This document shows positions 1 to 64,000 of a DNA stretch of 64,000 bases, piece by piece. Location: positions 972,081-1,036,080 of the forward strand of contig NZ_VLLL01000005.1 of NCBI RefSeq assembly GCF_007994225.1, read 5' to 3'. Made by a program: the position numbers and the translations under genes. Source of the stretch: Stackebrandtia albiflava (GTDB taxonomy: Bacteria > Actinomycetota > Actinomycetes > Mycobacteriales > Micromonosporaceae). The notes beneath the pieces were generated by a model, which had not been told where the DNA came from, did no database searches, and was given only the letters and a program-made list of their open reading frames with translations. The first letter of the stretch is position 1. Each line of letters starts with the position of its first letter.

Positions 1-958
1 CGGCCAGTCGCTCGGTCCAGTAGGACAGTTGTGAGTCCAGTGCCGCCCCGGACAGCCGTTCGCGCTGCCAGACCGCGAAATCGGCGTACTGCACGGGGAG
101 TTCGGGCAACGTGGCGGGCTGACCGGTGGACCGCGCGCGGTACAGGGCGTTGATCTCGTCGGCCAGCACTCCGAGGGACCAGCCGTCGGCCACGATGTGA
201 TGCAGGACCACCACCAGCCGGTGCTCGTCCTCGCCGGTCTTCAACAGCCACCCGCGTGCCAGCGGCCCACGTGCGAGGTCCATCGGCTGCGACACGAGTC
301 GTCCGACCACCGAGTCGACCGGCTCGGTGTCGCCGATGAGGTCCATACGGGTCAACGGGAAGGACGAACGCTCCTCGATGCACTGCATCGGGTCGTCGTC
401 GACCATTTGGAACACGGTGCGCAGCGGCTCGTGCCGGGTGAGCAGGTCGTCCAGCGCGCCGCCGAGCGCGTCGACGTCCAGTGGTCCGATGATGCGGAGC
501 CCGAAGGGGACCAGGTACGCGGCGCTGTCGGGTTCGAGCTGTCCCAGGATCCACAATCGCTGTTGCGCGAACGACAACGGGACCGGTTCCCCGCGCGGAA
601 CGCGGGGGATGCGGATGTCGTCGGCGACAGGGGTCCATGCGGCCGGTTCGTCGTCCCCGGCATCGAAAAGCCGGGCCAGGCCGGCCAGGCTGGCCCGGCC
701 CAGCCAGTCGGAGAGCGTTGCGAGGGTGGGGTTCTCCCGCAGGTCCGACGCCGACACCGGAACGGCGAACTCGGCCGTCAGGAGTTCGGCGGCGCGGGTG
801 GCGGCGTCGACGTCTCCGCCGAGTACGAAGAAGTCGTCGTCGGGAGCCGTGGCGCTTCGGGGCAGCAGCGGATTCCATATCGCGGCGATGGACTGCTCCG
901 CCGGCGAGAGGCCGGTCGAAGGTGCCGGGTTCGACGGCATGGATTGCGACGGTGTCAC
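1..958 (-). CDS. Nonribosomal peptide synthetase, N-terminal part (degenerate carrier domain + condensation domain)
   Basis: This NRPS gene runs off the left edge, so about 319 N-terminal codons are visible. I start it at the GTG at 958-956, which has GGGGG about 8 bases upstream; an in-frame ATG lies six codons later. Residues about 15-95 form a peptidyl-carrier fold with the usual DDDFF lead-in, but the normal LGGHSL motif reads LGGDVD, so the serine that carries phosphopantetheine is absent. A condensation domain follows (from about residue 130), with PLSFAQQRLW (C1) and HHIVADGWS (C3, catalytic HHxxxDG). It is divergent from the regulator at 1292 and probably belongs to the same assembly line as the NRPS at 8065. 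The carrier is either a dead docking relic or a pseudo-domain; the condensation domain looks intact as far as it can be read. Confidence 0.9.
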   Translation of the reverse strand, partial: MTPSQSMPSNPAPSTGLSPAEQSIAAIWNPLLPRSATAPDDDFFVLGGDVDAATRAAELLTAEFAVPVSASDLRENPTLATLSDWLGRASLAGLARLFDAGDDEPAAWTPVADDIRIPRVPRGEPVPLSFAQQRLWILGQLEPDSAAYLVPFGLRIIGPLDVDALGGALDDLLTRHEPLRTVFQMVDDDPMQCIEERSSFPLTRMDLIGDTEPVDSVVGRLVSQPMDLARGPLARGWLLKTGEDEHRLVVVLHHIVADGWSLGVLADEINALYRARSTGQPATLPELPVQYADFAVWQRERLSGAALDSQLSYWTERLA

Positions 959-1291
959 GGGATCAACCCCCAGGGGCGAGGAGAGTGTGGCTCTCGGTCG
1001 TCGGGCGACCCCAATCTCGCAGTTTCGGTGGCTCGCGGTAACTGGTTAGTCTCACCGCCGCCTTCCGGTGTCATTTCTGACCAGTGCGGGACGCGGGCCG
1101 TGGCGTGGTGTCGTCCGGTGCCGCGTTCCGGCGGTGCATCCGGTGTTCGTACGACCGCGAACAGTGAAAGAAATTCATAACTGTCTGAATGGCGGAGCGT
1201 CACCGGTCGTGTGCGGCTGTTAATCTGACGCCTGCCAGGCGGTCCGGCTGGCCCGGCCGGGCTGCGAGACTTCTATGAGGTTTACCCCGAA
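959..1291. promoter_or_regulatory. Divergent intergenic region
   Basis: These 333 bases separate the leftward NRPS gene from the rightward regulator and must hold both promoters. A relatively A/T-rich patch at about 1155-1190 carries a loose inverted repeat (ACAGT...ACTGT). I see no convincing -35/-10 pair and no gene. Confidence 0.4.
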
Positions 1292-2284
1292 ATGCTCAAT
1301 TCCCTTGGTATCGATCCCGAGATCCAACAGGTCTATCTGGCCATGGTGGACGAACCGGAGGCGGGTGTCCCGGAACTCGCCACGTCGTTGGGGAGGGACG
1401 AGGGCTGGGTCCGGACGGCCATGAACCGGCTCGCCGAACTGTCTCTCGTCGCCGGCTCCGACGGCGCGCCGATGATCGCCATCGACCCCGAGATCGCTCT
1501 GGCGGCCCTGCTGGCCCGCCAACAGGCCGAACTGGCCCAACGACAACGCGACGTGGAGGAGAGCCGGCTGGGCATCGCCCAACTGCTCGCCAGTCACGGC
1601 GGGCGTAAGATCGGCAGTGATCCCGAGGTCGAGCGGTTGCTCGGCAGTGGCGTCGTCCGCGCCCGGATAGCGGCGCTGGCCGCCGAGGGGCAGGAGGAGA
1701 CCCTCTCGTTCAGTCCCACCGGTCGGCTGAGTACCACCGCGATCGAGGCGGCCCGCCCCGCGACCCAGGACGCCGCCCGGCGAGGCGTGCGACTGCGGTC
1801 GATCTATCTGGACAGTGTGCGCAACGACGACGTCACGATGGCCTACCTGCGTTGGCAGATGGAACTCGGTGCCGAGATCCGCACGCTCCCGTCGCTGCCG
1901 GTCCGTCTGCTGGTGATCGACCAGACCCGGGCGCTCATCCCGATCAGTAACGCGCACTGTGGAGCCGGTGCGCTCGTGCTCAGTGGCGAGGTGATCGTCA
2001 AGGCACTCGCCGCGCTGTTCGCCGGCCACTGGAAGGAGGCGAAGCCGTTGGGCGACAGGCGTCCGAGGAAGGAGGGTGTCCTGAGCCTCCAGGAGAAGCA
2101 CATCCTCCGGCTCTGGGCACACGGTCACACCGACGCCTCGGCGGCCCGCCGTATGGAGGTCTCCATCCGGACGGTGCGTCGGCTCTCCGACAACCTGAGC
2201 GAGCGGCTCGGAACGCACAGCCGGTTCCAGCTGGGAGCCCTGGCGATCGCGAACGGGTACATCGACCCCGACGACCTGGCCTGA
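1292..2284 (+). CDS. TrmB/LuxR-type transcriptional regulator
   Basis: This is a 330-residue DNA-binding regulator. The N-terminus (about 1-70) looks like a TrmB-type winged helix (LGIDPEIQQVYLAMV, then VRTAMNRLAELSLV). The middle resembles the ligand/PLD-like part of such proteins. The C-terminus (about 265-330) is a LuxR-type helix-turn-helix (LSLQEKHILRLWAHGHTD, ARRMEVSIRTVRRL). The ATG at 1292 has GAGG 11 bases upstream. This architecture is common beside actinomycete secondary-metabolite genes. It stands between the two NRPS transcripts, so cluster-specific control is likely, but no target site can be shown. Confidence 0.88.
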   Translation: MLNSLGIDPEIQQVYLAMVDEPEAGVPELATSLGRDEGWVRTAMNRLAELSLVAGSDGAPMIAIDPEIALAALLARQQAELAQRQRDVEESRLGIAQLLASHGGRKIGSDPEVERLLGSGVVRARIAALAAEGQEETLSFSPTGRLSTTAIEAARPATQDAARRGVRLRSIYLDSVRNDDVTMAYLRWQMELGAEIRTLPSLPVRLLVIDQTRALIPISNAHCGAGALVLSGEVIVKALAALFAGHWKEAKPLGDRRPRKEGVLSLQEKHILRLWAHGHTDASAARRMEVSIRTVRRLSDNLSERLGTHSRFQLGALAIANGYIDPDDLA

Positions 2285-2306
2285 CCCCGGGTCGGCCGAC
2301 GCGGGA

Positions 2307-2582
2307 TCACATCAGCAGGACCACGGACCGCACCGACCACCGGTCGATGGTCTGGATGCTCGCCAGCGAACGTCGGACGAGCTGGTCGGCGGCCGCCCGG
2401 ACCGCCACCGGATCCTGGACCAGCGAATAGATGCAGATGTACCACGTCGTCGTGGTGCGGGTGGCGTGTATGTGCTCCAACCGGTCACCCGTGGAGGCGC
2501 TCACCCGGAACGTCTCCTCGAGGTCGGTGGATCTGATGCCCTCGTGAGGGCTGAATTCGACTATCGCCACAACGAGGCGCAT
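2307..2582 (-). CDS. Hypothetical protein (91 aa)
   Basis: This is a small, mostly hydrophobic-core protein, beginning MRLVVAIVEF and ending WSVRSVVLLM. No signal peptide, transmembrane helix or known motif is evident. The alternation of hydrophobic and polar residues suggests a compact alpha/beta fold. The ATG at 2582 is used; a GTG three codons upstream is equally possible and neither has a strong ribosome site. It is convergent with the regulator ending at 2284, only 22 bases away. Codon usage matches its neighbours, which is the main support for it being real. Function unknown. Confidence 0.5.
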   Translation of the reverse strand: MRLVVAIVEFSPHEGIRSTDLEETFRVSASTGDRLEHIHATRTTTTWYICIYSLVQDPVAVRAAADQLVRRSLASIQTIDRWSVRSVVLLM

Positions 2583-2794
2583 GGTTCCCACTTGTCCGAA
2601 TGCAGCCCCCGGGAGCCGCGATCGATGTCCGACCGACTGCTGTGCTCCGGGTTCGGCGACCTCTCGTCGTGCCGTGTGGGCCGGACTGTCGGCGGTACGG
2701 CCCGATGCCCGCCACCGGCGGTTCCGGATCCGTCCTCTCCGGCCGTTCCCCGTATCCGTGGAACCGGGATCCCGGTCCCCGACCGTGGGACCGC

Positions 2795-2920
2795 TCAGTC
2801 ACACCAGTCGTAGCTGGTCGCGCAGTCGGCGAGGACGGCCGGGTCGTCCTGAGCGGTCGAGATCCCGGTGACCAGGACGAGAGCGGCCACCGCAAGAGCC
2901 GAGACGAGAAGAGCGCGCAT
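2795..2920 (-). CDS. Short secreted peptide with two C-terminal cysteines (41 aa)
   Basis: A 41-codon gene whose product starts MRALLVSALAVAALVLVTG and so looks like a Sec signal peptide. A likely cleavage follows near STAQD, leaving about 17 residues that end CATSYDWCD. AAGGAAA lies about 8 bases before the ATG, which supports this start over longer in-frame options. The mature tail has two Cys five residues apart and could form a small disulfide loop. It is divergent from the phosphopantetheinyl transferase. It may be a signalling or modified peptide; nothing proves either. Confidence 0.6.
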   Translation of the reverse strand: MRALLVSALAVAALVLVTGISTAQDDPAVLADCATSYDWCD

Positions 2921-3134
2921 CGGGATTTCCTTGTCTGTCGAGTGATTCGTGGTGTCACCGACCACGTTCCTCCGTGGTGGAGCCGGCCGACAGTGGTCAC
3001 AACTCCGGGCGGTCGAGCAGGCAGAAGTACCCAGTGTCACGCGCAGAGCAGGTGAGTCAAGGTCGACCTGTGCGGCCCACCACGGGACACCGTCGCCCGC
3101 CGCCACGGCCACCGTTGTGACGGAAGGGAGCGAA

Positions 3135-3848
3135 GTGACCACCACAGTGATCGAACCGGTCGCCGGAGGCGACGCCGTCGGCGTCGACGCGGTCGTGGTC
3201 CACTGGTGCCGGGTCGCGGAGTTCCGGCCGTCGATTCCGCCGGTCTACACCGACACCGAACGCACCAGGGCCGCCGGACTGCGCCGCCCGGAGGACCGAG
3301 CGGGCTACCTCGCCGCCCACGCACTCGTCCGGTACGCCGCCGCCCGCCTCCTGGGAGCCGACCCCCTGAGTCTCATCCTGCGGCAACACTGCCCCGAATG
3401 CGGATCGCCCCGCCACGGAAAGCCCCGTATGGAGGGGGTACCGATTGAGGTCAGTCTGAGCCACACCCGGGGCTTCGCGGCCGCGGCCGCGGGTTTCCGG
3501 CCCGTCGGTGTGGACATCGAGAGCGGTGACGCGGAGATCCCCGACGTCGCGTTGGCTCCCGGAGAGGCCTCCCTGTCACGGATGGGCCGCGTCCACCGGT
3601 GGGTGCTCAAGGAGTCGCTGGTGAAGGTCGGGGCGGCGACGCTCGACGACTTCCCCGGGCTGGTACTACCTCCGCCGGATCCGTACGGCAACGGCCGGTG
3701 GCACGGTTGGGAGCTTCACAGCCGCTCCCTGCCCGGTGACGTCGCGGTGCTCGGAATCGCATTCGCGGCGGCGCCCGGCGGACGAGAGATGCCGTGGATC
3801 GCCGAATGGGGCGTCGATCCCGCGACGGTCACGCCGACCGGAACATGA
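3135..3848 (+). CDS. 4'-phosphopantetheinyl transferase (Sfp type)
   Basis: This 237-residue enzyme should move phosphopantetheine from CoA to the serine of NRPS carrier domains. The family signatures are visible: VGVDIES in the middle and WVLKESLVKVGA later (the W-x-x-KES-xxK motif), preceded by a conserved basic segment and SLSHTRGF. An internal CxxC (CPECGSPRHGKPR) is typical of actinobacterial members. Of several upstream GTG/ATG codons, the GTG at 3135 has AAGGGAG just upstream. Its last 20 bases overlap the convergent end of the AfsR-like gene. Presence inside the NRPS locus suggests a dedicated activating enzyme. Confidence 0.9.
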   Translation: MTTTVIEPVAGGDAVGVDAVVVHWCRVAEFRPSIPPVYTDTERTRAAGLRRPEDRAGYLAAHALVRYAAARLLGADPLSLILRQHCPECGSPRHGKPRMEGVPIEVSLSHTRGFAAAAAGFRPVGVDIESGDAEIPDVALAPGEASLSRMGRVHRWVLKESLVKVGAATLDDFPGLVLPPPDPYGNGRWHGWELHSRSLPGDVAVLGIAFAAAPGGREMPWIAEWGVDPATVTPTGT

Positions 3849-6800
3849 GCACGCGCAACCGGGCGGCCTCGGCATGTTGCGCCTCGGCCGATGTGGACTC
3901 GCCCATCCCGGACAGTGCCTCGGCCAGGCATTCGTGGGTCTCGGCCTGTCCCGGCCGGTGGCCGGTCCGCAGATGGTTCCGCAGTGCCTCGCGGCCGACC
4001 GCGACGGCGGCCTCCCACTCGCCTCGCGCGGCGTGGCTCCGCGCCACCCGAGTCAGTGCGCGACCCTCGGCCACCCCGACGCCCTCCTCGCGGGCGAGCC
4101 GGAGTGCCCGTTCGGCGTGGGACAGTGCGTCGTCGGGTGCGCCCAGTGCGAGCATCACGTCCGCCGTCGCCAGCAGCGCGGGGATCTCGACGTCGGTCGC
4201 CGGGATGGCACGCGCGGCGGCGACCGCCTCACGGGCCGGGTCCTCGGCGAACGCCGGTGTGCCGAGCCGGCACACCGCCAGGGTGGCCAGCGCCGCGGCC
4301 TGTTGCCGCCGGTCACCGGACTCGGCGGCCAGGCGTCGGCCCAGTTCGGCGGTCGCCACCGCCTCGGCCGTCCTGCCGTACGCGGCGTGGATGAGGGCGA
4401 GTTCGTCCAGGACGTGCGACTCGTGGACCACTGCCCCGACCGTCCGGCACAACCGGATCGCCGCCTCGGCGTACCCCTGTGCCCGTGGGTAATCGCCGAG
4501 TTCCCGGTTGACGGCGGCGAGGTTGGCCGAGGCGATTATCTGGTGTTCATCTCCGCTCGTCCGCGCGAGGGCGTACGACTCCTCCAGGTACGCGAGCGCC
4601 TGGCGGAGCCGCCCCGACCGGTGGCACACCAGTGCCAGCACCGTCAACGTGCCGTCGATCTGCGCCGGGTCGACCTGCCGGTACAGGGACAGGGCGGTCT
4701 CGCAGGCGGCGATGGCGCGTGCGGAGTCGCCTCGCAGCATGTGACCGGTGCCCAACTGCGTCTGGATCTGGGCCTCCCAGTGCGGCGAACCGGCTTTGAC
4801 GGCGTACTGGAGCGCCTCGTCCAGCCGGGTCAGGTTGCGTTCGTGCCTGCCGGTGATGGCGTCACACGCGGCGAGGTTGAAGAGCATCGCCGCCCGTGGT
4901 AGCGGTAGGTCGGCGGCGTCGGCCGCCGCGAGGCCCGCGACCGACACGTCGTGCAGTGTGTCGGAGTCGCCCTTGACGTACAGCGTCAACCGCATGGCGT
5001 CGGCGATCAGCCAGGCGGTGGGGCCACCCGACTCGGCCACGACCGTCGCTAGTGCCCGCTGCTCACGGTGCAGCCAGTCGCGGCCGTGCCGGGAGTCGTC
5101 GAAGGTCTCGGGGGTGACGTCGGCGGGTGGCGGCGGAGCGGGCAGCGGTGTCCACCTGCGCGACGCGACGCCGCGCGCCGCCCGCGCCGAGTACAGGTAC
5201 CAGGCGCGCATCCGGTCGAGGGCGGCCCGCTGCACCTCCGGCGGGTTGTCGCGTTCCCGGCGTTGCCCGCTGTACAACCGGATCAGGTCGTGCATCCCGT
5301 ACCGGTCCGGCCCCGTCGCCGTCACCAGGTGCGAGGTGGCCAGGTCCTCCAACAGCCGCGCGGTCACTCGGCGCTCACCCCCGACCAGCGCGGTGGCCGC
5401 GCCCACCCCGAAATGGCCCTCGGGCAGCAGGCTCAGCATCCGCAGCAGGCGCCGGTGCGGTGCGGAGAGGTCACGGTAGGACGCCTCCACCGCCGGCGCG
5501 ACCGCCGAGTCCCCGGCGCTCAGCTCGGTCAGGCGGTGCGCGGGATCGGCGAGCCGGTCACGCAGATCCGAGAACGTCCAGTAGGGATTGACCTTGAGCC
5601 GTCCCGCCGCCAGTCGCAGCGCCAAAGGCAGCCGCCCGCACATCTCGGCGACCTCGGCCGCGGTGGCGGCGTCTTCCGCGTTGCGGACGTCCCGACCGCC
5701 CTGCCCGGTCAACAGGTCGCGCGCCTCCGACTCCGAAAGGACGTCGAGCCCGATCGGGTGGACGCCCTCCAGGCCGGGGAGCCGGTTGCGGCTGGTCACG
5801 ACGACCATGCTGCCGCCCGCGCCCGGCAGCAACGGCCGCACCTGTGACTCCTCTGCGGCGTTGTCGAGCAGCAGCAGTATCCGCCGGGTCGTCAGGACGC
5901 TGCGCAGCAGTGCGGCGCGGTCCTCGGTGTTCTCCGGCAGCTCGGCCGCCGCCACCCCCAGCGCGGTCAACATGCGGCGCAGCGCCTCCGGCGGGGCGAC
6001 TCTTCCGCAGGCGTGGCCATACCCGTGCAGGTCCAGGAACAACTGTCCATCAGGGAATCGGGGTGCCAGCCGGTGCGCGGCGTGTACCGCCAGACCGGTC
6101 TTGCCCATGCCCGGCATCCCGTGCAGTAGCACCGGACCGGTCGGTGGTTCCGCCGCGGCGAGGGCGACGATCTCCGCCAGTTCCGGTTCCCTGCCGACGA
6201 ACGTCGCCGGCGGGGTGGGGAGCTGCGCGGGGACGTGGTGTTCCGGCGCGGGCGCGGTGGCGGCCGTGGCGGCCGTGGCGGAGTGATGCAGCGACGGATC
6301 CTGCCGCACCATCCGCCGGTGCAGTCGCCGCAACCGGTCGGTGGGTTCGTTGCCCAGTTCCTCGCTCAGTCTCTCCCGAAGCGCCGTGTACCGGGCAAGC
6401 GCCTCACCGGGACGGTCGCAGCGGTACAGCGCCACCATCAGGTGCGCGATCAGCGGTTCCGACAGTGGGTGCGCGGCCGCGACCTCGCTCAGTTCCGACA
6501 CCACCTCGGCGTGACGGCCCCGTTTGAGTTCCACCCGGTACATGGTGGCCAACAGGTCCCGGTACTCGCTCGACAGCGCCGTCCGCATCCCCTCCGCCCA
6601 GGACCCCGGTACGCCGCTGAGCGGGTCGCCGCGCCACAGCGCGGCGGCGCGGCGCCACAGCGCGACGCCGTCCGCGGTGTCCCCCGCGGTCACGGCCGCC
6701 TTCCCTTGTGCCGCGAGGTGCCGCATCGCGAACAGGTCCACCGACTCGCGGGGAAGCGCGAGTCGGTAGCAACCGGCGTCCGCGCGTGACAACGTCGCGC

Positions 6801-7032
6801 GTTCCTCGTCGCGCAACAGGTTCCGCAACTGGGCGATGTGGCCGTGGATGACGCCCCGGCCCGTCGGCGGCGGGAACCCGTCCCACACCCGGTCCATCAG
6901 GCTCTGCGCGGACACCGGCTGGCCGTCGGCGAGTGCGAGGGCGCTGAGGACACAGGCCCGCTTGGGCGTTCCGGGCGACCGCCAGCCCCGGCCGTCGAAC
7001 ACCTCGACGCTTCCCAGCAGCCTCACCAGCAA
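3829..7032 (-). CDS. AfsR/SARP-type regulator with NB-ARC and TPR domains
   Basis: A regulator of about 1,067 residues. An OmpR-like winged helix plus a bacterial transcriptional activation domain fill about 1-250 (LVRLLGSVEVFDG, then VWDGFPPPTGRGVIHGHIAQL). An NB-ARC ATPase follows at about 275-560, with P-loop GMPGMGKTGLA near 305, a Walker-B-like RILLLLDN and GRLPLALRLAAG. The last half consists of tetratricopeptide-type helical repeats. The reading frame is open far upstream, but the family N-terminus begins at the TTG at 7032 (GGAGG 8 bases before) or the GTG two codons later. AfsR-type SARPs activate antibiotic clusters through short direct repeats; such repeats lie just upstream at 7093-7110. 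Confidence 0.9.
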   Translation of the reverse strand: MLVRLLGSVEVFDGRGWRSPGTPKRACVLSALALADGQPVSAQSLMDRVWDGFPPPTGRGVIHGHIAQLRNLLRDEERATLSRADAGCYRLALPRESVDLFAMRHLAAQGKAAVTAGDTADGVALWRRAAALWRGDPLSGVPGSWAEGMRTALSSEYRDLLATMYRVELKRGRHAEVVSELSEVAAAHPLSEPLIAHLMVALYRCDRPGEALARYTALRERLSEELGNEPTDRLRRLHRRMVRQDPSLHHSATAATAATAPAPEHHVPAQLPTPPATFVGREPELAEIVALAAAEPPTGPVLLHGMPGMGKTGLAVHAAHRLAPRFPDGQLFLDLHGYGHACGRVAPPEALRRMLTALGVAAAELPENTEDRAALLRSVLTTRRILLLLDNAAEESQVRPLLPGAGGSMVVVTSRNRLPGLEGVHPIGLDVLSESEARDLLTGQGGRDVRNAEDAATAAEVAEMCGRLPLALRLAAGRLKVNPYWTFSDLRDRLADPAHRLTELSAGDSAVAPAVEASYRDLSAPHRRLLRMLSLLPEGHFGVGAATALVGGERRVTARLLEDLATSHLVTATGPDRYGMHDLIRLYSGQRRERDNPPEVQRAALDRMRAWYLYSARAARGVASRRWTPLPAPPPPADVTPETFDDSRHGRDWLHREQRALATVVAESGGPTAWLIADAMRLTLYVKGDSDTLHDVSVAGLAAADAADLPLPRAAMLFNLAACDAITGRHERNLTRLDEALQYAVKAGSPHWEAQIQTQLGTGHMLRGDSARAIAACETALSLYRQVDPAQIDGTLTVLALVCHRSGRLRQALAYLEESYALARTSGDEHQIIASANLAAVNRELGDYPRAQGYAEAAIRLCRTVGAVVHESHVLDELALIHAAYGRTAEAVATAELGRRLAAESGDRRQQAAALATLAVCRLGTPAFAEDPAREAVAAARAIPATDVEIPALLATADVMLALGAPDDALSHAERALRLAREEGVGVAEGRALTRVARSHAARGEWEAAVAVGREALRNHLRTGHRPGQAETHECLAEALSGMGESTSAEAQHAEAARLRVLMFRSA

Positions 7033-7091
7033 TGCGGCGTCCTCCGATCTGACGGGCGCGATGGCCGGGTCGCCCCGCCCTCGAATGGATC

Positions 7092-7133
7092 TTGACAGAT
7101 TCTGACAGATTTCCGGCAGAACGCGGCTATACC
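7092..7133 (+). promoter_or_regulatory. Candidate SARP operator/promoter with direct repeats
   Basis: TGACAGAT occurs twice with a 10-base period (7093-7100 and 7103-7110), followed by GGCAGA at 7115-7120, and then TATACC at 7128-7133 as a possible -10. SARP proteins bind direct repeats near the -35 position, about one helical turn apart and close to the -10. The site lies between the AfsR-like gene and the Cys-rich peptide gene, so it could control both. Inference only. Confidence 0.45.
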
Positions 7134-7179
7134 TTCTGCCGGTCGATTGGCGACGCCCCTCAATGAAGGAGTGATCGGT

Positions 7180-7380
7180 ATGTTCACGCTTGCCACCCGG
7201 CTCGGAGACGCCATGCTGGCGAAGCTGGCTCCGCGCACCGAGGCTTCGGCCGGATGCCCCACCGAGTCGTGGTACGACTACCGCTGCACCGGTGCCCGCC
7301 TGTACCGCCGCCGCTGCACCACGTCCTCCAACTGCACCACCTCCTGTGGAATCTGGAGCTACATCAGCCAGTGCCCGTAA
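7180..7380 (+). CDS. Cys-rich peptide A flanking the NRPS (66 aa)
   Basis: A 66-residue product with an amphipathic N-terminal part (TRLGDAMLAKLAPRTEASAG) and a C-terminal half carrying six Cys among Tyr, Thr and Arg. AAGGAG lies 8 bases before the ATG. It is clearly related to the 52-residue peptide at 16296: both share a TRL-x-D helix, AxAGC, Y-x-C-x-G, LYR and spaced Cys. The pair brackets mbtH and the NRPS. The layout resembles a leader plus core of a ribosomal peptide, yet no lanthipeptide or radical-SAM enzyme is adjacent. It could be a disulfide-rich or NRPS-modified peptide. A hairpin terminator follows at 7430. Confidence 0.8.
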   Translation: MFTLATRLGDAMLAKLAPRTEASAGCPTESWYDYRCTGARLYRRRCTTSSNCTTSCGIWSYISQCP

Positions 7381-7429
7381 CCGGTCACGCGACCGCCCGG
7401 GTCGGACGGACCTACCGACCGGCCGACCC

Positions 7430-7465
7430 GCAGCCCCCGATCCGTTCCCTCCGGTCGGGGGCTGC
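7430..7465 (+). terminator. Hairpin terminator after Cys-rich peptide A
   Basis: GCAGCCCCCGA (7430-7440) pairs perfectly with TCGGGGGCTGC (7455-7465) across a 14-base loop. There is no real T-tract, as is usual for high-GC actinomycete terminators. Confidence 0.7.
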
Positions 7466-7852
7466 GTCGTGTCCGGCTCTCTCACTCCATACGTGCCGTG
7501 CCCCGGTGACGGTTGCCCCGGCGGATCCACCGGAATCGCCCGGCACGTGACCGCCACACCGGAAGGGCCGCGGCGGAAGCGGGGGACACGGGGGAGACAT
7601 GACGAGGATCGCACCCGCCGCGCACCGGAGGCCGTCCACACGCTGCTCCGAAGTGGACGCCGGGTCGCGCGCCTCCGGCCCCGCCCAGGGCGTTCACGAG
7701 GTGCCACCGCTTTCCGGTCGACCCCGAGCCGCCGCCGCGCACCGTGGAAGACGCTTGCCCGGATGTTGTCGATCCACCCGACGTGGAGCACAATGGCCGC
7801 CGGCGCCGATCGGGTATCCGACCGGACGACTCCCACCCCACCGGAGAACCGC
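7466..7852. other. Intergenic region upstream of mbtH
   Basis: A 387-base stretch without a convincing gene: the open frames here lack codon bias and ribosome sites. It should contain the promoter for mbtH and the NRPS. TTGTCG (about 7767) followed by CACAAT (about 7789) is a weak candidate. Confidence 0.4.
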
Positions 7853-8064
7853 ATGACCAACCCCTTCGACGACACCGCGCGTCCGTTCCTCGTGCTCGTC
7901 AACGACGAGGGCCAGCATTCGCTGTGGCCGGAGGACATCGAGGTCCCCGCGGGTTGGCGGGTCAGCCACCGGGGAGACCGAGGCGAATGCCTCGCCTTCG
8001 TGGAACGGCACTGGACCGACATGCGGCCGGCCGGTCTCGTCGCCGAGATGGACGCGAGCGACCG

Positions 8065-8068
<4 letters not shown>
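7853..8068 (+). CDS. MbtH-like NRPS accessory protein
   Basis: A 71-residue MbtH-family protein, the small partner that stabilises or activates adenylation domains. The family pattern is present: NPFDD at the N-terminus, [17 protein letters not shown], and a C-terminal [22 protein letters not shown] lies 6 bases before the ATG. Its stop codon overlaps the GTG of the NRPS (GTGA), so the two are translationally coupled. This coupling suggests that it serves the two intact adenylation domains of that NRPS. Confidence 0.96.
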
Positions 8069-16074
<8,006 letters not shown>

Positions 16075-16295
16075 TCCGGGCCGTGACGGCGGTCGCGTCG
16101 TGATCGTCGAAGCGGCGCCGAACAGTCCTGATTCCGAGGGCGGGCAGTGTGGCGTCCGACGGCCGCGCCCCGGACGACGACGGCCACAAGAGACGGCGAC
16201 CGTCCTGACTCACCGATCATGTCCGTTGTGGATCAATTGTCGATCGCGCGGTTAGGTTCCTCGCGTACTGATCGTTCTCGCGCAAGGAGACTCAC

Positions 16296-16454
16296 ATGTC
16301 CCTGACCAGACTCGCCGACCGGTTGCTCGACGGCCTCCTCACCCGGGGGCGCGCCGCCGCCGGATGTGACCTGAACTCGTACCAGTGCATCGGAGGCAAC
16401 CTGTACCGGTTCGACACCTGTGGCCGCACCCTGATGTGCAGCAACTGCTGCTGA
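16296..16454 (+). CDS. Cys-rich peptide B flanking the NRPS (52 aa)
   Basis: The second member of the pair with the gene at 7180. The N-terminal helix is TRLADRLLDGLLTRGRA, followed by AAGC, Y-Q-C-x-G-G-N-LYR and then spaced cysteines ending NCC (six Cys in all). AAGGAG lies about 6 bases before the ATG, a better ribosome site than most genes here have. The gene is its own small unit, with about 220 bases before it and a perfect 16-bp hairpin after it. The leader-like half is more conserved than the Cys-rich half, as expected for precursor peptides. No dedicated modifying enzyme is adjacent except the NRPS itself. Function unknown. Confidence 0.8.
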   Translation: MSLTRLADRLLDGLLTRGRAAAGCDLNSYQCIGGNLYRFDTCGRTLMCSNCC

Positions 16455-16460
16455 CCCACC

Positions 16461-16502
16461 GGTGAACCGCGGCGGGCCGGCCGCACCCCGCCGCGGTTCA
16501 CC
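16461..16502 (+). terminator. Strong hairpin after Cys-rich peptide B
   Basis: A perfect 16-bp stem (16461-16476 with 16487-16502, starting GGTGAACCGC) with a 10-base loop lies 6 bases after the stop codon. It stands between two convergent genes and can act for both. Confidence 0.8.
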
Positions 16503-16528
16503 GACTCCGGTGAGACGCGCCGCGGTCA

Positions 16529-17011
16529 TCAGTCCCCGGGTTCCGGAGTCCGTTCGCCGCGACGGATCTCCTCGACGCGCGCGTTCATGGCCGCCTCGTC
16601 CTCGGCGGCGATCACGCCGCCGGCGCGTGCGACCCGACTCCTGTGGTGGACGACGACGAAGAACACCAGTCCTATCGGGATCGCGTACAACAGTTGCGAC
16701 AGTATCCAGAACCACCTGGTCGGCGCGGCGGTGAAACCGTTGCCGTAACCGGAGAACTCGTCGCCGTCGTCCACGAACAGGTCACCGCTCAACCGTTCCC
16801 GGTGCTCCGTGCCGTCGGCCAGTGTCCAACTGCCCGTGCAGTGCCCACCGCGGGATCCGGTGACGCACTCCACGTCCTCGACGCGCACCGGTTCGGTCGT
16901 CGCGAGCAGGACCGTCCCCTCCACCGCGAACCAGACGGGCGCGCCGATGCAGCCGGCGAACAGCGCGACGAGCCCGACGGCGACGGCGACACGGGACCAG
17001 GGTTTGCGAGC
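16529..17011 (-). CDS. Membrane protein with two transmembrane helices (160 aa)
   Basis: The N-terminal helix at about 9-38 (VAVAVGLVALFAGCIGAPVW) and a second at about 112-135 (WFWILSQLLYAIPIGLVFF) bracket an extracytoplasmic loop that holds two cysteines (VECVTG, HCTGSW) likely to form a disulfide. The tail is charged and cytoplasmic, ending RRGERTPEPGD. I start at the ATG at 17011 because the first helix begins right after MARKPW; no strong ribosome site is seen. This resembles the many DUF3592-like actinobacterial membrane proteins. A role in the neighbouring clusters cannot be shown. It is convergent with Cys-rich peptide B. Confidence 0.75.
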   Translation of the reverse strand, partial: ARKPWSRVAVAVGLVALFAGCIGAPVWFAVEGTVLLATTEPVRVEDVECVTGSRGGHCTGSWTLADGTEHRERLSGDLFVDDGDEFSGYGNGFTAAPTRWFWILSQLLYAIPIGLVFFVVVHHRSRVARAGGVIAAEDEAAMNARVEEIRRGERTPEPGD

Positions 17012-17943
17012 CATGGCGCGATGGTACGACCGCAAGGCCATTCGTCCCGGCGCGGACCAGGCTCCGTGTACTCCACTTCGAGACGCCGCGGATCGCGGAT
17101 TCCCCGCGATTCCGCCTAACGGCCTCCCCGAATTCACCGGCAATTGGGCGAGCCATTCCTTATTTCGATAGGCATCGATTTGATATGAGGCGAATCCGAT
17201 ATCCTAGCGCTGCCACGCAACCCCGCCGCCGCATGACGACACACTCGTTCTGAGAATGACCGACGAGGGCCGTTCGCGGTGGTCGGGTGTATTCCCGGTG
17301 GGCGGGACCGAGGGGTTTTTCTCACGTCGCATTCCGAGTGACGACGGGTTCACGGAGTCTTTTCACCGGTCGGAGTGCCGGTGGATTCCCCAGGTTATCC
17401 GACCGGAATAAAGGGAATTGTGGCGCGTGAATCCGATTCGGAAACACCCTTGGCGGTTCCGGATGCGTAAAAGACGGAATTCTCTCGACGATTGCGTCCA
17501 TTGAGGTGGGAATTGCCACGCGGCGGTCAAAAAGGATCATCTGGGCGCGCCGGCGTCGTTTCTCAGGGCGCGTCTCCGGCGTATTCTGCCGAATCGTCCC
17601 GATGTGATGGTTAGCCGAAAGTTAGCCGGATGAACATTCGATAACGGAAGCCGGGGGCGGCTGGACACCGCCGGAGACCGTCCGTACGATTCGATTCGAC
17701 TTCCCGATGCCGACGAGCAACAGGGAGACGCGGTATGTCAGCCGCGTCTTCGTTCGCGCGCCGGTACGGTCGCCCGGATCTCACCGTGCCCCTGATTACG
17801 GTCTGCTGGTCTTCGACTCGCCCAAGTCGGAACGTGGCTGTTACAACCATCTCGTTGTTCCCGGCTCCACGCCGTCCATTGAGGCTGCCCTGCGACTGCC
17901 AGAAGGCGGACCTGACCACCTCTCGACCCTGGAGGAGTGCCCG
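17012..17943. other. Long A/T-richer non-coding region before the RiPP cluster
   Basis: These 932 bases lack a convincing gene. The part from about 17140 to 17700 is visibly less G/C-rich than its surroundings and contains several TATCC- and GATAAC-like boxes. This looks like the promoter region and perhaps the left boundary of an imported RiPP cluster. An open frame joins the next gene from 17707, but the first 79 codons of it do not resemble its family. Confidence 0.5.
17610..17645 (+). promoter_or_regulatory. Candidate operator: 11-bp-period direct repeat
   Basis: GTTAGCCG occurs at 17610-17617 and again at 17621-17628, an 11-base period, with GATAAC at 17640-17645 as a possible -10. Repeats spaced like this near the -35 are typical of SARP-type activator sites. 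About 300 bases of leader would separate it from the first RiPP gene. Confidence 0.35.
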
Positions 17944-19953
17944 ATGGACGTATCCACAGCGAGTGTGACGGGCGAGCAGGAGACCCGACGACTGCGCCTG
18001 CGGCATGACCTGGTCTTCGCGGAGCTTCCCACCGGCACTCTCGTCCGTCACTCCGACGGCGGCTTCGTCCTGCGCGGCAAGGCGATCTACAAGTGGCTGA
18101 CGACACTCGCGCCGTTCCTGGACGGCACCAAGACCCGTGACGACCTCCTCGCCGGCCTCGACGAGGGACGCGCGGCGATGGTCGGCCGCCTGGTCGACGC
18201 GCTCGTCGACAAGGCGGCCCTGAGCACCGTCACCGGCCCGATGGTCGACGACGGCCACGATCTCGCCGAGTTCCGTCAGCAGATCGCCTACATCGAGCAC
18301 TACGGCGAGAACGGCGTCGAACGGTTCACCGCCTTCCGGGAGGCCGCGGTCAAGGTGGTCGGCGAGGACGCCGTCGCCGACGCGATCAGGCACGGACTCC
18401 TCATCAACGGCCTGAAGCGGGTCGTCGGCGCCGAGGAGGACCTTCCCGGCGACGGCGGCGGGATCCTGGTGGTCACCGCCGTCGAGGGCGGGGTGGACCG
18501 GCTCGTGGCGACGCTGCGCGACAACACCGGGACGGTTCTGCCCGTCGTCCGGGTGGGGGAGAAGGTCGTGATCGGCCCGCTCACCGGGCCCGGGCGCGTC
18601 GGCGACTGGACCACGGCGATGATCCGGCTGTCCCACAACGACGAGAACGGTGACGCGGCACGGTTGTGGCAGGCCGCCGCGGCCCCCGGCCACACCCCGG
18701 CCCCGCCGGCGATGAGGCCGGTGCACGCGTCGCTCGTCGGCCTGATGGCCGCCTACGACGTCTTCCGCGACATCACGAAGGCCCCCGGCGCCGAGACCGA
18801 CGGCGCCGTGGTCGTCGTCGACCTGGCCACCGGCGACGCGGTACGCGAGGAGGTGCTGCCGGATCCGCGGCTCGTCGAAGGACGGTCCACGGTGCCGCCG
18901 GAGGGCTTCGCCGCCGACGTCGACGCCGACGCGGTCGCCGAGGAGAGGCCGATCGTCGGCGACGACGACCACGAGCACGACGACCTGCAGCGTTTCCTGC
19001 GCCTGGTGGGTGCCCACGTGGGAATCGTGACGGGCTTCGACGACGAGGAGATCGACCAGAACCCCGTCAAGATCGCCCGCTCCGTCGTCCACCCCGGTGT
19101 GGCCGATTCGCTTCCGGCGCTCGGGTTCGCCCTGGAGGCGCCGGGCGACGCGCGCCGCCGGGCCACCGAGAACGCGATCCTGGAGCACGTCGTCGCCCTC
19201 GGCCCACTGCCCGCCACCGAGTCGGAGGCCGCGCGTCGCATCGACGCCGACCGGCTCGTCCTGGCCACCGGACTCGGTGACGCCGGGTCGGGCGGCTGGA
19301 CCGCCGGCCGTTCCCTCGACGGTGAGATCGTCGAGGTGCCGACCGCCGCCGTGTACGCGCGCGGCGCGGCCAACGGGCCCGGAGCATTCGAACGAAGCAG
19401 CGCCGGAGAGGGCGTGGGGCAGGACCTCACCACCGCGGTCCGTGCCGGAATCCGATCGGCCCTCGCCTACGAGGGTGTCGCGGCCCTGGCCCGCGGGGAG
19501 AAGATCGTCGAGGTCGACACGTCCGAGATGGACGAGACCGTCGGGTATCTCGTCCGGTCGGCGGCACTGCTGGGCCTCGACTTCGCGGTACACGTCCTTC
19601 CCGCCGCCGCACCGGCCGTCGCCGTGTTCGCGGTCAGGCGCGGGACCGGCGACTACGCCGTGGGTACCGGTGCCGACGTGTCGGCGGCGACGACCGACGC
19701 GCTGCTGCCGCTGATCGGTCGCACCCTGACGACTGGCCGTCCCGGCCTGGACCGGCTCCTGGTCCCCGGCGTCGATCCACGGGCCGCCCGGGTCAGCGCG
19801 GGAGACGGTCCCCTCCCTCCCGCGGAGCCGCCGCTGGCGTCGGCGCTGCGTTCCGAAGGCCGCGAGGCGGTGGTGGTCGAGACGACCCCCGCCGACGTCC
19901 TCGCCACGGGTGCGGTCAGGACCGTTCGGGTCCTCCTCACCCGTCCCCGGTAA
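17944..19953 (+). CDS. Ocin-ThiF-like leader-binding RiPP maturation protein
   Basis: A 669-residue protein of the putative thiazole-bacteriocin maturation family (ocin-ThiF-like). The N-terminal 90 residues look like a RiPP recognition element (LRLRHDLVFAELPTGTLVRH, then GGFVLRGKAIYKWL, LAPFLDG), the winged-helix fold that binds precursor leaders. The remaining part is a diverged E1/ThiF-like region lacking an obvious nucleotide-binding glycine motif. GGAGGAG lies 6 bases before the ATG. It stands directly before the precursor genes and the YcaO gene, so it should deliver leaders to the cyclodehydratase, as F-type proteins do in thiopeptide systems. The family call rests on the N-terminus, size and context; the middle part is weakly recognisable. 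Confidence 0.85.
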   Translation: MDVSTASVTGEQETRRLRLRHDLVFAELPTGTLVRHSDGGFVLRGKAIYKWLTTLAPFLDGTKTRDDLLAGLDEGRAAMVGRLVDALVDKAALSTVTGPMVDDGHDLAEFRQQIAYIEHYGENGVERFTAFREAAVKVVGEDAVADAIRHGLLINGLKRVVGAEEDLPGDGGGILVVTAVEGGVDRLVATLRDNTGTVLPVVRVGEKVVIGPLTGPGRVGDWTTAMIRLSHNDENGDAARLWQAAAAPGHTPAPPAMRPVHASLVGLMAAYDVFRDITKAPGAETDGAVVVVDLATGDAVREEVLPDPRLVEGRSTVPPEGFAADVDADAVAEERPIVGDDDHEHDDLQRFLRLVGAHVGIVTGFDDEEIDQNPVKIARSVVHPGVADSLPALGFALEAPGDARRRATENAILEHVVALGPLPATESEAARRIDADRLVLATGLGDAGSGGWTAGRSLDGEIVEVPTAAVYARGAANGPGAFERSSAGEGVGQDLTTAVRAGIRSALAYEGVAALARGEKIVEVDTSEMDETVGYLVRSAALLGLDFAVHVLPAAAPAVAVFAVRRGTGDYAVGTGADVSAATTDALLPLIGRTLTTGRPGLDRLLVPGVDPRAARVSAGDGPLPPAEPPLASALRSEGREAVVVETTPADVLATGAVRTVRVLLTRPR

Positions 19954-19978
19954 CACGCGCATCGAGAGGAGGAAACCG

Positions 19979-20179
19979 ATGGAGTCGTCGCTCAAGAACG
20001 ATCTGTCCGCTCTGGAGACGGAGACGTTCGAGATCCAGGACACGACCGAACTGGCCCTGGACCAGCCCGCATGGTCGAGCTGCTCGACGTCGAGCTGCTG
20101 TGGCTGTTCGAGCTGCAGCTGCAGCAGCACGAGCTGCAGCAGCACCAGTTCGACCTCGACCACCAGCTGCAGCGGTTAG
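19979..20179 (+). CDS. RiPP precursor peptide 1 (66 aa, W-type)
   Basis: The leader (about 1-32) carries LETETFEIQDTTELALDQPA, matching the family consensus LExETFEIxD. The core from about residue 33 consists of Ser, Cys, Thr and Gly (first stretch SSCSTSSCCGCSSCSC). A Trp precedes the core, as in precursors 3-5. AGGAGG lies 6 bases before the ATG. Cys and Ser/Thr in the core can become thiazoles, oxazoles or dehydroamino acids through the YcaO, dehydrogenase and LanB enzymes downstream. Confidence 0.9.
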   Translation: MESSLKNDLSALETETFEIQDTTELALDQPAWSSCSTSSCCGCSSCSCSSTSCSSTSSTSTTSCSG

Positions 20180-20276
20180 TCGAGCCCCGGACTTCCGCCC
20201 GGTCGCCGGCCCGCCGGAGCGGAGAGCACCACCCCCCCCGGGCCGACCCCTTCACCCATCGAGAGGAGGAAAACCA

Positions 20277-20474
20277 ATGTCGCCACTCAACGACCAGATC
20301 GCCGTGCTGGAGGCCGAGACCTTCGAGGTCGTCGACTTCACCCCGGCCGAGGACCTCGCCGCTTCCACCAGCACCAGCTGCGCGTGCAGCACGACGTCCA
20401 CGTGCTCGTGCTCGACCTCTTCGTGCTGCTCCACCACCAGCTCCAGCTGCAGCTCGACGTCGTCGTGCGCATGA
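20277..20474 (+). CDS. RiPP precursor peptide 2 (65 aa, non-W type)
   Basis: The leader is IAVLEAETFEVVDFTPAEDL; the core begins about STSTSCACSTTSTC and ends TSSCA. It lacks the Trp of the other tandem copies and matches precursor 6 at 32498 far better than its neighbours, so it belongs to a second sublineage. A strong ribosome site (GAGAGGAGGA) precedes the ATG. The core of about 36 residues is more Thr-rich than those of the W-type peptides. Confidence 0.9.
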   Translation: MSPLNDQIAVLEAETFEVVDFTPAEDLAASTSTSCACSTTSTCSCSTSSCCSTTSSSCSSTSSCA

Positions 20475-20520
20475 TCCACTTCGGATCGGATCGACGACCG
20501 AGGATGTGAGAGGAGGAACC

Positions 20521-20688
20521 ATGAACTCACTCATCAAGGACATCGCCGAGCTCGAGGCGCAGACCTTCGAGATCGTCGATGTCGCGGAGCTGTCGCAGGA
20601 CGAGGCACTGACGTGGTCGAGCTGCTCGACGTCGTCGTGCTGCGGAACCACCAGCACCAGCTGCGGCTCGACGTCGTCGTGCGCCTGA
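20521..20688 (+). CDS. RiPP precursor peptide 3 (55 aa, W-type)
   Basis: The shortest copy. The leader is IAELEAQTFEIVDVAELSQD, followed by EALTW and a core of about 23 residues (SSCSTSSCCGTTSTSCGSTS, then SCA). The leader is nearly that of precursors 4 and 5. The upstream 30 bases (GATCGACGACCGAGGATGTG onward) recur before precursor 4, evidence of tandem duplication. GAGGAGG precedes the ATG. Confidence 0.9.
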   Translation: MNSLIKDIAELEAQTFEIVDVAELSQDEALTWSSCSTSSCCGTTSTSCGSTSSCA

Positions 20689-20734
20689 TCCACCCGGTAT
20701 CGGATCGACGACCGAGGATGTGAGAGGAGGAAGC

Positions 20735-20926
20735 ATGAACCCACTCATCAAGGACATCGCCGAGCTCGAGGCGCAGACCTTCGAGATCGACGATGTCGCG
20801 CAGTTGTCGCAGGACGAGGCCGTGACGTGGTCGAGCTGCTCGACGTCGAGCTGCTGTGGCTGCTCCAGCTCCAGTTGCGGCAGCTGCTGCGGCTGCTCGT
20901 CCAGCTGCGGCTCGACATCCGGATGA
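20735..20926 (+). CDS. RiPP precursor peptide 4 (63 aa, W-type)
   Basis: The leader is IAELEAQTFEIDDVAQLSQD, then EAVTW and a 31-residue core starting SSCSTSSCCGCSSSSCGSCC. It differs from precursor 5 at only two residues, near the end (SSSCGSTSG versus SCSCGSTSK). GAGGAGG precedes the ATG. The core has ten Cys, the densest heterocycle potential in the cluster together with precursor 5. Confidence 0.9.
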   Translation: MNPLIKDIAELEAQTFEIDDVAQLSQDEAVTWSSCSTSSCCGCSSSSCGSCCGCSSSCGSTSG

Positions 20927-20969
20927 CGCCCGCGGTCTCGGACCGAACGAGCACATGAGAGGAGGAAGC

Positions 20970-21161
20970 ATGAACCCACTCATCAAGGACATCGCCGAGC
21001 TCGAGGCGCAGACCTTCGAGATCGACGATGTCGCACAGCTCTCGCAGGACGAGGCCGTGACGTGGTCGAGCTGCTCGACGTCGAGCTGCTGCGGCTGCTC
21101 CAGCTCCAGCTGCGGCAGCTGCTGCGGCTGCTCGTGCAGCTGCGGCTCGACGAGCAAGTAG
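20970..21161 (+). CDS. RiPP precursor peptide 5 (63 aa, W-type)
   Basis: Almost identical to precursor 4 in both leader and core, with an extra Cys near the C-terminus and a final Lys instead of Gly. The high DNA identity points to a recent duplication. It lies 34 bases before the YcaO gene and is likely co-transcribed with it. AGGAGGA precedes the ATG. Confidence 0.9.
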   Translation: MNPLIKDIAELEAQTFEIDDVAQLSQDEAVTWSSCSTSSCCGCSSSSCGSCCGCSCSCGSTSK

Positions 21162-21195
21162 CACCGGACGGACATTCAGCGATTCTGGAGAGAAC

Positions 21196-23106
21196 ATGAC
21201 GACGGCGGCCACGGTCGATGCCGTGCAAACGGTTCAGGAACACCTGGACAAGGCGCTTGGGTACGAGGGCGGCTCCCGCCCCATCGTGTACGAGCTCGGA
21301 GAGCGGGACCTGCTGGGCATCTACGGCCCGGTCGATCCCGCGCCCTTCCGCTCCCCGGGCGTGACAACCGTTCACCTGCACGGACGCGACGCCTATGTAC
21401 TGCCGGCGGCCGAATCTGAACGGCCCCCGTGCTCCCTGTGCTTCCACCGCAGGTGGCAGGCTCTCAGACAGGAGGAGGAACGCGACGCCCTCGAACTCAC
21501 GGGCGTGTCGTGTTCGCTGTCCTCCGCACCGTGGATCACTCCGATCACCCTCGCGGCACTCCAGACCCTGGTCGAGAGTGCCCGGCAGGATCGCCCCGAA
21601 CACCTCCCGGGAGCGGGAAGCGTACGGCGGTTGAGGCTCGACAACCTCGCCACCCGTACCTTCCCGCTCCTGACGGAACCCGACTGCCCCAACTGCGGCG
21701 TCGCACCGGAGGGTGGCCCCGCCCGGGCCGTCGTCCCGATGCGGCCCCAGCCCAAGCCGGACGCCGACACGTTCCGGGTCCGTCACGTCCGCGACTACCC
21801 GATCGACATCGAGGCGTTCGCGAACCCGGTGTGCGGCGCCCTGGGCACCCAGGCGCCCGCCGCCTTCGACAACCCCACCACGATGCCCGTCACCGGCTAC
21901 AGCTTCGTACGCGGCGCCGCCCACCTCTACGAGTTCTTCTGGAGCGGGCACGCCGACAACGTCGCCGACTCCCGCCTGCTGGCCGTCCTGGAGGGACTGG
22001 AGCGGTACGCCGGACTGCTGTCCCGCGGCCTGCCGAAACCACTGTGGTCGGCGCTCGACGACCTCGACGCCCCGGCGCTCGACCCGCGTGCCTGCACCCT
22101 CTACCCCAAGGCGTTCTACGACTTCAACGCGCCGTACTTCACGGAGTTCACCCCGTCCCTGGAGATCCCCTGGGTGTGGGGACGGAACCTGACCACCGAC
22201 GAGTCGGTGCTGGTGCCGCAACGTCTGGTCCACTACCTGGACCAGACCGGCCCGGCCTTCGTCGACGAGTGCTCCAACGGCTGCGCCACCGGAAGCTGCC
22301 CCGAGGAGGCGGTGTTCCACGGCGTCATGGAACTCATCGAACGCGATTCGTTCCTGCTCACCTGGTTCGCCAAGCACGAGGCCGTCGAGATCGACCCCCG
22401 AAGCAGCGGGGCACTCGACATCGACCTCATGGTCGAACGCATGGCCCTGGAGGGCTTCGAGGTCCGCATGTTCGACACCAGGGTCGACCTGCCGGTTCCG
22501 GTCGTCACCGCCGTGGCGGTGCGCACCGACGGCAAGCCCGGCAAGCTGTGCTTCGCCGCCGGCTCGTCGATGGACCCGGTGCAGGCGATGCGCGCCGCCC
22601 TGTGCGAGATCGCCTCCTACGTGCCCAGTTTCGAGCGCCGGATGTCCACCGGCGGCGACGAGGCACGGGCCATGGAGGCCGAGTTCGGTCTGGTCCGTGA
22701 ACTCAAGCACCACGCGCTGCTGCACGGCCTCGACTCGATGGCCGTCCACTCGGACTTCCTGCTCGCGAACCGGCGCGCCCTTCCGATGGAGGAGGTCTAC
22801 CGCGAGTGGGAGGCCACCCGTCCCCGCAACCGGGATCTCACCGAGGACCTGCGGTGGATCATCGACCGGCTCGGGCAGAACGGCTTCGCGCTCTACGCGG
22901 TCGACCAGACCTCTCCCGAGCAACGGGACCTGGGCCTGTCCACCTATGCCACGGTCGTGCCGGGTCTGCTGCCCATCGACTTCGGCTGGCACAAGCAGCG
23001 GGCCTTCCACATGGAACGGACCCTCACCGCGCACCGCCGTGCCGGGCTGCGCGACCGGGACCTCACCCCCGCGGAACTGAACCCCGTCCCGCACCCGTTC
23101 CCGTGA
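21196..23106 (+). CDS. YcaO-type TOMM cyclodehydratase
   Basis: A 636-residue enzyme that should convert Cys and Ser/Thr of the precursor cores to azolines using ATP. The N-terminal region (about 1-200) carries a zinc tetrad, CSLC at 79-82 and CPNC at 164-167. The YcaO domain follows, with LEGLERYAG near 264 and ELIERDSFLLTWF near 378, which supply nucleotide- and magnesium-binding acids. The protein ends PVPHPFP, the PxPxP tail that shapes the active site in peptide-modifying YcaO proteins. GGAG lies 5 bases before the ATG. It sits directly after the precursor array and before the dehydrogenase. The separate leader-binding partner is presumably the ThiF-like protein at 17944. Confidence 0.95.
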   Translation: MTTAATVDAVQTVQEHLDKALGYEGGSRPIVYELGERDLLGIYGPVDPAPFRSPGVTTVHLHGRDAYVLPAAESERPPCSLCFHRRWQALRQEEERDALELTGVSCSLSSAPWITPITLAALQTLVESARQDRPEHLPGAGSVRRLRLDNLATRTFPLLTEPDCPNCGVAPEGGPARAVVPMRPQPKPDADTFRVRHVRDYPIDIEAFANPVCGALGTQAPAAFDNPTTMPVTGYSFVRGAAHLYEFFWSGHADNVADSRLLAVLEGLERYAGLLSRGLPKPLWSALDDLDAPALDPRACTLYPKAFYDFNAPYFTEFTPSLEIPWVWGRNLTTDESVLVPQRLVHYLDQTGPAFVDECSNGCATGSCPEEAVFHGVMELIERDSFLLTWFAKHEAVEIDPRSSGALDIDLMVERMALEGFEVRMFDTRVDLPVPVVTAVAVRTDGKPGKLCFAAGSSMDPVQAMRAALCEIASYVPSFERRMSTGGDEARAMEAEFGLVRELKHHALLHGLDSMAVHSDFLLANRRALPMEEVYREWEATRPRNRDLTEDLRWIIDRLGQNGFALYAVDQTSPEQRDLGLSTYATVVPGLLPIDFGWHKQRAFHMERTLTAHRRAGLRDRDLTPAELNPVPHPFP

Positions 23107-23149
23107 GCCGGCCGACGGCACACCGCAACCAGCCCCCGGAGGGAGAACA

Positions 23150-24754
23150 GTGACAGCCACCGAGACGGTGCGCCGGTACGTCGAGGACGTGATCCATCGG
23201 GCCCGAGTCCCGATGCCGCCGTACGACTACACGGTCAACTGGAATGACCAGCCCCGACGGCACAAGGTGTATCCGGGGGCGGCGTCGTTCACGCTCCCGG
23301 TCGGCCCGCCGGTGACGGACGCGCTCGCGACGGCACTCGACCGTACACCCTGGACGGACGGCGACGGCCCACTGGACCCGGCGCGCCTGGGCCGTGCCCT
23401 CAACGACACCTACGGACTGCTCGCCCGGCGGTTGCGGGTGACGGGCAACGACGACGCGGTGAACAAGCCCCGCAGCGCGGTGTCCACCTACTCCCGGGGA
23501 ACCGCCAACGGCGGCGGCCTGTACCCGCTGGAGATGTACTGGGTGAGCGGCGCCTCCGCCGACCAGACCCCCGGTGTGTACCACTGGGACACCGCGTCCG
23601 GGGCGCTGCAACGCCTCATCGCCGGCAACGTGTCCGACCGCGTGCGGGCCGCCCTGCCCGAACCCGCCCCGCAGACCGACCAGTTCCTCCTGGTGTCCGT
23701 GAAGTTCTGGAAGAACTCGTTCAAGTACAACAGCTTCTGCCACCACGTCGTGACGATGGACCTGGGAGCGACCCTCGCCTCCCTCGAACTCCTGGGAGTC
23801 ACCGACGGCGGGGCCGCCGCCGTGCCGCACCTGTGGTTCGACAGCGCGGAACTCGACGCGCTCCTGGGCATCGAGTCGCTGGACGAGACGACACTGGCGG
23901 TGCTCCCGCTCCCGCCGGGACCGCGCGGACTCACGGTTCCGGAACGGTCCGGCGACGCGGCCGTCACCCTCACCGAGGCGGAGCGGTCCAGGGTGACGCA
24001 CCGGTTCGACCAGGTGACCGCGGTCGTCGAGGCCACCCTGGTACCGCAGGCCCTTCCGGACGTCGAGGTCGTCTCCCGAGTGGCCGCCCCGGCGTCGCCC
24101 GAGCCGGTGCCGCTGCCGGAGGTGTCCCTCGACGCCGTGGAAGGCGGCGTGAGCGCGATCCTGGCGCGGCGGCGTTCCTCGTTCGGGACCTTCTCGTCGA
24201 AGACGCCGCTGTCGGCGGAGGAACTGGCGACGCTGCTGCGGGTGACCGCCCGCGGATGCCGGCTGCGCACCGACGCGGGCCGCGCCGACTTCGCCCGGCT
24301 GGCGGTGTTCGTCAACCACGTCGCCGGAATCGCGCCGGGCGCGTACCTGTACGACGAGGAACGCTCCGGCCTGGTCCTCGTCGACGGTGAGGCCCCCGGC
24401 GAACTCCTCCAGACCATGTACTTCCTCGACAACTACAACGTCGAGCAGGCGGCGGCGGTGATCTCGGTGCTCGTGCCCGTCGAGTCCGTGCTCGACGCCG
24501 TCGGCGACCGCGGAGTCCGGCTCCTCAACGCGGTCGTCGGCTCCGCCACCCAGAGCTGCTACGTCGCCGCCAGTGCCCTCGACGTGGCGTGCGGAGCGGC
24601 ACTCGGCTTCGACAACGTCTCCTACGCCGAGCGGCTACGTCTGTCCGGATCGGACGAATGGCCGATGATCATGCTCATGGTCGGCCGCGACCGCGATGAC
24701 CAGGCCGACTTCGCCTACCCCCTGTCGGCACGATCCCCCAAGGAGTCGACGTGA
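23150..24754 (+). CDS. SagB-type azoline dehydrogenase (nitroreductase fold)
   Basis: A 534-residue FMN-dependent enzyme expected to oxidise azolines to thiazoles and oxazoles. Two nitroreductase-like halves are visible. The first (about 75-260) has YSRGTANGGGLYPLEMYWV. The second (about 325-525) begins RRRSSFGTFSSKTPLSAEE and ends with the typical SYAERLRLSGSDEWPMIMLM. Two-part dehydrogenases of this length are usual in thiopeptide-type clusters. The GTG start has GGAGGGAG upstream. The stop overlaps the GTG of the next gene (GTGA). Confidence 0.93.
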   Translation: MTATETVRRYVEDVIHRARVPMPPYDYTVNWNDQPRRHKVYPGAASFTLPVGPPVTDALATALDRTPWTDGDGPLDPARLGRALNDTYGLLARRLRVTGNDDAVNKPRSAVSTYSRGTANGGGLYPLEMYWVSGASADQTPGVYHWDTASGALQRLIAGNVSDRVRAALPEPAPQTDQFLLVSVKFWKNSFKYNSFCHHVVTMDLGATLASLELLGVTDGGAAAVPHLWFDSAELDALLGIESLDETTLAVLPLPPGPRGLTVPERSGDAAVTLTEAERSRVTHRFDQVTAVVEATLVPQALPDVEVVSRVAAPASPEPVPLPEVSLDAVEGGVSAILARRRSSFGTFSSKTPLSAEELATLLRVTARGCRLRTDAGRADFARLAVFVNHVAGIAPGAYLYDEERSGLVLVDGEAPGELLQTMYFLDNYNVEQAAAVISVLVPVESVLDAVGDRGVRLLNAVVGSATQSCYVAASALDVACGAALGFDNVSYAERLRLSGSDEWPMIMLMVGRDRDDQADFAYPLSARSPKEST

Positions 24755-27516
24755 CCAACACCGACCTGCCCGACCTCCCCGCGACGACGCGCGAGACCGC
24801 GCTCTCGGCGCCTCCCCACTTCATGCTGCGGGTGTCCCCGCTGCCGTGGGAGAGACTCTCGGGCCTGCACTTCAGCAGGACGGTCGCCTGGGCCGACGCG
24901 GTCTTGGGCCTGGAGGACCGGTTGCGCGAATATGCCGTCCCCCTGTCGGACGCGATCGAGCCGTTCGTCGGCGGCGAGACCGACGACGCGCACCGGCGCG
25001 CCCTCATCAACCTGCGCCGCGACGTGTTCAACCTGCGCACGCCACGCGACCCCGACCAGACTCGCGCGACCATCGGCAGGCTGCCCGCCGAACTGGCCGC
25101 GACACTCCTCGAATGGCTGGAGATCAGCGTCGCCCACCGGCGGCGGCGGCGCGAGGGTGCCGACGTCTTCGGCGAGGAACTGATCGAGCGTCGCCGCGCC
25201 CTGCAACGGCTCGCGTCGCTTCCGGTGCTGCGCAAGGGCATCATGCTCGCGTCGCCGTCGCTCGACGAGATGCTTCCGCGTTACATGACCGCGGACCCGT
25301 CCAGTCTCTCCAAACGCGCCCGCCGCATCGAGCGGTCGGTCAGCGAGTACGTCTACCGGACCGTCGCCAAGACCAGCCCGTTCAGCACCCTCACCGCTGT
25401 GGCGTTGGGAGGCTTCTCCGACGACGCGGACGGACTCCTCTCCATCGACGCAGACGCGCTGGGTGAGAACCGCCTGGTCAGCCACACCCGGCTCAACCTG
25501 GCGATCCTCGCGCGCGTCGGTGAGGCGATCATCGCCGACGACGACCTCCTCGACGACCTGCCGATCGCGATCTCCAGCGGATGGACCACCGACCGCAAGC
25601 GGGTCCGCTACATGCGGCGCCAGCGCCGCGTCGGCGACGCGTCGGCGGCGATGACCCTCGACACCTTCGACGAGAACGTCTTCTTCCTCGCCCACAGCGA
25701 CATAGTGGACGACCTGTTCCGGCTGCTCCCGGCGGGGGCGACCCGGAAGTTCTCCGAGGTCCGCCGCCTGCTCCACGAGAAGAGCCCGCACGACCGGGCG
25801 GTGGACGACGTGCGCCGCTACCTGCGGCACCTGGTGAGACTGAACCTGGTGACCGTCCCCATGCTGGTCGTGAACATCCACGCCTCCGACCCGATCCGGG
25901 ACTTCGGCGACCGGGTGGCCCGGCTCGACCGTCCGTGGGCGAAGACCCTGACGGAGGACCTGCACCGGCTCAACGACCTCGTCGCCGGGTTCATCGGCTG
26001 CGGCGTGGACGAACGTCGGCTCATCCTGCGGGACCTGCACTCCGAGGTCAAGGAGATGCTGTCGCGCCTGGGCGTGGAGTCGCCGGAGAGCCCGAGGACC
26101 GTGCTGTACGAGGACACCACGCTCCCCGCCGGCGCGGTCGCCGCGAACACCGGGTCCTGGCGCGACGGCGCCGCCGCCGACCTGCGGCAGGTGGCGCGGA
26201 TCCTGCCGCTCTTCGACGCGATGTCCTCGCACCGCCTGATGGCGCGCGGGTTCTTCCACGCCCGCTTCGGCCGCGGCGGCCGGTGCGACGACCTGGTGAA
26301 GTTCACCCACGAGTTCCACCTGGACGTGTACGACCAGTACCTGCGGTACTCCTTCAACCACAAGTCGTTCATCGACAACGAGTACCAGGACCAGGAGAAC
26401 TGGTTCAAGATGCCCGAGGTCACCGCGTTGGACGACGCGCGGCGCACCCTCATCTCCGAGATGCGGCGGCGCTACGCCGCACACGGCGACGACGCGCACG
26501 AACTCGTCCTCGACCAGGACTTCATCGACACCGTCGCGGCGAAGCTGCCGCCCATGGACGACGACCTCGACCCGCGGGCGTACTTCGTGCAGGTCGGCGA
26601 CGTCGACGGTGACCGGCGGGTCGTGGTCAACCGCACGTACACGGGCCTGTCGCTGCTGTTCTCCCGGTTCCAGCACTGCTTCCCCGCCTCCGACGGGGTG
26701 GACCTGGCCGGTGCGCTGCGCGACCACCTGCGGGAGATCACGCCCGAGGGCGCGGTCCTGGCCGAGGTCACCGGCGGGTACGACACCTCCAACCTCAACC
26801 TGCACGCCGAGGTCACGCCGTACGAGATCGTGTGTCCCGGCGAGATCTCCTTCCGCGACCCGCAGGACCAGATCCCGGTCGAGGACCTGTACGTGGTGGG
26901 CGACGAGGAGACCGGTCGGCTCACCCTGCGCTCCAAGCGGCTCGGCAAGGAGGTCATCCCCGTCTACCTGGGCTTCCTGATGCCGATGGCGCTGCCGGAG
27001 ATGCAACGCCTGCTGTTGACCTTCTCCCGCACCCGCATCGCCAGCCTCGACCTGTGGTCGGGCACCGACCAGCCGTTGGGGGACGCCGAGATCGGCGGCC
27101 ACCCGCGTGTCCGGTTCGGAGACCTGATCCTGGTGCGCCGGGTGTGGAAGACCGACCCGTCGAACCTGCCCGAGGGGATGGTCGGTGCCGAGGGCGCCGA
27201 GCGTGTCCTCGGCTGGCACCGCTGGGCCAGGACGCACAAGCTGCCACGGTACGTGTTCGTCACGCCGGACGCGGTCGATCCCGACGAGGACGACGAGGCG
27301 GACGGCGCGGTGCGGTTCGGCAAACCGCAGTTCGTGGACTTCGAGGACTACTTCTCGTTGGGGCTGCTCGACAACCTCGCCGAGTCGGCGAACCGGCGCC
27401 TGGTGTTCACGGAGATGCTGCCGGACTCCGAGGGACTGGTCGCCAAGGGACCGAACGGCGAACGGTACGTCACCGAACTCACGATCGAGATCAACGAAGC
27501 GGGAATGACGAAATGA
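24751..27516 (+). CDS. Split LanB, N-terminal (glutamylation) dehydratase protein
   Basis: A 921-residue lantibiotic-dehydratase N-terminal family protein. Such proteins use glutamyl-tRNA to glutamylate Ser/Thr, which are then eliminated to dehydroalanine or dehydrobutyrine. Recognisable stretches include SPLPWERLSGLHF, SVSEYVYRTVAKTSPFST (typical LanB), SSGWTTDRKRVRYMRRQ and, near the C-terminus, WARTHKLPRYVFV and YFVQVGD. The elimination domain is absent here and is supplied by the next gene, as in thiopeptide and goadsporin systems. It is coupled to both neighbours by 4-base overlaps. With only Ser and Thr available besides Cys, much of the core could be a substrate. Confidence 0.93.
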   Translation: MTNTDLPDLPATTRETALSAPPHFMLRVSPLPWERLSGLHFSRTVAWADAVLGLEDRLREYAVPLSDAIEPFVGGETDDAHRRALINLRRDVFNLRTPRDPDQTRATIGRLPAELAATLLEWLEISVAHRRRRREGADVFGEELIERRRALQRLASLPVLRKGIMLASPSLDEMLPRYMTADPSSLSKRARRIERSVSEYVYRTVAKTSPFSTLTAVALGGFSDDADGLLSIDADALGENRLVSHTRLNLAILARVGEAIIADDDLLDDLPIAISSGWTTDRKRVRYMRRQRRVGDASAAMTLDTFDENVFFLAHSDIVDDLFRLLPAGATRKFSEVRRLLHEKSPHDRAVDDVRRYLRHLVRLNLVTVPMLVVNIHASDPIRDFGDRVARLDRPWAKTLTEDLHRLNDLVAGFIGCGVDERRLILRDLHSEVKEMLSRLGVESPESPRTVLYEDTTLPAGAVAANTGSWRDGAAADLRQVARILPLFDAMSSHRLMARGFFHARFGRGGRCDDLVKFTHEFHLDVYDQYLRYSFNHKSFIDNEYQDQENWFKMPEVTALDDARRTLISEMRRRYAAHGDDAHELVLDQDFIDTVAAKLPPMDDDLDPRAYFVQVGDVDGDRRVVVNRTYTGLSLLFSRFQHCFPASDGVDLAGALRDHLREITPEGAVLAEVTGGYDTSNLNLHAEVTPYEIVCPGEISFRDPQDQIPVEDLYVVGDEETGRLTLRSKRLGKEVIPVYLGFLMPMALPEMQRLLLTFSRTRIASLDLWSGTDQPLGDAEIGGHPRVRFGDLILVRRVWKTDPSNLPEGMVGAEGAERVLGWHRWARTHKLPRYVFVTPDAVDPDEDDEADGAVRFGKPQFVDFEDYFSLGLLDNLAESANRRLVFTEMLPDSEGLVAKGPNGERYVTELTIEINEAGMTK

Positions 27517-28676
27517 CCACTGACTCGCCCACCCAGGCCGAGAACGCCACGTTCGCGGTCACCCCCGTCGCCGTCGACGCGGAGATCCCGGTCCCGGAGG
27601 ACCCGGACGCTCCCGGCGAGTGGCTGGCGGTGCACGTCTTCTACTCCAGCAACAACCACCCACTCCTGGTCGACGGGATCGCGCCCGTCATCGAGGAACT
27701 CCGCGAGGAGGGCCTCATCCGCCGCTGGTTCTTCATCCGTTACTGGATGGAGGGACCGCACCTGCGCGTCCGGCTCCTGCCCAGGCGCGCCGGAGACGCC
27801 GAGACGATCGCCAAGCGGCTCTTCAAGTCGCTCGACGAGTTCCTCGCCGACCGTCCCGCCCTGTACGAGATGGACGAGTCGGAGATGGGCGGGCTGTTCA
27901 AGGAGATGTTCCTCGGCGAGTACTCCGAGGAGCAGTGGAACCAGCTGTACGGCGCGGACGGCAACATGCCGATGCGGCCCAACAACTCCTACGCGGTGAT
28001 GCGGTACGAACCGGAGGTCGCCCGATACGGCGGCCCCCACGGCATCGAGATCGCCGAGCGCCACTTCGAGAAGTCGAGCGACATGGTGCTGCGCCTGGTG
28101 GAGATGACCAACGTGCACGTGCGATCGGTCCTGTTCGGACTGGCCGCGCAGCTGATGACCGTGATGCTGGCGGCGTTCCAGCAGGACAGGGCGGCGTCGG
28201 CGGCCTTCCTGTCCACCTACCGGACCTACTGGGAACGCTCCGGCGACGGCGACTCCTCGCCGCGCCACTCCGCCTACAACGACGCCTACCAGACCATGTC
28301 GAGCGAACTGCACGACCATCTGGGCGCCGTCTACGAGACCGCCTCACGGCACGACGTCGAGTCGTTGAGCGGATTCCTGCGGGAGTGGGCCGAGCACTGC
28401 GTCGAACTGCGCACCGAACTGGTCGATCTCGCCGGGCAGGGCAAGCTCGAGTTCCCGATCGGCATGGACTCCCAGGCCGGCCCCGTCGACGCCGACACGG
28501 CCCTGTTCGCGCTGCTCAGCGGCTACATCCACATGACCAACAACCGGCTCGGCGTCAGCATCATCGACGAGTGCTACCTGTCCTACCTCCTGGAGCTGAC
28601 GCTCACCGGAGGCGAACCGGTCGACCTGGAGGCCAACATCGGCGCGATGTTCGGCGGAACGGGTGCCGATAGATGA
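27513..28676 (+). CDS. SpaB_C/thiopeptide-type biosynthesis protein (LanB C-terminal family)
   Basis: A 387-residue member of the family that includes the LanB glutamate-elimination domain and thiopeptide pyridine synthases. Typical parts are WLAVHVFYSSNNHPLLVDGI, then RRWFFIRYWMEGPHLRVRLL (the conserved RYxxxGPHLR) and a C-terminal segment ending GYIHMTNNRLGVSI and YLLELTL. Only one protein of this family is present, whereas thiopeptide clusters usually carry two (elimination and cycloaddition). It most simply pairs with the upstream LanB protein as the elimination partner; pyridine formation cannot be excluded. ATGA overlaps join it to both neighbours. Confidence 0.9.
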   Translation: MTTDSPTQAENATFAVTPVAVDAEIPVPEDPDAPGEWLAVHVFYSSNNHPLLVDGIAPVIEELREEGLIRRWFFIRYWMEGPHLRVRLLPRRAGDAETIAKRLFKSLDEFLADRPALYEMDESEMGGLFKEMFLGEYSEEQWNQLYGADGNMPMRPNNSYAVMRYEPEVARYGGPHGIEIAERHFEKSSDMVLRLVEMTNVHVRSVLFGLAAQLMTVMLAAFQQDRAASAAFLSTYRTYWERSGDGDSSPRHSAYNDAYQTMSSELHDHLGAVYETASRHDVESLSGFLREWAEHCVELRTELVDLAGQGKLEFPIGMDSQAGPVDADTALFALLSGYIHMTNNRLGVSIIDECYLSYLLELTLTGGEPVDLEANIGAMFGGTGADR

Positions 28677-29950
28677 GTGACACGAGCACGGTCCCGCAGA
28701 TGCGGACGGCACGGCCCCGGGTGGACCCGGCCGTCCGCATCGGCCCCGGCCTGTGGGACGGTGACCGGCGGCTCTACACCCTGCACGACCCGCGCACCGG
28801 TTGGTACTTCCGCATCGGCGAGCACGAACACTTCCTGACGTCCCGTATGGACGGTGAGCGGACCGTCGAGGAGATCGAGGACGAGTTCATCGCGCACTTC
28901 CGCAAGCGCCTGACCCCGGCGCTGTGGCAGTCGATGTTCACGCTGCTGGGTCAACGCGGACTGCTCGTCGGCTCCGACGACCCGGTCCTCATGGCGCGGC
29001 TGCGCGACGCCAGGGACAGCCAGTCGGAGCGGTCCCGGACCTGGCTGCACGCGCGGCTGCCGCTGGTACGCCCCGAACGGCTCCTGGACCGGCTGGCCGC
29101 CGTGGTCCGGCCGCTCGACCGGCCGGTCTCCTGGGCGCTGGTCTGGCTCGCGGCGGCGGCCGCGATCTGTTACACGGCACTGCTGTGGAACGACGTGTGG
29201 CCGCAGGCCCGGACACTGTGGACCGAGCCGGCGGCCATGATCGTCTTCGTGGTGATCGCCTGGACCTCGCTGTTCCTGCACGAACTCGGACACGGTGTCG
29301 TCGCCAAGCTCTACGGAGCGCGCGACATCGAGATCGGTTTCATGTGGCGGCTTCCGGTCATCGCGGCGTACTGCAAAGTGGACGACAGCCTCCTCTTCCA
29401 CGACCGCATGCGCCGGGTACGGGTCGCGTTCGCGGGAGTGACGGTGTCGGTGGCCGTCAGCGCGCCCTTCGCGCCGCTGCACTGGATCACCGCGGGGGAG
29501 GGGATGTGGGGAACGGTGTCGGCGGCGATGCTGACCTTCGGCATGTTCTCCGGCCTGATGAACCTTCTTCCGGTGTTCAGGCTCGACGGCTACTATGTCC
29601 TCAGCCACCTGCTGGACGTGTCGGCGCTCGACGAGTCGGCCCGCCGCGAACTGGTGAGGCTCGTGCGGCGAGGCGGGGCACCGGCCGTGCCCGGGCCGAA
29701 ACGCCGGGTCTACCTCGCGTACGGCATCGGTGCCTACCTGTTCCTGACCGCACTCGTCGCGGCGATGGCCGCCTTCGCCTACTTCGGCATCACCCCGTAC
29801 GTGGGGGCGGGCGCCGCGGTCGCCCTGATCGCGACCGCGATCCTGCTCGCCTTCGTCCTCGGCGTGATCATGACCCGACGCTCTCGCCGGAAGATGTCCG
29901 CCCTTCCCGGGACCCAAGCCCCCGACCACTCGAAATGGGGACAGACATGA
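28673..29950 (+). CDS. Membrane M50 zinc metalloprotease with N-terminal recognition-like domain
   Basis: A 425-residue membrane protein. The first 110 residues are soluble and PqqD-like (GDRRLYTLHDPRTGWYFRIG, then MDGERTVEEI), as in RiPP recognition elements. Transmembrane helices follow, with the zinc motif HELGHG near 203 and the third-ligand motif FRLDGYYVLSH near 303, both hallmarks of site-2-type M50 peptidases. ATGA overlaps link it to both neighbours. Because the leader must be removed and no other protease is in the operon, it is the best candidate leader peptidase, probably coupled to export by the next two genes. This role is inferred from context. Confidence 0.88.
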   Translation: MSDTSTVPQMRTARPRVDPAVRIGPGLWDGDRRLYTLHDPRTGWYFRIGEHEHFLTSRMDGERTVEEIEDEFIAHFRKRLTPALWQSMFTLLGQRGLLVGSDDPVLMARLRDARDSQSERSRTWLHARLPLVRPERLLDRLAAVVRPLDRPVSWALVWLAAAAAICYTALLWNDVWPQARTLWTEPAAMIVFVVIAWTSLFLHELGHGVVAKLYGARDIEIGFMWRLPVIAAYCKVDDSLLFHDRMRRVRVAFAGVTVSVAVSAPFAPLHWITAGEGMWGTVSAAMLTFGMFSGLMNLLPVFRLDGYYVLSHLLDVSALDESARRELVRLVRRGGAPAVPGPKRRVYLAYGIGAYLFLTALVAAMAAFAYFGITPYVGAGAAVALIATAILLAFVLGVIMTRRSRRKMSALPGTQAPDHSKWGQT

Positions 29951-30882
29951 CCCAAGGAACCGACGGGCCGGTGATCGAGACCAGCGGCCTGACGAAACGA
30001 TTCGGCGGCAAGTCCGCCGTGGACGACGTGACGCTCGACGTCCGGCGCGGCGAGGTCTACGGGTTCGTGGGCCTCAACGGCGCCGGCAAGACGACGTTCA
30101 TGCGCATGCTGGTCGGACTGGCCAGGCCCACCGCGGGCTCCCTCAAGGTGCTCGGCCACTCCCGCCTCACCAACCCGGTGCTGCGGCGCGTCGGCACCAC
30201 GATCGAGCGGCCGGCCTTCTACCCGGGAATGACCGGCAGGCAGAACCTCTCGCTACTGGCGCGGTACTCCGGCATGGGTGACGCCGACATCGACGCCGCC
30301 CTGAAGACGGTGGACCTGGCCGATCGCGCGGGGGACAGGTTCCGCACCTACTCCCTCGGCATGAAGCAGCGCCTCGCCCTGGCCTCGGCACTCATGGGCG
30401 AACCCGAACTGCTGATCCTCGACGAACCCGCGAACGGCCTGGACCCCTCGGGCATGGCCGCGATGCGGGAACTCATCCGGGAACAGGCCGCACGCGGTTG
30501 CACCGTCATGCTCTCCAGCCACCTCCTGGGGGAGATAGCGCAGGTGTGCGACCGCGTCGGCGTGCTCCACCACGGACGACTCATCGCGGTCGGGACCACC
30601 GCCGAGATCGAGGCGCAGTACGGTGCCCGGCCCGCGCTCCTGGTGACGTGCGACGACACCGGGAAGGCGGCCTCGGTCGCCCGCGACCTGGACGGCGTGC
30701 AGGACGTGAGCGAACAGGACGGCGGCATCCTCGTGTACGCGCCCGAGGACGCCGCGGGCGCACTCAACTCGGCCCTCGTCGCGGCCGGGATCACGGTACG
30801 GGGCATCAGACCCAACGAACGCAGCCTCGAAGACGTGTTCCTAGAGATGACCAGCGACACCGCGAACGAAGGGCGGGCATGA
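29947..30882 (+). CDS. ABC transporter ATP-binding protein
   Basis: A 311-residue ATPase of the drug/bacteriocin export type. Walker A is GLNGAGKTT (near 40), the signature is YSLGMKQRL (near 137) and Walker B is LLILDEP, followed by GLDPSG and the H-loop SSHLL. The C-terminal extension of about 90 residues ends NERSLEDVFLEMT, typical of DrrA/NodI-like exporters. It overlaps the protease stop and the permease start (ATGA each). It should energise export of the mature peptide or self-protection. Confidence 0.95.
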   Translation: MTQGTDGPVIETSGLTKRFGGKSAVDDVTLDVRRGEVYGFVGLNGAGKTTFMRMLVGLARPTAGSLKVLGHSRLTNPVLRRVGTTIERPAFYPGMTGRQNLSLLARYSGMGDADIDAALKTVDLADRAGDRFRTYSLGMKQRLALASALMGEPELLILDEPANGLDPSGMAAMRELIREQAARGCTVMLSSHLLGEIAQVCDRVGVLHHGRLIAVGTTAEIEAQYGARPALLVTCDDTGKAASVARDLDGVQDVSEQDGGILVYAPEDAAGALNSALVAAGITVRGIRPNERSLEDVFLEMTSDTANEGRA

Positions 30883-31706
30883 TGGGCCGGGCGTTGAGCG
30901 CCGAACTGTACGGGATACGCCACCGTGGCTCGTTCACCGTGGTCTCCGTCGTATGGCTGCTGCAGATAGTCCTGTTCGCGTATCTCGCGAACTACATCGT
31001 CTCGTTGACCGTCGCCGAACTCCCCGCCGACCAGATCCAGGCCATGAAGGACGGCCTGGCCCCCTCGGCGGTGGCCGCGGCGGTCGTCGGATCGCTGCCC
31101 ATGTACGGCGGTCCGGTGATGATCATCCTCGGCGCGCTGATCGGCGCGGGCGACGAACGTTCCGGAATGCTGCGCACCGTGCTCAGCAGGTTCCCGGAAC
31201 GCGGCAGGCTGGTGGCCGCCAAACTCGTGGCGTTGACGGCGCTGATCCTGGTGCTCATGGCCGTCACCTTCGTCGTGGCGTTCCTGTGCGGCCTGGCGGT
31301 CTCGCTCATCGAGGGCACGCAGTGGTCCTTCCCGTCCTTGGCCGACACCGCGGCGGGACTGGGCGCGGCGTGGCTCATCGGCGTGGCCTGGGCCGTGCTC
31401 GGCTTCGGCATCGCGGTCCTGACGCGTTCCCTGGCGGGGACGATCGCGATCGGCCTGTTGTGGGCACTGGTGTTGGAGCAGGCACTCCACGGCCTGGCGG
31501 GTGTCGCCACGGTGCTGGAGTCGGTGCGCCCCGCCCTTCTCAGCGGCGCTTCGGCGATCCTCGCCGAGTCCGTCGGTTCGGCTGGGGCGATGCCGGCCGG
31601 TACCCCCGACGCGGGCGTTCCGGTCGCCATAGTGGTTCTGTCGGTATGGATAGCGGTGAGCGCGGTCGCGTCCGCGATCGTGTTCCGCCGCAGAGATGTG
31701 GCATGA
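30879..31706 (+). CDS. ABC-2 type transporter permease
   Basis: A 275-residue polytopic membrane protein with about six transmembrane helices (for example VVSVVWLLQIVLFAYLANYI and LILVLMAVTFVVAFLCGLAV). It starts with overlapping ATGATG at the stop of the ATPase gene, its obvious partner. The pattern of helices, including a long loop holding YGGPVMIILGALIGAGDER, fits ABC-2 permeases of bacteriocin immunity/export systems. It is probably the membrane channel for the RiPP product. Confidence 0.92.
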   Translation: MMGRALSAELYGIRHRGSFTVVSVVWLLQIVLFAYLANYIVSLTVAELPADQIQAMKDGLAPSAVAAAVVGSLPMYGGPVMIILGALIGAGDERSGMLRTVLSRFPERGRLVAAKLVALTALILVLMAVTFVVAFLCGLAVSLIEGTQWSFPSLADTAAGLGAAWLIGVAWAVLGFGIAVLTRSLAGTIAIGLLWALVLEQALHGLAGVATVLESVRPALLSGASAILAESVGSAGAMPAGTPDAGVPVAIVVLSVWIAVSAVASAIVFRRRDVA

Positions 31707-31716
31707 GGAGGACGAG

Positions 31717-32004
31717 ATGGTCGACGGTGCGGCGTCCAGGGGACGCGGCAGGTTCTTGAACGTGGCCGTGTGGGTCACGGTGGCCGGAGTGTTGTGCGCG
31801 GTGGCCGCCGCGGTCTCCACGACGGTGGGAGGCATGGAGGGGGTGGTGCGCGCCGTCGGCTTCACGGCCATGGTGTGCGCCGTCGTCTCGGGCGCCGGTG
31901 CGGTGATGCACTCGCTGAACGGGGCGAAGGCCCTGTACGCGACGGCGGCCGTCGCGACGTTCATCGCGGGTTCCACGTTCTTCGGAATGAGTTTCTCCGC
32001 CTGA
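31717..32004 (+). CDS. Small membrane protein with three helices (95 aa)
   Basis: Residues about 14-35, 43-66 and 72-95 are hydrophobic helices (VAVWVTVAGVLCAVAAAVS and similar). I start at the ATG at 31717 because GAGGAGG lies just before it. It closes the RiPP operon, 11 bases after the permease, and a perfect hairpin follows. Small membrane proteins at this position often give immunity or assist the exporter; nothing in the sequence decides this. No known family recognised. Confidence 0.8.
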   Translation: MVDGAASRGRGRFLNVAVWVTVAGVLCAVAAAVSTTVGGMEGVVRAVGFTAMVCAVVSGAGAVMHSLNGAKALYATAAVATFIAGSTFFGMSFSA

Positions 32005-32016
32005 CCTCGCGGCTAC

Positions 32017-32051
32017 TCCGGTGGCGGAGCGTTCCCGGCACCGCCACCGGA
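32017..32051 (+). terminator. Hairpin terminator at the end of the RiPP operon
   Basis: TCCGGTGGCGG (32017-32027) pairs perfectly with CCGCCACCGGA (32041-32051) over a 13-base loop, 13 bases after the stop codon. No T-tract follows. Confidence 0.7.
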
Positions 32052-32497
32052 CCGTGCCGCCGTCCGGCTGCACCTCGCGCGGCTTCCGGCTGCCCGACGG
32101 CCGATCCGCGGCCGGCGCGCGGCGGTCGCGGGCCGATTGGACAGCCCACGTGGTTGTTCGTATCATTCGATCTGATCTCTGCGCCGGTCTCCGGCGGTAC
32201 GCGGCAGGTCAGCCGCGGCCATCGGATGTACGGCGTTGTCACGCCCGGATCTCACCGAGCTGTTCCGCCCGTCCACAGTGCCCAATCTCGTCGCGCGTCG
32301 GCCGACCGTCGCGTGGGCGGGCGCTCCCGAGACCACCCGCGACGCCTCGCGTCGGCGGGCCGAGGAGACGGGGCGCGGGCGGAGCCCCCGCCGTTCACAC
32401 CCACAGTGGACGGCCGCACCCGTACGACCGTACGGTCCGACAGCCCGCATCGGTGATGCGGGGCCGGACCGAGAGAAACCAGTCCAGGAGGACAGAC
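32052..32497. promoter_or_regulatory. Intergenic region before precursor 6
   Basis: There is no gene in these 446 bases. They hold a 12-bp palindrome (GACCGTACGGTC, 32426-32437) and, 7 bases on, a hairpin of CCCGCATC (32444-32451) with GATGCGGG (32455-32462) that ends 35 bases before the precursor start. These may be operator and leader structures for separate control of precursor 6. Confidence 0.45.
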
Positions 32498-32701
32498 ATG
32501 TCGCACCTCATCGACCAGATCGCCGTCTTGGAGGCGGAGACCTTCGAGGTCGTCGACCTCATCCCCAACGACGACCTGCAGGCGGCGTCCACCAGCACCA
32601 CCAGCAGTGCGTGCAGCACCACCTCCACCTGCTCGTGCTCGACCTCGTCCTGCTGCGGCACCACGAGCTGCAGCTGCGCCTCGACCTCGTCCTGCGCATA
32701 G
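32498..32701 (+). CDS. RiPP precursor peptide 6 (67 aa, non-W type, distal)
   Basis: The leader is IAVLEAETFEVVDLIPNDDL and the core of about 37 residues begins STSTTSSACSTTSTCSCSTS and ends STSSCA. It is the sister of precursor 2, with the same leader and CSTTSTCSCSTSSCC block, although 12 kb away. CAGGAGG lies about 9 bases before the ATG. It follows the exporter terminator and so needs its own promoter. The same cluster enzymes are expected to act on it. Confidence 0.9.
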   Translation: MSHLIDQIAVLEAETFEVVDLIPNDDLQAASTSTTSSACSTTSTCSCSTSSCCGTTSCSCASTSSCA

Positions 32702-33025
32702 CCGGAGCCGTCGGGAGGCGGCGTCGCGACGGCTGAGCTGGCTCCTCGACCGTCGTGGCCACAGTGGTCGGTCGGGTTCCCCGGAACGGGCGGTCCGCCG
32801 TCCCGGGGAACCCGGCTCACACTCCGAAGTGTATCGACGCCTTCCGATATCGTCTCGGATTGGCTATCCTGCGGAGAACTCGGCGCGACGGGTACCGGTA
32901 CACGCTCCACGACGCCGGAGTCGTTCCGCGACCGATCGACCCGATCCCCGGTGGCGGGCGATTCCGCTCGGCCGGTCACCGTCCACGTCGGTGGCCACAC
33001 TCGGAGTTCCCTGGATTGGTGCGCG
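32702..33025. promoter_or_regulatory. Intergenic region with ESX-substrate promoter motif
   Basis: A 324-base region without a gene. At 32856-32872 lies CGGATTGGCTATCCTGC, found again with one change at 34747-34763, in both cases about 140-155 bases before a DUF1023-type gene. TATCCT may be the -10. Nothing else stands out. Confidence 0.5.
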
Positions 33026-34654
33026 ATGAACTACGCGGAGCTGCTCCACCTCGACACCGGCAACCTCTCCCGCACCGCCGAAGCCGTCGGGCTCGTGGGC
33101 GGCAGGCTGGGGGACCAGGCGAGCGAGCTGTGGGGAACGGCGAACATCCCGACGACCTCGTGGGACGGTGACGACGCCGAAGCCGCGACCGGCCGGATCC
33201 GGGACCGCGTTCCGCCGCTGGAGGACACCAGCCAGGCCATGCTCTACGCGCAGGTCGCGTTGCTCGACCTGGTCGAGAAGCTCATCGCGGCCAAGGCGCA
33301 TCTGGAGCGGGCGCGAAGCGCGATCGCGGGCACACCGCTCACCATCACGCCCGAGGGCGTCGTTCAGGTCCCGCCCGGGCTATCACAGGCGGACGACGAA
33401 CGGTACCGCCGACTCGCCGACGACGTCGCCACCATGATCCGCGAGGCCCTGACCGCCGCGAACACCGCCGACGCCGAGGCGATCGCGGCCCTACAGGGCG
33501 TCGGCGCACCCGGTGCCGCACCACCGATGTCGGCCCCGGCCACGATGCCCGGTGAGGGTTGGAGCCCGCAGCAGTTCAAGGACTGGTGGGACGGACTCAG
33601 CGAGCCCGAACGCCAGTACATGCTCGAGAACCATCCGGATGTCATCGGCAACGCCGACGGCATCCCGTCGATGTACCGGGACCTGGCGAACCGTGAACTG
33701 CTGGGTGACGCCATAGACCGGACCCGGTCGGAGATCGACGCGCTGAAGGACGAACGCGCCGACCTGCCCGGTGGACCCGGCAGCGAGGGCGACCGACGCC
33801 GGCTCGACGGGGAGATCGCGGCCCTCGAAGGGCGCCTGGGCGGACTGGAGACCATTCAGGACAGACTCAACGCGCCCGGCACCGCCGAGTACGACGACCG
33901 GGCCTACCTACTGCAGATCGACCCGTCCGGTGACGGGAAGGCGGTCGTCGCGGTCGGCAACCCCGACACCGCCGACAACGTCTTCACCTCCGTGCCCGGC
34001 ACCGGCGCGAGTGTGCCCACCATCGGAGGCGACCTCGGGCGGGTCGACCGTATGGTCTTCGACGCCAACCAGCGGGACCCCGAGGCGTCCACCGCCGGAA
34101 TCCTGTGGCTGGGATACGACGCGCCCGACGCGATCAACAACGCCGCCTCCACCTCGTACGCCGACGGCGCCGCACCTGCCCTGCGGGAGTTCCAACAGGG
34201 ACTGGAGGTGGTGCAGGGCGGGCCGGACGCCGCCAACAACACCCTGTTCGGTCACTCGTACGGCACCACCGTCATCGGTCACACCGCCACGAGCGGTGGT
34301 GTCGCGGCGGATCAGATGATCTTCGTCGGCAGTCCCGGAGTGGGCGCCGACCACGCCTCCGACATGGGAATCGGCGCGGAGAACGTGTACGCCACGACGG
34401 CGCCCAACGACATCATCCACGTGGTACCGGACGCGAGCTGGGCGCACAACACCGCGCCGGTCAAGGAGGAGTTCGGGGCGCAGGTGTTCGACACGCCCCG
34501 CTACGACGGCAGCCGGATCGCCGCGCACAGCGGCTACTGGGACGACGGCAATCCGGCGCGGACGCACTTCGCGTCCATCATCACCGGCAACGGCACCGAG
34601 GTGCCCCGCGGCGAGTACCACGAGCGCTGGTACGAATGGCGCCCCTGGAACTGA
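33026..34654 (+). CDS. DUF1023-type alpha/beta hydrolase, putative ESX substrate 1
   Basis: A 542-residue protein. The first 170 residues are helical and ESX-like (MNYAELLHLDTGNL, then PTTSWDGDDAE). The middle has W-rich IDW-like segments (FKDWWDGLSEPERQYML) and a coiled coil around 225-275. The C-terminal half is an alpha/beta-hydrolase with nucleophile elbow GHSYGTT (Ser 411) and a late His (AHSGYWDD). The ATG at 33026 matches the start of its paralogue at 34905, although the ribosome site is weak. Such proteins are frequent neighbours and probable clients of actinobacterial type VII systems. Substrate unknown. Confidence 0.9.
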   Translation: MNYAELLHLDTGNLSRTAEAVGLVGGRLGDQASELWGTANIPTTSWDGDDAEAATGRIRDRVPPLEDTSQAMLYAQVALLDLVEKLIAAKAHLERARSAIAGTPLTITPEGVVQVPPGLSQADDERYRRLADDVATMIREALTAANTADAEAIAALQGVGAPGAAPPMSAPATMPGEGWSPQQFKDWWDGLSEPERQYMLENHPDVIGNADGIPSMYRDLANRELLGDAIDRTRSEIDALKDERADLPGGPGSEGDRRRLDGEIAALEGRLGGLETIQDRLNAPGTAEYDDRAYLLQIDPSGDGKAVVAVGNPDTADNVFTSVPGTGASVPTIGGDLGRVDRMVFDANQRDPEASTAGILWLGYDAPDAINNAASTSYADGAAPALREFQQGLEVVQGGPDAANNTLFGHSYGTTVIGHTATSGGVAADQMIFVGSPGVGADHASDMGIGAENVYATTAPNDIIHVVPDASWAHNTAPVKEEFGAQVFDTPRYDGSRIAAHSGYWDDGNPARTHFASIITGNGTEVPRGEYHERWYEWRPWN

Positions 34655-34746
34655 CCCCGACCCGGGGCATGGCGGAGTGTGCCGGGTTCACCCGTGGAAT
34701 CTCGATACCGGTGGATCGGGCGCTGCCGCGTCTGTCCGATTCGCGC

Positions 34747-34763
34747 CGGATTGGTTATCCTGC
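34747..34763 (+). promoter_or_regulatory. Second copy of the ESX-substrate promoter motif
   Basis: CGGATTGGTTATCCTGC differs at one base from the motif at 32856 and stands at a similar distance (142 bases) from the next start. A shorter relative, CGATTATCCCGCA, lies at 41012-41024 before the small ESX protein start at 41048. Confidence 0.5.
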
Positions 34764-34904
34764 ATAGCACCGAGAGACCGCCGGTGGACCGGGCCGCCTA
34801 TGCGGGCCGGCCCGCGACCGCCGCCGGTGTGCTCCCGAACGGGTGTCATCACCGGACGCCCACACCCCAGCCTGTCCGACTCAGGCCGTGATGGATGGTG
34901 CCGC

Positions 34905-36575
34905 ATGAACTATCTGGAGTTGTTGAACCTCGACACCGGCAACCTCACCCGAAGCGCCGAGGCCGCCGGGTTGATCGGAAAACGGCTGGGGGACCAGGCG
35001 AGCGAACTGTCCGGCATGGCGGACGTCCCGCCCGCCGTCTGGGACGGTGACGACGCCACGGCCGCCGTCGACACACTGCGGGAGCGCGTGCCGCCGCTGG
35101 AGGACGTCAGCCAGGCGATGCTGTACGCCCGGGTCGTGTTGATCGACCTCGCCGAACAACTGCAGATCGCCAAGGACGCCCTGATCGCGGCCAAGTCCGA
35201 GGCGGAACGCACCCCACCGCTGTCGGTCGACGCGCAGACGGGGATGGTCGTCATCCCTCCCGGTCTTCCGAAGGAACAGGAGGACGCCCTCCGGCCGTTC
35301 GCGTCGCGGGTCTCCGCCCAGATCACCATGGCCGTCATCAACGCCAACAACGCCGATTTCCATGCGACACAGGCGCTGGAGGGAATGTCCAGGCCAGGAG
35401 CGCAACTCCCGATGTCGGAACCGGCGAGCATGCCCGGTAAGGACTGGACACCGCAGCAGATCACCGACTGGTGGAACGGGCTGACCGAGGAGGAGCGGCG
35501 GCACCTGTTGGAGAACGAGGCGCCGTTCGTCGCCGACACCGACGGAATACCCACCGTGTTCCGGGACCTCGCGAACCGTGAGCTGCTGGGCGACCAGATC
35601 GATCAGACCCGGACCGAGATCGCGGGGTTGAAGGAGGACAAGGGCGACCTCCTGGGTGGTCCCGGAAGCCAAGGTGATCGTCGTGCCCTCGACGACCAGA
35701 TCAATGCCGCCGAGGACAAGCTGGCCGCGCTGGAAGGGCTGCAGAACCGTATCAACGAGAACGGCGCCGCCATCTACAACGACGACGGGACGTACGAACG
35801 CTCTTACCTGATGGATTTCAACCCGGAGGGCGACGGCCAGGCCGTCGTCGCGGTCGGAAACCCCGACACCGCCGACAACGTCGTCACCATGGTCCCCGGT
35901 ATGGGTTCGGAACTGTCCGGCGTCCCGGGCGACCTCGGCCGGGTGGAACGGATGGTCGCCGCAGCCAACACATTGGACCCGACTCAAGAGACGGCCGGCA
36001 TTCTGTGGCAGGGCTACGACGCGCCCGACGGCGTTCACAACGCCTTCTCGTCTTCCTACGCCGAGAACGGGGCGCCCGCGCTCGGGCGGTTCATGTCCGG
36101 ACTGGAGGCGGTGCAGGGTGGTCCGGACGCCGCCAGGAACACCCTGCTCGGTCACTCGTACGGCTCCACCGTGGTCGGCCACGCGGCCACCGCCGAGGGG
36201 GGCGTGGCTACCGACCAGATGGTGTTCGCCGGCAGCCCCGGCGTGGCCGCCGACCACGCCTCCGAACTGGGGGTCGGCGCGGATAACGTGTATGCGACCT
36301 CGGCGACGAACGACATCATCAACGCGGTGCCGGATTACCCGTGGACACACAACGCGTCGCCGGTGGATCAGGAGTTCGGGGCCCATGTGTTCGACACGCC
36401 GCATGACGGCGGCCCTATCTCGCCGTTCGCGGCGCATTCCGGATACTGGGACAACGAAACGACCCTGCACAGCTTCGCGAAGATCATCACGGGCAACGGC
36501 GAACACGTCCCCGAGGTCGTGCATGCACCGAACAACAGCCCCGGTCTTCCCTGGTTCCTCGACCCGTATAACTAG
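34905..36575 (+). CDS. DUF1023-type alpha/beta hydrolase, putative ESX substrate 2
   Basis: A 556-residue paralogue of the preceding gene with the same layout: the N-terminus MNYLELLNLDTGNL, a helical part, W-rich repeats (ITDWWNGLTEEERRHLL), a coiled coil around 230-285 and the hydrolase half with GHSYGST (Ser 418) and AHSGYWDN. Conservation runs through the whole length, so this is a tandem duplication. No signal peptide is seen, consistent with type VII export. The ATG at 34905 is chosen by alignment with the paralogue. Confidence 0.9.
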   Translation: MNYLELLNLDTGNLTRSAEAAGLIGKRLGDQASELSGMADVPPAVWDGDDATAAVDTLRERVPPLEDVSQAMLYARVVLIDLAEQLQIAKDALIAAKSEAERTPPLSVDAQTGMVVIPPGLPKEQEDALRPFASRVSAQITMAVINANNADFHATQALEGMSRPGAQLPMSEPASMPGKDWTPQQITDWWNGLTEEERRHLLENEAPFVADTDGIPTVFRDLANRELLGDQIDQTRTEIAGLKEDKGDLLGGPGSQGDRRALDDQINAAEDKLAALEGLQNRINENGAAIYNDDGTYERSYLMDFNPEGDGQAVVAVGNPDTADNVVTMVPGMGSELSGVPGDLGRVERMVAAANTLDPTQETAGILWQGYDAPDGVHNAFSSSYAENGAPALGRFMSGLEAVQGGPDAARNTLLGHSYGSTVVGHAATAEGGVATDQMVFAGSPGVAADHASELGVGADNVYATSATNDIINAVPDYPWTHNASPVDQEFGAHVFDTPHDGGPISPFAAHSGYWDNETTLHSFAKIITGNGEHVPEVVHAPNNSPGLPWFLDPYN

Positions 36576-36794
36576 CCTTCGGCGCCGGCCACCTCCCATC
36601 GCACAGCAGTAGGTGCCCACCCGTCCACGTACTCCGATGCGGTAGGCGCGACCACGGCACCGTGCCCACCCGAGCGGATCGGCGCACGGGCATCGCGGTT
36701 CCGCGGCGGTGAGGTTTCCCGGCTCGGCGGTCCCGGTATAGCCTGAGCCGAGTCGTACTCGTGGGCCTCCCGGTCCGGTCGGTAGGAGGAAGTG

Positions 36795-37256
36795 TTGTCC
36801 GCGATCGAACAGCTCGACGAGCTTCAGGGGTACGTCAGGGCCGAGGAGAAGCTGCAACCGGCGTTGGTGCTGCTGAGCGCCGACTTCGACGTGATGCCGG
36901 GCCTTCGTAACTCGGTGCCCTACGACGACGAGAACGGCAGACCGACCGACTTCGCCAACGTCGAGATCAACTACCTGTTGAAGCACCGGCCGCCGTTGGC
37001 GGGTGTCCCGGCCGAGGAACTGCTCGCCGCGAACTCGGCGTTCTTCACGCGGGTCGAGGAGCTGTGGGACGAGTTGGGCCATCGCACCATCACCCGGACC
37101 GTGGAACAGCCGTTCCGGGTGCTCCGGGCGCAGGACCCGCGTGACGGTTTCATCATCGCGCTCAAACAGGGCAAGATCGGGAACCTGTGGATGACGGCGT
37201 CCTCCGCGCCCGTGCTGCGCACCGGCGCCACCCCACCACCCCCGGTGTGGACCTGA
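36795..37256 (+). CDS. Hypothetical protein (153 aa)
   Basis: A soluble protein without known motif. It begins LSAIEQLDELQGYVRAEEKL, continues with FDVMPGLRNSVPYDDENGRP and ends in a Pro-rich tail. AGGAGG lies 5 bases before a TTG at 36795 and 2 bases before a GTG at 36792; the TTG has the better spacing. It follows the two hydrolase genes and is convergent with 37261. Its length and context suggest an ESX accessory or chaperone-like protein, but this is a guess. Confidence 0.7.
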   Translation: MSAIEQLDELQGYVRAEEKLQPALVLLSADFDVMPGLRNSVPYDDENGRPTDFANVEINYLLKHRPPLAGVPAEELLAANSAFFTRVEELWDELGHRTITRTVEQPFRVLRAQDPRDGFIIALKQGKIGNLWMTASSAPVLRTGATPPPPVWT

Positions 37257-37260
37257 GCCG

Positions 37261-37842
37261 TCACAGTTTCCCCGACACCGATCGGATCCGGTGACCACCC
37301 AACCGGTGGCCAAACTCGGTGACGAAATCCGGGCGCAGCGACGGCCAGTTCCAGAACGTCAGGCCCAGGGCGGCGAAGGCCCACGGCGTGCCGCTCCACC
37401 GCCAGTCGTTGAGCCGGGAGGCCAGACCGCAACCCAGGCAGTCCAGCCGGGAGCCACCGCCGCCGAGCCAGTCGGTCAAGACCTCGGAGAACCGAGCCGC
37501 CTGAGCCGACTCGTCTCCACGGGCGTCTCGCCACTCGCCGACCCGGTGACATCCGGGACACACGAGGCGGCTGTCCTCATCGACGGTCGTGAACACCTTC
37601 CGGCCGATGTGGATGGACACTCCGTTGGTCCGCGATCCCCACGGCAACAGGTCGGGTTCTTCGACGACCGCGGAACCGCCGGGGCCGGGTGGATGGCCGA
37701 GATCGGCACCGAGAACGCAGTCGGTGCGTTCGGCGGAGATCACGGTCACCGACACCAGCCAGGCCGTGATCGACTCCGCCAACGGTCCCGCCTCGTCCAC
37801 TTCGGCGTCGAGGTCGGTGATGCTCTGGAACCAGTCACCCAT
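37261..37842 (-). CDS. Hypothetical protein with two CxxC pairs (193 aa)
   Basis: Two paired cysteine motifs, CPGC (about residue 95) and CLGC (about 135), could bind one zinc. The N-terminus begins [20 protein letters not shown], and the C-terminal third is Trp-rich (NDWRWSGTPWAFAALGLTFW). It lies 26 bases after the small ESX-like gene and is probably in one transcript with it and eccB. No family recognised. Confidence 0.65.
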   Translation of the reverse strand: MGDWFQSITDLDAEVDEAGPLAESITAWLVSVTVISAERTDCVLGADLGHPPGPGGSAVVEEPDLLPWGSRTNGVSIHIGRKVFTTVDEDSRLVCPGCHRVGEWRDARGDESAQAARFSEVLTDWLGGGGSRLDCLGCGLASRLNDWRWSGTPWAFAALGLTFWNWPSLRPDFVTEFGHRLGGHRIRSVSGKL

Positions 37843-37868
37843 CGGGGGTTTCCGTCGTCGCGGATGGT

Positions 37869-38150
37869 TCAGCGGGGGAAGCAGCCGGCCTGGTTCTCGT
37901 CGTTGGTGCCGTGGTTGGTGCCGCAGTTGCGGATGGCCTCACCGTCGGCGGCGATCTCCGTCGACAGGGTGATGGCGAACTCCGTCCACACCGTCGCCAG
38001 CTTCGCGAACTCGCCGGGTGTGCGGAGGCCGGGTGTGGTCGCGTCGAGCCCCGCCAGGTTGCTGCGGACCTCGTTGCCGATCGACTCGCCCAACGTGGTC
38101 ACCTCGTCTCCCTTGGCGGTGACGTCGGTCGGCGAGATGAAGAAACTCAC
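37869..38150 (-). CDS. Small WXG100-like ESX protein (93 aa)
   Basis: The size and helical character fit WXG100/EspC-like proteins. It starts FFISPTDVTAKGDEVTTLGE, has a Trp in the second half (VWTEFAITLSTEIAADGEAI) and ends with a short Cys-containing tail. The start is a GTG at 38150 with AAAGGA 8 bases before. It is 73 bases downstream of eccB on the same strand. The exact subfamily cannot be named. Confidence 0.8.
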   Translation of the reverse strand: MSFFISPTDVTAKGDEVTTLGESIGNEVRSNLAGLDATTPGLRTPGEFAKLATVWTEFAITLSTEIAADGEAIRNCGTNHGTNDENQAGCFPR

Positions 38151-38223
38151 GGCGTCTGTCCTTTCCGGCCGGCGGGTAACCTCGTCCGTTCAGACTAACC
38201 GGAACGGCACGGCGTGGGAAGGC

Positions 38224-39579
38224 TCACGGCACCTGGGTACGCGCGCGCTCGGGGTCCAGTGCCGGCCCGGTGGGGATCAACGCGACGAACGTGGCGGGCA
38301 CCGGCAGCGGCGTCACGTCCCGGTAGCCCAGCAGTGTGGCGGCGTCGCCGGCGAGGGCGTACTTCACTCCCAGATCGGTGATGAGGTAGAGCGTCCCGTC
38401 CACGGCGCCGGGTGTCGCCTGTGACCGGATCAGTGCGCCGCCGCCACCGGGGACCCAGACGTGCTCGGCGGTGTCCACGACGTCCAGGCCGTCTCGCGGG
38501 GCGAAGCTCGCGGGAGAACCGATCTCGGCGGGCGCCTCCGGGTACCACGAGACGGTGATCTCCTCGTCCTCGAAGACCGTGCACACCGCCGCGCCGTCGG
38601 GAGCGGTGACCTGGCGGGGAACGTCCTGCGGGAAGCCCTCCGGTTCCACCGTCGTCGTCCCGACCTCGTCGACCTCGGTGGCCGTCAGCGACGTCGGGGT
38701 CACCGGCTCGCCGTCGCTCAGCAGCGCCTTCGACGTCGCGCCGATCGGCGCGAGACCGTCGACGGTTAGCACGTAGTCCCGTCCGCCGGCGGTGAACAGG
38801 TCCCCGTACTCGGCGTCGTGGTCGGACAGCGCGTCGGCGGAGTCCCCACGGTCGTCGATGTCGGGGGCTTCCAGGGCGGGCCCCATCACGACGGCGTCGA
38901 GGAAGATCGAATCGACCCGGGTCACCGCGTCGGGGTCGATTCCCAGCGCCAGCAGTGTCGCGTCGTCCGACACCTCGTGTTTGCGGTCGGCCAGGACGAG
39001 GAACCGCTCGTCCGCCTCGTCGGCGACGACCAGACCGCCGTCCCCGAGGGATTCGCCGGTCGCGGGTGCGTCGAGCAGGACGTGGCTGGTCTGCCGCATC
39101 GGATTGTCCGGCTCGGGTGCCGTGCACACCTGCCACGGCAGGCTCACCAGGGCGTCGGGCGGCGGCAGCGACTCCGGACCACCCCGGATGCCGATCTCCC
39201 AGCCACGGGGTTCTCCCGCCAGGTCGGCCGGGCTCACCATGTGCACCGGCACGTCGGGGCTGTCGAACATGAGCTTCGCGGAGGCCAGATTGGTCACCGG
39301 GAACAGGGTGGCGTCGATGTACACGTAGACCGCGCCGCTCTCGTCGTCGATGACGATGGAACCCTCCTGCTTCCACAACTGGTTCCCCGCCGGGAAGATC
39401 AGACCCACCACCCAGAACCCGACGAAGATCAACACCGCCAGCGCCAGCCCGCCCAGGACCGACATGGTGGTGCGCCGCAACGGCAGTTCCAGGTTGTCGG
39501 GCCTGCCGGAGGTCATCGCCGAGACGATCCGGCGGGTGACGAAGTGGTACGCCTGGAACTGCTCGCGTCTGGTGCGCAT
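38224..39579 (-). CDS. eccB: Type VII secretion protein EccB
   Basis: A 451-residue ESX core component. A short cytoplasmic N-terminus (TRREQFQAYHFVTRRIVSAM) is the family signature. One transmembrane helix at about 40-65 (VLGGLALAVLIFVGFWVVGL) follows, then a large periplasmic region with VYVYIDATLFPVTNLASAKL and a C-terminal YALAGDAATLLGY. EccB assembles with EccC, EccD and EccE in the ESX membrane complex. I start at the ATG that gives the conserved MRTRREQF. It heads a leftward operon with the small proteins ending at 37261. Confidence 0.95.
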   Translation of the reverse strand: MRTRREQFQAYHFVTRRIVSAMTSGRPDNLELPLRRTTMSVLGGLALAVLIFVGFWVVGLIFPAGNQLWKQEGSIVIDDESGAVYVYIDATLFPVTNLASAKLMFDSPDVPVHMVSPADLAGEPRGWEIGIRGGPESLPPPDALVSLPWQVCTAPEPDNPMRQTSHVLLDAPATGESLGDGGLVVADEADERFLVLADRKHEVSDDATLLALGIDPDAVTRVDSIFLDAVVMGPALEAPDIDDRGDSADALSDHDAEYGDLFTAGGRDYVLTVDGLAPIGATSKALLSDGEPVTPTSLTATEVDEVGTTTVEPEGFPQDVPRQVTAPDGAAVCTVFEDEEITVSWYPEAPAEIGSPASFAPRDGLDVVDTAEHVWVPGGGGALIRSQATPGAVDGTLYLITDLGVKYALAGDAATLLGYRDVTPLPVPATFVALIPTGPALDPERARTQVP

Positions 39580-39823
39580 ACGGGCCTGCCCCTGCCTGGC
39601 TGTCCGACACGGCGGTGGGAGGAGTAGACCGCCGACCGACAGCACCATACCCGCGCCGGGCGAGAACGGGAAGCCGTGTGCCGCAACAGGCGGAGCCCGC
39701 AGATCGCGGGGATTTCCTCATTGGTCGGCAACTGATATCGTGATGCCACTTCCACACATTCAGCACTCTCGGATCCCGGCCGCCCGGACCTGGGATCGGG
39801 TGCGTCGCGGTCGCGGAGGTCGG

Positions 39824-41347
39824 ATGGCAGTGGTGGGACTTCCCGTTCACCGGGACCGGCCCGGTGTCGGCGACGTCGGCCTGGGACGGCTCGTCGCCGT
39901 GGAGTTCGCCGCCGCCGGCGCACTGCTGTCCTGGCATCTGCCGGACCCGTACCCGTACGTGCTCACCGGGGTGGGGGTGCTGGTGGCCGCCGTGATCCTG
40001 CTGTCCGGTTTCCGGGGCATCGGCCGGCGTGTGGCGCTCCGGTTGCGTACCGCCCGGTTCCGCAGGGGCGCACAGGAGATAGACGTCGCCGGGAACGTCC
40101 TGGCGGGACTGGCGCCCGGACTGGACATGCGGGACGTCACCGAACGCGGCACCCGGTACGGCGTCGCCTTCGACGGTGCGGGTTGGTTCACGGTCGTCGC
40201 CCTCGACCACTCCGACGCCACCGCCCCGGTCGGGCTCGAATCGGGCATGTTGCGGGCACTGTCGTCGGCTCTGCTGGGTGCCGACCGCGGCCCCGCCACG
40301 ATCCAGGTCGTGACCCACATGGTTCCCGCCCCCAGTGCCGAGGTCGACGCCGACGCCGCCTGCGCCCGGTCCTACGCCGAACTGCTGGGCGACGACCCGG
40401 TCGTGTCGCACCACATGACGTGGCTGGCGGTGAGGCTGGACGGCCGGGACGCCGCGTCGGTCGCGGCCGCGCGCGGCGGCGGCTCCGAAGGTGCCAGGCG
40501 TGCCGTGGTGGCGTCGACCCGGCGACTGACCCGGTACCTCACCGACAACGGAGTGGACCACCGCGTGTTGCCCTCCGACAGCCTCCGGTTGGCGTTGGCG
40601 CACTCGGTGTCGGGGGAGACGGTGTCGGCGGCACTGCACCGGCGGGCCTTCGAGGAACGCCGGGCCTGGCGGGTCGGGGCACTCGCGCACGTCGTCTTCG
40701 GTGTGGAGGGCCGGATCACCGACGTCGACCGGCTCCGTCGCCTGTGGATGTCGATGGCGATGTTGTCCACATCGTTCTCCGCCGTCTCGGTGGTGTTCCG
40801 GCCGCTTCGGAACCACGGACCGGCCGCCTCCGGGGTACGGCTCCAGACGATGCTGCGGGTGGCGTACGACGCCGGTTTGAACGAGTCGCCCGCCGACGAG
40901 CTGGTCCGTGCCGCCGCCGAGTGCGGCGTACACGTGTGGCGTCACGACGGTGAGCACGCCGCAGCCACCTACGCCTCGGCGCCCACCGGTGGGGGAAGCC
41001 GAGCCCGCAACCGATTATCCCGCACAGACAACGGATGGAGAGCCCACATGGCACCGATGGCCGAATCCCATGTGACCCCCGACGACCTCGCCGGGCACGG
41101 CAACCACATCACCAGTACCGGAGACGAGATAGCCGCGACCGTGACGTCGGCGCGCGAACTCGGTATCGAGATCCCGGGACTGGCGACCTCGGCGGCGTTC
41201 GCCTGGTTCCGTGACCGGATGGCCGACCGGGTCGCCGGGCCGCAACGCCGGATCAGCGACGCGGGTGTCTCCGTCGTCAACTCCGACCACAGCCACCTGG
41301 CGAACGACGGCGACAACGGTCGGCCGTTCGATCGCGCCTTCGAGTAG
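39824..41347 (+). CDS. eccE: EccE fused in frame to a small ESX-associated protein
   Basis: Residues about 1-390 are EccE: two N-terminal transmembrane helices (VEFAAAGALLSWHL, VLTGVGVLVAAVILLSGF) and the family's periplasmic domain (RYGVAFDGAGWFTVVALD). No stop codon follows. The frame crosses a low-similarity linker of about 20 residues, which includes a TTA leucine codon and a promoter-like CGATTATCCCGCA, and continues into a 99-residue ESX-like protein with its own ATG and GGAGA at 41048. GGAGG precedes the ATG at 39824. It could be a real fusion, a lost stop codon or a sequence error. The EccE identity itself is secure from context and topology. Confidence 0.85.
   Translation: MAVVGLPVHRDRPGVGDVGLGRLVAVEFAAAGALLSWHLPDPYPYVLTGVGVLVAAVILLSGFRGIGRRVALRLRTARFRRGAQEIDVAGNVLAGLAPGLDMRDVTERGTRYGVAFDGAGWFTVVALDHSDATAPVGLESGMLRALSSALLGADRGPATIQVVTHMVPAPSAEVDADAACARSYAELLGDDPVVSHHMTWLAVRLDGRDAASVAAARGGGSEGARRAVVASTRRLTRYLTDNGVDHRVLPSDSLRLALAHSVSGETVSAALHRRAFEERRAWRVGALAHVVFGVEGRITDVDRLRRLWMSMAMLSTSFSAVSVVFRPLRNHGPAASGVRLQTMLRVAYDAGLNESPADELVRAAAECGVHVWRHDGEHAAATYASAPTGGGSRARNRLSRTDNGWRAHMAPMAESHVTPDDLAGHGNHITSTGDEIAATVTSARELGIEIPGLATSAAFAWFRDRMADRVAGPQRRISDAGVSVVNSDHSHLANDGDNGRPFDRAFE
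41048..41347 (+). CDS. Small ESX-associated protein (99 aa), possible internal start within the eccE frame
   Basis: The last 99 codons of the eccE frame look like an independent EspC/WXG100-type protein: helical, beginning APMAESHVTPDDLAGHGNHI, with DEIAATVTSARELGI and a Trp-containing second helix. The ATG at 41048 has GGAGA 7 bases upstream and a promoter-like box 24 bases upstream. It is followed after 18 bases by the Gly-rich substrate gene. Independent expression is likely even if the fusion is also made. Confidence 0.6.
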   Translation: MAPMAESHVTPDDLAGHGNHITSTGDEIAATVTSARELGIEIPGLATSAAFAWFRDRMADRVAGPQRRISDAGVSVVNSDHSHLANDGDNGRPFDRAFE

Positions 41348-41365
41348 AAAAGGCGGGCACCCCAC

Positions 41366-42334
41366 GTGTTGTACTCCGACCTCAAGAACATGAACGTCGG
41401 CCTGATATTCGAGGCCGCCGCCGGATCGACCTCCACACAGGAGGGACTCGTCAACGCGGGTGCCAGGGTCCGGTCGCAGGCGGCGGGCCTCTCCGGCGTC
41501 TGGGAGGGCGACGACTCCCTTGCCGCGTCGACGGCGTTGGAGACCGACAGCCTGCCCGTGACCTCCGCCGGCGACTCCTTCGGCACCGCCGCGCAGATCC
41601 TCAGCCGACTGGGAGAGCAGTTGGCGGTGGAGCAGGCGGTCCTGTTGTCGGCGATCGCCCGTGCCACCGCCATTCCCGGCATGGTCGACGAGGCCGGGAT
41701 CGTCATTCCGTTGATCCCGCCGTTGACCCTGCCGCCGGTCGCCGCCGCCATGCAGGCCGCCGCCACGGCGTTGACCATGGAGATCGCCGGAATCGTCGCG
41801 CGCGCCAACGGACACGACCAGGCCGCCGCCGCCGCACTGGCCGTCGAGTCGGTCGCCCCGGACGACCCGCCGCCCGGTGAGGAGGGCTCCGAGCAGTTCA
41901 AGTTCCCGCAAATTCCGCCGATGCCGGACCTGTCGCAGGGTCTCGGTTCGGGAGGCTCCTACGGCGGCCCGGACCTGCCGGGCCTGGGTGAGGACTTCGG
42001 CGGCGAGTACGACCCGTCCCAGCCCGGTGGCGGCCTCGCCGGTGCCGGGGGATCCTTCGGTGGCCTGGGAGCTGCCGGATCCGGAATGGGACCGGCGGGC
42101 GCCGGGTGGGGTGCCGGTTCGATGACCGCCGCCGGCGGCGCGTCGATTCCGGGCGCCGCCGCGGGCGCCGCCGGAATGGCGGCACGCCCCATGGGCATGG
42201 GGATGATGCCGATGGGCGCCGGGATGGCACGCGACGACCAGGCCGGTGACGGTTCCCGCACCTGGCTGACCGAGGACGACGACCCGTTCGGTTCCGACGA
42301 GGCCGCGCCGCCGGTGTTCCGGGGCACCGCCTGA
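41366..42334 (+). CDS. Gly/Ala-rich PPE/EspB-like type VII secretion protein
   Basis: A 322-residue protein. The first 175 residues are helical with AGLSGVWEGDDSLAASTALE, comparable to WXG-like repeat regions. About 195-295 is Gly-, Pro- and Met-rich and disordered. The C-terminus TWLTEDDDPFGSDEAAPPVF is the acidic tail common in actinobacterial PPE/EspB-like proteins encoded at ESX loci. The GTG at 41366 is used; a TTG follows immediately. It is 18 bases after the preceding frame and ends before a perfect hairpin. It is probably exported or bound to the ESX machine. Confidence 0.85.
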   Translation: MLYSDLKNMNVGLIFEAAAGSTSTQEGLVNAGARVRSQAAGLSGVWEGDDSLAASTALETDSLPVTSAGDSFGTAAQILSRLGEQLAVEQAVLLSAIARATAIPGMVDEAGIVIPLIPPLTLPPVAAAMQAAATALTMEIAGIVARANGHDQAAAAALAVESVAPDDPPPGEEGSEQFKFPQIPPMPDLSQGLGSGGSYGGPDLPGLGEDFGGEYDPSQPGGGLAGAGGSFGGLGAAGSGMGPAGAGWGAGSMTAAGGASIPGAAAGAAGMAARPMGMGMMPMGAGMARDDQAGDGSRTWLTEDDDPFGSDEAAPPVFRGTA

Positions 42335-42343
42335 CCGACTCGG

Positions 42344-42373
42344 CCGGGGTGCCGCCGCGTCACGGCACCCCGG
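42344..42373 (+). terminator. Hairpin terminator after the PPE/EspB-like gene
   Basis: CCGGGGTGCCG (42344-42354) pairs perfectly with CGGCACCCCGG (42363-42373) across an 8-base loop, starting 9 bases after the stop codon. Confidence 0.75.
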
Positions 42374-42387
42374 AACGGACCGGACAC

Positions 42388-42567
42388 CGCTCGCCACGAA
42401 CGAGGATCGAAGGCGGCCTCTGAGCGTGCGTTCGCGAGGCGGCGGAGGAGACGCTCTGGAAGATCCGTGCGTACCGTGTGGCGCGCCCCGCCTCTCAGCC
42501 GACGACGCCGCGAGGCGCCGACCGGGTGACGCGCAGCGGAACGGCAGGTTCGGAGACGGCCGCTAAG
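42388..42567. repeat. Repeat copy A beside eccD
   Basis: Bases 42424-42567 match the reverse complement of 44052-44212 at roughly 75-80% by eye (for example GAGGCGCCGACCGGG and TCCGTGCGTACCG shared). Bases 42388-42421 match 44222-44257 in direct orientation (ACGAACGAGG, then GAAG and GCCTCT). The copy covers the last codons and stop of eccD. Confidence 0.7.
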
Positions 42568-43964
42568 ATCGTCCGGATCCACCAGTACAGGTCCCACACC
42601 CACAACGTCAACGGGATGACCGCCACCGCCAGGACGATGTGGAGGACGTCCCCGATCCGGCCCCACAACGGCGGGATCCGGCGTCCCGCCACACCCAACG
42701 CGTGGATGAACAGGACGACCGCCCCGGCGGCCAGCGCGCCCGCCACGATGAACAGCCGCTGCGTGGGCGGCAGGGCCGCGGCGCCGACCGCCGCCAGGGT
42801 CGCGGGACCGGCGAAGCCCACGACGAGGACCGGCACCCGCATCCGCACCGTGTGGAAGTCGCGGGACTTGACGAGCATCAGCATCGACACGACCGCCGCC
42901 AACACCGTCGCCGGTACCGTCGGGGTCGCGGCCAGGACCATCACCGCGACGGTCATGACCGCCGCGCAACCGGCGAGCAGCCCGGCGAGGTAGGCGTCGG
43001 AGAAGTCGCTGCGCGCCAGCAGCCGGTCGCCCTCGTCGTCGGCGAAGTCGATCTCGCCGCGAAGCTCCTCGGGATTGGTCGGCACGTCCGGCAGCGGCAG
43101 CTTCGCCAACCGGTACGAGAGCATCGGCAACGCGGGGATCGCCAGCAGCGCCACACCGGTGATCACGGCGGCCGACGCGGCCGCCGGCACGTCGAACCAC
43201 AGGCACAGGGCCGCGCCGAGCGCCAGGCCGATCCCGGCGGTCAGGGAGGCCAGGAACGGCGGCGTCGGCCGGTTCACCGTCAACGTCGCGATCACCGAGA
43301 AGACGATCGCCGCGCAGCCGCCCGCCAACCACTGCGCGGCACCGTACTCGGTGAGGAATCTGCCTTCGGCGACGACCAGGGTGCCGCCGAGGAAACCGGC
43401 GAGGACGCCCAGCGAACCGGTCAACACCGCCGGCCCCGACATGCCGAACGCGCGTTCCAGCGCCCACGCCCCGGCCAGGCCCACCAGCCCGCACACGACG
43501 ACCACTGCGGTCGTTCCCGGGCCGGGCACGCCGGCGGCCGTCACCAGCGCCGCCACGATCGCCAGGGATCCGGCGACGAGGCCGACGCGGCGGGTGTCGG
43601 TGGAACGCCACGCCCCGGCCCGGTCGACGGCCGCCGTGGCGACCGCGTCGACGACGTCGTCGAACACGGCCGCGGGGGCGGTGTCGGGGGCGGGCCGGAA
43701 GTACAGTTCCTCTCCGTCGGCGATGCCGAGCTGCGCGCACGACAGGTCGGGGTCCATCGGTGGTTCGCCGAGCCTGGCCAGGGTCCAGCCGCCGACCTCC
43801 ACGCCCTCCTCGACGAAGCCCTCACCGTCGGGGGACGCGGCCGACTGCGCCAGCAGTTCGGCCTGCAACTCCACCAGCGGTATGTGCGCGGGAAGCGCCA
43901 CGTCCATCCTGGTGTGCGGCGAGACGATGGTGACCCGGCAGAGCGGGTTGACGACGAAGGTCAT
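42495..43964 (-). CDS. eccD: Type VII secretion integral membrane protein EccD
   Basis: A 489-residue ESX channel component. The first 110 residues are a ubiquitin-like YukD domain (CRVTIVSPHTRMDVALPAHI), followed by about eleven transmembrane helices. I start at the ATG at 43964 (TFVVNPLCRV), since the upstream open frame is not EccD-like. The last 22 residues (AAVSEPAVPLRVTRSAPRGV, then VG) are encoded by a repeat also found upstream of eccC, so the native C-terminus may have been replaced. It is divergent from eccC and convergent with the PPE/EspB-like gene. Confidence 0.95.
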   Translation of the reverse strand: MTFVVNPLCRVTIVSPHTRMDVALPAHIPLVELQAELLAQSAASPDGEGFVEEGVEVGGWTLARLGEPPMDPDLSCAQLGIADGEELYFRPAPDTAPAAVFDDVVDAVATAAVDRAGAWRSTDTRRVGLVAGSLAIVAALVTAAGVPGPGTTAVVVVCGLVGLAGAWALERAFGMSGPAVLTGSLGVLAGFLGGTLVVAEGRFLTEYGAAQWLAGGCAAIVFSVIATLTVNRPTPPFLASLTAGIGLALGAALCLWFDVPAAASAAVITGVALLAIPALPMLSYRLAKLPLPDVPTNPEELRGEIDFADDEGDRLLARSDFSDAYLAGLLAGCAAVMTVAVMVLAATPTVPATVLAAVVSMLMLVKSRDFHTVRMRVPVLVVGFAGPATLAAVGAAALPPTQRLFIVAGALAAGAVVLFIHALGVAGRRIPPLWGRIGDVLHIVLAVAVIPLTLWVWDLYWWIRTILAAVSEPAVPLRVTRSAPRGVVG

Positions 43965-44051
43965 GAAGTGCTGGCTCCCGGCGGAGAGGTCGGTGCGGCG
44001 ACACCGAGGGTCGAGGACGGAGGATGCGGCGTCCCCTGTGGTCGGTCGGCG

Positions 44052-44257
44052 GTCTCTCAGAGGCTGTCTCCGCACCCGCTGTTCTGCCGCGCGGCGCCCG
44101 GTCGGCGCCTCGCGACGTCGTCGAAGGCCGTGCTACTGAGAAGCGGTGCGTACCACACCGGTACGCACGGACCTTCCCGGAGCATCGCCTTCTCCGCCTT
44201 GCGAAGGCACTCGACCGGATCGCCGCTCGCGACGAACGAGGCCCGAAGACAGCCTCT
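44052..44257. repeat. Repeat copy B upstream of eccC, with terminal inverted repeats
   Basis: The element is bounded by AGAGGCTGTCT (44055-44065) and AGACAGCCTCT (44247-44257), perfect 11-bp terminal inverted repeats about 200 bases apart. Most of the interior matches copy A in inverted orientation. It fills the leader between the divergent eccD and eccC starts and resembles a MITE-like element or an old duplication of the eccD tail. Confidence 0.65.
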
Positions 44258-44287
44258 AATATGGCAACCGATCGATGGGAGCGCAAC

Positions 44288-47200
44288 ATGGGCACCGTGC
44301 ACTTCCGGCGCCGGCCAAGGAAGTGGGGACCGGCGCTGCCCGCCGGGGAACTCGAACTGAAGGCACCCCCGGAGCTGCCGCAGCCAGCGCAGCGCAGCAT
44401 GACGCAGGTCCTCCAGATGCTCCCGATGTTCCTGCTGTTCGGCGCCATGGCGCTGATGTACACCACCCGGCGCGGGTTCGGCGGTCCCATGCTGGTGATC
44501 GGTGGGCTCTTCGTGGTGGCGATGCTGGCGATGGTCGCGACGTCGTTCCTGGGCGGGGGTCGGGGCGGTGACCGGCACCAGATGACCAACGACCGCCGCG
44601 ACTACATGCGTTACCTGACCCAGGCGCGACGCAGGGTCCGTCGCGCGGCCGTCCAGCAGCGCGCCGCCATGCTGTGGAGCCATCCGCGTCCGGGCGCGTT
44701 GTGGAACATCGCCGCCTCACCCCGGCTGTGGGAGCGGCGTATCACCGACGAGGACTTCTGTGAGGTCCGGGTGGCGGTGGGCAGGCAGCGCCTCGCGGTC
44801 TCCCTCAAGACCGAGGAGACCAAACCGGTCGAGGACCTGGAACCCATGAGCGCCATGGCGTTGCGGCGCTTCGTCAAGGCACAGTCGACGGTGCGGAACC
44901 TGCCGATGGCGATCCAGTTGCGCGGTTTCCGGCGGGTCCGTGTCCACGGTGACGACGCGGCGGCCCGGGCGTCGGTGCGGGCGATGCTGGCGCAGTTGGT
45001 CACCTTCCACGCCCCCGAGGACCTGTGCCTGGCAGTGGTGGCCGACCCCGGTCGACGCAAGGACTGGGAGTGGGTGAAGTGGCTGCCCCACAACCAGCAC
45101 GAGGACGCCATGGACGCCGCCGGGCCGCGACGTCTCATCGCCGGTTCGCTCACGGAGCTGGAGACGTTGCTCGACGACACGTTGGCGGGGCGCAGCCGGG
45201 GAACCGCCCAGGTGTCGCCGGTGCACGAGGGCCGGCACGTCGTCCTCATCCAGGACGGCGGCGAGATCGACCCGGCGGGCCGGCTGACCGGGCCGGGCCT
45301 GTCGGGCACCACCGTCATAGAGTTCGGTTCCCGTTTCCCCCGCAGGATGCCCGAGTGGCTGGTCGGTATGGAGGTGACCGCCGACTCGGTGACGATGACG
45401 TACGGCGAGGGACGCACTCCGATGGGGACACCCGACAGGATGAGCCTCAACGCCGCCGAGGCGCTGGCCCGGCAGATCTCCCGGTTCCGGTTGGCCACCG
45501 CGACCGCCACCGCCGAGCCGCTGGCGGTCTCGATGGACCTCCCCGACCTGTTGGGTGTGCGCGACATCGGCGGCTGGGAGCCGCGACGCACCTGGCGCCC
45601 GCACCAGCCCGCCGCGGAACGCCTGGTCATTCCGCTGGGCCTGGATCCGAACGGCGGCAAGGTGACCCTGGACTTCAAGGAGGCGGCGCAGGGCGGGATG
45701 GGGCCGCACGGCCTCATCATCGGCGCCACCGGTTCGGGCAAGTCCGAACTGTTGCGCACCATCGTGTCGGCGTTGGCGATCACGCACTCCTCGGAGGAGT
45801 TGAACTTCGTCCTGGTGGACTTCAAGGGCGGCGCCACCTTCGCCACACTGGACCGGCTCCCGCACACCAGCGCCGTCATCACCAACCTGGAGGACGAACT
45901 GGCGTTGGTGGACCGGATGGCGGACGCCATCAACGGTGAGATCGTGCGGCGGCAGGAGTTGCTGAGGGACGCCGGGAACTACGTCTCGCAACGCGACTAC
46001 GAGCGGGAACGCCGCGCCGGGGCGGCCCTGGCACCGTTGCCGAGCCTGCTGGTGATCTGTGACGAGTTCTCCGAACTGCTCACGGCCCGGCCGGAGTTCA
46101 TCAACCTCTTCGTCCAGATCGGACGGGTCGGTCGCTCGCTGGGCGTTCACCTGCTGTTGGCCTCGCAACGCCTGGAGGAGGGCAGGCTCCGGGGACTGGA
46201 CACCCACCTGTCGTACCGGATCGGTCTGCGCACGTTCTCCGCGATCGAGTCGCGGACGGTGTTGGGGGTCCCCGACGCCTACGAACTGCCGCAGGCACCC
46301 GGGCACGGCTACCTCAAGATCGACCAGGACACCATGTTGCGGTTCCGGGCCGCCTACGTGTCCGGGCCCTACCGCCGGGTCCGGCGGCAGCGCGGCACGC
46401 CCGGGACCGGTTCGGCACCGGACCGGGTGGTCTCCTTCGACTCCACGCACCGGCCGCTGGAGGTCGAGGCCCCGGTCCCGGTCCCGGCCGGACCGGACCA
46501 GGAGGAGCCACAGTCGAGTGAGACGCTGATGGCGGTGCTCGTCGACCGGGTCGAGGGCAAGGGACCGCCCGCCCACCGGGTCTGGCTTCCCCCACTGGGG
46601 CCGGCCCCCTCCCTCGACGGGTTGTTCCCTCGCCTGGAGGTCACGCCGGAACGGGGCCTGCACGCCCCCGACTGGCCCGGCGGGACACTCCGGTTCCCGA
46701 TCGGGCACGTCGACCGGCCCTTCGAACAGCGACGCGACCTGCTCACCATCGACCTGTCGGGCTCCGGCGGTCACTTCGCGGTCGTCGGCGGCCCCCAGTC
46801 CGGTAAGAGCACGGTGTTGCGGGCCGTCGCCGGGTCGATCGCCCTCACCCACACACCGGCCGAGTTCCAGATCTACGGGATCGACCTGGGCGGCGGGGCG
46901 CTGCGGGCGTTGCGGAACCTGCCGCACGTGGGCGGGACCGGGTCCCGGCAGCAGCCCGAGGTCGTGCGGCGGATCCTCGCCCAGGTGCTCGCGCTCATCG
47001 ACGAACGCGAGGCGACGTTCGCCGAGGAGGGCATCGACACCATGGCGACGTACCGGCAGGCGCGCGCCGAGGGGCGGGTCGAGGACCCCTACGGTGACGT
47101 CCTGGTCGTCATCGACGGCTGGCCGGTGTTCAAGGAGGAGTTCACCGCGCAGATGGACCAGGTCTTCGCCATCGCGCAACGCGGGCTCGCCTACGGCGTG

Positions 47201-48262
47201 CATCTGGCCGTCGGCGCGAACCGCTGGACCGACATGCGTCCGCCGCTTCGCGACCTGTTCGGTACCCGGGTCGAACTGCGCCTGGGCGACGCCATCGACT
47301 CCGAGATCGACCGCAAGGCCGCCAAGAACGTCCCGGACCGCTCACCGGGCAGGGGACTGGTCGAAGGCGGCCACGCGGTCCTCACCGCCCTGCCTCGGAT
47401 CGACGGACGGAACACCGTCGACGACCTCATCGCCGGGATGGACGGCTTCGTCACGCGCGCCGAGGAGTCCTGGACCGCCACGCCGGCGCCCGCCGTCAAG
47501 TTGCTGCCCCGGAGGTTGCCGTTCGCGGACGTCCCCGCCTACGAGCCGGGCCGGGAGGTCCACTTCGGGATCGACGAGGCGCGGCTGGCGCCGGTCGGGA
47601 TCGACTTCTCGGTCAACCCGCACTTCGTGATCCTCGGCGACTCGGAGTCCGGCAAGACGAACCTGCTGCGGGTGCTCATCGGGCAGCTGTGCCGTTCCGA
47701 GGCGGAGAAACCGCCGAAGTTCGTCGTCGTGGACTACCGCCGGACCCTACTGGGGGAGGTGGAACCCGCCGACCGGCTGGTGTCCTACTCCGCCGACTCG
47801 GCGACCGCGGCCACCTCGGTCGCGGAGTTCGCCGCGGCGCTGCGTCAACGGCTGCCGGGTCCCGACATCACCCCCGAGCGGTTGTACTCCCGCGACTGGT
47901 GGACCGGTTCGGACGTGTACTTCGTCGTCGACGACTACGATCTCGTCGCCGCGCAGAAACCCAACCCGGTGCACGCGCTCATACCGCTCCTGCCGCAGGC
48001 ACGCGACATCGGACTGCACCTGATCGTGGCCCGCCGGATGGGCGGGGCGTCACGCGGACTGCTCGAACCGGCGCTGCAGGCGTTGCGGGAGTTGCAGACA
48101 CCGACGCTGATGCTGTCCGGGTCACCGGACGAGGGGCCGCTGTTCGGTAGGCTGCGTCCCTCGATCCAGCCGCCCGGACGCGGTACGCTCATCCGCCGGG
48201 AGGGCGCCGGATTGATCCACACCGCCCTGCGGCCCTCGAAGTTCACCCGGGATGCGGCGTGA
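44288..48262 (+). CDS. eccC: Type VII secretion ATPase EccC (fused EccCa-EccCb)
   Basis: A 1,324-residue FtsK/SpoIIIE-type ATPase that powers ESX export and recognises substrates. Two transmembrane helices lie at about 40-85 (MLPMFLLFGAMALMYTT and MLVIGGLFVVAMLAMVA). Three ATPase modules follow, with Walker A GATGSGKSEL (about 478), GGPQSGKSTV (about 836) and GDSESGKTNL (about 1118); Walker B-like stretches are FVLVDFKGG, VLVVIDGW and YFVVDDYD. The ATG at 44288 has GGGAG 6 bases before; an upstream ATG at 44263 is possible. It is followed by the WXG100 pair, its likely clients. Confidence 0.97.
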   Translation: MGTVHFRRRPRKWGPALPAGELELKAPPELPQPAQRSMTQVLQMLPMFLLFGAMALMYTTRRGFGGPMLVIGGLFVVAMLAMVATSFLGGGRGGDRHQMTNDRRDYMRYLTQARRRVRRAAVQQRAAMLWSHPRPGALWNIAASPRLWERRITDEDFCEVRVAVGRQRLAVSLKTEETKPVEDLEPMSAMALRRFVKAQSTVRNLPMAIQLRGFRRVRVHGDDAAARASVRAMLAQLVTFHAPEDLCLAVVADPGRRKDWEWVKWLPHNQHEDAMDAAGPRRLIAGSLTELETLLDDTLAGRSRGTAQVSPVHEGRHVVLIQDGGEIDPAGRLTGPGLSGTTVIEFGSRFPRRMPEWLVGMEVTADSVTMTYGEGRTPMGTPDRMSLNAAEALARQISRFRLATATATAEPLAVSMDLPDLLGVRDIGGWEPRRTWRPHQPAAERLVIPLGLDPNGGKVTLDFKEAAQGGMGPHGLIIGATGSGKSELLRTIVSALAITHSSEELNFVLVDFKGGATFATLDRLPHTSAVITNLEDELALVDRMADAINGEIVRRQELLRDAGNYVSQRDYERERRAGAALAPLPSLLVICDEFSELLTARPEFINLFVQIGRVGRSLGVHLLLASQRLEEGRLRGLDTHLSYRIGLRTFSAIESRTVLGVPDAYELPQAPGHGYLKIDQDTMLRFRAAYVSGPYRRVRRQRGTPGTGSAPDRVVSFDSTHRPLEVEAPVPVPAGPDQEEPQSSETLMAVLVDRVEGKGPPAHRVWLPPLGPAPSLDGLFPRLEVTPERGLHAPDWPGGTLRFPIGHVDRPFEQRRDLLTIDLSGSGGHFAVVGGPQSGKSTVLRAVAGSIALTHTPAEFQIYGIDLGGGALRALRNLPHVGGTGSRQQPEVVRRILAQVLALIDEREATFAEEGIDTMATYRQARAEGRVEDPYGDVLVVIDGWPVFKEEFTAQMDQVFAIAQRGLAYGVHLAVGANRWTDMRPPLRDLFGTRVELRLGDAIDSEIDRKAAKNVPDRSPGRGLVEGGHAVLTALPRIDGRNTVDDLIAGMDGFVTRAEESWTATPAPAVKLLPRRLPFADVPAYEPGREVHFGIDEARLAPVGIDFSVNPHFVILGDSESGKTNLLRVLIGQLCRSEAEKPPKFVVVDYRRTLLGEVEPADRLVSYSADSATAATSVAEFAAALRQRLPGPDITPERLYSRDWWTGSDVYFVVDDYDLVAAQKPNPVHALIPLLPQARDIGLHLIVARRMGGASRGLLEPALQALRELQTPTLMLSGSPDEGPLFGRLRPSIQPPGRGTLIRREGAGLIHTALRPSKFTRDAA

Positions 48263-48399
48263 TCCACAAGACGTCCACAATCGCCGCCGCTCCCGCCGCC
48301 CGTGACGTTCTCATCGTGGCGGGCATCCTCTAATGTCAAGTGATGACAGGCGAATCGGCCGATTAGTGCGATTCGTCGTTCCACACGGAAAGGCTGCAC
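48263..48399 (+). promoter_or_regulatory. esx promoter region with 12-bp palindrome
   Basis: The 137-base gap between eccC and the WXG100 genes contains AATCGGCCGATT (48353-48364), a perfect 12-bp palindrome about 36 bases before the ATG. It may be an operator for the abundant Esx pair. Confidence 0.4.
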
Positions 48400-48702
48400 A
48401 TGGACTTTCTCAACGTAGACACCGGCAGTGTCGCGACAGGTTCCACGCAGATCACCGAGACCGCCACCGTCGCACGCGCCCTCATCGCCAAACTGGACGG
48501 TTACCTGGGCGACACCAGGTGGATGGGCCAGGCGGCCGAGGCCTGCCAGGGCTCGATCGCCGCCTACCAGGACTTCTCGCTCAAGCTCAACCAGGTGCTC
48601 GACAACCTGGGTGTCGACGTCGGCACGGCCGGAGTCGAACACGACGAGAACGACACCGTCCAGAGCGCCGGGTTCAACCAGGCGTCCGCCGCGATCGCCT
48701 GA
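48400..48702 (+). CDS. WXG100-family ESX protein (EsxA/EsxB type)
   Basis: A 100-residue helical-hairpin protein. The turn motif is RWMGQAAE near 47 (W-M-G, the WxG signature), flanked by helices TGSTQITETATVARALIAKL and SIAAYQDFSLKLNQVL. GAAAGG precedes the ATG by about 8 bases. It is the first of a pair, 36 bases apart, directly after eccC. Such pairs form heterodimers that are exported through ESX. The acidic C-terminus (HDENDTVQSAGF) may carry part of the secretion signal. Confidence 0.93.
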   Translation: MDFLNVDTGSVATGSTQITETATVARALIAKLDGYLGDTRWMGQAAEACQGSIAAYQDFSLKLNQVLDNLGVDVGTAGVEHDENDTVQSAGFNQASAAIA

Positions 48703-48738
48703 AACCGGGTCACCGCAGACAAAGGAGAGGAGCCGGTC

Positions 48739-49026
48739 ATGCCCGCGGGCATCATCGCCGCCAACTTTTCACAGCTCGCCGATCTGGAGGCGAACGTCAT
48801 CCAGACCGGTACCGAGCTGATCCAGGTCGTGGAACAGCTCATGGTCCAGCTCCAGGGAATGGAGTGGGAGGCCGCCGACAGGACCGCGTACCAGGAGTTG
48901 CAGGAGACCTGGAACTCCGAGGACTTCAGCCTGCAGGAGATCCTGCAGCAGATCGGCCGTCAGGTGGGGATCGCCAGCGAGGGCACCCAGTCGACGATCA
49001 TGCGTAACGCCGCCCAGTTCGGCTGA
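48739..49026 (+). CDS. WXG100-family ESX protein, second of the pair
   Basis: A 95-residue helical hairpin with the turn at MEWEAADRTAYQ, where the WxG motif reads W-E-A. The helices are LEANVIQTGTELIQVVEQL and SLQEILQQIGRQVGI. A strong AAAGGAGAGG lies about 10 bases before the ATG. It is presumably the heterodimer partner of the preceding protein. A hairpin shared with convergent mycP follows. Confidence 0.93.
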   Translation: MPAGIIAANFSQLADLEANVIQTGTELIQVVEQLMVQLQGMEWEAADRTAYQELQETWNSEDFSLQEILQQIGRQVGIASEGTQSTIMRNAAQFG

Positions 49027-49037
49027 CCGGGCACGTC

Positions 49038-49062
49038 GGCGGGTGAGCCCGTCTCACCCGCC
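49038..49062. terminator. Bidirectional hairpin between esx pair and mycP
   Basis: GGCGGGTGAG (49038-49047) pairs perfectly with CTCACCCGCC (49053-49062) over a 5-base loop. The right arm includes the mycP stop codon, so the hairpin can end both convergent transcripts. Confidence 0.7.
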
Positions 49063-50229
49063 CGCAATCGCCTTCCGGCGCCGGATCCGGGTGACGACAC
49101 CCCGTCCGGCGCCGATCGCCGTCACCGACGCCAGTGTGCCGACCAGCATCCCGGTAGCGACCCGGCTCGGCCACGCCTGTGTGTCCGCCCGCAGTCGCAG
49201 TACCGGCGGTCGCGCTTCGTCCTCCAGGGCGAGTTCGTGACCGAGGTCGGTGGTGACGGCACGGTACGGGTCCACCATCCCGAAACCCACCTGCGGGTTC
49301 CACGCGCCGGCCGGATGTTCGGCGGTGGCGATCATCCGCGCCGTCAACTGTGCCGCCGTCGCGTCGGGGAAGCGGGCGCGCAGCAGCGCCGCCGTTCCCG
49401 ACACGAACGCGGTCGCGAAACTCGTACCGGTGGCGGCCTCGCCGCCGGTGTATCCGTCACCCTCGGGGCCCGGCCCCACGATCTCGACCCCGGGTGCCGC
49501 CAGATCCAGGTAGTCGCCGCTGTTGGACGTCTCCGTGGGCCGCCCCTCCGGGTCGACGGCCGTCACCGCCAGCAGCGCGTCCTCGTCGTACGCCGCCGGG
49601 TACTGCGGCCGGTTGTCGCCGTCCTCGCCGCCCCGGTTGCCCGCCGCCGCGACCAACACGACGTCGTTGTCGGCCGCGTACGCGACCGCGTTCTCCAGGA
49701 CCTTCGCATGGCTGACCTGAATGGACAGGTTGATGACGTCGGCGCCCGCGTCCACCGCCTGCCGGATCGCGGTGGCCAGTCGCGCCGGGATCTCCTCGCC
49801 GTTGACCGGACGGAGGTCGGGCATGACCCGGATCGACAGGATGTCGGCCTCCGGGGCCATCCCGGTGAACGGCGAGTCCGACGCCGTCCGGCCCGCGATG
49901 ATCCCCGCGATGGACGTACCGTGACCGACGAGGTCGCAACCGGCCGACAGGTCGTCGTCGACCAGGTTCTCACCCACGGAAACCTTGCCCGCCAACACCT
50001 CGTGGGAGTCGGAGACACCGGAGTCGATGACGGCCACCGTGACGCCCTCACCGGTGGTGAACGGCCAGACCCGCTCGGGCGCGAGTCGCCGCTGACCCCA
50101 CGGCACGTGGTCCAGTTCCGACTCCCGGGTCAGTGGTTCGCAGTCGGCGGCGGACGCGGGGGCGGCCACGGCGAGCGCGGCGGTCGTGCCGAGGAGCGTC
50201 GCCAGCAGCAGCGAGCGGAGTCCACGCAT
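49054..50229 (-). CDS. mycP: Mycosin, type VII secretion-associated subtilisin-like protease
   Basis: A 391-residue membrane-anchored S8 serine protease. The signal peptide (SLLLATLLGTTAALAVAAPA, then SA) is followed by the catalytic triad Asp69 (VIDSGV), His103 (GHGTSIAG) and Ser270 (GTSFATAFVSG), with oxyanion Asn197 (AAAGN). A C-terminal helix at about 365-382 (GMLVGTLASVTAIGAG) and a basic tail anchor it. Mycosins stabilise the ESX complex and process substrates. The start codon lies only about 10 bases after a TAGTCTATCC box, so the transcript may be leaderless. A perfect 34-bp palindrome covers the upstream promoter region. Confidence 0.97.
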   Translation of the reverse strand: MRGLRSLLLATLLGTTAALAVAAPASAADCEPLTRESELDHVPWGQRRLAPERVWPFTTGEGVTVAVIDSGVSDSHEVLAGKVSVGENLVDDDLSAGCDLVGHGTSIAGIIAGRTASDSPFTGMAPEADILSIRVMPDLRPVNGEEIPARLATAIRQAVDAGADVINLSIQVSHAKVLENAVAYAADNDVVLVAAAGNRGGEDGDNRPQYPAAYDEDALLAVTAVDPEGRPTETSNSGDYLDLAAPGVEIVGPGPEGDGYTGGEAATGTSFATAFVSGTAALLRARFPDATAAQLTARMIATAEHPAGAWNPQVGFGMVDPYRAVTTDLGHELALEDEARPPVLRLRADTQAWPSRVATGMLVGTLASVTAIGAGRGVVTRIRRRKAIAGG

Positions 50230-50245
50230 GCCGGATAGACTAACG

Positions 50246-50279
50246 GGACGAGCACGTTATGGCCATAACGTGCTCGTCC
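50246..50279. promoter_or_regulatory. Perfect 34-bp palindrome at the mycP promoter
   Basis: The 17-base arms (left arm GGACGAGCACGTTATGG at 50246-50262, right arm 50263-50279) are exact reverse complements with no spacer. It begins 17 bases before the mycP start and lies 39 bases before the start chosen for the divergent gene. A gapless dyad of this size suits a dimeric or tetrameric repressor better than a terminator. Confidence 0.75.
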
Positions 50280-50318
50280 GCCGCCTGGATCGACCGTCGA
50301 GGATTCCGAGCCGTCCCA

Positions 50319-51581
50319 ATGAATCGTGATCCGCAGTCCCCTGGGGACGGTGAAGGGGTGGTGTCGCCCTTCCCGTCACTGTTGGAGTCACGGCGGCTAC
50401 GCGAACCGGACGACGTCACCGAGGCACCGGCGCCGGAGGCACAACCGCCGCCGACCGGGACGCCGAAGCCCAGGCGGGGCAGGGTCTCCCGGTTCCTGTC
50501 ACGTGGGAGCCGCCGGTCCGGCGACGACGGCACCGTTTTGGACGTGCCGTCCGCCGAGGCGGCGGAACGCCCGGAACTGCGTCCGGTGGCCCGGGCGAGG
50601 CTGACCGGCCGCCCGGTCACCCCCACATCGGCGGTCGATCACCCCGACGTGTTCGTCGCCGCCGATCCGGCGCCGTCGGTGGCGGAGATCCTGGCGACCG
50701 CGTCGGTGTCCGGCGCGCGAGGTGGGTTGCCGGCCGGCGCGGAGCCGGCACCGGCCACCGTGGCGGTTCCCGACGAGGTGGAGCCGGCTTCCGGCCCGGC
50801 ACCCGCCGCGACCGACCGCCGGTATCCGCCCGCGATCGGCAGGGCGGCCGTCCCGGTCACTCGGGCGATCGGCAGGGCCGCCGTGCCCACCACGGTCCCC
50901 GCCGGGGACGGCGTGGAGGAGAGCGAGCCGGGCACCGGCGACGAGTCCGTTACACCGGACGGTGCCGTGTCGCCCGACACCGAGGACACGACGGTCATCG
51001 CCGTCACCACGCCGCCCGCGTCTGCGGGGCCGGTGAGCCCGGCCGATCGTAGGCCACTTCGGACCTTCACCGCCGCCGTGCCGCTGCCGACCCGGGAGAC
51101 GACCGCACCGGTGGCCGCCACGGCCGACGCGCAGCCGCCGCCGGTGGGGGAGACATCCGCCGGCGGGGCCGAGACTCTGTCTATTCAGGACTTCTCGCCG
51201 GAATCTCCCGCCCCCGAGGTGGTGGATCCCAGGCCGGCCGGAGCCGCATCTCCCGGTGACACCGCACCGGACTCGGCGACTCCGGACGGCGGCACCGCGC
51301 CACACGGCGGCGGGGCGGACGGGCGGCCGCGCGTCACCGTGACGTCGTCGGACGATTCCGGCTCGATTCTTCCGCCTGCGACGGAGCCGGACGTTCCGGA
51401 ACCGGCCGCGCCCGGCCGGCGGCGTGACGGCCGCCCGTTGGCGCGCTTCACCGCCACCCGGCCGCCACGCCCCGAGAAGACGCGAACGGAGACGGTGAAC
51501 GGGGGCCACTCCGAGGACGTCACCGGTGTCGGTGACGCCCCGCCGATCCGGGGCGCTGAAACCGTCACGCCAGGATCGTGA
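50319..51581 (+). CDS. Long disordered Pro/Ala/Thr-rich protein (420 aa)
   Basis: Almost the whole product is low-complexity and acidic to neutral, rich in Pro, Ala, Thr and Glu, with no hydrophobic helix. Short motifs recur: RPLRTFTAAVPLP and RPLARFTATRPP, AAVPVTRAIG and AAVPTTVPAG. The third-codon G/C pattern supports this strand. The ATG at 50319 is chosen; an in-frame ATG at 50259 lies inside the palindrome. Encoded between mycP and a small Cys-rich gene, it may be an ESX-associated scaffold or exported protein. No family recognised. Confidence 0.6.
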   Translation: MNRDPQSPGDGEGVVSPFPSLLESRRLREPDDVTEAPAPEAQPPPTGTPKPRRGRVSRFLSRGSRRSGDDGTVLDVPSAEAAERPELRPVARARLTGRPVTPTSAVDHPDVFVAADPAPSVAEILATASVSGARGGLPAGAEPAPATVAVPDEVEPASGPAPAATDRRYPPAIGRAAVPVTRAIGRAAVPTTVPAGDGVEESEPGTGDESVTPDGAVSPDTEDTTVIAVTTPPASAGPVSPADRRPLRTFTAAVPLPTRETTAPVAATADAQPPPVGETSAGGAETLSIQDFSPESPAPEVVDPRPAGAASPGDTAPDSATPDGGTAPHGGGADGRPRVTVTSSDDSGSILPPATEPDVPEPAAPGRRRDGRPLARFTATRPPRPEKTRTETVNGGHSEDVTGVGDAPPIRGAETVTPGS

Positions 51582-51829
51582 AGACCGCCGCCGCCATCGC
51601 CGGGACGGCGAGCGACACGAACGCGACGACGGCGCAACCGCCGCCGGAACCACTCGGGCGGGTGAAGCCCCTTCTGCCCGGTGCGCCGGTAGTGTTCCAC
51701 CCGCTTCATCGCGCTGTCGTGGCACTGCCGGCAGATTCCGCCGTCGGACACCTCCATCGGCCTGATCCCGCAGGCACCGCACTTCGGCGGTGGAGGCGGG
51801 ACGTATGGAACGTATGGTCCGTCTCCCAT
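51565..51829 (-). pseudogene. Small CxxC membrane protein with a single-base frameshift
   Basis: The first part reads YVPYVPPPPPKCGACGIRPM, then GICRQCHDSAMKRVEHYRRT, a zinc-ribbon-like CGAC/CRQC pair. After a G4 run (C4 on the top strand, 51668-51671) the frame becomes basic and implausible. Removing one base restores a natural end, KGFTRPSGSGGGCAVVAFVS followed by LAVPAMAAAVFTILA and a stop at 51565, a transmembrane tail. So the intact form would be an 87-residue tail-anchored protein. It is convergent with the disordered gene, which then overlaps it by only 17 bases. It is either a real mutation or a sequencing error. Confidence 0.65.
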
Positions 51830-52023
51830 GTCTCACACCTCGCATCTCGACCGGCGGCGGACACACCCCGACGGCGCGTCTCTCCACGGTACCGAAGCCC
51901 ACGCCGAGGTGATGTGTCCCAGAAGCGTTGCCGGGCAGGGGGAGTGACGACCGGACGGCCGCCCCTGATCAGAACTCCGTCCGTCCCGGACCGTGGCTTG
52001 CCCTGCGGCGATACCGTGAACGC

Positions 52024-52809
52024 ATGGCCCGTACCCCCGCCGATCGGCGCCGCACCGTCCTGCTCGCCGGTGCCGCCGTGCAGACCGTCGTCCTGTTCAC
52101 GGGCGTGTACCTGCTGGCCGCCACCGACAACGGAGTCGCCGGGGCCGTGGCGGTGGGATCGTGGTCCGCGCTCGGATTGCTCGGAGCCTGTCTGTACCTG
52201 GCCCGCCCGCTCGTGGCGGCGGAACTGGATCCCGGTGCCGAGGCCGCACGGGACGCGGACCAGGCGGTCCTGGTGCGCGTCTGCGGACTGGTCCCACTGG
52301 CGCAGGTACCCGTGGTCGGCGGCATGGTCTGGATCCTCACCGCGGTGACGGGTTTCGACGTCGGGTACTTCCTGGTCGCCGAGGGCGTCGGCGGCGCCGT
52401 CGGTTCGTTCCTGCTGCTGTTCCTGGTCGCCTACCTGTGTGAACTGCTGGGGGTTCTCGTCCTGTTGCTCATCGGGTTTCCGCTGATGCTCCTGGCCGGG
52501 GCGTTGAATCGGATCCGCAAGGGCGACAGGACCTCGTTCCGTGCCGCGTTGATCGGTCTGATCGTGTCGGCGGTGCTGCCGATGAGCGTCGCGGCGGTCC
52601 TCGCGGTGGACGGGCCGTCCGGTCGCGGTGGGGGACTGGGGCGGCTGCTGGTGGTGCTGGGTGTGGAGTCCGAGCGGTACGAGGTCGTCAGTGACGGTTG
52701 GCTGTGGACCGCCCGCGCCCTCACCCTGCTGTTCGTCGTCGTCGTCCTGCTCGTCGTCGCCGCCGAGAAGACGAGCAGACGCGCGACGAGGCGGCGATCC
52801 CCCAGGTGA
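52024..52809 (+). CDS. Polytopic membrane protein (261 aa)
   Basis: Six or so transmembrane helices are visible (TVLLAGAAVQTVVLFTGVYL, GGAVGSFLLLFLVAYLCELL, VLVLLLIGFPLMLLAGAL and LTLLFVVVVLLVVAA near the end). The N-terminus is basic and the C-terminus ends SRRATRRRSPR. I start at the ATG at 52024 because the first helix begins soon after; longer in-frame starts lack ribosome sites. No transporter motif was recognised. Its neighbours are ESX-linked genes, but no functional link is shown. Confidence 0.8.
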   Translation: MARTPADRRRTVLLAGAAVQTVVLFTGVYLLAATDNGVAGAVAVGSWSALGLLGACLYLARPLVAAELDPGAEAARDADQAVLVRVCGLVPLAQVPVVGGMVWILTAVTGFDVGYFLVAEGVGGAVGSFLLLFLVAYLCELLGVLVLLLIGFPLMLLAGALNRIRKGDRTSFRAALIGLIVSAVLPMSVAAVLAVDGPSGRGGGLGRLLVVLGVESERYEVVSDGWLWTARALTLLFVVVVLLVVAAEKTSRRATRRRSPR

Positions 52810-52947
52810 ACCGTTCTCCGTCCGATCGATGCCGGCCGGGAGGCCGGGCGACCACATTCCTTGTCGCTCGGTCTCGGTGAGATCGGGTACGGCTTCGCCC
52901 GATCACACGGCCGGTGACGGCTTATCCGGCGGGGTACTCGGCGCGCG

Positions 52948-53865
52948 TCACGGAACCGGCTGCGCCGTGCCGTCGGCGGCGGACGGTGCGTCGTCCGCCT
53001 GGAGGAACGGAGACAGCGCCTCGACGATCGTGTCGATCCGCGCCCAGAAGCCGGGGGAGTCGAGCGGCCAGAATCCGCCGGGACGCACCAGGAACAGTCG
53101 GGCGCCGACGATCTCGACCTGGATCGTTCCGCCCAGCGCGGACGCGTGCTCCAAGATCCGTGATTCCTCGATCAGCCGTGTGAGCGGGCGGTGGTCGGGC
53201 TTCCGGCACCGGACGCGGTACCCGCCGGGGCCGTCGACCGGCGTCAGGGCGCGCAGCGCACGCGGCCCGGTCTCGGCGTTCCGCGCCGCGAAGTAGTGCG
53301 GAAGTGTGTCCCGGAGCCGGAACACGGCGTATCCGGACTCGGCCCAGTACGACTCCGCACCGTCCCAGTCGCGTTCCTCCCGGTAGTCGGCGACCTGGAA
53401 CCCGCCGGGCGAGGTGAGCCGATCGAGATGGCGGCGCGTCGGCGAGGCGGAGTCGAACAGATCCGCCGCCGGCTGCTCCACCACAGCCGGTGTCGGTTCG
53501 TAGGTGAGCCCGTTCGCGGCGGCGAACCCGGTGAGCCGGAATCGTCGGCGTGCCTTCGGCCCCCAGTGGTCGAGGCGCCGCACCTTGAGCGAGATCAGTG
53601 CCATCACGAGGATGGTCCCGACCCACAGGAGGGACATCGACACACTCAGAAGCGTGACCCCCTCCGTCAACAGCAGCCCGGTGGGAACGGCGGGCGCGCC
53701 GACGACGAGCACGACCGCCAGGAGGGCGAATCGATACCGTTCCATGCGTCGTACGGCGAGGTCGGTCCCGTGCCGGCCGTTCATCGCGGCCCGCGTGAAC
53801 TCCTCCCAGTCCGGCCCGTTCGGGCGCACCGTCAAGGCCGTGGTGTCGAGACGTCTAGTCGTCAT
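52948..53865 (-). CDS. Membrane-anchored hypothetical protein (305 aa)
   Basis: Two transmembrane helices at about 46-95 (FALLAVVLVVGAPAVPTGLL, LLSVSMSLLWVGTILVMAL) are followed by a soluble domain of about 200 residues resembling DUF3137-like cytosolic domains (RRFRLTGFAAANGLTYEPTP, then VEIVGARLFLVRPG). The ATG at 53865 overlaps the end of the 47-codon gene upstream by 11 bases, indicating translational coupling. Function unknown. Confidence 0.82.
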   Translation of the reverse strand: MTTRRLDTTALTVRPNGPDWEEFTRAAMNGRHGTDLAVRRMERYRFALLAVVLVVGAPAVPTGLLLTEGVTLLSVSMSLLWVGTILVMALISLKVRRLDHWGPKARRRFRLTGFAAANGLTYEPTPAVVEQPAADLFDSASPTRRHLDRLTSPGGFQVADYREERDWDGAESYWAESGYAVFRLRDTLPHYFAARNAETGPRALRALTPVDGPGGYRVRCRKPDHRPLTRLIEESRILEHASALGGTIQVEIVGARLFLVRPGGFWPLDSPGFWARIDTIVEALSPFLQADDAPSAADGTAQPVP

Positions 53866-53998
53866 CTGCGAACCGCCATCTCGTTCCGTCGAGGAACGGC
53901 GAACCCGGCCCGGTCCTCACCGGCCCGGACTCGCCGCCGAGCCGCACACCGTCGAGATTGAAGCCATACCGCACGACCTCGTCAATCTCCCGACTCAT
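53855..53998 (-). CDS. Short hypothetical protein (47 aa) coupled to the next gene
   Basis: The product begins MSREIDEVVRYGFNLDGVRL and ends RWRFADDD. Its stop overlaps the start of the membrane protein at 53865, a common arrangement for real small genes. No strong ribosome site is seen. Function unknown. Confidence 0.55.
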   Translation of the reverse strand: MSREIDEVVRYGFNLDGVRLGGESGPVRTGPGSPFLDGTRWRFADDD

Positions 53999-54043
53999 CC
54001 GATCACCGTACTGCGGCCGCGCACCCCCCGCTCCGCCCCACGG

Positions 54044-54134
54044 TGCCGGCTTGGTTGGTCATACGACCATCGACGTGCCTCGAATAGGCCCTGATGTCCG
54101 AATTTTCGCCGTCGTATGCCCAACCAAGCCGGCA
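54044..54134. repeat. 24-bp inverted repeat with a third half-copy
   Basis: Arm 1 (54044-54067, starting TGCCGGCTTGGTTGG) and arm 2 (54111-54134) are reverse complements with one mismatch, 43 bases apart. The core CCAACCAAGCC recurs directly at 54141-54151. It lies between a leftward operon end (54220) and a leftward gene start (53998). It could be an operator cluster, a terminator or mobile-element end sequences. Confidence 0.7.
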
Positions 54135-54219
54135 TTTCAACCAACCAAGCCGATCGGGTGGCCGGTCGCCGGATACGGGGGATACCGGCGACCGGCCCGG
54201 GTGCCCCGGGACGGGGCGG

Positions 54220-54429
54220 CTATCCGGCGCGACGTGCCTTGGCCGGCACCGGGATCACGTGCCAGCTCGCGGTGGCGTCGCAGTACCCGATGCGCGGTGG
54301 GGGACCGGTGTGGAGCAGTCGCCAGCCCTCCCGGATGCGCATGGCGTCACCTCGGGTCTCGACGTGCGCGTCGTGGATCGTGCAGACCCGGCCGCCGATG
54401 TCGTCGAATCGGATGGGTGGTCTCGTCAT
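54220..54429 (-). CDS. Hypothetical protein (69 aa), operon gene 4
   Basis: The product starts MTRPPIRFDDIGGRVCTIHD and ends with a basic tail. Two Cys are present (VCTIHD, GYCDAT). Its ATG overlaps the stop of the preceding gene (ATGA). It is the last of four tiny coupled genes. No family recognised. Confidence 0.65.
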   Translation of the reverse strand: MTRPPIRFDDIGGRVCTIHDAHVETRGDAMRIREGWRLLHTGPPPRIGYCDATASWHVIPVPAKARRAG

Positions 54430-54599
54430 CGGTCCGTCTCCGGTTCGGTCAGGATGTAGCCCTGGAACGGGACACAGCCGGTGCCCTCGCAGTGCGGGCA
54501 CGGTCGCGGCTCTTCGGTGCCCGGATCGTCGGCCGTCGCCCGGACTCCGGTGACCGTGCGGGCGGCATCGCAGTCGGGGCAACGGGTGTAGGCGGTCAC
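54426..54599 (-). CDS. Small zinc-finger-like protein (57 aa), operon gene 3
   Basis: CPDC near the N-terminus and CPHCEGTGC later resemble the DnaJ-type zinc-binding CxxCxGxG pattern. A GTG start with GGGAGG 7 bases upstream overlaps the stop of the previous gene (GTGA). Tiny zinc proteins like this are common in actinomycete accessory regions. Confidence 0.72.
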   Translation of the reverse strand: MTAYTRCPDCDAARTVTGVRATADDPGTEEPRPCPHCEGTGCVPFQGYILTEPETDR

Positions 54600-54859
54600 G
54601 ACGCGGCCTCCCGTCGCGCGGACGCGGCGCGGTACACCGCGACCGCGGCGGCCTCGACCCGGGTGTACCAGTCGGCGGGCTGCCCGAGCCACGCCGCGCC
54701 CCATGACGCGGCGGCGGAGTCGCCCACGACACTGACCGTGCAGGCGAGGATCCGGTGATCCCCCTGGACCGAGTACAACCGGACGGTGTGCGGTGCCGCG
54801 CTCGGTGCCACGGCGAACGTGTCGCCACAGTGGATGAAGCGTCCGAGTTCCGTGTTCAC
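54596..54859 (-). CDS. Hypothetical protein (87 aa), operon gene 2
   Basis: I start at the GTG at 54859, which overlaps the stop of the preceding gene (GTGA); this gives MNTELGRFIHCGDTFAVAPS. The open frame extends 17 codons further up but would then overlap that gene by 55 bases. The product has a beta-rich first half and a helical Ala-rich end. Function unknown. Confidence 0.68.
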   Translation of the reverse strand: MNTELGRFIHCGDTFAVAPSAAPHTVRLYSVQGDHRILACTVSVVGDSAAASWGAAWLGQPADWYTRVEAAAVAVYRAASARREAAS

Positions 54860-55038
54860 GCCCACCACCGCCGGGTCCTCACGGCCTCGCAGGGCCACAC
54901 GGTGCGACACAACCGGCAGGACTCACCCCGGATCGAATCCGGCAGGTGAGTGCGGGTGTCCCCTGTGGTCAACGGTTCCCACCGCGCGCGCCGCTGGTGC
55001 CCCACGACTTCGCCACGTATCCTGTCACTGCCATCCAT
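54856..55038 (-). CDS. Small CxxC..WPC protein (60 aa), operon gene 1
   Basis: The motif CRLCRTVWPC near the C-terminus, preceded by THLPDSIRGES, is one I know from many short actinobacterial proteins beside DUF5753/DUF397 regulators. The ATG at 55038 has TTGGAGGC 7 bases before. On the other strand a candidate antisense RNA covers exactly this ribosome site. It heads the four-gene operon ending at 54220. Confidence 0.75.
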   Translation of the reverse strand: MDGSDRIRGEVVGHQRRARWEPLTTGDTRTHLPDSIRGESCRLCRTVWPCEAVRTRRWWA

Positions 55039-55099
55039 GATTGCCTCCAAGCTGAGTGGATGGTCTGTGAGCCGGGCGCGCCTCTACCGCGCCCGGCTC
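55031..55099 (+). ncRNA. Candidate antisense RNA over the operon start
   Basis: A TATCCT box (55018-55023) is followed by a 7-bp stem, CCATCCA (55031-55037) with TGGATGG (55057-55063), whose loop shows the anti-Shine-Dalgarno GCCTCC. A perfect 12-bp hairpin follows (GAGCCGGGCGCG, 55069-55080, with 55088-55099) and then a T-rich stretch. This promoter-hairpin-terminator layout would give an RNA of about 70 bases complementary to the ribosome site and start codon of the leftward gene. No -35 is clear. Inference. Confidence 0.45.
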
Positions 55100-55228
55100 T
55101 CTTCTTGTGTGGCGCCGATCTGCCGGCCCCACTCACTGACCGTCAGTGGCCCATGTCACCATTGGAAGTAGAAACGAGACGGCCTTTAGGGACCGTCCTT
55201 CCCGAACCGCTCTTCACGGACGGCGCCA

Positions 55229-56044
55229 ATGACTCGATCTCAGCCCACACTTGCGCGTCGCGCCCTCGGACGAGGGCTCCGCCGACTTCGCGAGGCCAGC
55301 CGGATGACCGTTCCGGAAGCAGCCGCTGCAATCGGCTACAGCCGACAGACCATCGCCCGCATCGAGGCGGGCTCACAGCCATCCCGTACTCAGCAGATCA
55401 AGGCGCTGTGCGAAACCTACGGCGCTCCCGTCGAGCAACAGTCCTACCTCACCGCGCTCGCCGTGAAATCGAACGAGCGAGGATGGTGGGAAGCCAACAA
55501 GGCAGGCGTCATCCCTGAATTCCGACTCTATGCCGAGGCGGAGCAAGAAGCCGTCGAGATGCTGATCTACGAACCCGAATTCGTCCCGGGTATCGCCCAA
55601 GCCGACAGCTACATACGCGCGCTCTTGGCGGCAGACCCACCGCGAACACCAGAGATCGGCGACGCCATCCGGGCATTCCGGTTGCAGCGTCAAGAGCTGC
55701 TGTACGCACGGAGCCCGCTGCCGCGCATCACCATGCTGCTCGGGGCCGGCACGTGGGCGTACCTGCGCCACGCTCCGTCGGCCGTCCAGGTGGAACAGGC
55801 GAAACGTTTGATGGAGGTCACCAGCCTGCCAGGGATCGAGGTGCTACTGACTACCCAGCCGCACCCGGCGATGGGGTCGGGGTTCACGGTTCTCACACCA
55901 CCCGACGACGACGGCCCCGCATTCGCGTACATGGACGCGATCGACGGGTGCCGGTACGTCGAGGACCCCGACGTAGTGTCTCATTATCGTCGGGCATTCA
56001 GCCGTGCCCGCGAAGTCGCATCACCAATCGAGGAGCACCTATGA
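55229..56044 (+). CDS. XRE-family regulator with DUF5753 domain
   Basis: A 271-residue WhiJ-like protein. The helix-turn-helix lies at about 12-70 (LGRGLRRLREASRMTVPEAA, then IGYSRQTIARIEAG). The DUF5753 part follows at about 90-265, with EQEAVEMLIYEPEFVPGIAQ, RLQRQELL and a late GFTVLTPPDDD. Its stop overlaps the ATG of the DUF397 gene (ATGA), the usual pairing. In Streptomyces such pairs control development or antibiotic production, DUF397 acting as modulator. It is divergent from the four-gene operon, which may be its target. Confidence 0.94.
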   Translation: MTRSQPTLARRALGRGLRRLREASRMTVPEAAAAIGYSRQTIARIEAGSQPSRTQQIKALCETYGAPVEQQSYLTALAVKSNERGWWEANKAGVIPEFRLYAEAEQEAVEMLIYEPEFVPGIAQADSYIRALLAADPPRTPEIGDAIRAFRLQRQELLYARSPLPRITMLLGAGTWAYLRHAPSAVQVEQAKRLMEVTSLPGIEVLLTTQPHPAMGSGFTVLTPPDDDGPAFAYMDAIDGCRYVEDPDVVSHYRRAFSRAREVASPIEEHL

Positions 56045-56214
56045 CCGGAAAGTGGCGCAAAGCGCGCCGCAGCAGCGCCCAGGGGAACAACTGCGTTGAG
56101 GCCCGCCTGAACGGCGAAACGCCCGAGGTCCGGGATTCCAAGATGGGGGACCGTTCCCCGATCTTGGAAATGTCTCGTCATGACTTCGCCGCCCTGCTGC
56201 GTTCGGTGGGATAG
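56041..56214 (+). CDS. DUF397 domain protein
   Basis: A 57-residue protein with the family pattern WRKARRSSAQGNNCVEA, EVRDSKMGD and a C-terminal EMSRHDFAALLRSV. It is translationally coupled to the upstream DUF5753 regulator by an ATGA overlap. DUF397 proteins are small partners, antitoxin- or modulator-like, of the cognate XRE regulators. Confidence 0.94.
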   Translation: MTGKWRKARRSSAQGNNCVEARLNGETPEVRDSKMGDRSPILEMSRHDFAALLRSVG

Positions 56215-56394
56215 CAGCGGAACGGCACCCGATGAATCTTCGGCAGCCGCCTCGGCCGACCCGGCGGGGGCGGCGCTGTCATGAGCAGGCGGCACCTCCC
56301 GGACGACCCGCCGATCGTTCGGTGGGCTGGTGGCGCACCGGCACGCGATGGATCCTCGGCGGCCGCGTCGGCCTCGACGTGGCGGGTAGCGGCG

Positions 56395-56808
56395 TCAGGG
56401 CCGGTGCGGGACCACGCACATCTCCCAACTGCTGTTGCGTCCGACGTTCTCGTTGATCCGTTGTCCGTCGGGCTGCCCGTCGCAGGTGCCGAGGTCGGAG
56501 TCGTCCCGTTCGCCTTCGGCGTCCCCTACGACCTTCCAGACGGCGGCCGGGTCGTCGCACTCGACGATCGGATACCCGGTGAGCCCCTCCTCGAGGCCGG
56601 TGAGACAGTCCCCGGCCACGGGACGGCCCTGCCAGGCGACGACCATCATGACACCACCGAGAACCATGAGTACCGCCCAGATGGCGAATCCGATGCGGCG
56701 GGAACGGCTCAACCCCCGGAACCTCTCGAGCATTCCGTTCACCTTCGACGAGGACCCGTCGTGCGGCCCGCTTGGCCGGGCGGCACGGTGGTCGGGGGAC
56801 TGGGACAC
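56395..56808 (-). CDS. Membrane-anchored LppU-like protein (137 aa)
   Basis: A short cytoplasmic N-terminus, one transmembrane helix at about 41-59 (FAIWAVLMVLGGVMMVVA) and an exported domain with four Cys (GDCLTG, VECDDP, GTCDGQ, EMCVVP). The pattern GDC...VxCxxPxAxxKVVG...C resembles the LppU/SCO3897 family. The start is a GTG at 56808 with GGAAGG 6 bases before. Function unknown; likely structural or envelope-associated. Confidence 0.82.
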   Translation of the reverse strand: MSQSPDHRAARPSGPHDGSSSKVNGMLERFRGLSRSRRIGFAIWAVLMVLGGVMMVVAWQGRPVAGDCLTGLEEGLTGYPIVECDDPAAVWKVVGDAEGERDDSDLGTCDGQPDGQRINENVGRNSSWEMCVVPHRP

Positions 56809-57251
56809 GGGAGACCTTCCTTCGGGCGCGATGCCATGCCGCACAGGGCCGGGGCGGGGGCCACTGGAACGAACCATAGTGCCGAACGGGTCCGGCGGAC
56901 AGGACCGGGATGGTTCGGTGCCCGAAATGCCCCGAAGCCGGCGCGGTGCGAGCCGGTCGATCCCGTGTCCGTCGCACGTCACCTGCCGCCATCCTCTCCC
57001 CGACACCGGTTGAGAACATGTCGTGATCTGGTCGGTCGACGGACTCAGCGCGAGCCGGCTTCCCGACGCGTCGTTCCGTTGGACACCTGTTAGGACATCC
57101 CGACACCTCTGCGGCGCAGAGGATTCAGCAACCTTAGGGGCCTTCACCGGTGTCGAACTACGGGTTCCCGTTGATATCCATTGAGTATGGACGTACAGCC
57201 TCACTACATGCACCACGCCCATTCAGCCCACTCATGCCTCGGCACCCCGCG
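56809..57251. promoter_or_regulatory. Divergent intergenic region before the ABC transporter
   Basis: A 443-base region between leftward and rightward genes with no convincing coding sequence. It should hold both promoters; TTGATA with a following TATGGAC near 57170-57195 is a weak candidate. Nothing else was seen. Confidence 0.35.
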
Positions 57252-59654
57252 ATGAGCCGACAGGGCGGGATTCGGTTCCGGTACCTGCGTCGGGACATGG
57301 TCCAGAACAAGGGCGTCAACCTCACGCTCCTACTGATGCTCGTACTCAGCGCCTTTCTGATGGCCACCGGTTCGATGGTCATGGAGCGTCTGGTCGGCGC
57401 GGTGGACCAGCTGTTCGATGTCGCCAAGCCGCCCCACTTCCTTCAGATGCACAAGGGGGAGTACGACGAAGCGGCGCTGGAGCGGTTCGCCGCCGCCCAT
57501 CCCGAGATCGACTCGTGGCTCATCGAGGAGATGCTCGGCTTCGACGGCGCCTCCCTCGCCTGGGAGCGTCCGTCCACCGGGGAGTCGGGGGATCTGTCGA
57601 GCCGCCTGATCGACAACCTGTTCGTGACACAGAACGAGGAGTTCGATTTCCTCATAGACGAGACCGGAGCCATTCCCGAGCCCGCCGTCGGCGAGGTGTA
57701 CCTTCCGGTGGGCTATCAGCAGTCCTTCGATCTTCAGGCCGGGGACGAACTGCGGATCCGCACCGAGTCGGGGATCCGGGTACTGCGGATCGAGGGCTTC
57801 GTGAGGGACGCGCAGATGGCGTCGCTCTTGTCATCGACTCGTTTCCTCGTGTCCACCGCCGACTTCGAAGCCCTCGCCGCGGCCGGAGGTGGTACGCCGG
57901 AGATCATCGTCGAGTACCGACTGGACGACCCCGGCACGGGAGCGGATTTCCAGCGGGTGTACGAGGCCGACGCCGCGGTGCCGAAGAACGGCCAGGGCGT
58001 CACCTACGAGCAGATCCGCCTGATCAACGCCTTCAGCGACGGCCTGGTGGCGCTGGCACTGGTCTTCGTGAGCATGCTCGTGATGGTGATCGCGCTGCTC
58101 AACGTGCGTTTCGTGATCCGGGGAATGCTCACCGACGAGGTCCGCGAGATAGGGGCCATGAAGGCCATCGGCCTGCCGGACCGCATGATCAGTGGACTCT
58201 ACCTGTTGAAGTACCGGGCGATGACGTTGTCGGCCTGCCTCGTGGGTGGCGCGGCGGCCGTCGTCGCCACGCACCTGTTGACCGGAGGCATTGAGGACAA
58301 CTACGCCGAGGCGGAGATCGGCCCGGCGACGTTCCTGGTGCCGACGCTCGCGCTCTCGCTGGTGTACCTGTTCGTGGTGGGGATCTGCCGGCGAGTCCTC
58401 GGTCGGGTGCGCCGGATCGAGGTCGTCAACGCCCTGGTCCACGGCAGCACCCTGGACGAGCGGCAGACCGCGCGGCGGGCCAGACGTCAGGCCCGGCGGG
58501 TCCGCCGCGGCCGCCTCGACGGGTACCGCGGCGGAAACCTGAATCGCCGATTGGCGATGCTGGAGCTGCGGTCCGAGGCCCGGAGCTGGTTGCTGATCCC
58601 GCTGGTCTTCTGTCTCGCATCGATACTGATGACCCTGCCCATGAACCTCTACACCACCTTCGACAGTTCTCGATTCGGGACGTACCTGGGGGTCCCGGAC
58701 AGCGAGCTGCGGGTCGACCTGCAGTTCTCCGATGGCCTCGACGCACTTCGCGGGGACGTGCTCACGGCGATGGGGAACGACGACCGGCTGACCGGGGTCG
58801 AGTCCTACGCCAATCTCACGTACCGGATCGAAGGCGACGAGGGTTGGGAGACGTTCCGGGTGGAGGTCGGCGACTACACTCAGAGCACGATCGAATACAT
58901 TCGGGGTGGACGCCCCGGTGCCGGGCAGATCGCCGTCTCCGCGTTGAACGCCGAGAGGTACCGGTTGAGTCCCGGTGACGTCCTGGCGATGAGACTCGGT
59001 GACGACGAGGTCGTTTCGGTCGAGGTGAGCGGCGTCTACCAGGACCTGACCGGTGGCGGATACACCGCCAAGATGCATGGCGAGGTCACGGCGGACGCCG
59101 CGGCCTACGTCGTCTTCGCCGACATCGTCGGCGGGGGCACCCCCGCCGCCATCGCATCCGAATACGGCGGTCGGTTCCCGAATGCCACCGTGCTCCCGAC
59201 GAGGGAGTACATGAAGCAGACGTTGTCCTATGCCGTCGACTCCTTCCGTGGTGCCGCGCTCCTGGCCCTGGTGTCCGGGGTCGCCGTAGCGGCGCTCATC
59301 ACGAGTATGTTCCTGAAACTGCGGCTCGCGAGTGACCGGCGCAGGATGGGCATGCTGTCGGCCATCGGGTTCTCGGCCCGCGAGCTTCGCAATCAGGTAC
59401 AGGGCAACGCACTGGTCGCCATCGCCACAGGTGTCGTGGCGGGGGCGGTGCTCTCGGCCACCGTGGGGGAGTCCATGGTCGGTTCGCTGATCGCGATGGC
59501 GGGCCTGGGGATCACCGACCTCTCGTTCATTCCGAACCCGCTGTTGGTCTATGTGGCCTACCCGCTGCTGTTGATCGCCACGGGATACCTCAGCACGGTG
59601 TTTCTCACCGCCGGACTCCGCGGCGCGGACAAGAGCGGTTGGCTCACTTCATGA
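57252..59654 (+). CDS. FtsX-type ABC transporter permease (MacB-like, two FtsX domains)
   Basis: An 800-residue permease. It has an N-terminal helix (LTLLLMLVLSAFLMATG), a large extracytoplasmic domain at about 45-250, FtsX core helices (LALVFVSMLVMVIALLNVRF, then the cytoplasmic VREIGAMKAIGLPDRMI), a second extracytoplasmic domain at about 470-670 and a final FtsX set (LRLASDRRRMGMLSAIGFSA). I start at the ATG at 57252 because MSRQGGIRFRYLRRDM is the typical family start; an in-frame ATG lies six codons upstream. The stop overlaps the start of the cognate ATPase. Such pairs export peptides or act in antimicrobial resistance. Confidence 0.92.
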   Translation: MSRQGGIRFRYLRRDMVQNKGVNLTLLLMLVLSAFLMATGSMVMERLVGAVDQLFDVAKPPHFLQMHKGEYDEAALERFAAAHPEIDSWLIEEMLGFDGASLAWERPSTGESGDLSSRLIDNLFVTQNEEFDFLIDETGAIPEPAVGEVYLPVGYQQSFDLQAGDELRIRTESGIRVLRIEGFVRDAQMASLLSSTRFLVSTADFEALAAAGGGTPEIIVEYRLDDPGTGADFQRVYEADAAVPKNGQGVTYEQIRLINAFSDGLVALALVFVSMLVMVIALLNVRFVIRGMLTDEVREIGAMKAIGLPDRMISGLYLLKYRAMTLSACLVGGAAAVVATHLLTGGIEDNYAEAEIGPATFLVPTLALSLVYLFVVGICRRVLGRVRRIEVVNALVHGSTLDERQTARRARRQARRVRRGRLDGYRGGNLNRRLAMLELRSEARSWLLIPLVFCLASILMTLPMNLYTTFDSSRFGTYLGVPDSELRVDLQFSDGLDALRGDVLTAMGNDDRLTGVESYANLTYRIEGDEGWETFRVEVGDYTQSTIEYIRGGRPGAGQIAVSALNAERYRLSPGDVLAMRLGDDEVVSVEVSGVYQDLTGGGYTAKMHGEVTADAAAYVVFADIVGGGTPAAIASEYGGRFPNATVLPTREYMKQTLSYAVDSFRGAALLALVSGVAVAALITSMFLKLRLASDRRRMGMLSAIGFSARELRNQVQGNALVAIATGVVAGAVLSATVGESMVGSLIAMAGLGITDLSFIPNPLLVYVAYPLLLIATGYLSTVFLTAGLRGADKSGWLTS

Positions 59655-60436
59655 AGACGGGATTCGTAATGCCACAGCATGACCACGCCCCCCTGGCGTG
59701 CCGGAACCTCACCAAGACGTATCACTCCACCGACCCCGCGACCGAGGTCCTGCGCGGTGTCGACCTGACGGTCGGGCGGGGTGAGTTCCTCGCCGTGATG
59801 GGTTCATCCGGCTCCGGCAAGTCGACCCTGCTCTACAACATGAGCGGGATGGACCGGCCGACGAGCGGTACGGTGCACTTGGAAGGCAGGGAACTCACCA
59901 CACTGAAGGACGCGGAGCTGAGCCGGGTCCGGTTGACCAGGATGGGGTTCATCTTCCAGCAGGCGTACTTCTTGAACAACCTGAACCTGCAGGACAACAT
60001 CCTGCTTCCGGCGCTGAAGGCGGCACCCGGTGACTCGGAGGCCGTCGTCTCGCGGGTCGACTCCCTCATGGACCGGTTCGGGATCGACCACGTGCGGCGA
60101 CACGGCGTCACGCAGGTCTCGGGGGGCCAGCTTCAGCGGGCTTCGATCTGCCGGGCCCTCGCGACCGAACCGGCGGTCCTGTTCGCCGACGAGCCGACCG
60201 GGGCGTTGAACAGCAGCATGACCACCGAGGTCATGGACGCGCTGACGGACGCCCACAGCGGAGGAACGACGCTGGTGATGGTCACACACGACCCGGTGTG
60301 CGCCGCCCGGGCCGACCGGGTCGTGTACCTCCGGGACGGTCGGATCACCGATTCCCGGGAACTGGGGCGCTGGCGTGCCGACGACGGGCGGCGAGAGGAC
60401 GAGTTGTTCGCCTGGCTGAGCGGTAACGGATTCTGA
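59651..60436 (+). CDS. LolD/MacB-type ABC transporter ATP-binding protein
   Basis: A 261-residue ATPase. Walker A is GSSGSGKSTLL, followed by the MGFIFQQAYFLNNLN Q-loop that is typical of LolD-type proteins. The signature is VSGGQLQRASI, Walker B is VLFADEPTGALN and the H-loop is MVTHDP. Its ATG overlaps the permease stop (ATGA), so the two form one unit. A perfect hairpin follows at 60472. The substrate is unknown; this pair stands apart from the RiPP exporter. Confidence 0.95.
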   Translation: MKTGFVMPQHDHAPLACRNLTKTYHSTDPATEVLRGVDLTVGRGEFLAVMGSSGSGKSTLLYNMSGMDRPTSGTVHLEGRELTTLKDAELSRVRLTRMGFIFQQAYFLNNLNLQDNILLPALKAAPGDSEAVVSRVDSLMDRFGIDHVRRHGVTQVSGGQLQRASICRALATEPAVLFADEPTGALNSSMTTEVMDALTDAHSGGTTLVMVTHDPVCAARADRVVYLRDGRITDSRELGRWRADDGRREDELFAWLSGNGF

Positions 60437-60471
60437 GCCCGGCTGCGAGGCGTCGCGGTGCGGATGGACAT

Positions 60472-60510
60472 GCGGCTCCTTTCGCGGTCGGTGACCATGA
60501 AAGGAGCCGC
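60472..60510 (+). terminator. Hairpin terminator after the FtsX transporter
   Basis: GCGGCTCCTTTC (60472-60483) pairs perfectly with GAAAGGAGCCGC (60499-60510) over a 15-base loop, 35 bases after the stop codon. Confidence 0.75.
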
Positions 60511-60613
60511 TTGCATCACCGAACAGGACCTGATCGTCTCGATGCCGGCCGACCCGAAAGGTGAAGCCCATGTGCCACCATGTTCACCCGGAACCGACAG
60601 TCACGGCCCCGCG

Positions 60614-61870
60614 CTATGCGGCGTATGCGAAAGCTTCGGCGATCAGGTGATTCGCGCCGACCGGCGAAAGACCGGTCACCTGATCGTGAGCACACAATGC
60701 CGCCGGATCCGCAGGTGTACGGTCGGCGAAGAAGGTACAGGCCCCGAACCATGCCATCTTGAACGCGTTGCCACCATCACCTCTGGCGGTACCGGGTTCG
60801 GGGATTTCGCCGGTGTCCAGATAGGCCAGCACTCGGTCACCGTGATGTGCGTACGCGGCGAGCAGCCGGTCGAAGGCATGTGGTTCGAGCGTGTCGCCTT
60901 GGGCCAGAATGGTTCGGGCGCCGTGGATCCAGGCGCCGAGCCCCATCGACACATGGCCGAGGTCTCGGGTGCGTTCGGCGTTCACCCCGTCGGGGAAGCG
61001 GGCCGGGTCGATCGGGGACAGATCGTTGGTTATCTGGGTGACGCCCCAGGTCCCGCCCCAGTGGTTCCGGGTGAGGCCCACCGAGGGCTTGCCGTTGGCG
61101 TCCAGTAGCGGCCGGACCCGGGTGCCGTCGTATCGGGAGTGGTAGATCGACTGCGCGATGCGCGTGTTGAAGTACGCCTTCGCGTCATTCCACAGATCGG
61201 TGTCCTGGACATAGGATGCGATCGCCAGCCGGGAGTCGGCGAAACTGGCGTGCCAGTTGCCGCCGTTGGACCAATCCAGGAGCGGATAGCACTCCTGGAC
61301 CAGGAACCGTGTGAAGTCGGTGTCCTGGTAGTCGACCATGGCGGCGGCCTGAGCGAGGTTGGTGCACGACCAACCGGCCACGAGGCGGTATTGCTGGGCT
61401 GCGTCCGCCTGCCACGAGATCACGTTGCCTATGTCGTTGAGCCGTGTGACGACTTTGTCCCGACGGGCGGTATCACCGTCGGCGGCCCAGAGCATCGCCT
61501 GGACCTTGAGGTATCCCGATTCGTCTCTGAACAGATCACGTTCGGTGCTGCTGATCTCGGCACCGTAGGAGGCATACGACCGGTTCACGTTGCCGGCCCA
61601 CGAACCGGCGAGCCGGGTGTACTCGTGAGATGTGGACGACCAGGCGTCGATCTCGGCCGGGGTGAACACCGGGTGGCCGAAGCTGAGTTGGGCTGCGGTG
61701 TCGGTCTCGAGTGAGACGGTCGATGCTTCGGCGAAGGGTGTGCTCGCCAGGAGCAGACCGGCGATGGCACTGAGGACACCGCCGGCGGCCAGGAGCCTTC
61801 GTTTTCTCCCGGCGATGCGGACCCGGGACGGGGACTGGCCGGTTTCGGTGCCTGGCCGGTGACTGTTCAT
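60614..61870 (-). CDS. Secreted alginate-lyase-like polysaccharide lyase
   Basis: A 418-residue exported protein. The signal peptide lies at about 20-50 (LLAAGGVLSAIAGLLLASTP, then FAEA). The mature part is an all-helical (alpha/alpha) lyase fold. It contains GNWHASFADSRLAIASYVQD, the conserved NHWGGTWG (NxH motif of alginate-lyase-family proteins) and a late SMGLGAWIHGARTI. The ATG at 61870 gives a compact signal peptide; further in-frame starts exist upstream. It stands alone between terminators. The sugar substrate cannot be told from sequence. Confidence 0.8.
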   Translation of the reverse strand: MNSHRPGTETGQSPSRVRIAGRKRRLLAAGGVLSAIAGLLLASTPFAEASTVSLETDTAAQLSFGHPVFTPAEIDAWSSTSHEYTRLAGSWAGNVNRSYASYGAEISSTERDLFRDESGYLKVQAMLWAADGDTARRDKVVTRLNDIGNVISWQADAAQQYRLVAGWSCTNLAQAAAMVDYQDTDFTRFLVQECYPLLDWSNGGNWHASFADSRLAIASYVQDTDLWNDAKAYFNTRIAQSIYHSRYDGTRVRPLLDANGKPSVGLTRNHWGGTWGVTQITNDLSPIDPARFPDGVNAERTRDLGHVSMGLGAWIHGARTILAQGDTLEPHAFDRLLAAYAHHGDRVLAYLDTGEIPEPGTARGDGGNAFKMAWFGACTFFADRTPADPAALCAHDQVTGLSPVGANHLIAEAFAYAA

Positions 61871-62032
61871 GGGTGACATCTTTCGGCTGGGTGGAAACGG
61901 GATCCTCAACCTACCGGGAATCACCTGTTCGAGTCCGCCCCACGCATACCGACCGATGCCCGGTGACGCCTGACTCAGCCCGCCCATTCCCGCGCAGGAG
62001 GGCGTGGCGCACCGGTTCCGCTGCCGCGCAGC

Positions 62033-62347
62033 GTGGCTTTGATTTCATGCCTTGAGCACACCTGGGCATCGGTGAGATTTCGAGCCGCGCTGTCGGCGAT
62101 TGAGCGCTTCTCGACGGTGATGGCCTTGAAACCGATCCCCAGTGCGGACGTTGCGAGGCGGCTCGGTGAGAACATTCGCGAATTCGAACCGGACGCAGAG
62201 GTGAACAAGGAGATCCGTGCGGCATTGAAAGACGAGGCGCAGCGCCGACGATTCGTGGTCTTGAACAATGGCGTGACGATCGTGGCGCGGTCGGTGAAGG
62301 AGTGGCCCGAGGACCCGGTGGTGATGCGGGACGTGCTGGGCTTGTGA
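62033..62347 (+). pseudogene. AIPR (abortive phage resistance) protein fragment
   Basis: About 60 codons match the AIPR signature: ARRLGENIREFEPDAEVNKE and FVVLNNGVTIVARSV resemble the conserved N-I-R and NNG-x-T-I blocks of AIPR proteins, which normally have 500-700 residues. The N-terminal and C-terminal parts are absent, and the frame stops after VMRDVLGL. It lies beside a tRNA gene, a common insertion hotspot. This is most likely a remnant of a lost phage-defence island; expression is doubtful. Confidence 0.6.
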
Positions 62348-62503
62348 TGTTGCCGGCCGTACGAGACGGCCGGTGGTGATGTACACCCGCCGGCCGAGGG
62401 TCGGCTTCGATTGTGCGGTGGGGCGGCGACGGCGTTCCCGCGACCGGATGTCACCACCGTCCGGCGATCAGGTGCCGTCGTACTCGTGCCGGAATGCATG
62501 AAA

Positions 62504-62535
62504 AAGCCCCGAACCGTTATCCCGGTTCGGGGCTT
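62504..62535 (-). terminator. Rho-independent terminator of tRNA-Leu
   Basis: AAGCCCCGAACCG (62504-62516) pairs perfectly with CGGTTCGGGGCTT (62523-62535) across a 6-base loop. On the minus strand it is followed by CTTTTTC, an unusually good T-tract for this genome. Confidence 0.9.
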
Positions 62536-62541
62536 CAGTGG

Positions 62542-62627
62542 TGCGCGAGGGGGGACTTGAACCCCCACGCCCGTTAATAGGGCACTAGCACCTCAAGCTA
62601 GCGCGTCTGCCATTCCGCCACTCGCGC
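62542..62627 (-). tRNA. tRNA-Leu (anticodon GAG)
   Basis: An 86-base class II tRNA on the minus strand. The acceptor stem is GCGCGAG with CTCGCGC plus discriminator A. The anticodon stem-loop is CTAGC-TTGAGGT-GCTAG (anticodon GAG, codon CUC). A long variable arm (GCCC...GGGC) and the T loop GGTTCAAGTCC are present. CCA is not encoded. A terminator follows on the same strand. Confidence 0.95.
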
Positions 62628-62809
62628 ATTGTGGTGGACGCCTTCCCTCTCGGGAGGCGCGGCATCACTGTACACCAGCCGCCGCACCCGCCGCCAAGCA
62701 CTATCCGCCGCACCGACCTGTACCGGATGACGCCGCGGTGAACAGGGATGACACCCCGGCCCGGGGCCGATTAGGCTGACCTCCGAACCCCGATTCTCCG
62801 GAGGCCGAC

Positions 62810-63114
62810 ATGTTGACGTTGTTCGCGATGAGCCTGCCGGGGCTCGTCGTGCTGCTGTTCCTTCTCGCGTTGGTGGATCAGCTCGCGGTGCGCGCGGGCA
62901 GGACCCGGTGGATCCCGTGGCGGGGGAGTGAACGCACCGGTCAGGTCTCGTCCACGGGTTTCGCGCAGCTCCACGTCGCCTTCGAACCCAGCAAGGCCAC
63001 GACCTGGAACAGCGCCACTCGCAGTCGCTGCTGCGCGAGGAGGACGGTGAGGGCGAACCGGGTGGCGACCACGTCGATCTGACGACCGGGTTCGCCCGGA
63101 TCACCCGCCGCTAG
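62810..63114 (+). pseudogene. DUF6191-type membrane protein with a one-base deletion
   Basis: It begins MLTLFAMSLPGLVVLLFLLA, a single N-terminal helix, then WIPWRGSERTGQVSSTGFAQ and LHVAFEPSKA. After 'aaggcc' (about 62992-62997) the annotated frame degenerates. The next frame instead reads HDLEQRHSQSLLREEDGEGE, then DHVDLTTGFARITRR and a stop at 63114, which is the natural end of DUF6191-type proteins. One inserted base would restore a 101-residue protein. It is either a fresh mutation or a sequencing error. The small overlap with the convergent MFS gene is then 14 bases. Confidence 0.7.
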
Positions 63115-64000
63115 CGGCGGCGGCCGGTTCCGCCTCGTCGGCCTGTTCCGGCCTGGCCCGTCCGATCCGCAGCGTGGCGAGTGTGGTGATCAGGGCGACG
63201 GCCGCGATCGCCGCCGACACGATCCCCAGCCACACCGGGTCGTTCTCGCGCAGGATGACACCGCCGACCGCGCCACCGGTCGCGATGCCCAACTGCAATA
63301 CCGAGACGTTGAGGCCCAGCACCAGGGCGGCCGAGTCGGGTGCCCGCCGCACCAGTCGGTGTTGCTGCGGCAGACCCGTCAGCCAGCCGACCATGCCCCA
63401 CACGGTCGCCCACACCATGGTCACGACCAGGCTGACCGTGACCAGCGGCGTCGCCGCGAGCGTCAGTACCAGCAGCACCAGGCCGATCAGCAGTATCCGG
63501 ACCGGCCGGTACCGGTCGGTGAGGAAGCCCGACACCACGTTGCCAAGGATCGAGCCGACGCCGTATGCGACCAGGACCGCCGTCAACGACGCGGCCTCGC
63601 CGCCGGTGACGTCGGCCAACGCGGGTCCGATGTAGGTGTACAGCACGTAGCCGCTGGTGAGGATCCCCAGCGTGACCGCCAGGATCGCCAGCACTCCGGG
63701 GTCCCGCAACGGCTGGAGCCGGTCGCGCAGTCGTGCCGCCGGCAGGTCGATGCGTGGCAGCCCGAACGCGATGCCGACGCCGGCGACCAGTCCGAGCGCG
63801 GCTACCGCCCACATCGTGATCCGCCAGTCGGTGCCGCCGATCAACGTGCCCAACGGCACGCCCAGCGTCGTGGCGACCGTGGAGCCGCCCGTCACCAAGG
63901 CCAGGGCGCGGCCGTGCCGCTCGGGTGGCGCGATCGCGGTGGCGCTGGCCATCGCGATGGATGCGATGAGCGCGGCACCCAGCGCGCTGAGGACCCGTCC
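63101..64000 (-). CDS. MFS transporter (DHA1 type), N-terminus beyond the window
   Basis: The frame is open to the right edge, so about 300 C-terminal codons are visible. They hold nine or so transmembrane helices and family features: the GRALALVTGGSTVATTLGVP-type motif C region near the edge, GFLTDRYRPVR (motif A-like, second half) and a repeated loop pattern. Motif C (GxxxGxxxGxxxG-like) suggests a drug:H+ antiporter of the EmrD/Bcr-like or arabinose-efflux group. Substrate unknown. Confidence 0.9.
   Translation of the reverse strand, partial: GRVLSALGAALIASIAMASATAIAPPERHGRALALVTGGSTVATTLGVPLGTLIGGTDWRITMWAVAALGLVAGVGIAFGLPRIDLPAARLRDRLQPLRDPGVLAILAVTLGILTSGYVLYTYIGPALADVTGGEAASLTAVLVAYGVGSILGNVVSGFLTDRYRPVRILLIGLVLLVLTLAATPLVTVSLVVTMVWATVWGMVGWLTGLPQQHRLVRRAPDSAALVLGLNVSVLQLGIATGGAVGGVILRENDPVWLGIVSAAIAAVALITTLATLRIGRARPEQADEAEPAAAASGG

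What the first reader, a model, noticed from the sequence alone, without database searches (positions are those of the whole stretch)
17944..32701. RiPP cluster with thiopeptide-type enzymes but very long Cys/Ser/Thr/Gly-only cores
Six precursors share the leader consensus LExETFExxD and have cores of 23-37 residues made of Cys, Ser, Thr and Gly with few others. The genes encode YcaO, dehydrogenase, split LanB, leader-binding protein, M50 protease and ABC exporter in one coupled run. Classical thiopeptide cores have about 12-18 mixed residues. A product with ten or more azoles and many dehydroamino acids, almost without normal side chains, would be unusual. That enzymes of this type act on this type of core is established; the product itself is inference.
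Basis: partly seen in the sequence, partly recalled or inferred. Interest (0 to 1): 0.88.

Follow-up and report, generated by a model that had tools for sequence, protein, structure and literature searches.

The report
Linear azole-rich peptide gene cluster
A Stackebrandtia-like actinobacterium carries an intact-looking gene set that probably turns peptides made almost only of cysteine, serine, threonine and glycine into linear, thiazole-rich products; related clusters occur in many actinobacteria, and no described product was found in the searches made.

Summary
Six precursors (five at 19979-21161, one at 32498-32701) have cores of 23-37 residues that are 92-100% Cys/Ser/Thr/Gly, next to genes for a leader-binding protein, YcaO, SagB-type dehydrogenase, split LanB, M50 protease and ABC transporter. 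The cores are real: between related Stackebrandtia genomes they show many synonymous and few amino-acid changes. The interpretation needs a correction. The cluster's only LanB C-terminal protein falls, by tree and active-site motif, with thiopeptide elimination enzymes and not with pyridine synthases, and the genome has no match over the pyridine-synthase cut-off. So it is most likely not a thiopeptide cluster. It should make linear, goadsporin-like peptides with thiazoles from Cys and dehydroalanines from Ser before Cys, the leader probably being cut by the M50 protease. 'Ten or more azoles' is possible from Cys alone only in p5 (cores hold 5-10 Cys). The family is widespread: one scan gave 233 related places (E<=1e-3), of which the best 80 were examined; NCBI already names some of its precursors 'thiazolylpeptide-type bacteriocin'. 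My paper searches found no described product. Verdict: an uncharacterised new variant of a known kind. All product chemistry remains inference.

The parts
17944..19953 (+). F protein: leader-peptide-binding protein with an N-terminal RRE (residues 17-93) like PbtF
   Evidence: TIGR03882 over cut-off, TIGR03693 below cut-off; PbtF 8t19 E 8e-11 with the single sequence, 2.5e-15 with a profile
19979..20179 (+). precursor p1, core 34 residues, 8 Cys
   Evidence: TIGR03892 18.7 bits, below cut-off 25
20277..20474 (+). precursor p2, core 36 residues, 8 Cys
20521..20688 (+). precursor p3, core 23 residues, 5 Cys
20735..20926 (+). precursor p4, core 31 residues, 9 Cys
   Evidence: 208-nt direct repeat shared with p3 and p5
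20970..21161 (+). precursor p5, core 31 residues, 10 Cys, ends in Lys
   Evidence: NF033400 22.7 bits, below cut-off 30
21196..23106 (+). YcaO cyclodehydratase (SagD type), C-terminus VPHPFP
   Evidence: TIGR03604 304 bits over cut-off, PF02624 1.6e-74; only PF02624 match in the genome
23150..24754 (+). SagB-type azoline dehydrogenase, two SagB-like stretches
   Evidence: TIGR03605 over cut-off, 2 stretches; PF00881
24751..27516 (+). LanB N-terminal (glutamylation) protein
   Evidence: PF04738 1.7e-39; 6ec7 'Lantibiotic dehydratase domain protein' 3e-36 and 9jhq 'Goadsporin biosynthetic protein' 6e-15
27513..28676 (+). LanB C-terminal (elimination) protein, HMTNNRL motif
   Evidence: PF14028 3.5e-49; trees; motif
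28673..29950 (+). M50 intramembrane metalloprotease (HELGH, LDGY) with an N-terminal domain that may be an RRE
   Evidence: PF02163; NF041824 156 bits, below cut-off 300; conservation in 14 sequences; weak RRE evidence
29935..30882 (+). ABC transporter ATPase, DrrA/lantibiotic-protection type, no peptidase domain found
30879..31706 (+). ABC-2 permease
   Evidence: PF12679 2.9e-10
31696..32004 (+). small membrane-type protein, possible immunity (inference)
   Evidence: no Pfam hit at E<=0.01; homologues 64% and 59% identical at the same place in the two other Stackebrandtia loci
32498..32701 (+). precursor p6, core 37 residues, 8 Cys, outside the operon

Best explanation
A RiPP cluster that makes a set of linear azole- and dehydroalanine-rich peptides, working like goadsporin biosynthesis with thiopeptide-type enzymes but without pyridine formation. 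The RRE of the F protein binds the LExxTFE leader. YcaO cyclises Cys (perhaps some Ser/Thr) and the SagB protein oxidises the rings to azoles. LanB-N then glutamylates Ser (some Thr) next to azoles, and LanB-C eliminates glutamate to give Dha/Dhb. The M50 protease, perhaps with its own leader-binding domain, removes the leader, and the ABC pair exports the product or protects the cell. Shown here: gene content, homology, purifying selection on the cores, no match over the pyridine-synthase cut-off, Ser-before-Cys bias. Inferred: all chemistry, its order, the cleavage site and the function.
For: Enzyme classes identified. Tree of 65 rows (37 of 103 family rows plus the window): family and 10 TbtC-type partners lie on one side (100/100), all 10 pyridine synthases on the other; same split with the genome's three other LanB-C places added, none of them on the pyridine-synthase side, though on long branches. 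Motif position: H in 10 of 10 TbtC-type tails, Y in 10 of 10 pyridine synthases, read by eye; H in 97 of 103 family rows by pattern. Own genome: the only NF045556 match at E<=1e-10 is this protein, 96 bits against a cut-off of 325; of the 46 genomes with the closer cluster, 45 have no match over the cut-off and 43 have one match in all. M50 gene in 102 of 105 family loci, 0 of 10 pyridine-synthase loci. Core pairs between genomes: pS 0.32-0.84, pN 0.01-0.10 in 8 pairs. Ser before Cys 94 of 133 against 52% in shuffles (z 5.0, 17 representative cores) and 39 of 53 against 47% (z 4.3, 15 cores, 2-YcaO group). Precedents: goadsporin Dha at S4 and S14 need azoles at 5 and 15 (PMC5303826, passages); carnazolamide Dha all lie before an azole.
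Against: No product was seen. By sequence against the PDB, the LanB-C family profile matches pyridine synthase TbtD best (1.4e-16), then TsrE (3e-10, role not established here), and lantibiotic dehydratases less (4.5e-8 to 2.6e-5); I recognised no stand-alone elimination protein among the hits. Counting LanB-C genes by P0005 tblastn is not fully sensitive: in the 10 pyridine-synthase loci it showed both proteins in 7 only. TbtD rows did not form one group (they enclose five X rows; they do, 86/88). Precursors fall under the NCBIfam cut-offs. The Ser-before-Cys test only partly removes relatedness. The RRE in the M50 protein is weakly supported (hhalign probability 67%).
Confidence: 0.8

Rival explanations
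1. A true thiopeptide cluster: the LanB-C protein is the pyridine synthase and cyclises two Dha into a macrocycle, with elimination done elsewhere.
For: Best PDB sequence match is TbtD; NF045556 gives 96.7 bits; thiopeptide-type F, YcaO and split LanB.
Against: The TbtC-type partners in the ten true pyridine-synthase genomes also match NF045556, at 51-153 bits, nine of ten ending by profile position 280 of 354. Trees and H/Y motif. One LanB-C in 103 of 105 family loci, the other two being fragments without any (limited sensitivity, see above). A leader protease is present, whereas cyclisation itself removes the leader in thiopeptides and pyritides (PMC10885120, passages).
Confidence: 0.07
2. 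A lanthipeptide/azole hybrid in which some Cys add to Dha to form thioether rings.
For: LanB pair and abundant Cys/Ser/Thr.
Against: No cyclase (LanC) domain among the nine proteins scanned at E<=0.01; the rest of the genome was not searched for one.
Confidence: 0.04
3. A pearlin-like scaffold system: the LanB-N protein adds amino acids to a peptide end and the M50 protease releases them, as TglG/TmoG do.
For: [quoted passage not shown] LanB-like PEARL enzymes form peptide bonds (PMC11212132, listing).
Against: A separate elimination protein with YcaO and SagB is conserved in the family; the cores themselves are under purifying selection.
Confidence: 0.04
4. Unmodified Cys-rich peptides, for example metal-binding, beside an unrelated RiPP operon.
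For: Cys-rich composition only.
Against: Shared leader; a precursor was found by pattern in 90 of the 101 family loci that show a YcaO (some of the 11 others are fragments, and L125 has one that the pattern missed); in the genus the precursors occur in just the 3 of 5 genomes that carry the cluster.
Confidence: 0.02

Closest known systems
Goadsporin (Streptomyces sp. TP-A0584)
   Same: YcaO, dehydrogenase and split LanB (GodF/GodG) acting on one linear core; Dha placed before azoles (PMC5303826, passages)
   Different: Core 19 residues, a final acetylation, and a putative ABC transporter with a peptidase domain (GodB); here an M50 protease, a separate F protein, six precursors and cores almost without other side chains
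Thiopeptides (thiomuracin Tbt, GE2270 Pbt)
   Same: PbtF-like RRE F protein, TbtB-like LanB-N (6ec7; the name TbtB is recalled), TbtC-type elimination protein (the TbtC label is mine, from gene position), Cys/Ser/Thr cores
   Different: No match over the pyridine-synthase cut-off in the genome; longer cores; a leader protease is present
Dehydrazoles (carnazolamide)
   Same: Long core with 8 azoles and 8 Dha, Dha directly before azoles (PMC10676384)
   Different: Dehydration by a LanM-type DUF4135 enzyme and a large nitrile-hydratase-like leader; here split LanB and a leader of about 30 residues
NCBIfam 'thiazolylpeptide-type bacteriocin' precursors (TIGR03892, NF033400)
   Same: Four of ten relatives' precursors, taken from family loci, pass a cut-off
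   Different: All six window precursors score below the cut-offs; the model names give no product

Membership tests
Thiopeptide | [4+2] pyridine synthase, ubiquitous in thiopeptide clusters (PMC4603692 section 12) | tested here: not met
   NF045556 over the whole genome: only P0005, under the cut-off; trees and motif put it with elimination enzymes
Thiopeptide | YcaO cyclodehydratase with F protein and azoline dehydrogenase | tested here: met
Thiopeptide | Split LanB glutamylation and elimination proteins | tested here: met
Thiopeptide | Six-membered nitrogen heterocycle in the product | not testable with these tools
   needs isolation of the product
Goadsporin-type linear azole peptide | YcaO/dehydrogenase plus split LanB without pyridine synthase | tested here: met
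Goadsporin-type linear azole peptide | Acetylating enzyme and peptidase-ABC transporter | tested here: not met
   No such domains among the nine cluster proteins scanned
Goadsporin-type linear azole peptide | Linear product with azoles and Dha | not testable with these tools
   no product data
Dehydrazole | LanM-type DUF4135 dehydratase and nitrile-hydratase-like leader | tested here: not met
   No DUF4135 hit among the nine cluster proteins at E<=0.01; leaders are 29-32 residues with the core starts
NCBIfam thiazolylpeptide-type bacteriocin precursor | Score over the TIGR03892 or NF033400 cut-off | tested here: not met
   0 of 6 window precursors; 4 of 10 relatives pass

The most novel reading that the evidence does not exclude
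The family makes a class of its own: neutral rod-like peptides of 23-37 residues in which nearly every residue is thiazole, oxazole, dehydroalanine or glycine. Core types that recur side by side in single genomes of Stackebrandtia, Catellatospora and Modestobacter (WSSCSTSSCC... and ...STSSCC...SSCA) would act as a multi-component set. In sister clusters a second YcaO would add Ser/Thr rings to Thr-rich, Cys-poor cores.
Probability: 0.15. Interest if true: 0.8.

Novelty: new variant of a known kind. Interest (0 to 1): 0.5.

Why it matters
If right, a widespread group of actinobacterial clusters whose parts carry thiopeptide-like names is a separate, undescribed family of linear azole/dehydroalanine peptides with an M50 leader protease. 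The six natural cores, and the Ser-before-Cys rule read from them, give a direct way to test how YcaO and split LanB share substrates that offer almost nothing but modifiable residues.

Tried and rejected
Pyridine-synthase reading of P0005: rejected by trees and motif, although the PDB comparison alone pointed to TbtD. Chance low-complexity ORFs: rejected by the Markov control and codon comparison. First composition listings over loci also caught frames of other genes, which I dropped by eye or by pattern. In one search contig-end loci were counted as one-YcaO; one search sets 19 of 105 aside as unclear, and two precursors without a parsable core were left out there. Six of 103 LanB-C rows lacked the H pattern: L048 and L051 read HMTNNRF, L140 repeats L048, L118 was a 10-residue parsing fault, L104 was not looked at, and one row reads AVATNRL. 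One search was a loose motif scan of the genome's LanB-C places that told little. One search read L003 and L004 (and L002) on the wrong strand and is void for those rows; one search repeats it correctly. Papers: six leader or core strings in print, 0 papers (figures not held); the other searches gave no paper that I recognised, from listings or passages, as describing this family; most subscription papers are not in the library. Promoter-like sites at 17662 (before F) and 32138 (before p6) are consensus matches only; terminator-like sites were fewer than in shuffles.
Full report
Observation. The region 17944-32701 holds an F-type leader-binding protein, five precursor genes, YcaO, a SagB-type dehydrogenase, LanB-N, LanB-C, an M50 protease, an ABC pair, a 102-residue protein and, about 490 bases on, a sixth precursor. 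From the dehydrogenase to the ABC permease, four of five junctions overlap by 4 bases and one by 16 as drawn; YcaO and the dehydrogenase are 43 bases apart. All six precursors share LExxTFE; the letter before T is E in three and Q in three. Cores are 23-37 residues and 92-100% Cys/Ser/Thr/Gly. A profile of 14 precursors (A2) finds exactly these six places in the genome at E<=1.

The cores are under selection. Among three Stackebrandtia genomes, in the eight between-genome pairs (orthology judged by type and position), core synonymous differences per site are 0.32-0.84, above 0.5 in seven of eight, while non-synonymous ones are 0.01-0.10. The three within-genome pairs gave ratios of 0.33-0.34. 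A strict composition filter found 5 ORFs in the window, all precursors, and 0 in each of 20 Markov windows. So the cores are neither chance nor free repeats, although p3-p5 share a 208-nt repeat.

Distribution. LanB-N matches 70 of 300 genomes of the same bacterial family at E<=1e-20; 46 of them, the own genome included, form a closer group with E<=3.6e-169, the next full-length match being 3.5e-55. The scan of named genomes gave 233 relatives at E<=1e-3, of which the best 80 were fetched: Ca. Stackebrandtia, Catellatospora, Actinomadura, Nocardiopsis, Micromonospora, Pseudonocardia, Modestobacter, Streptomyces, Kitasatospora and others. Of 105 family loci examined (about 97 distinct), 89 show all six core genes (F, YcaO, SagB, LanB-N, LanB-C, M50); of the 16 others, 15 are cut by contig ends and one (L183, Nonomuraea) lacks only the M50 gene. 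Two architectures appear: 23 loci with one YcaO and enough flank to judge, 63 with two, 19 unclear. One-YcaO cores, the window's six included, are Cys-rich (37 cores, median 33 residues, 8 Cys); two-YcaO cores are shorter and Thr-richer (34 cores, median 22 residues, 4 Cys). STSS[CT]C is in 35 of 37 one-YcaO cores and 0 of 34 two-YcaO cores.

Not a pyridine-forming cluster. Ten of 300 family genomes hold a pyridine synthase over the NF045556 cut-off, and all ten also hold a partner LanB-C protein nearby. In a 65-row tree (37 of 103 family rows, the window, 10 partners, 10 synthases, 7 others) the window protein, its family and the partners lie on one side (100/100), the ten synthases with five of the others on the other side. 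The three other LanB-C places of the own genome, added, also fall outside the synthase side, on long branches whose place is unsure. Five residues before a conserved Arg/Lys near the C-terminus the ten partners read His and the ten synthases Tyr, as I read the tails. That this His matches the catalytic His of NisB is recalled; the lantibiotic dehydratase 5ehk aligns there with HMT. P0005 has HMTNNRL. Against this, the PDB comparison ranks TbtD first, and counting LanB-C genes with P0005 found both proteins in only 7 of the 10 synthase loci. The wider model does better: of the 46 genomes with the closer cluster, 43 have a single NF045556 match and 45 none over the cut-off. The synthase loci show no M50 homologue in the regions fetched, 0 of 10 (one region of 4 kb, one of 14 kb, eight of 20 kb), whereas 102 of 105 family loci do.

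Mechanism. Residues 17-93 of the F protein match the solved PbtF domain, so leader recognition is thiopeptide-like. YcaO and SagB should give azoles; in goadsporin azoles are needed before LanB acts (PMC5303826, passages). In both architectures Ser, not Thr, is over-represented before Cys, which fits Dha N-terminal to a thiazole as in goadsporin and carnazolamide. For leader removal the M50 protein is the best candidate: it keeps HExxH and LDG in all 14 sequences aligned, and M50 enzymes cleave peptides in epipeptide and pearlin pathways (PMC10885120, passages). Its N-terminal domain resembles an RRE only weakly (hhalign 67%; PqqD 3g2b E 0.078; PF05402 E 0.085). The ABC ATPase shows no peptidase domain and may export or protect.

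What is known. NCBI's 'thiazolylpeptide-type bacteriocin' models recognise 4 of 10 relatives' precursors and none of the six here above cut-off. No held paper prints the six strings searched, and the other searches found no product that I recognised as this family (listed under Tried and rejected). ThioFinder describes up to four or five nearly identical precursor genes in thiopeptide clusters (PMC3454323, passages); here there are six, of at least two core types. The product, its activity and its self-protection are unknown.

Noticed in passing
L043, L045-L053, L099-L103, L131-L134 and others (63 loci): A sister architecture with a second YcaO carries shorter, Thr-rich, Cys-poor cores; the second YcaO may make Ser/Thr rings.
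   Followed up: partly
G000:C6:70614-73467 and G000:C9:71154-71900 (L002-L004): Three further LanB C-terminal places in the same genome, on other contigs; placed outside the pyridine-synthase side on long branches.
   Followed up: partly
window 7744-16074: Large NRPS open frame with two condensation, two adenylation and three carrier stretches and a terminal reductase-type domain, upstream of the cluster.
   Followed up: no
window 32951-36575: Two tandem Abhydrolase_8 proteins directly after p6.
   Followed up: no
window 39350-41347: EccE-type protein, suggesting a type VII secretion locus nearby.
   Followed up: no
L098:10971-11849: A LanB-C protein with HMTNNR sits just outside the family in the tree (100/99), in a locus where no F protein was detected.
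   Followed up: partly
L183 (Nonomuraea fuscirosea): The only family locus not cut by a contig end that lacks the M50 gene.
   Followed up: no
L181 (Acrocarpospora macrocephala): Several precursor-like ORFs with divergent cores, some with Trp, Tyr or Met.
   Followed up: no
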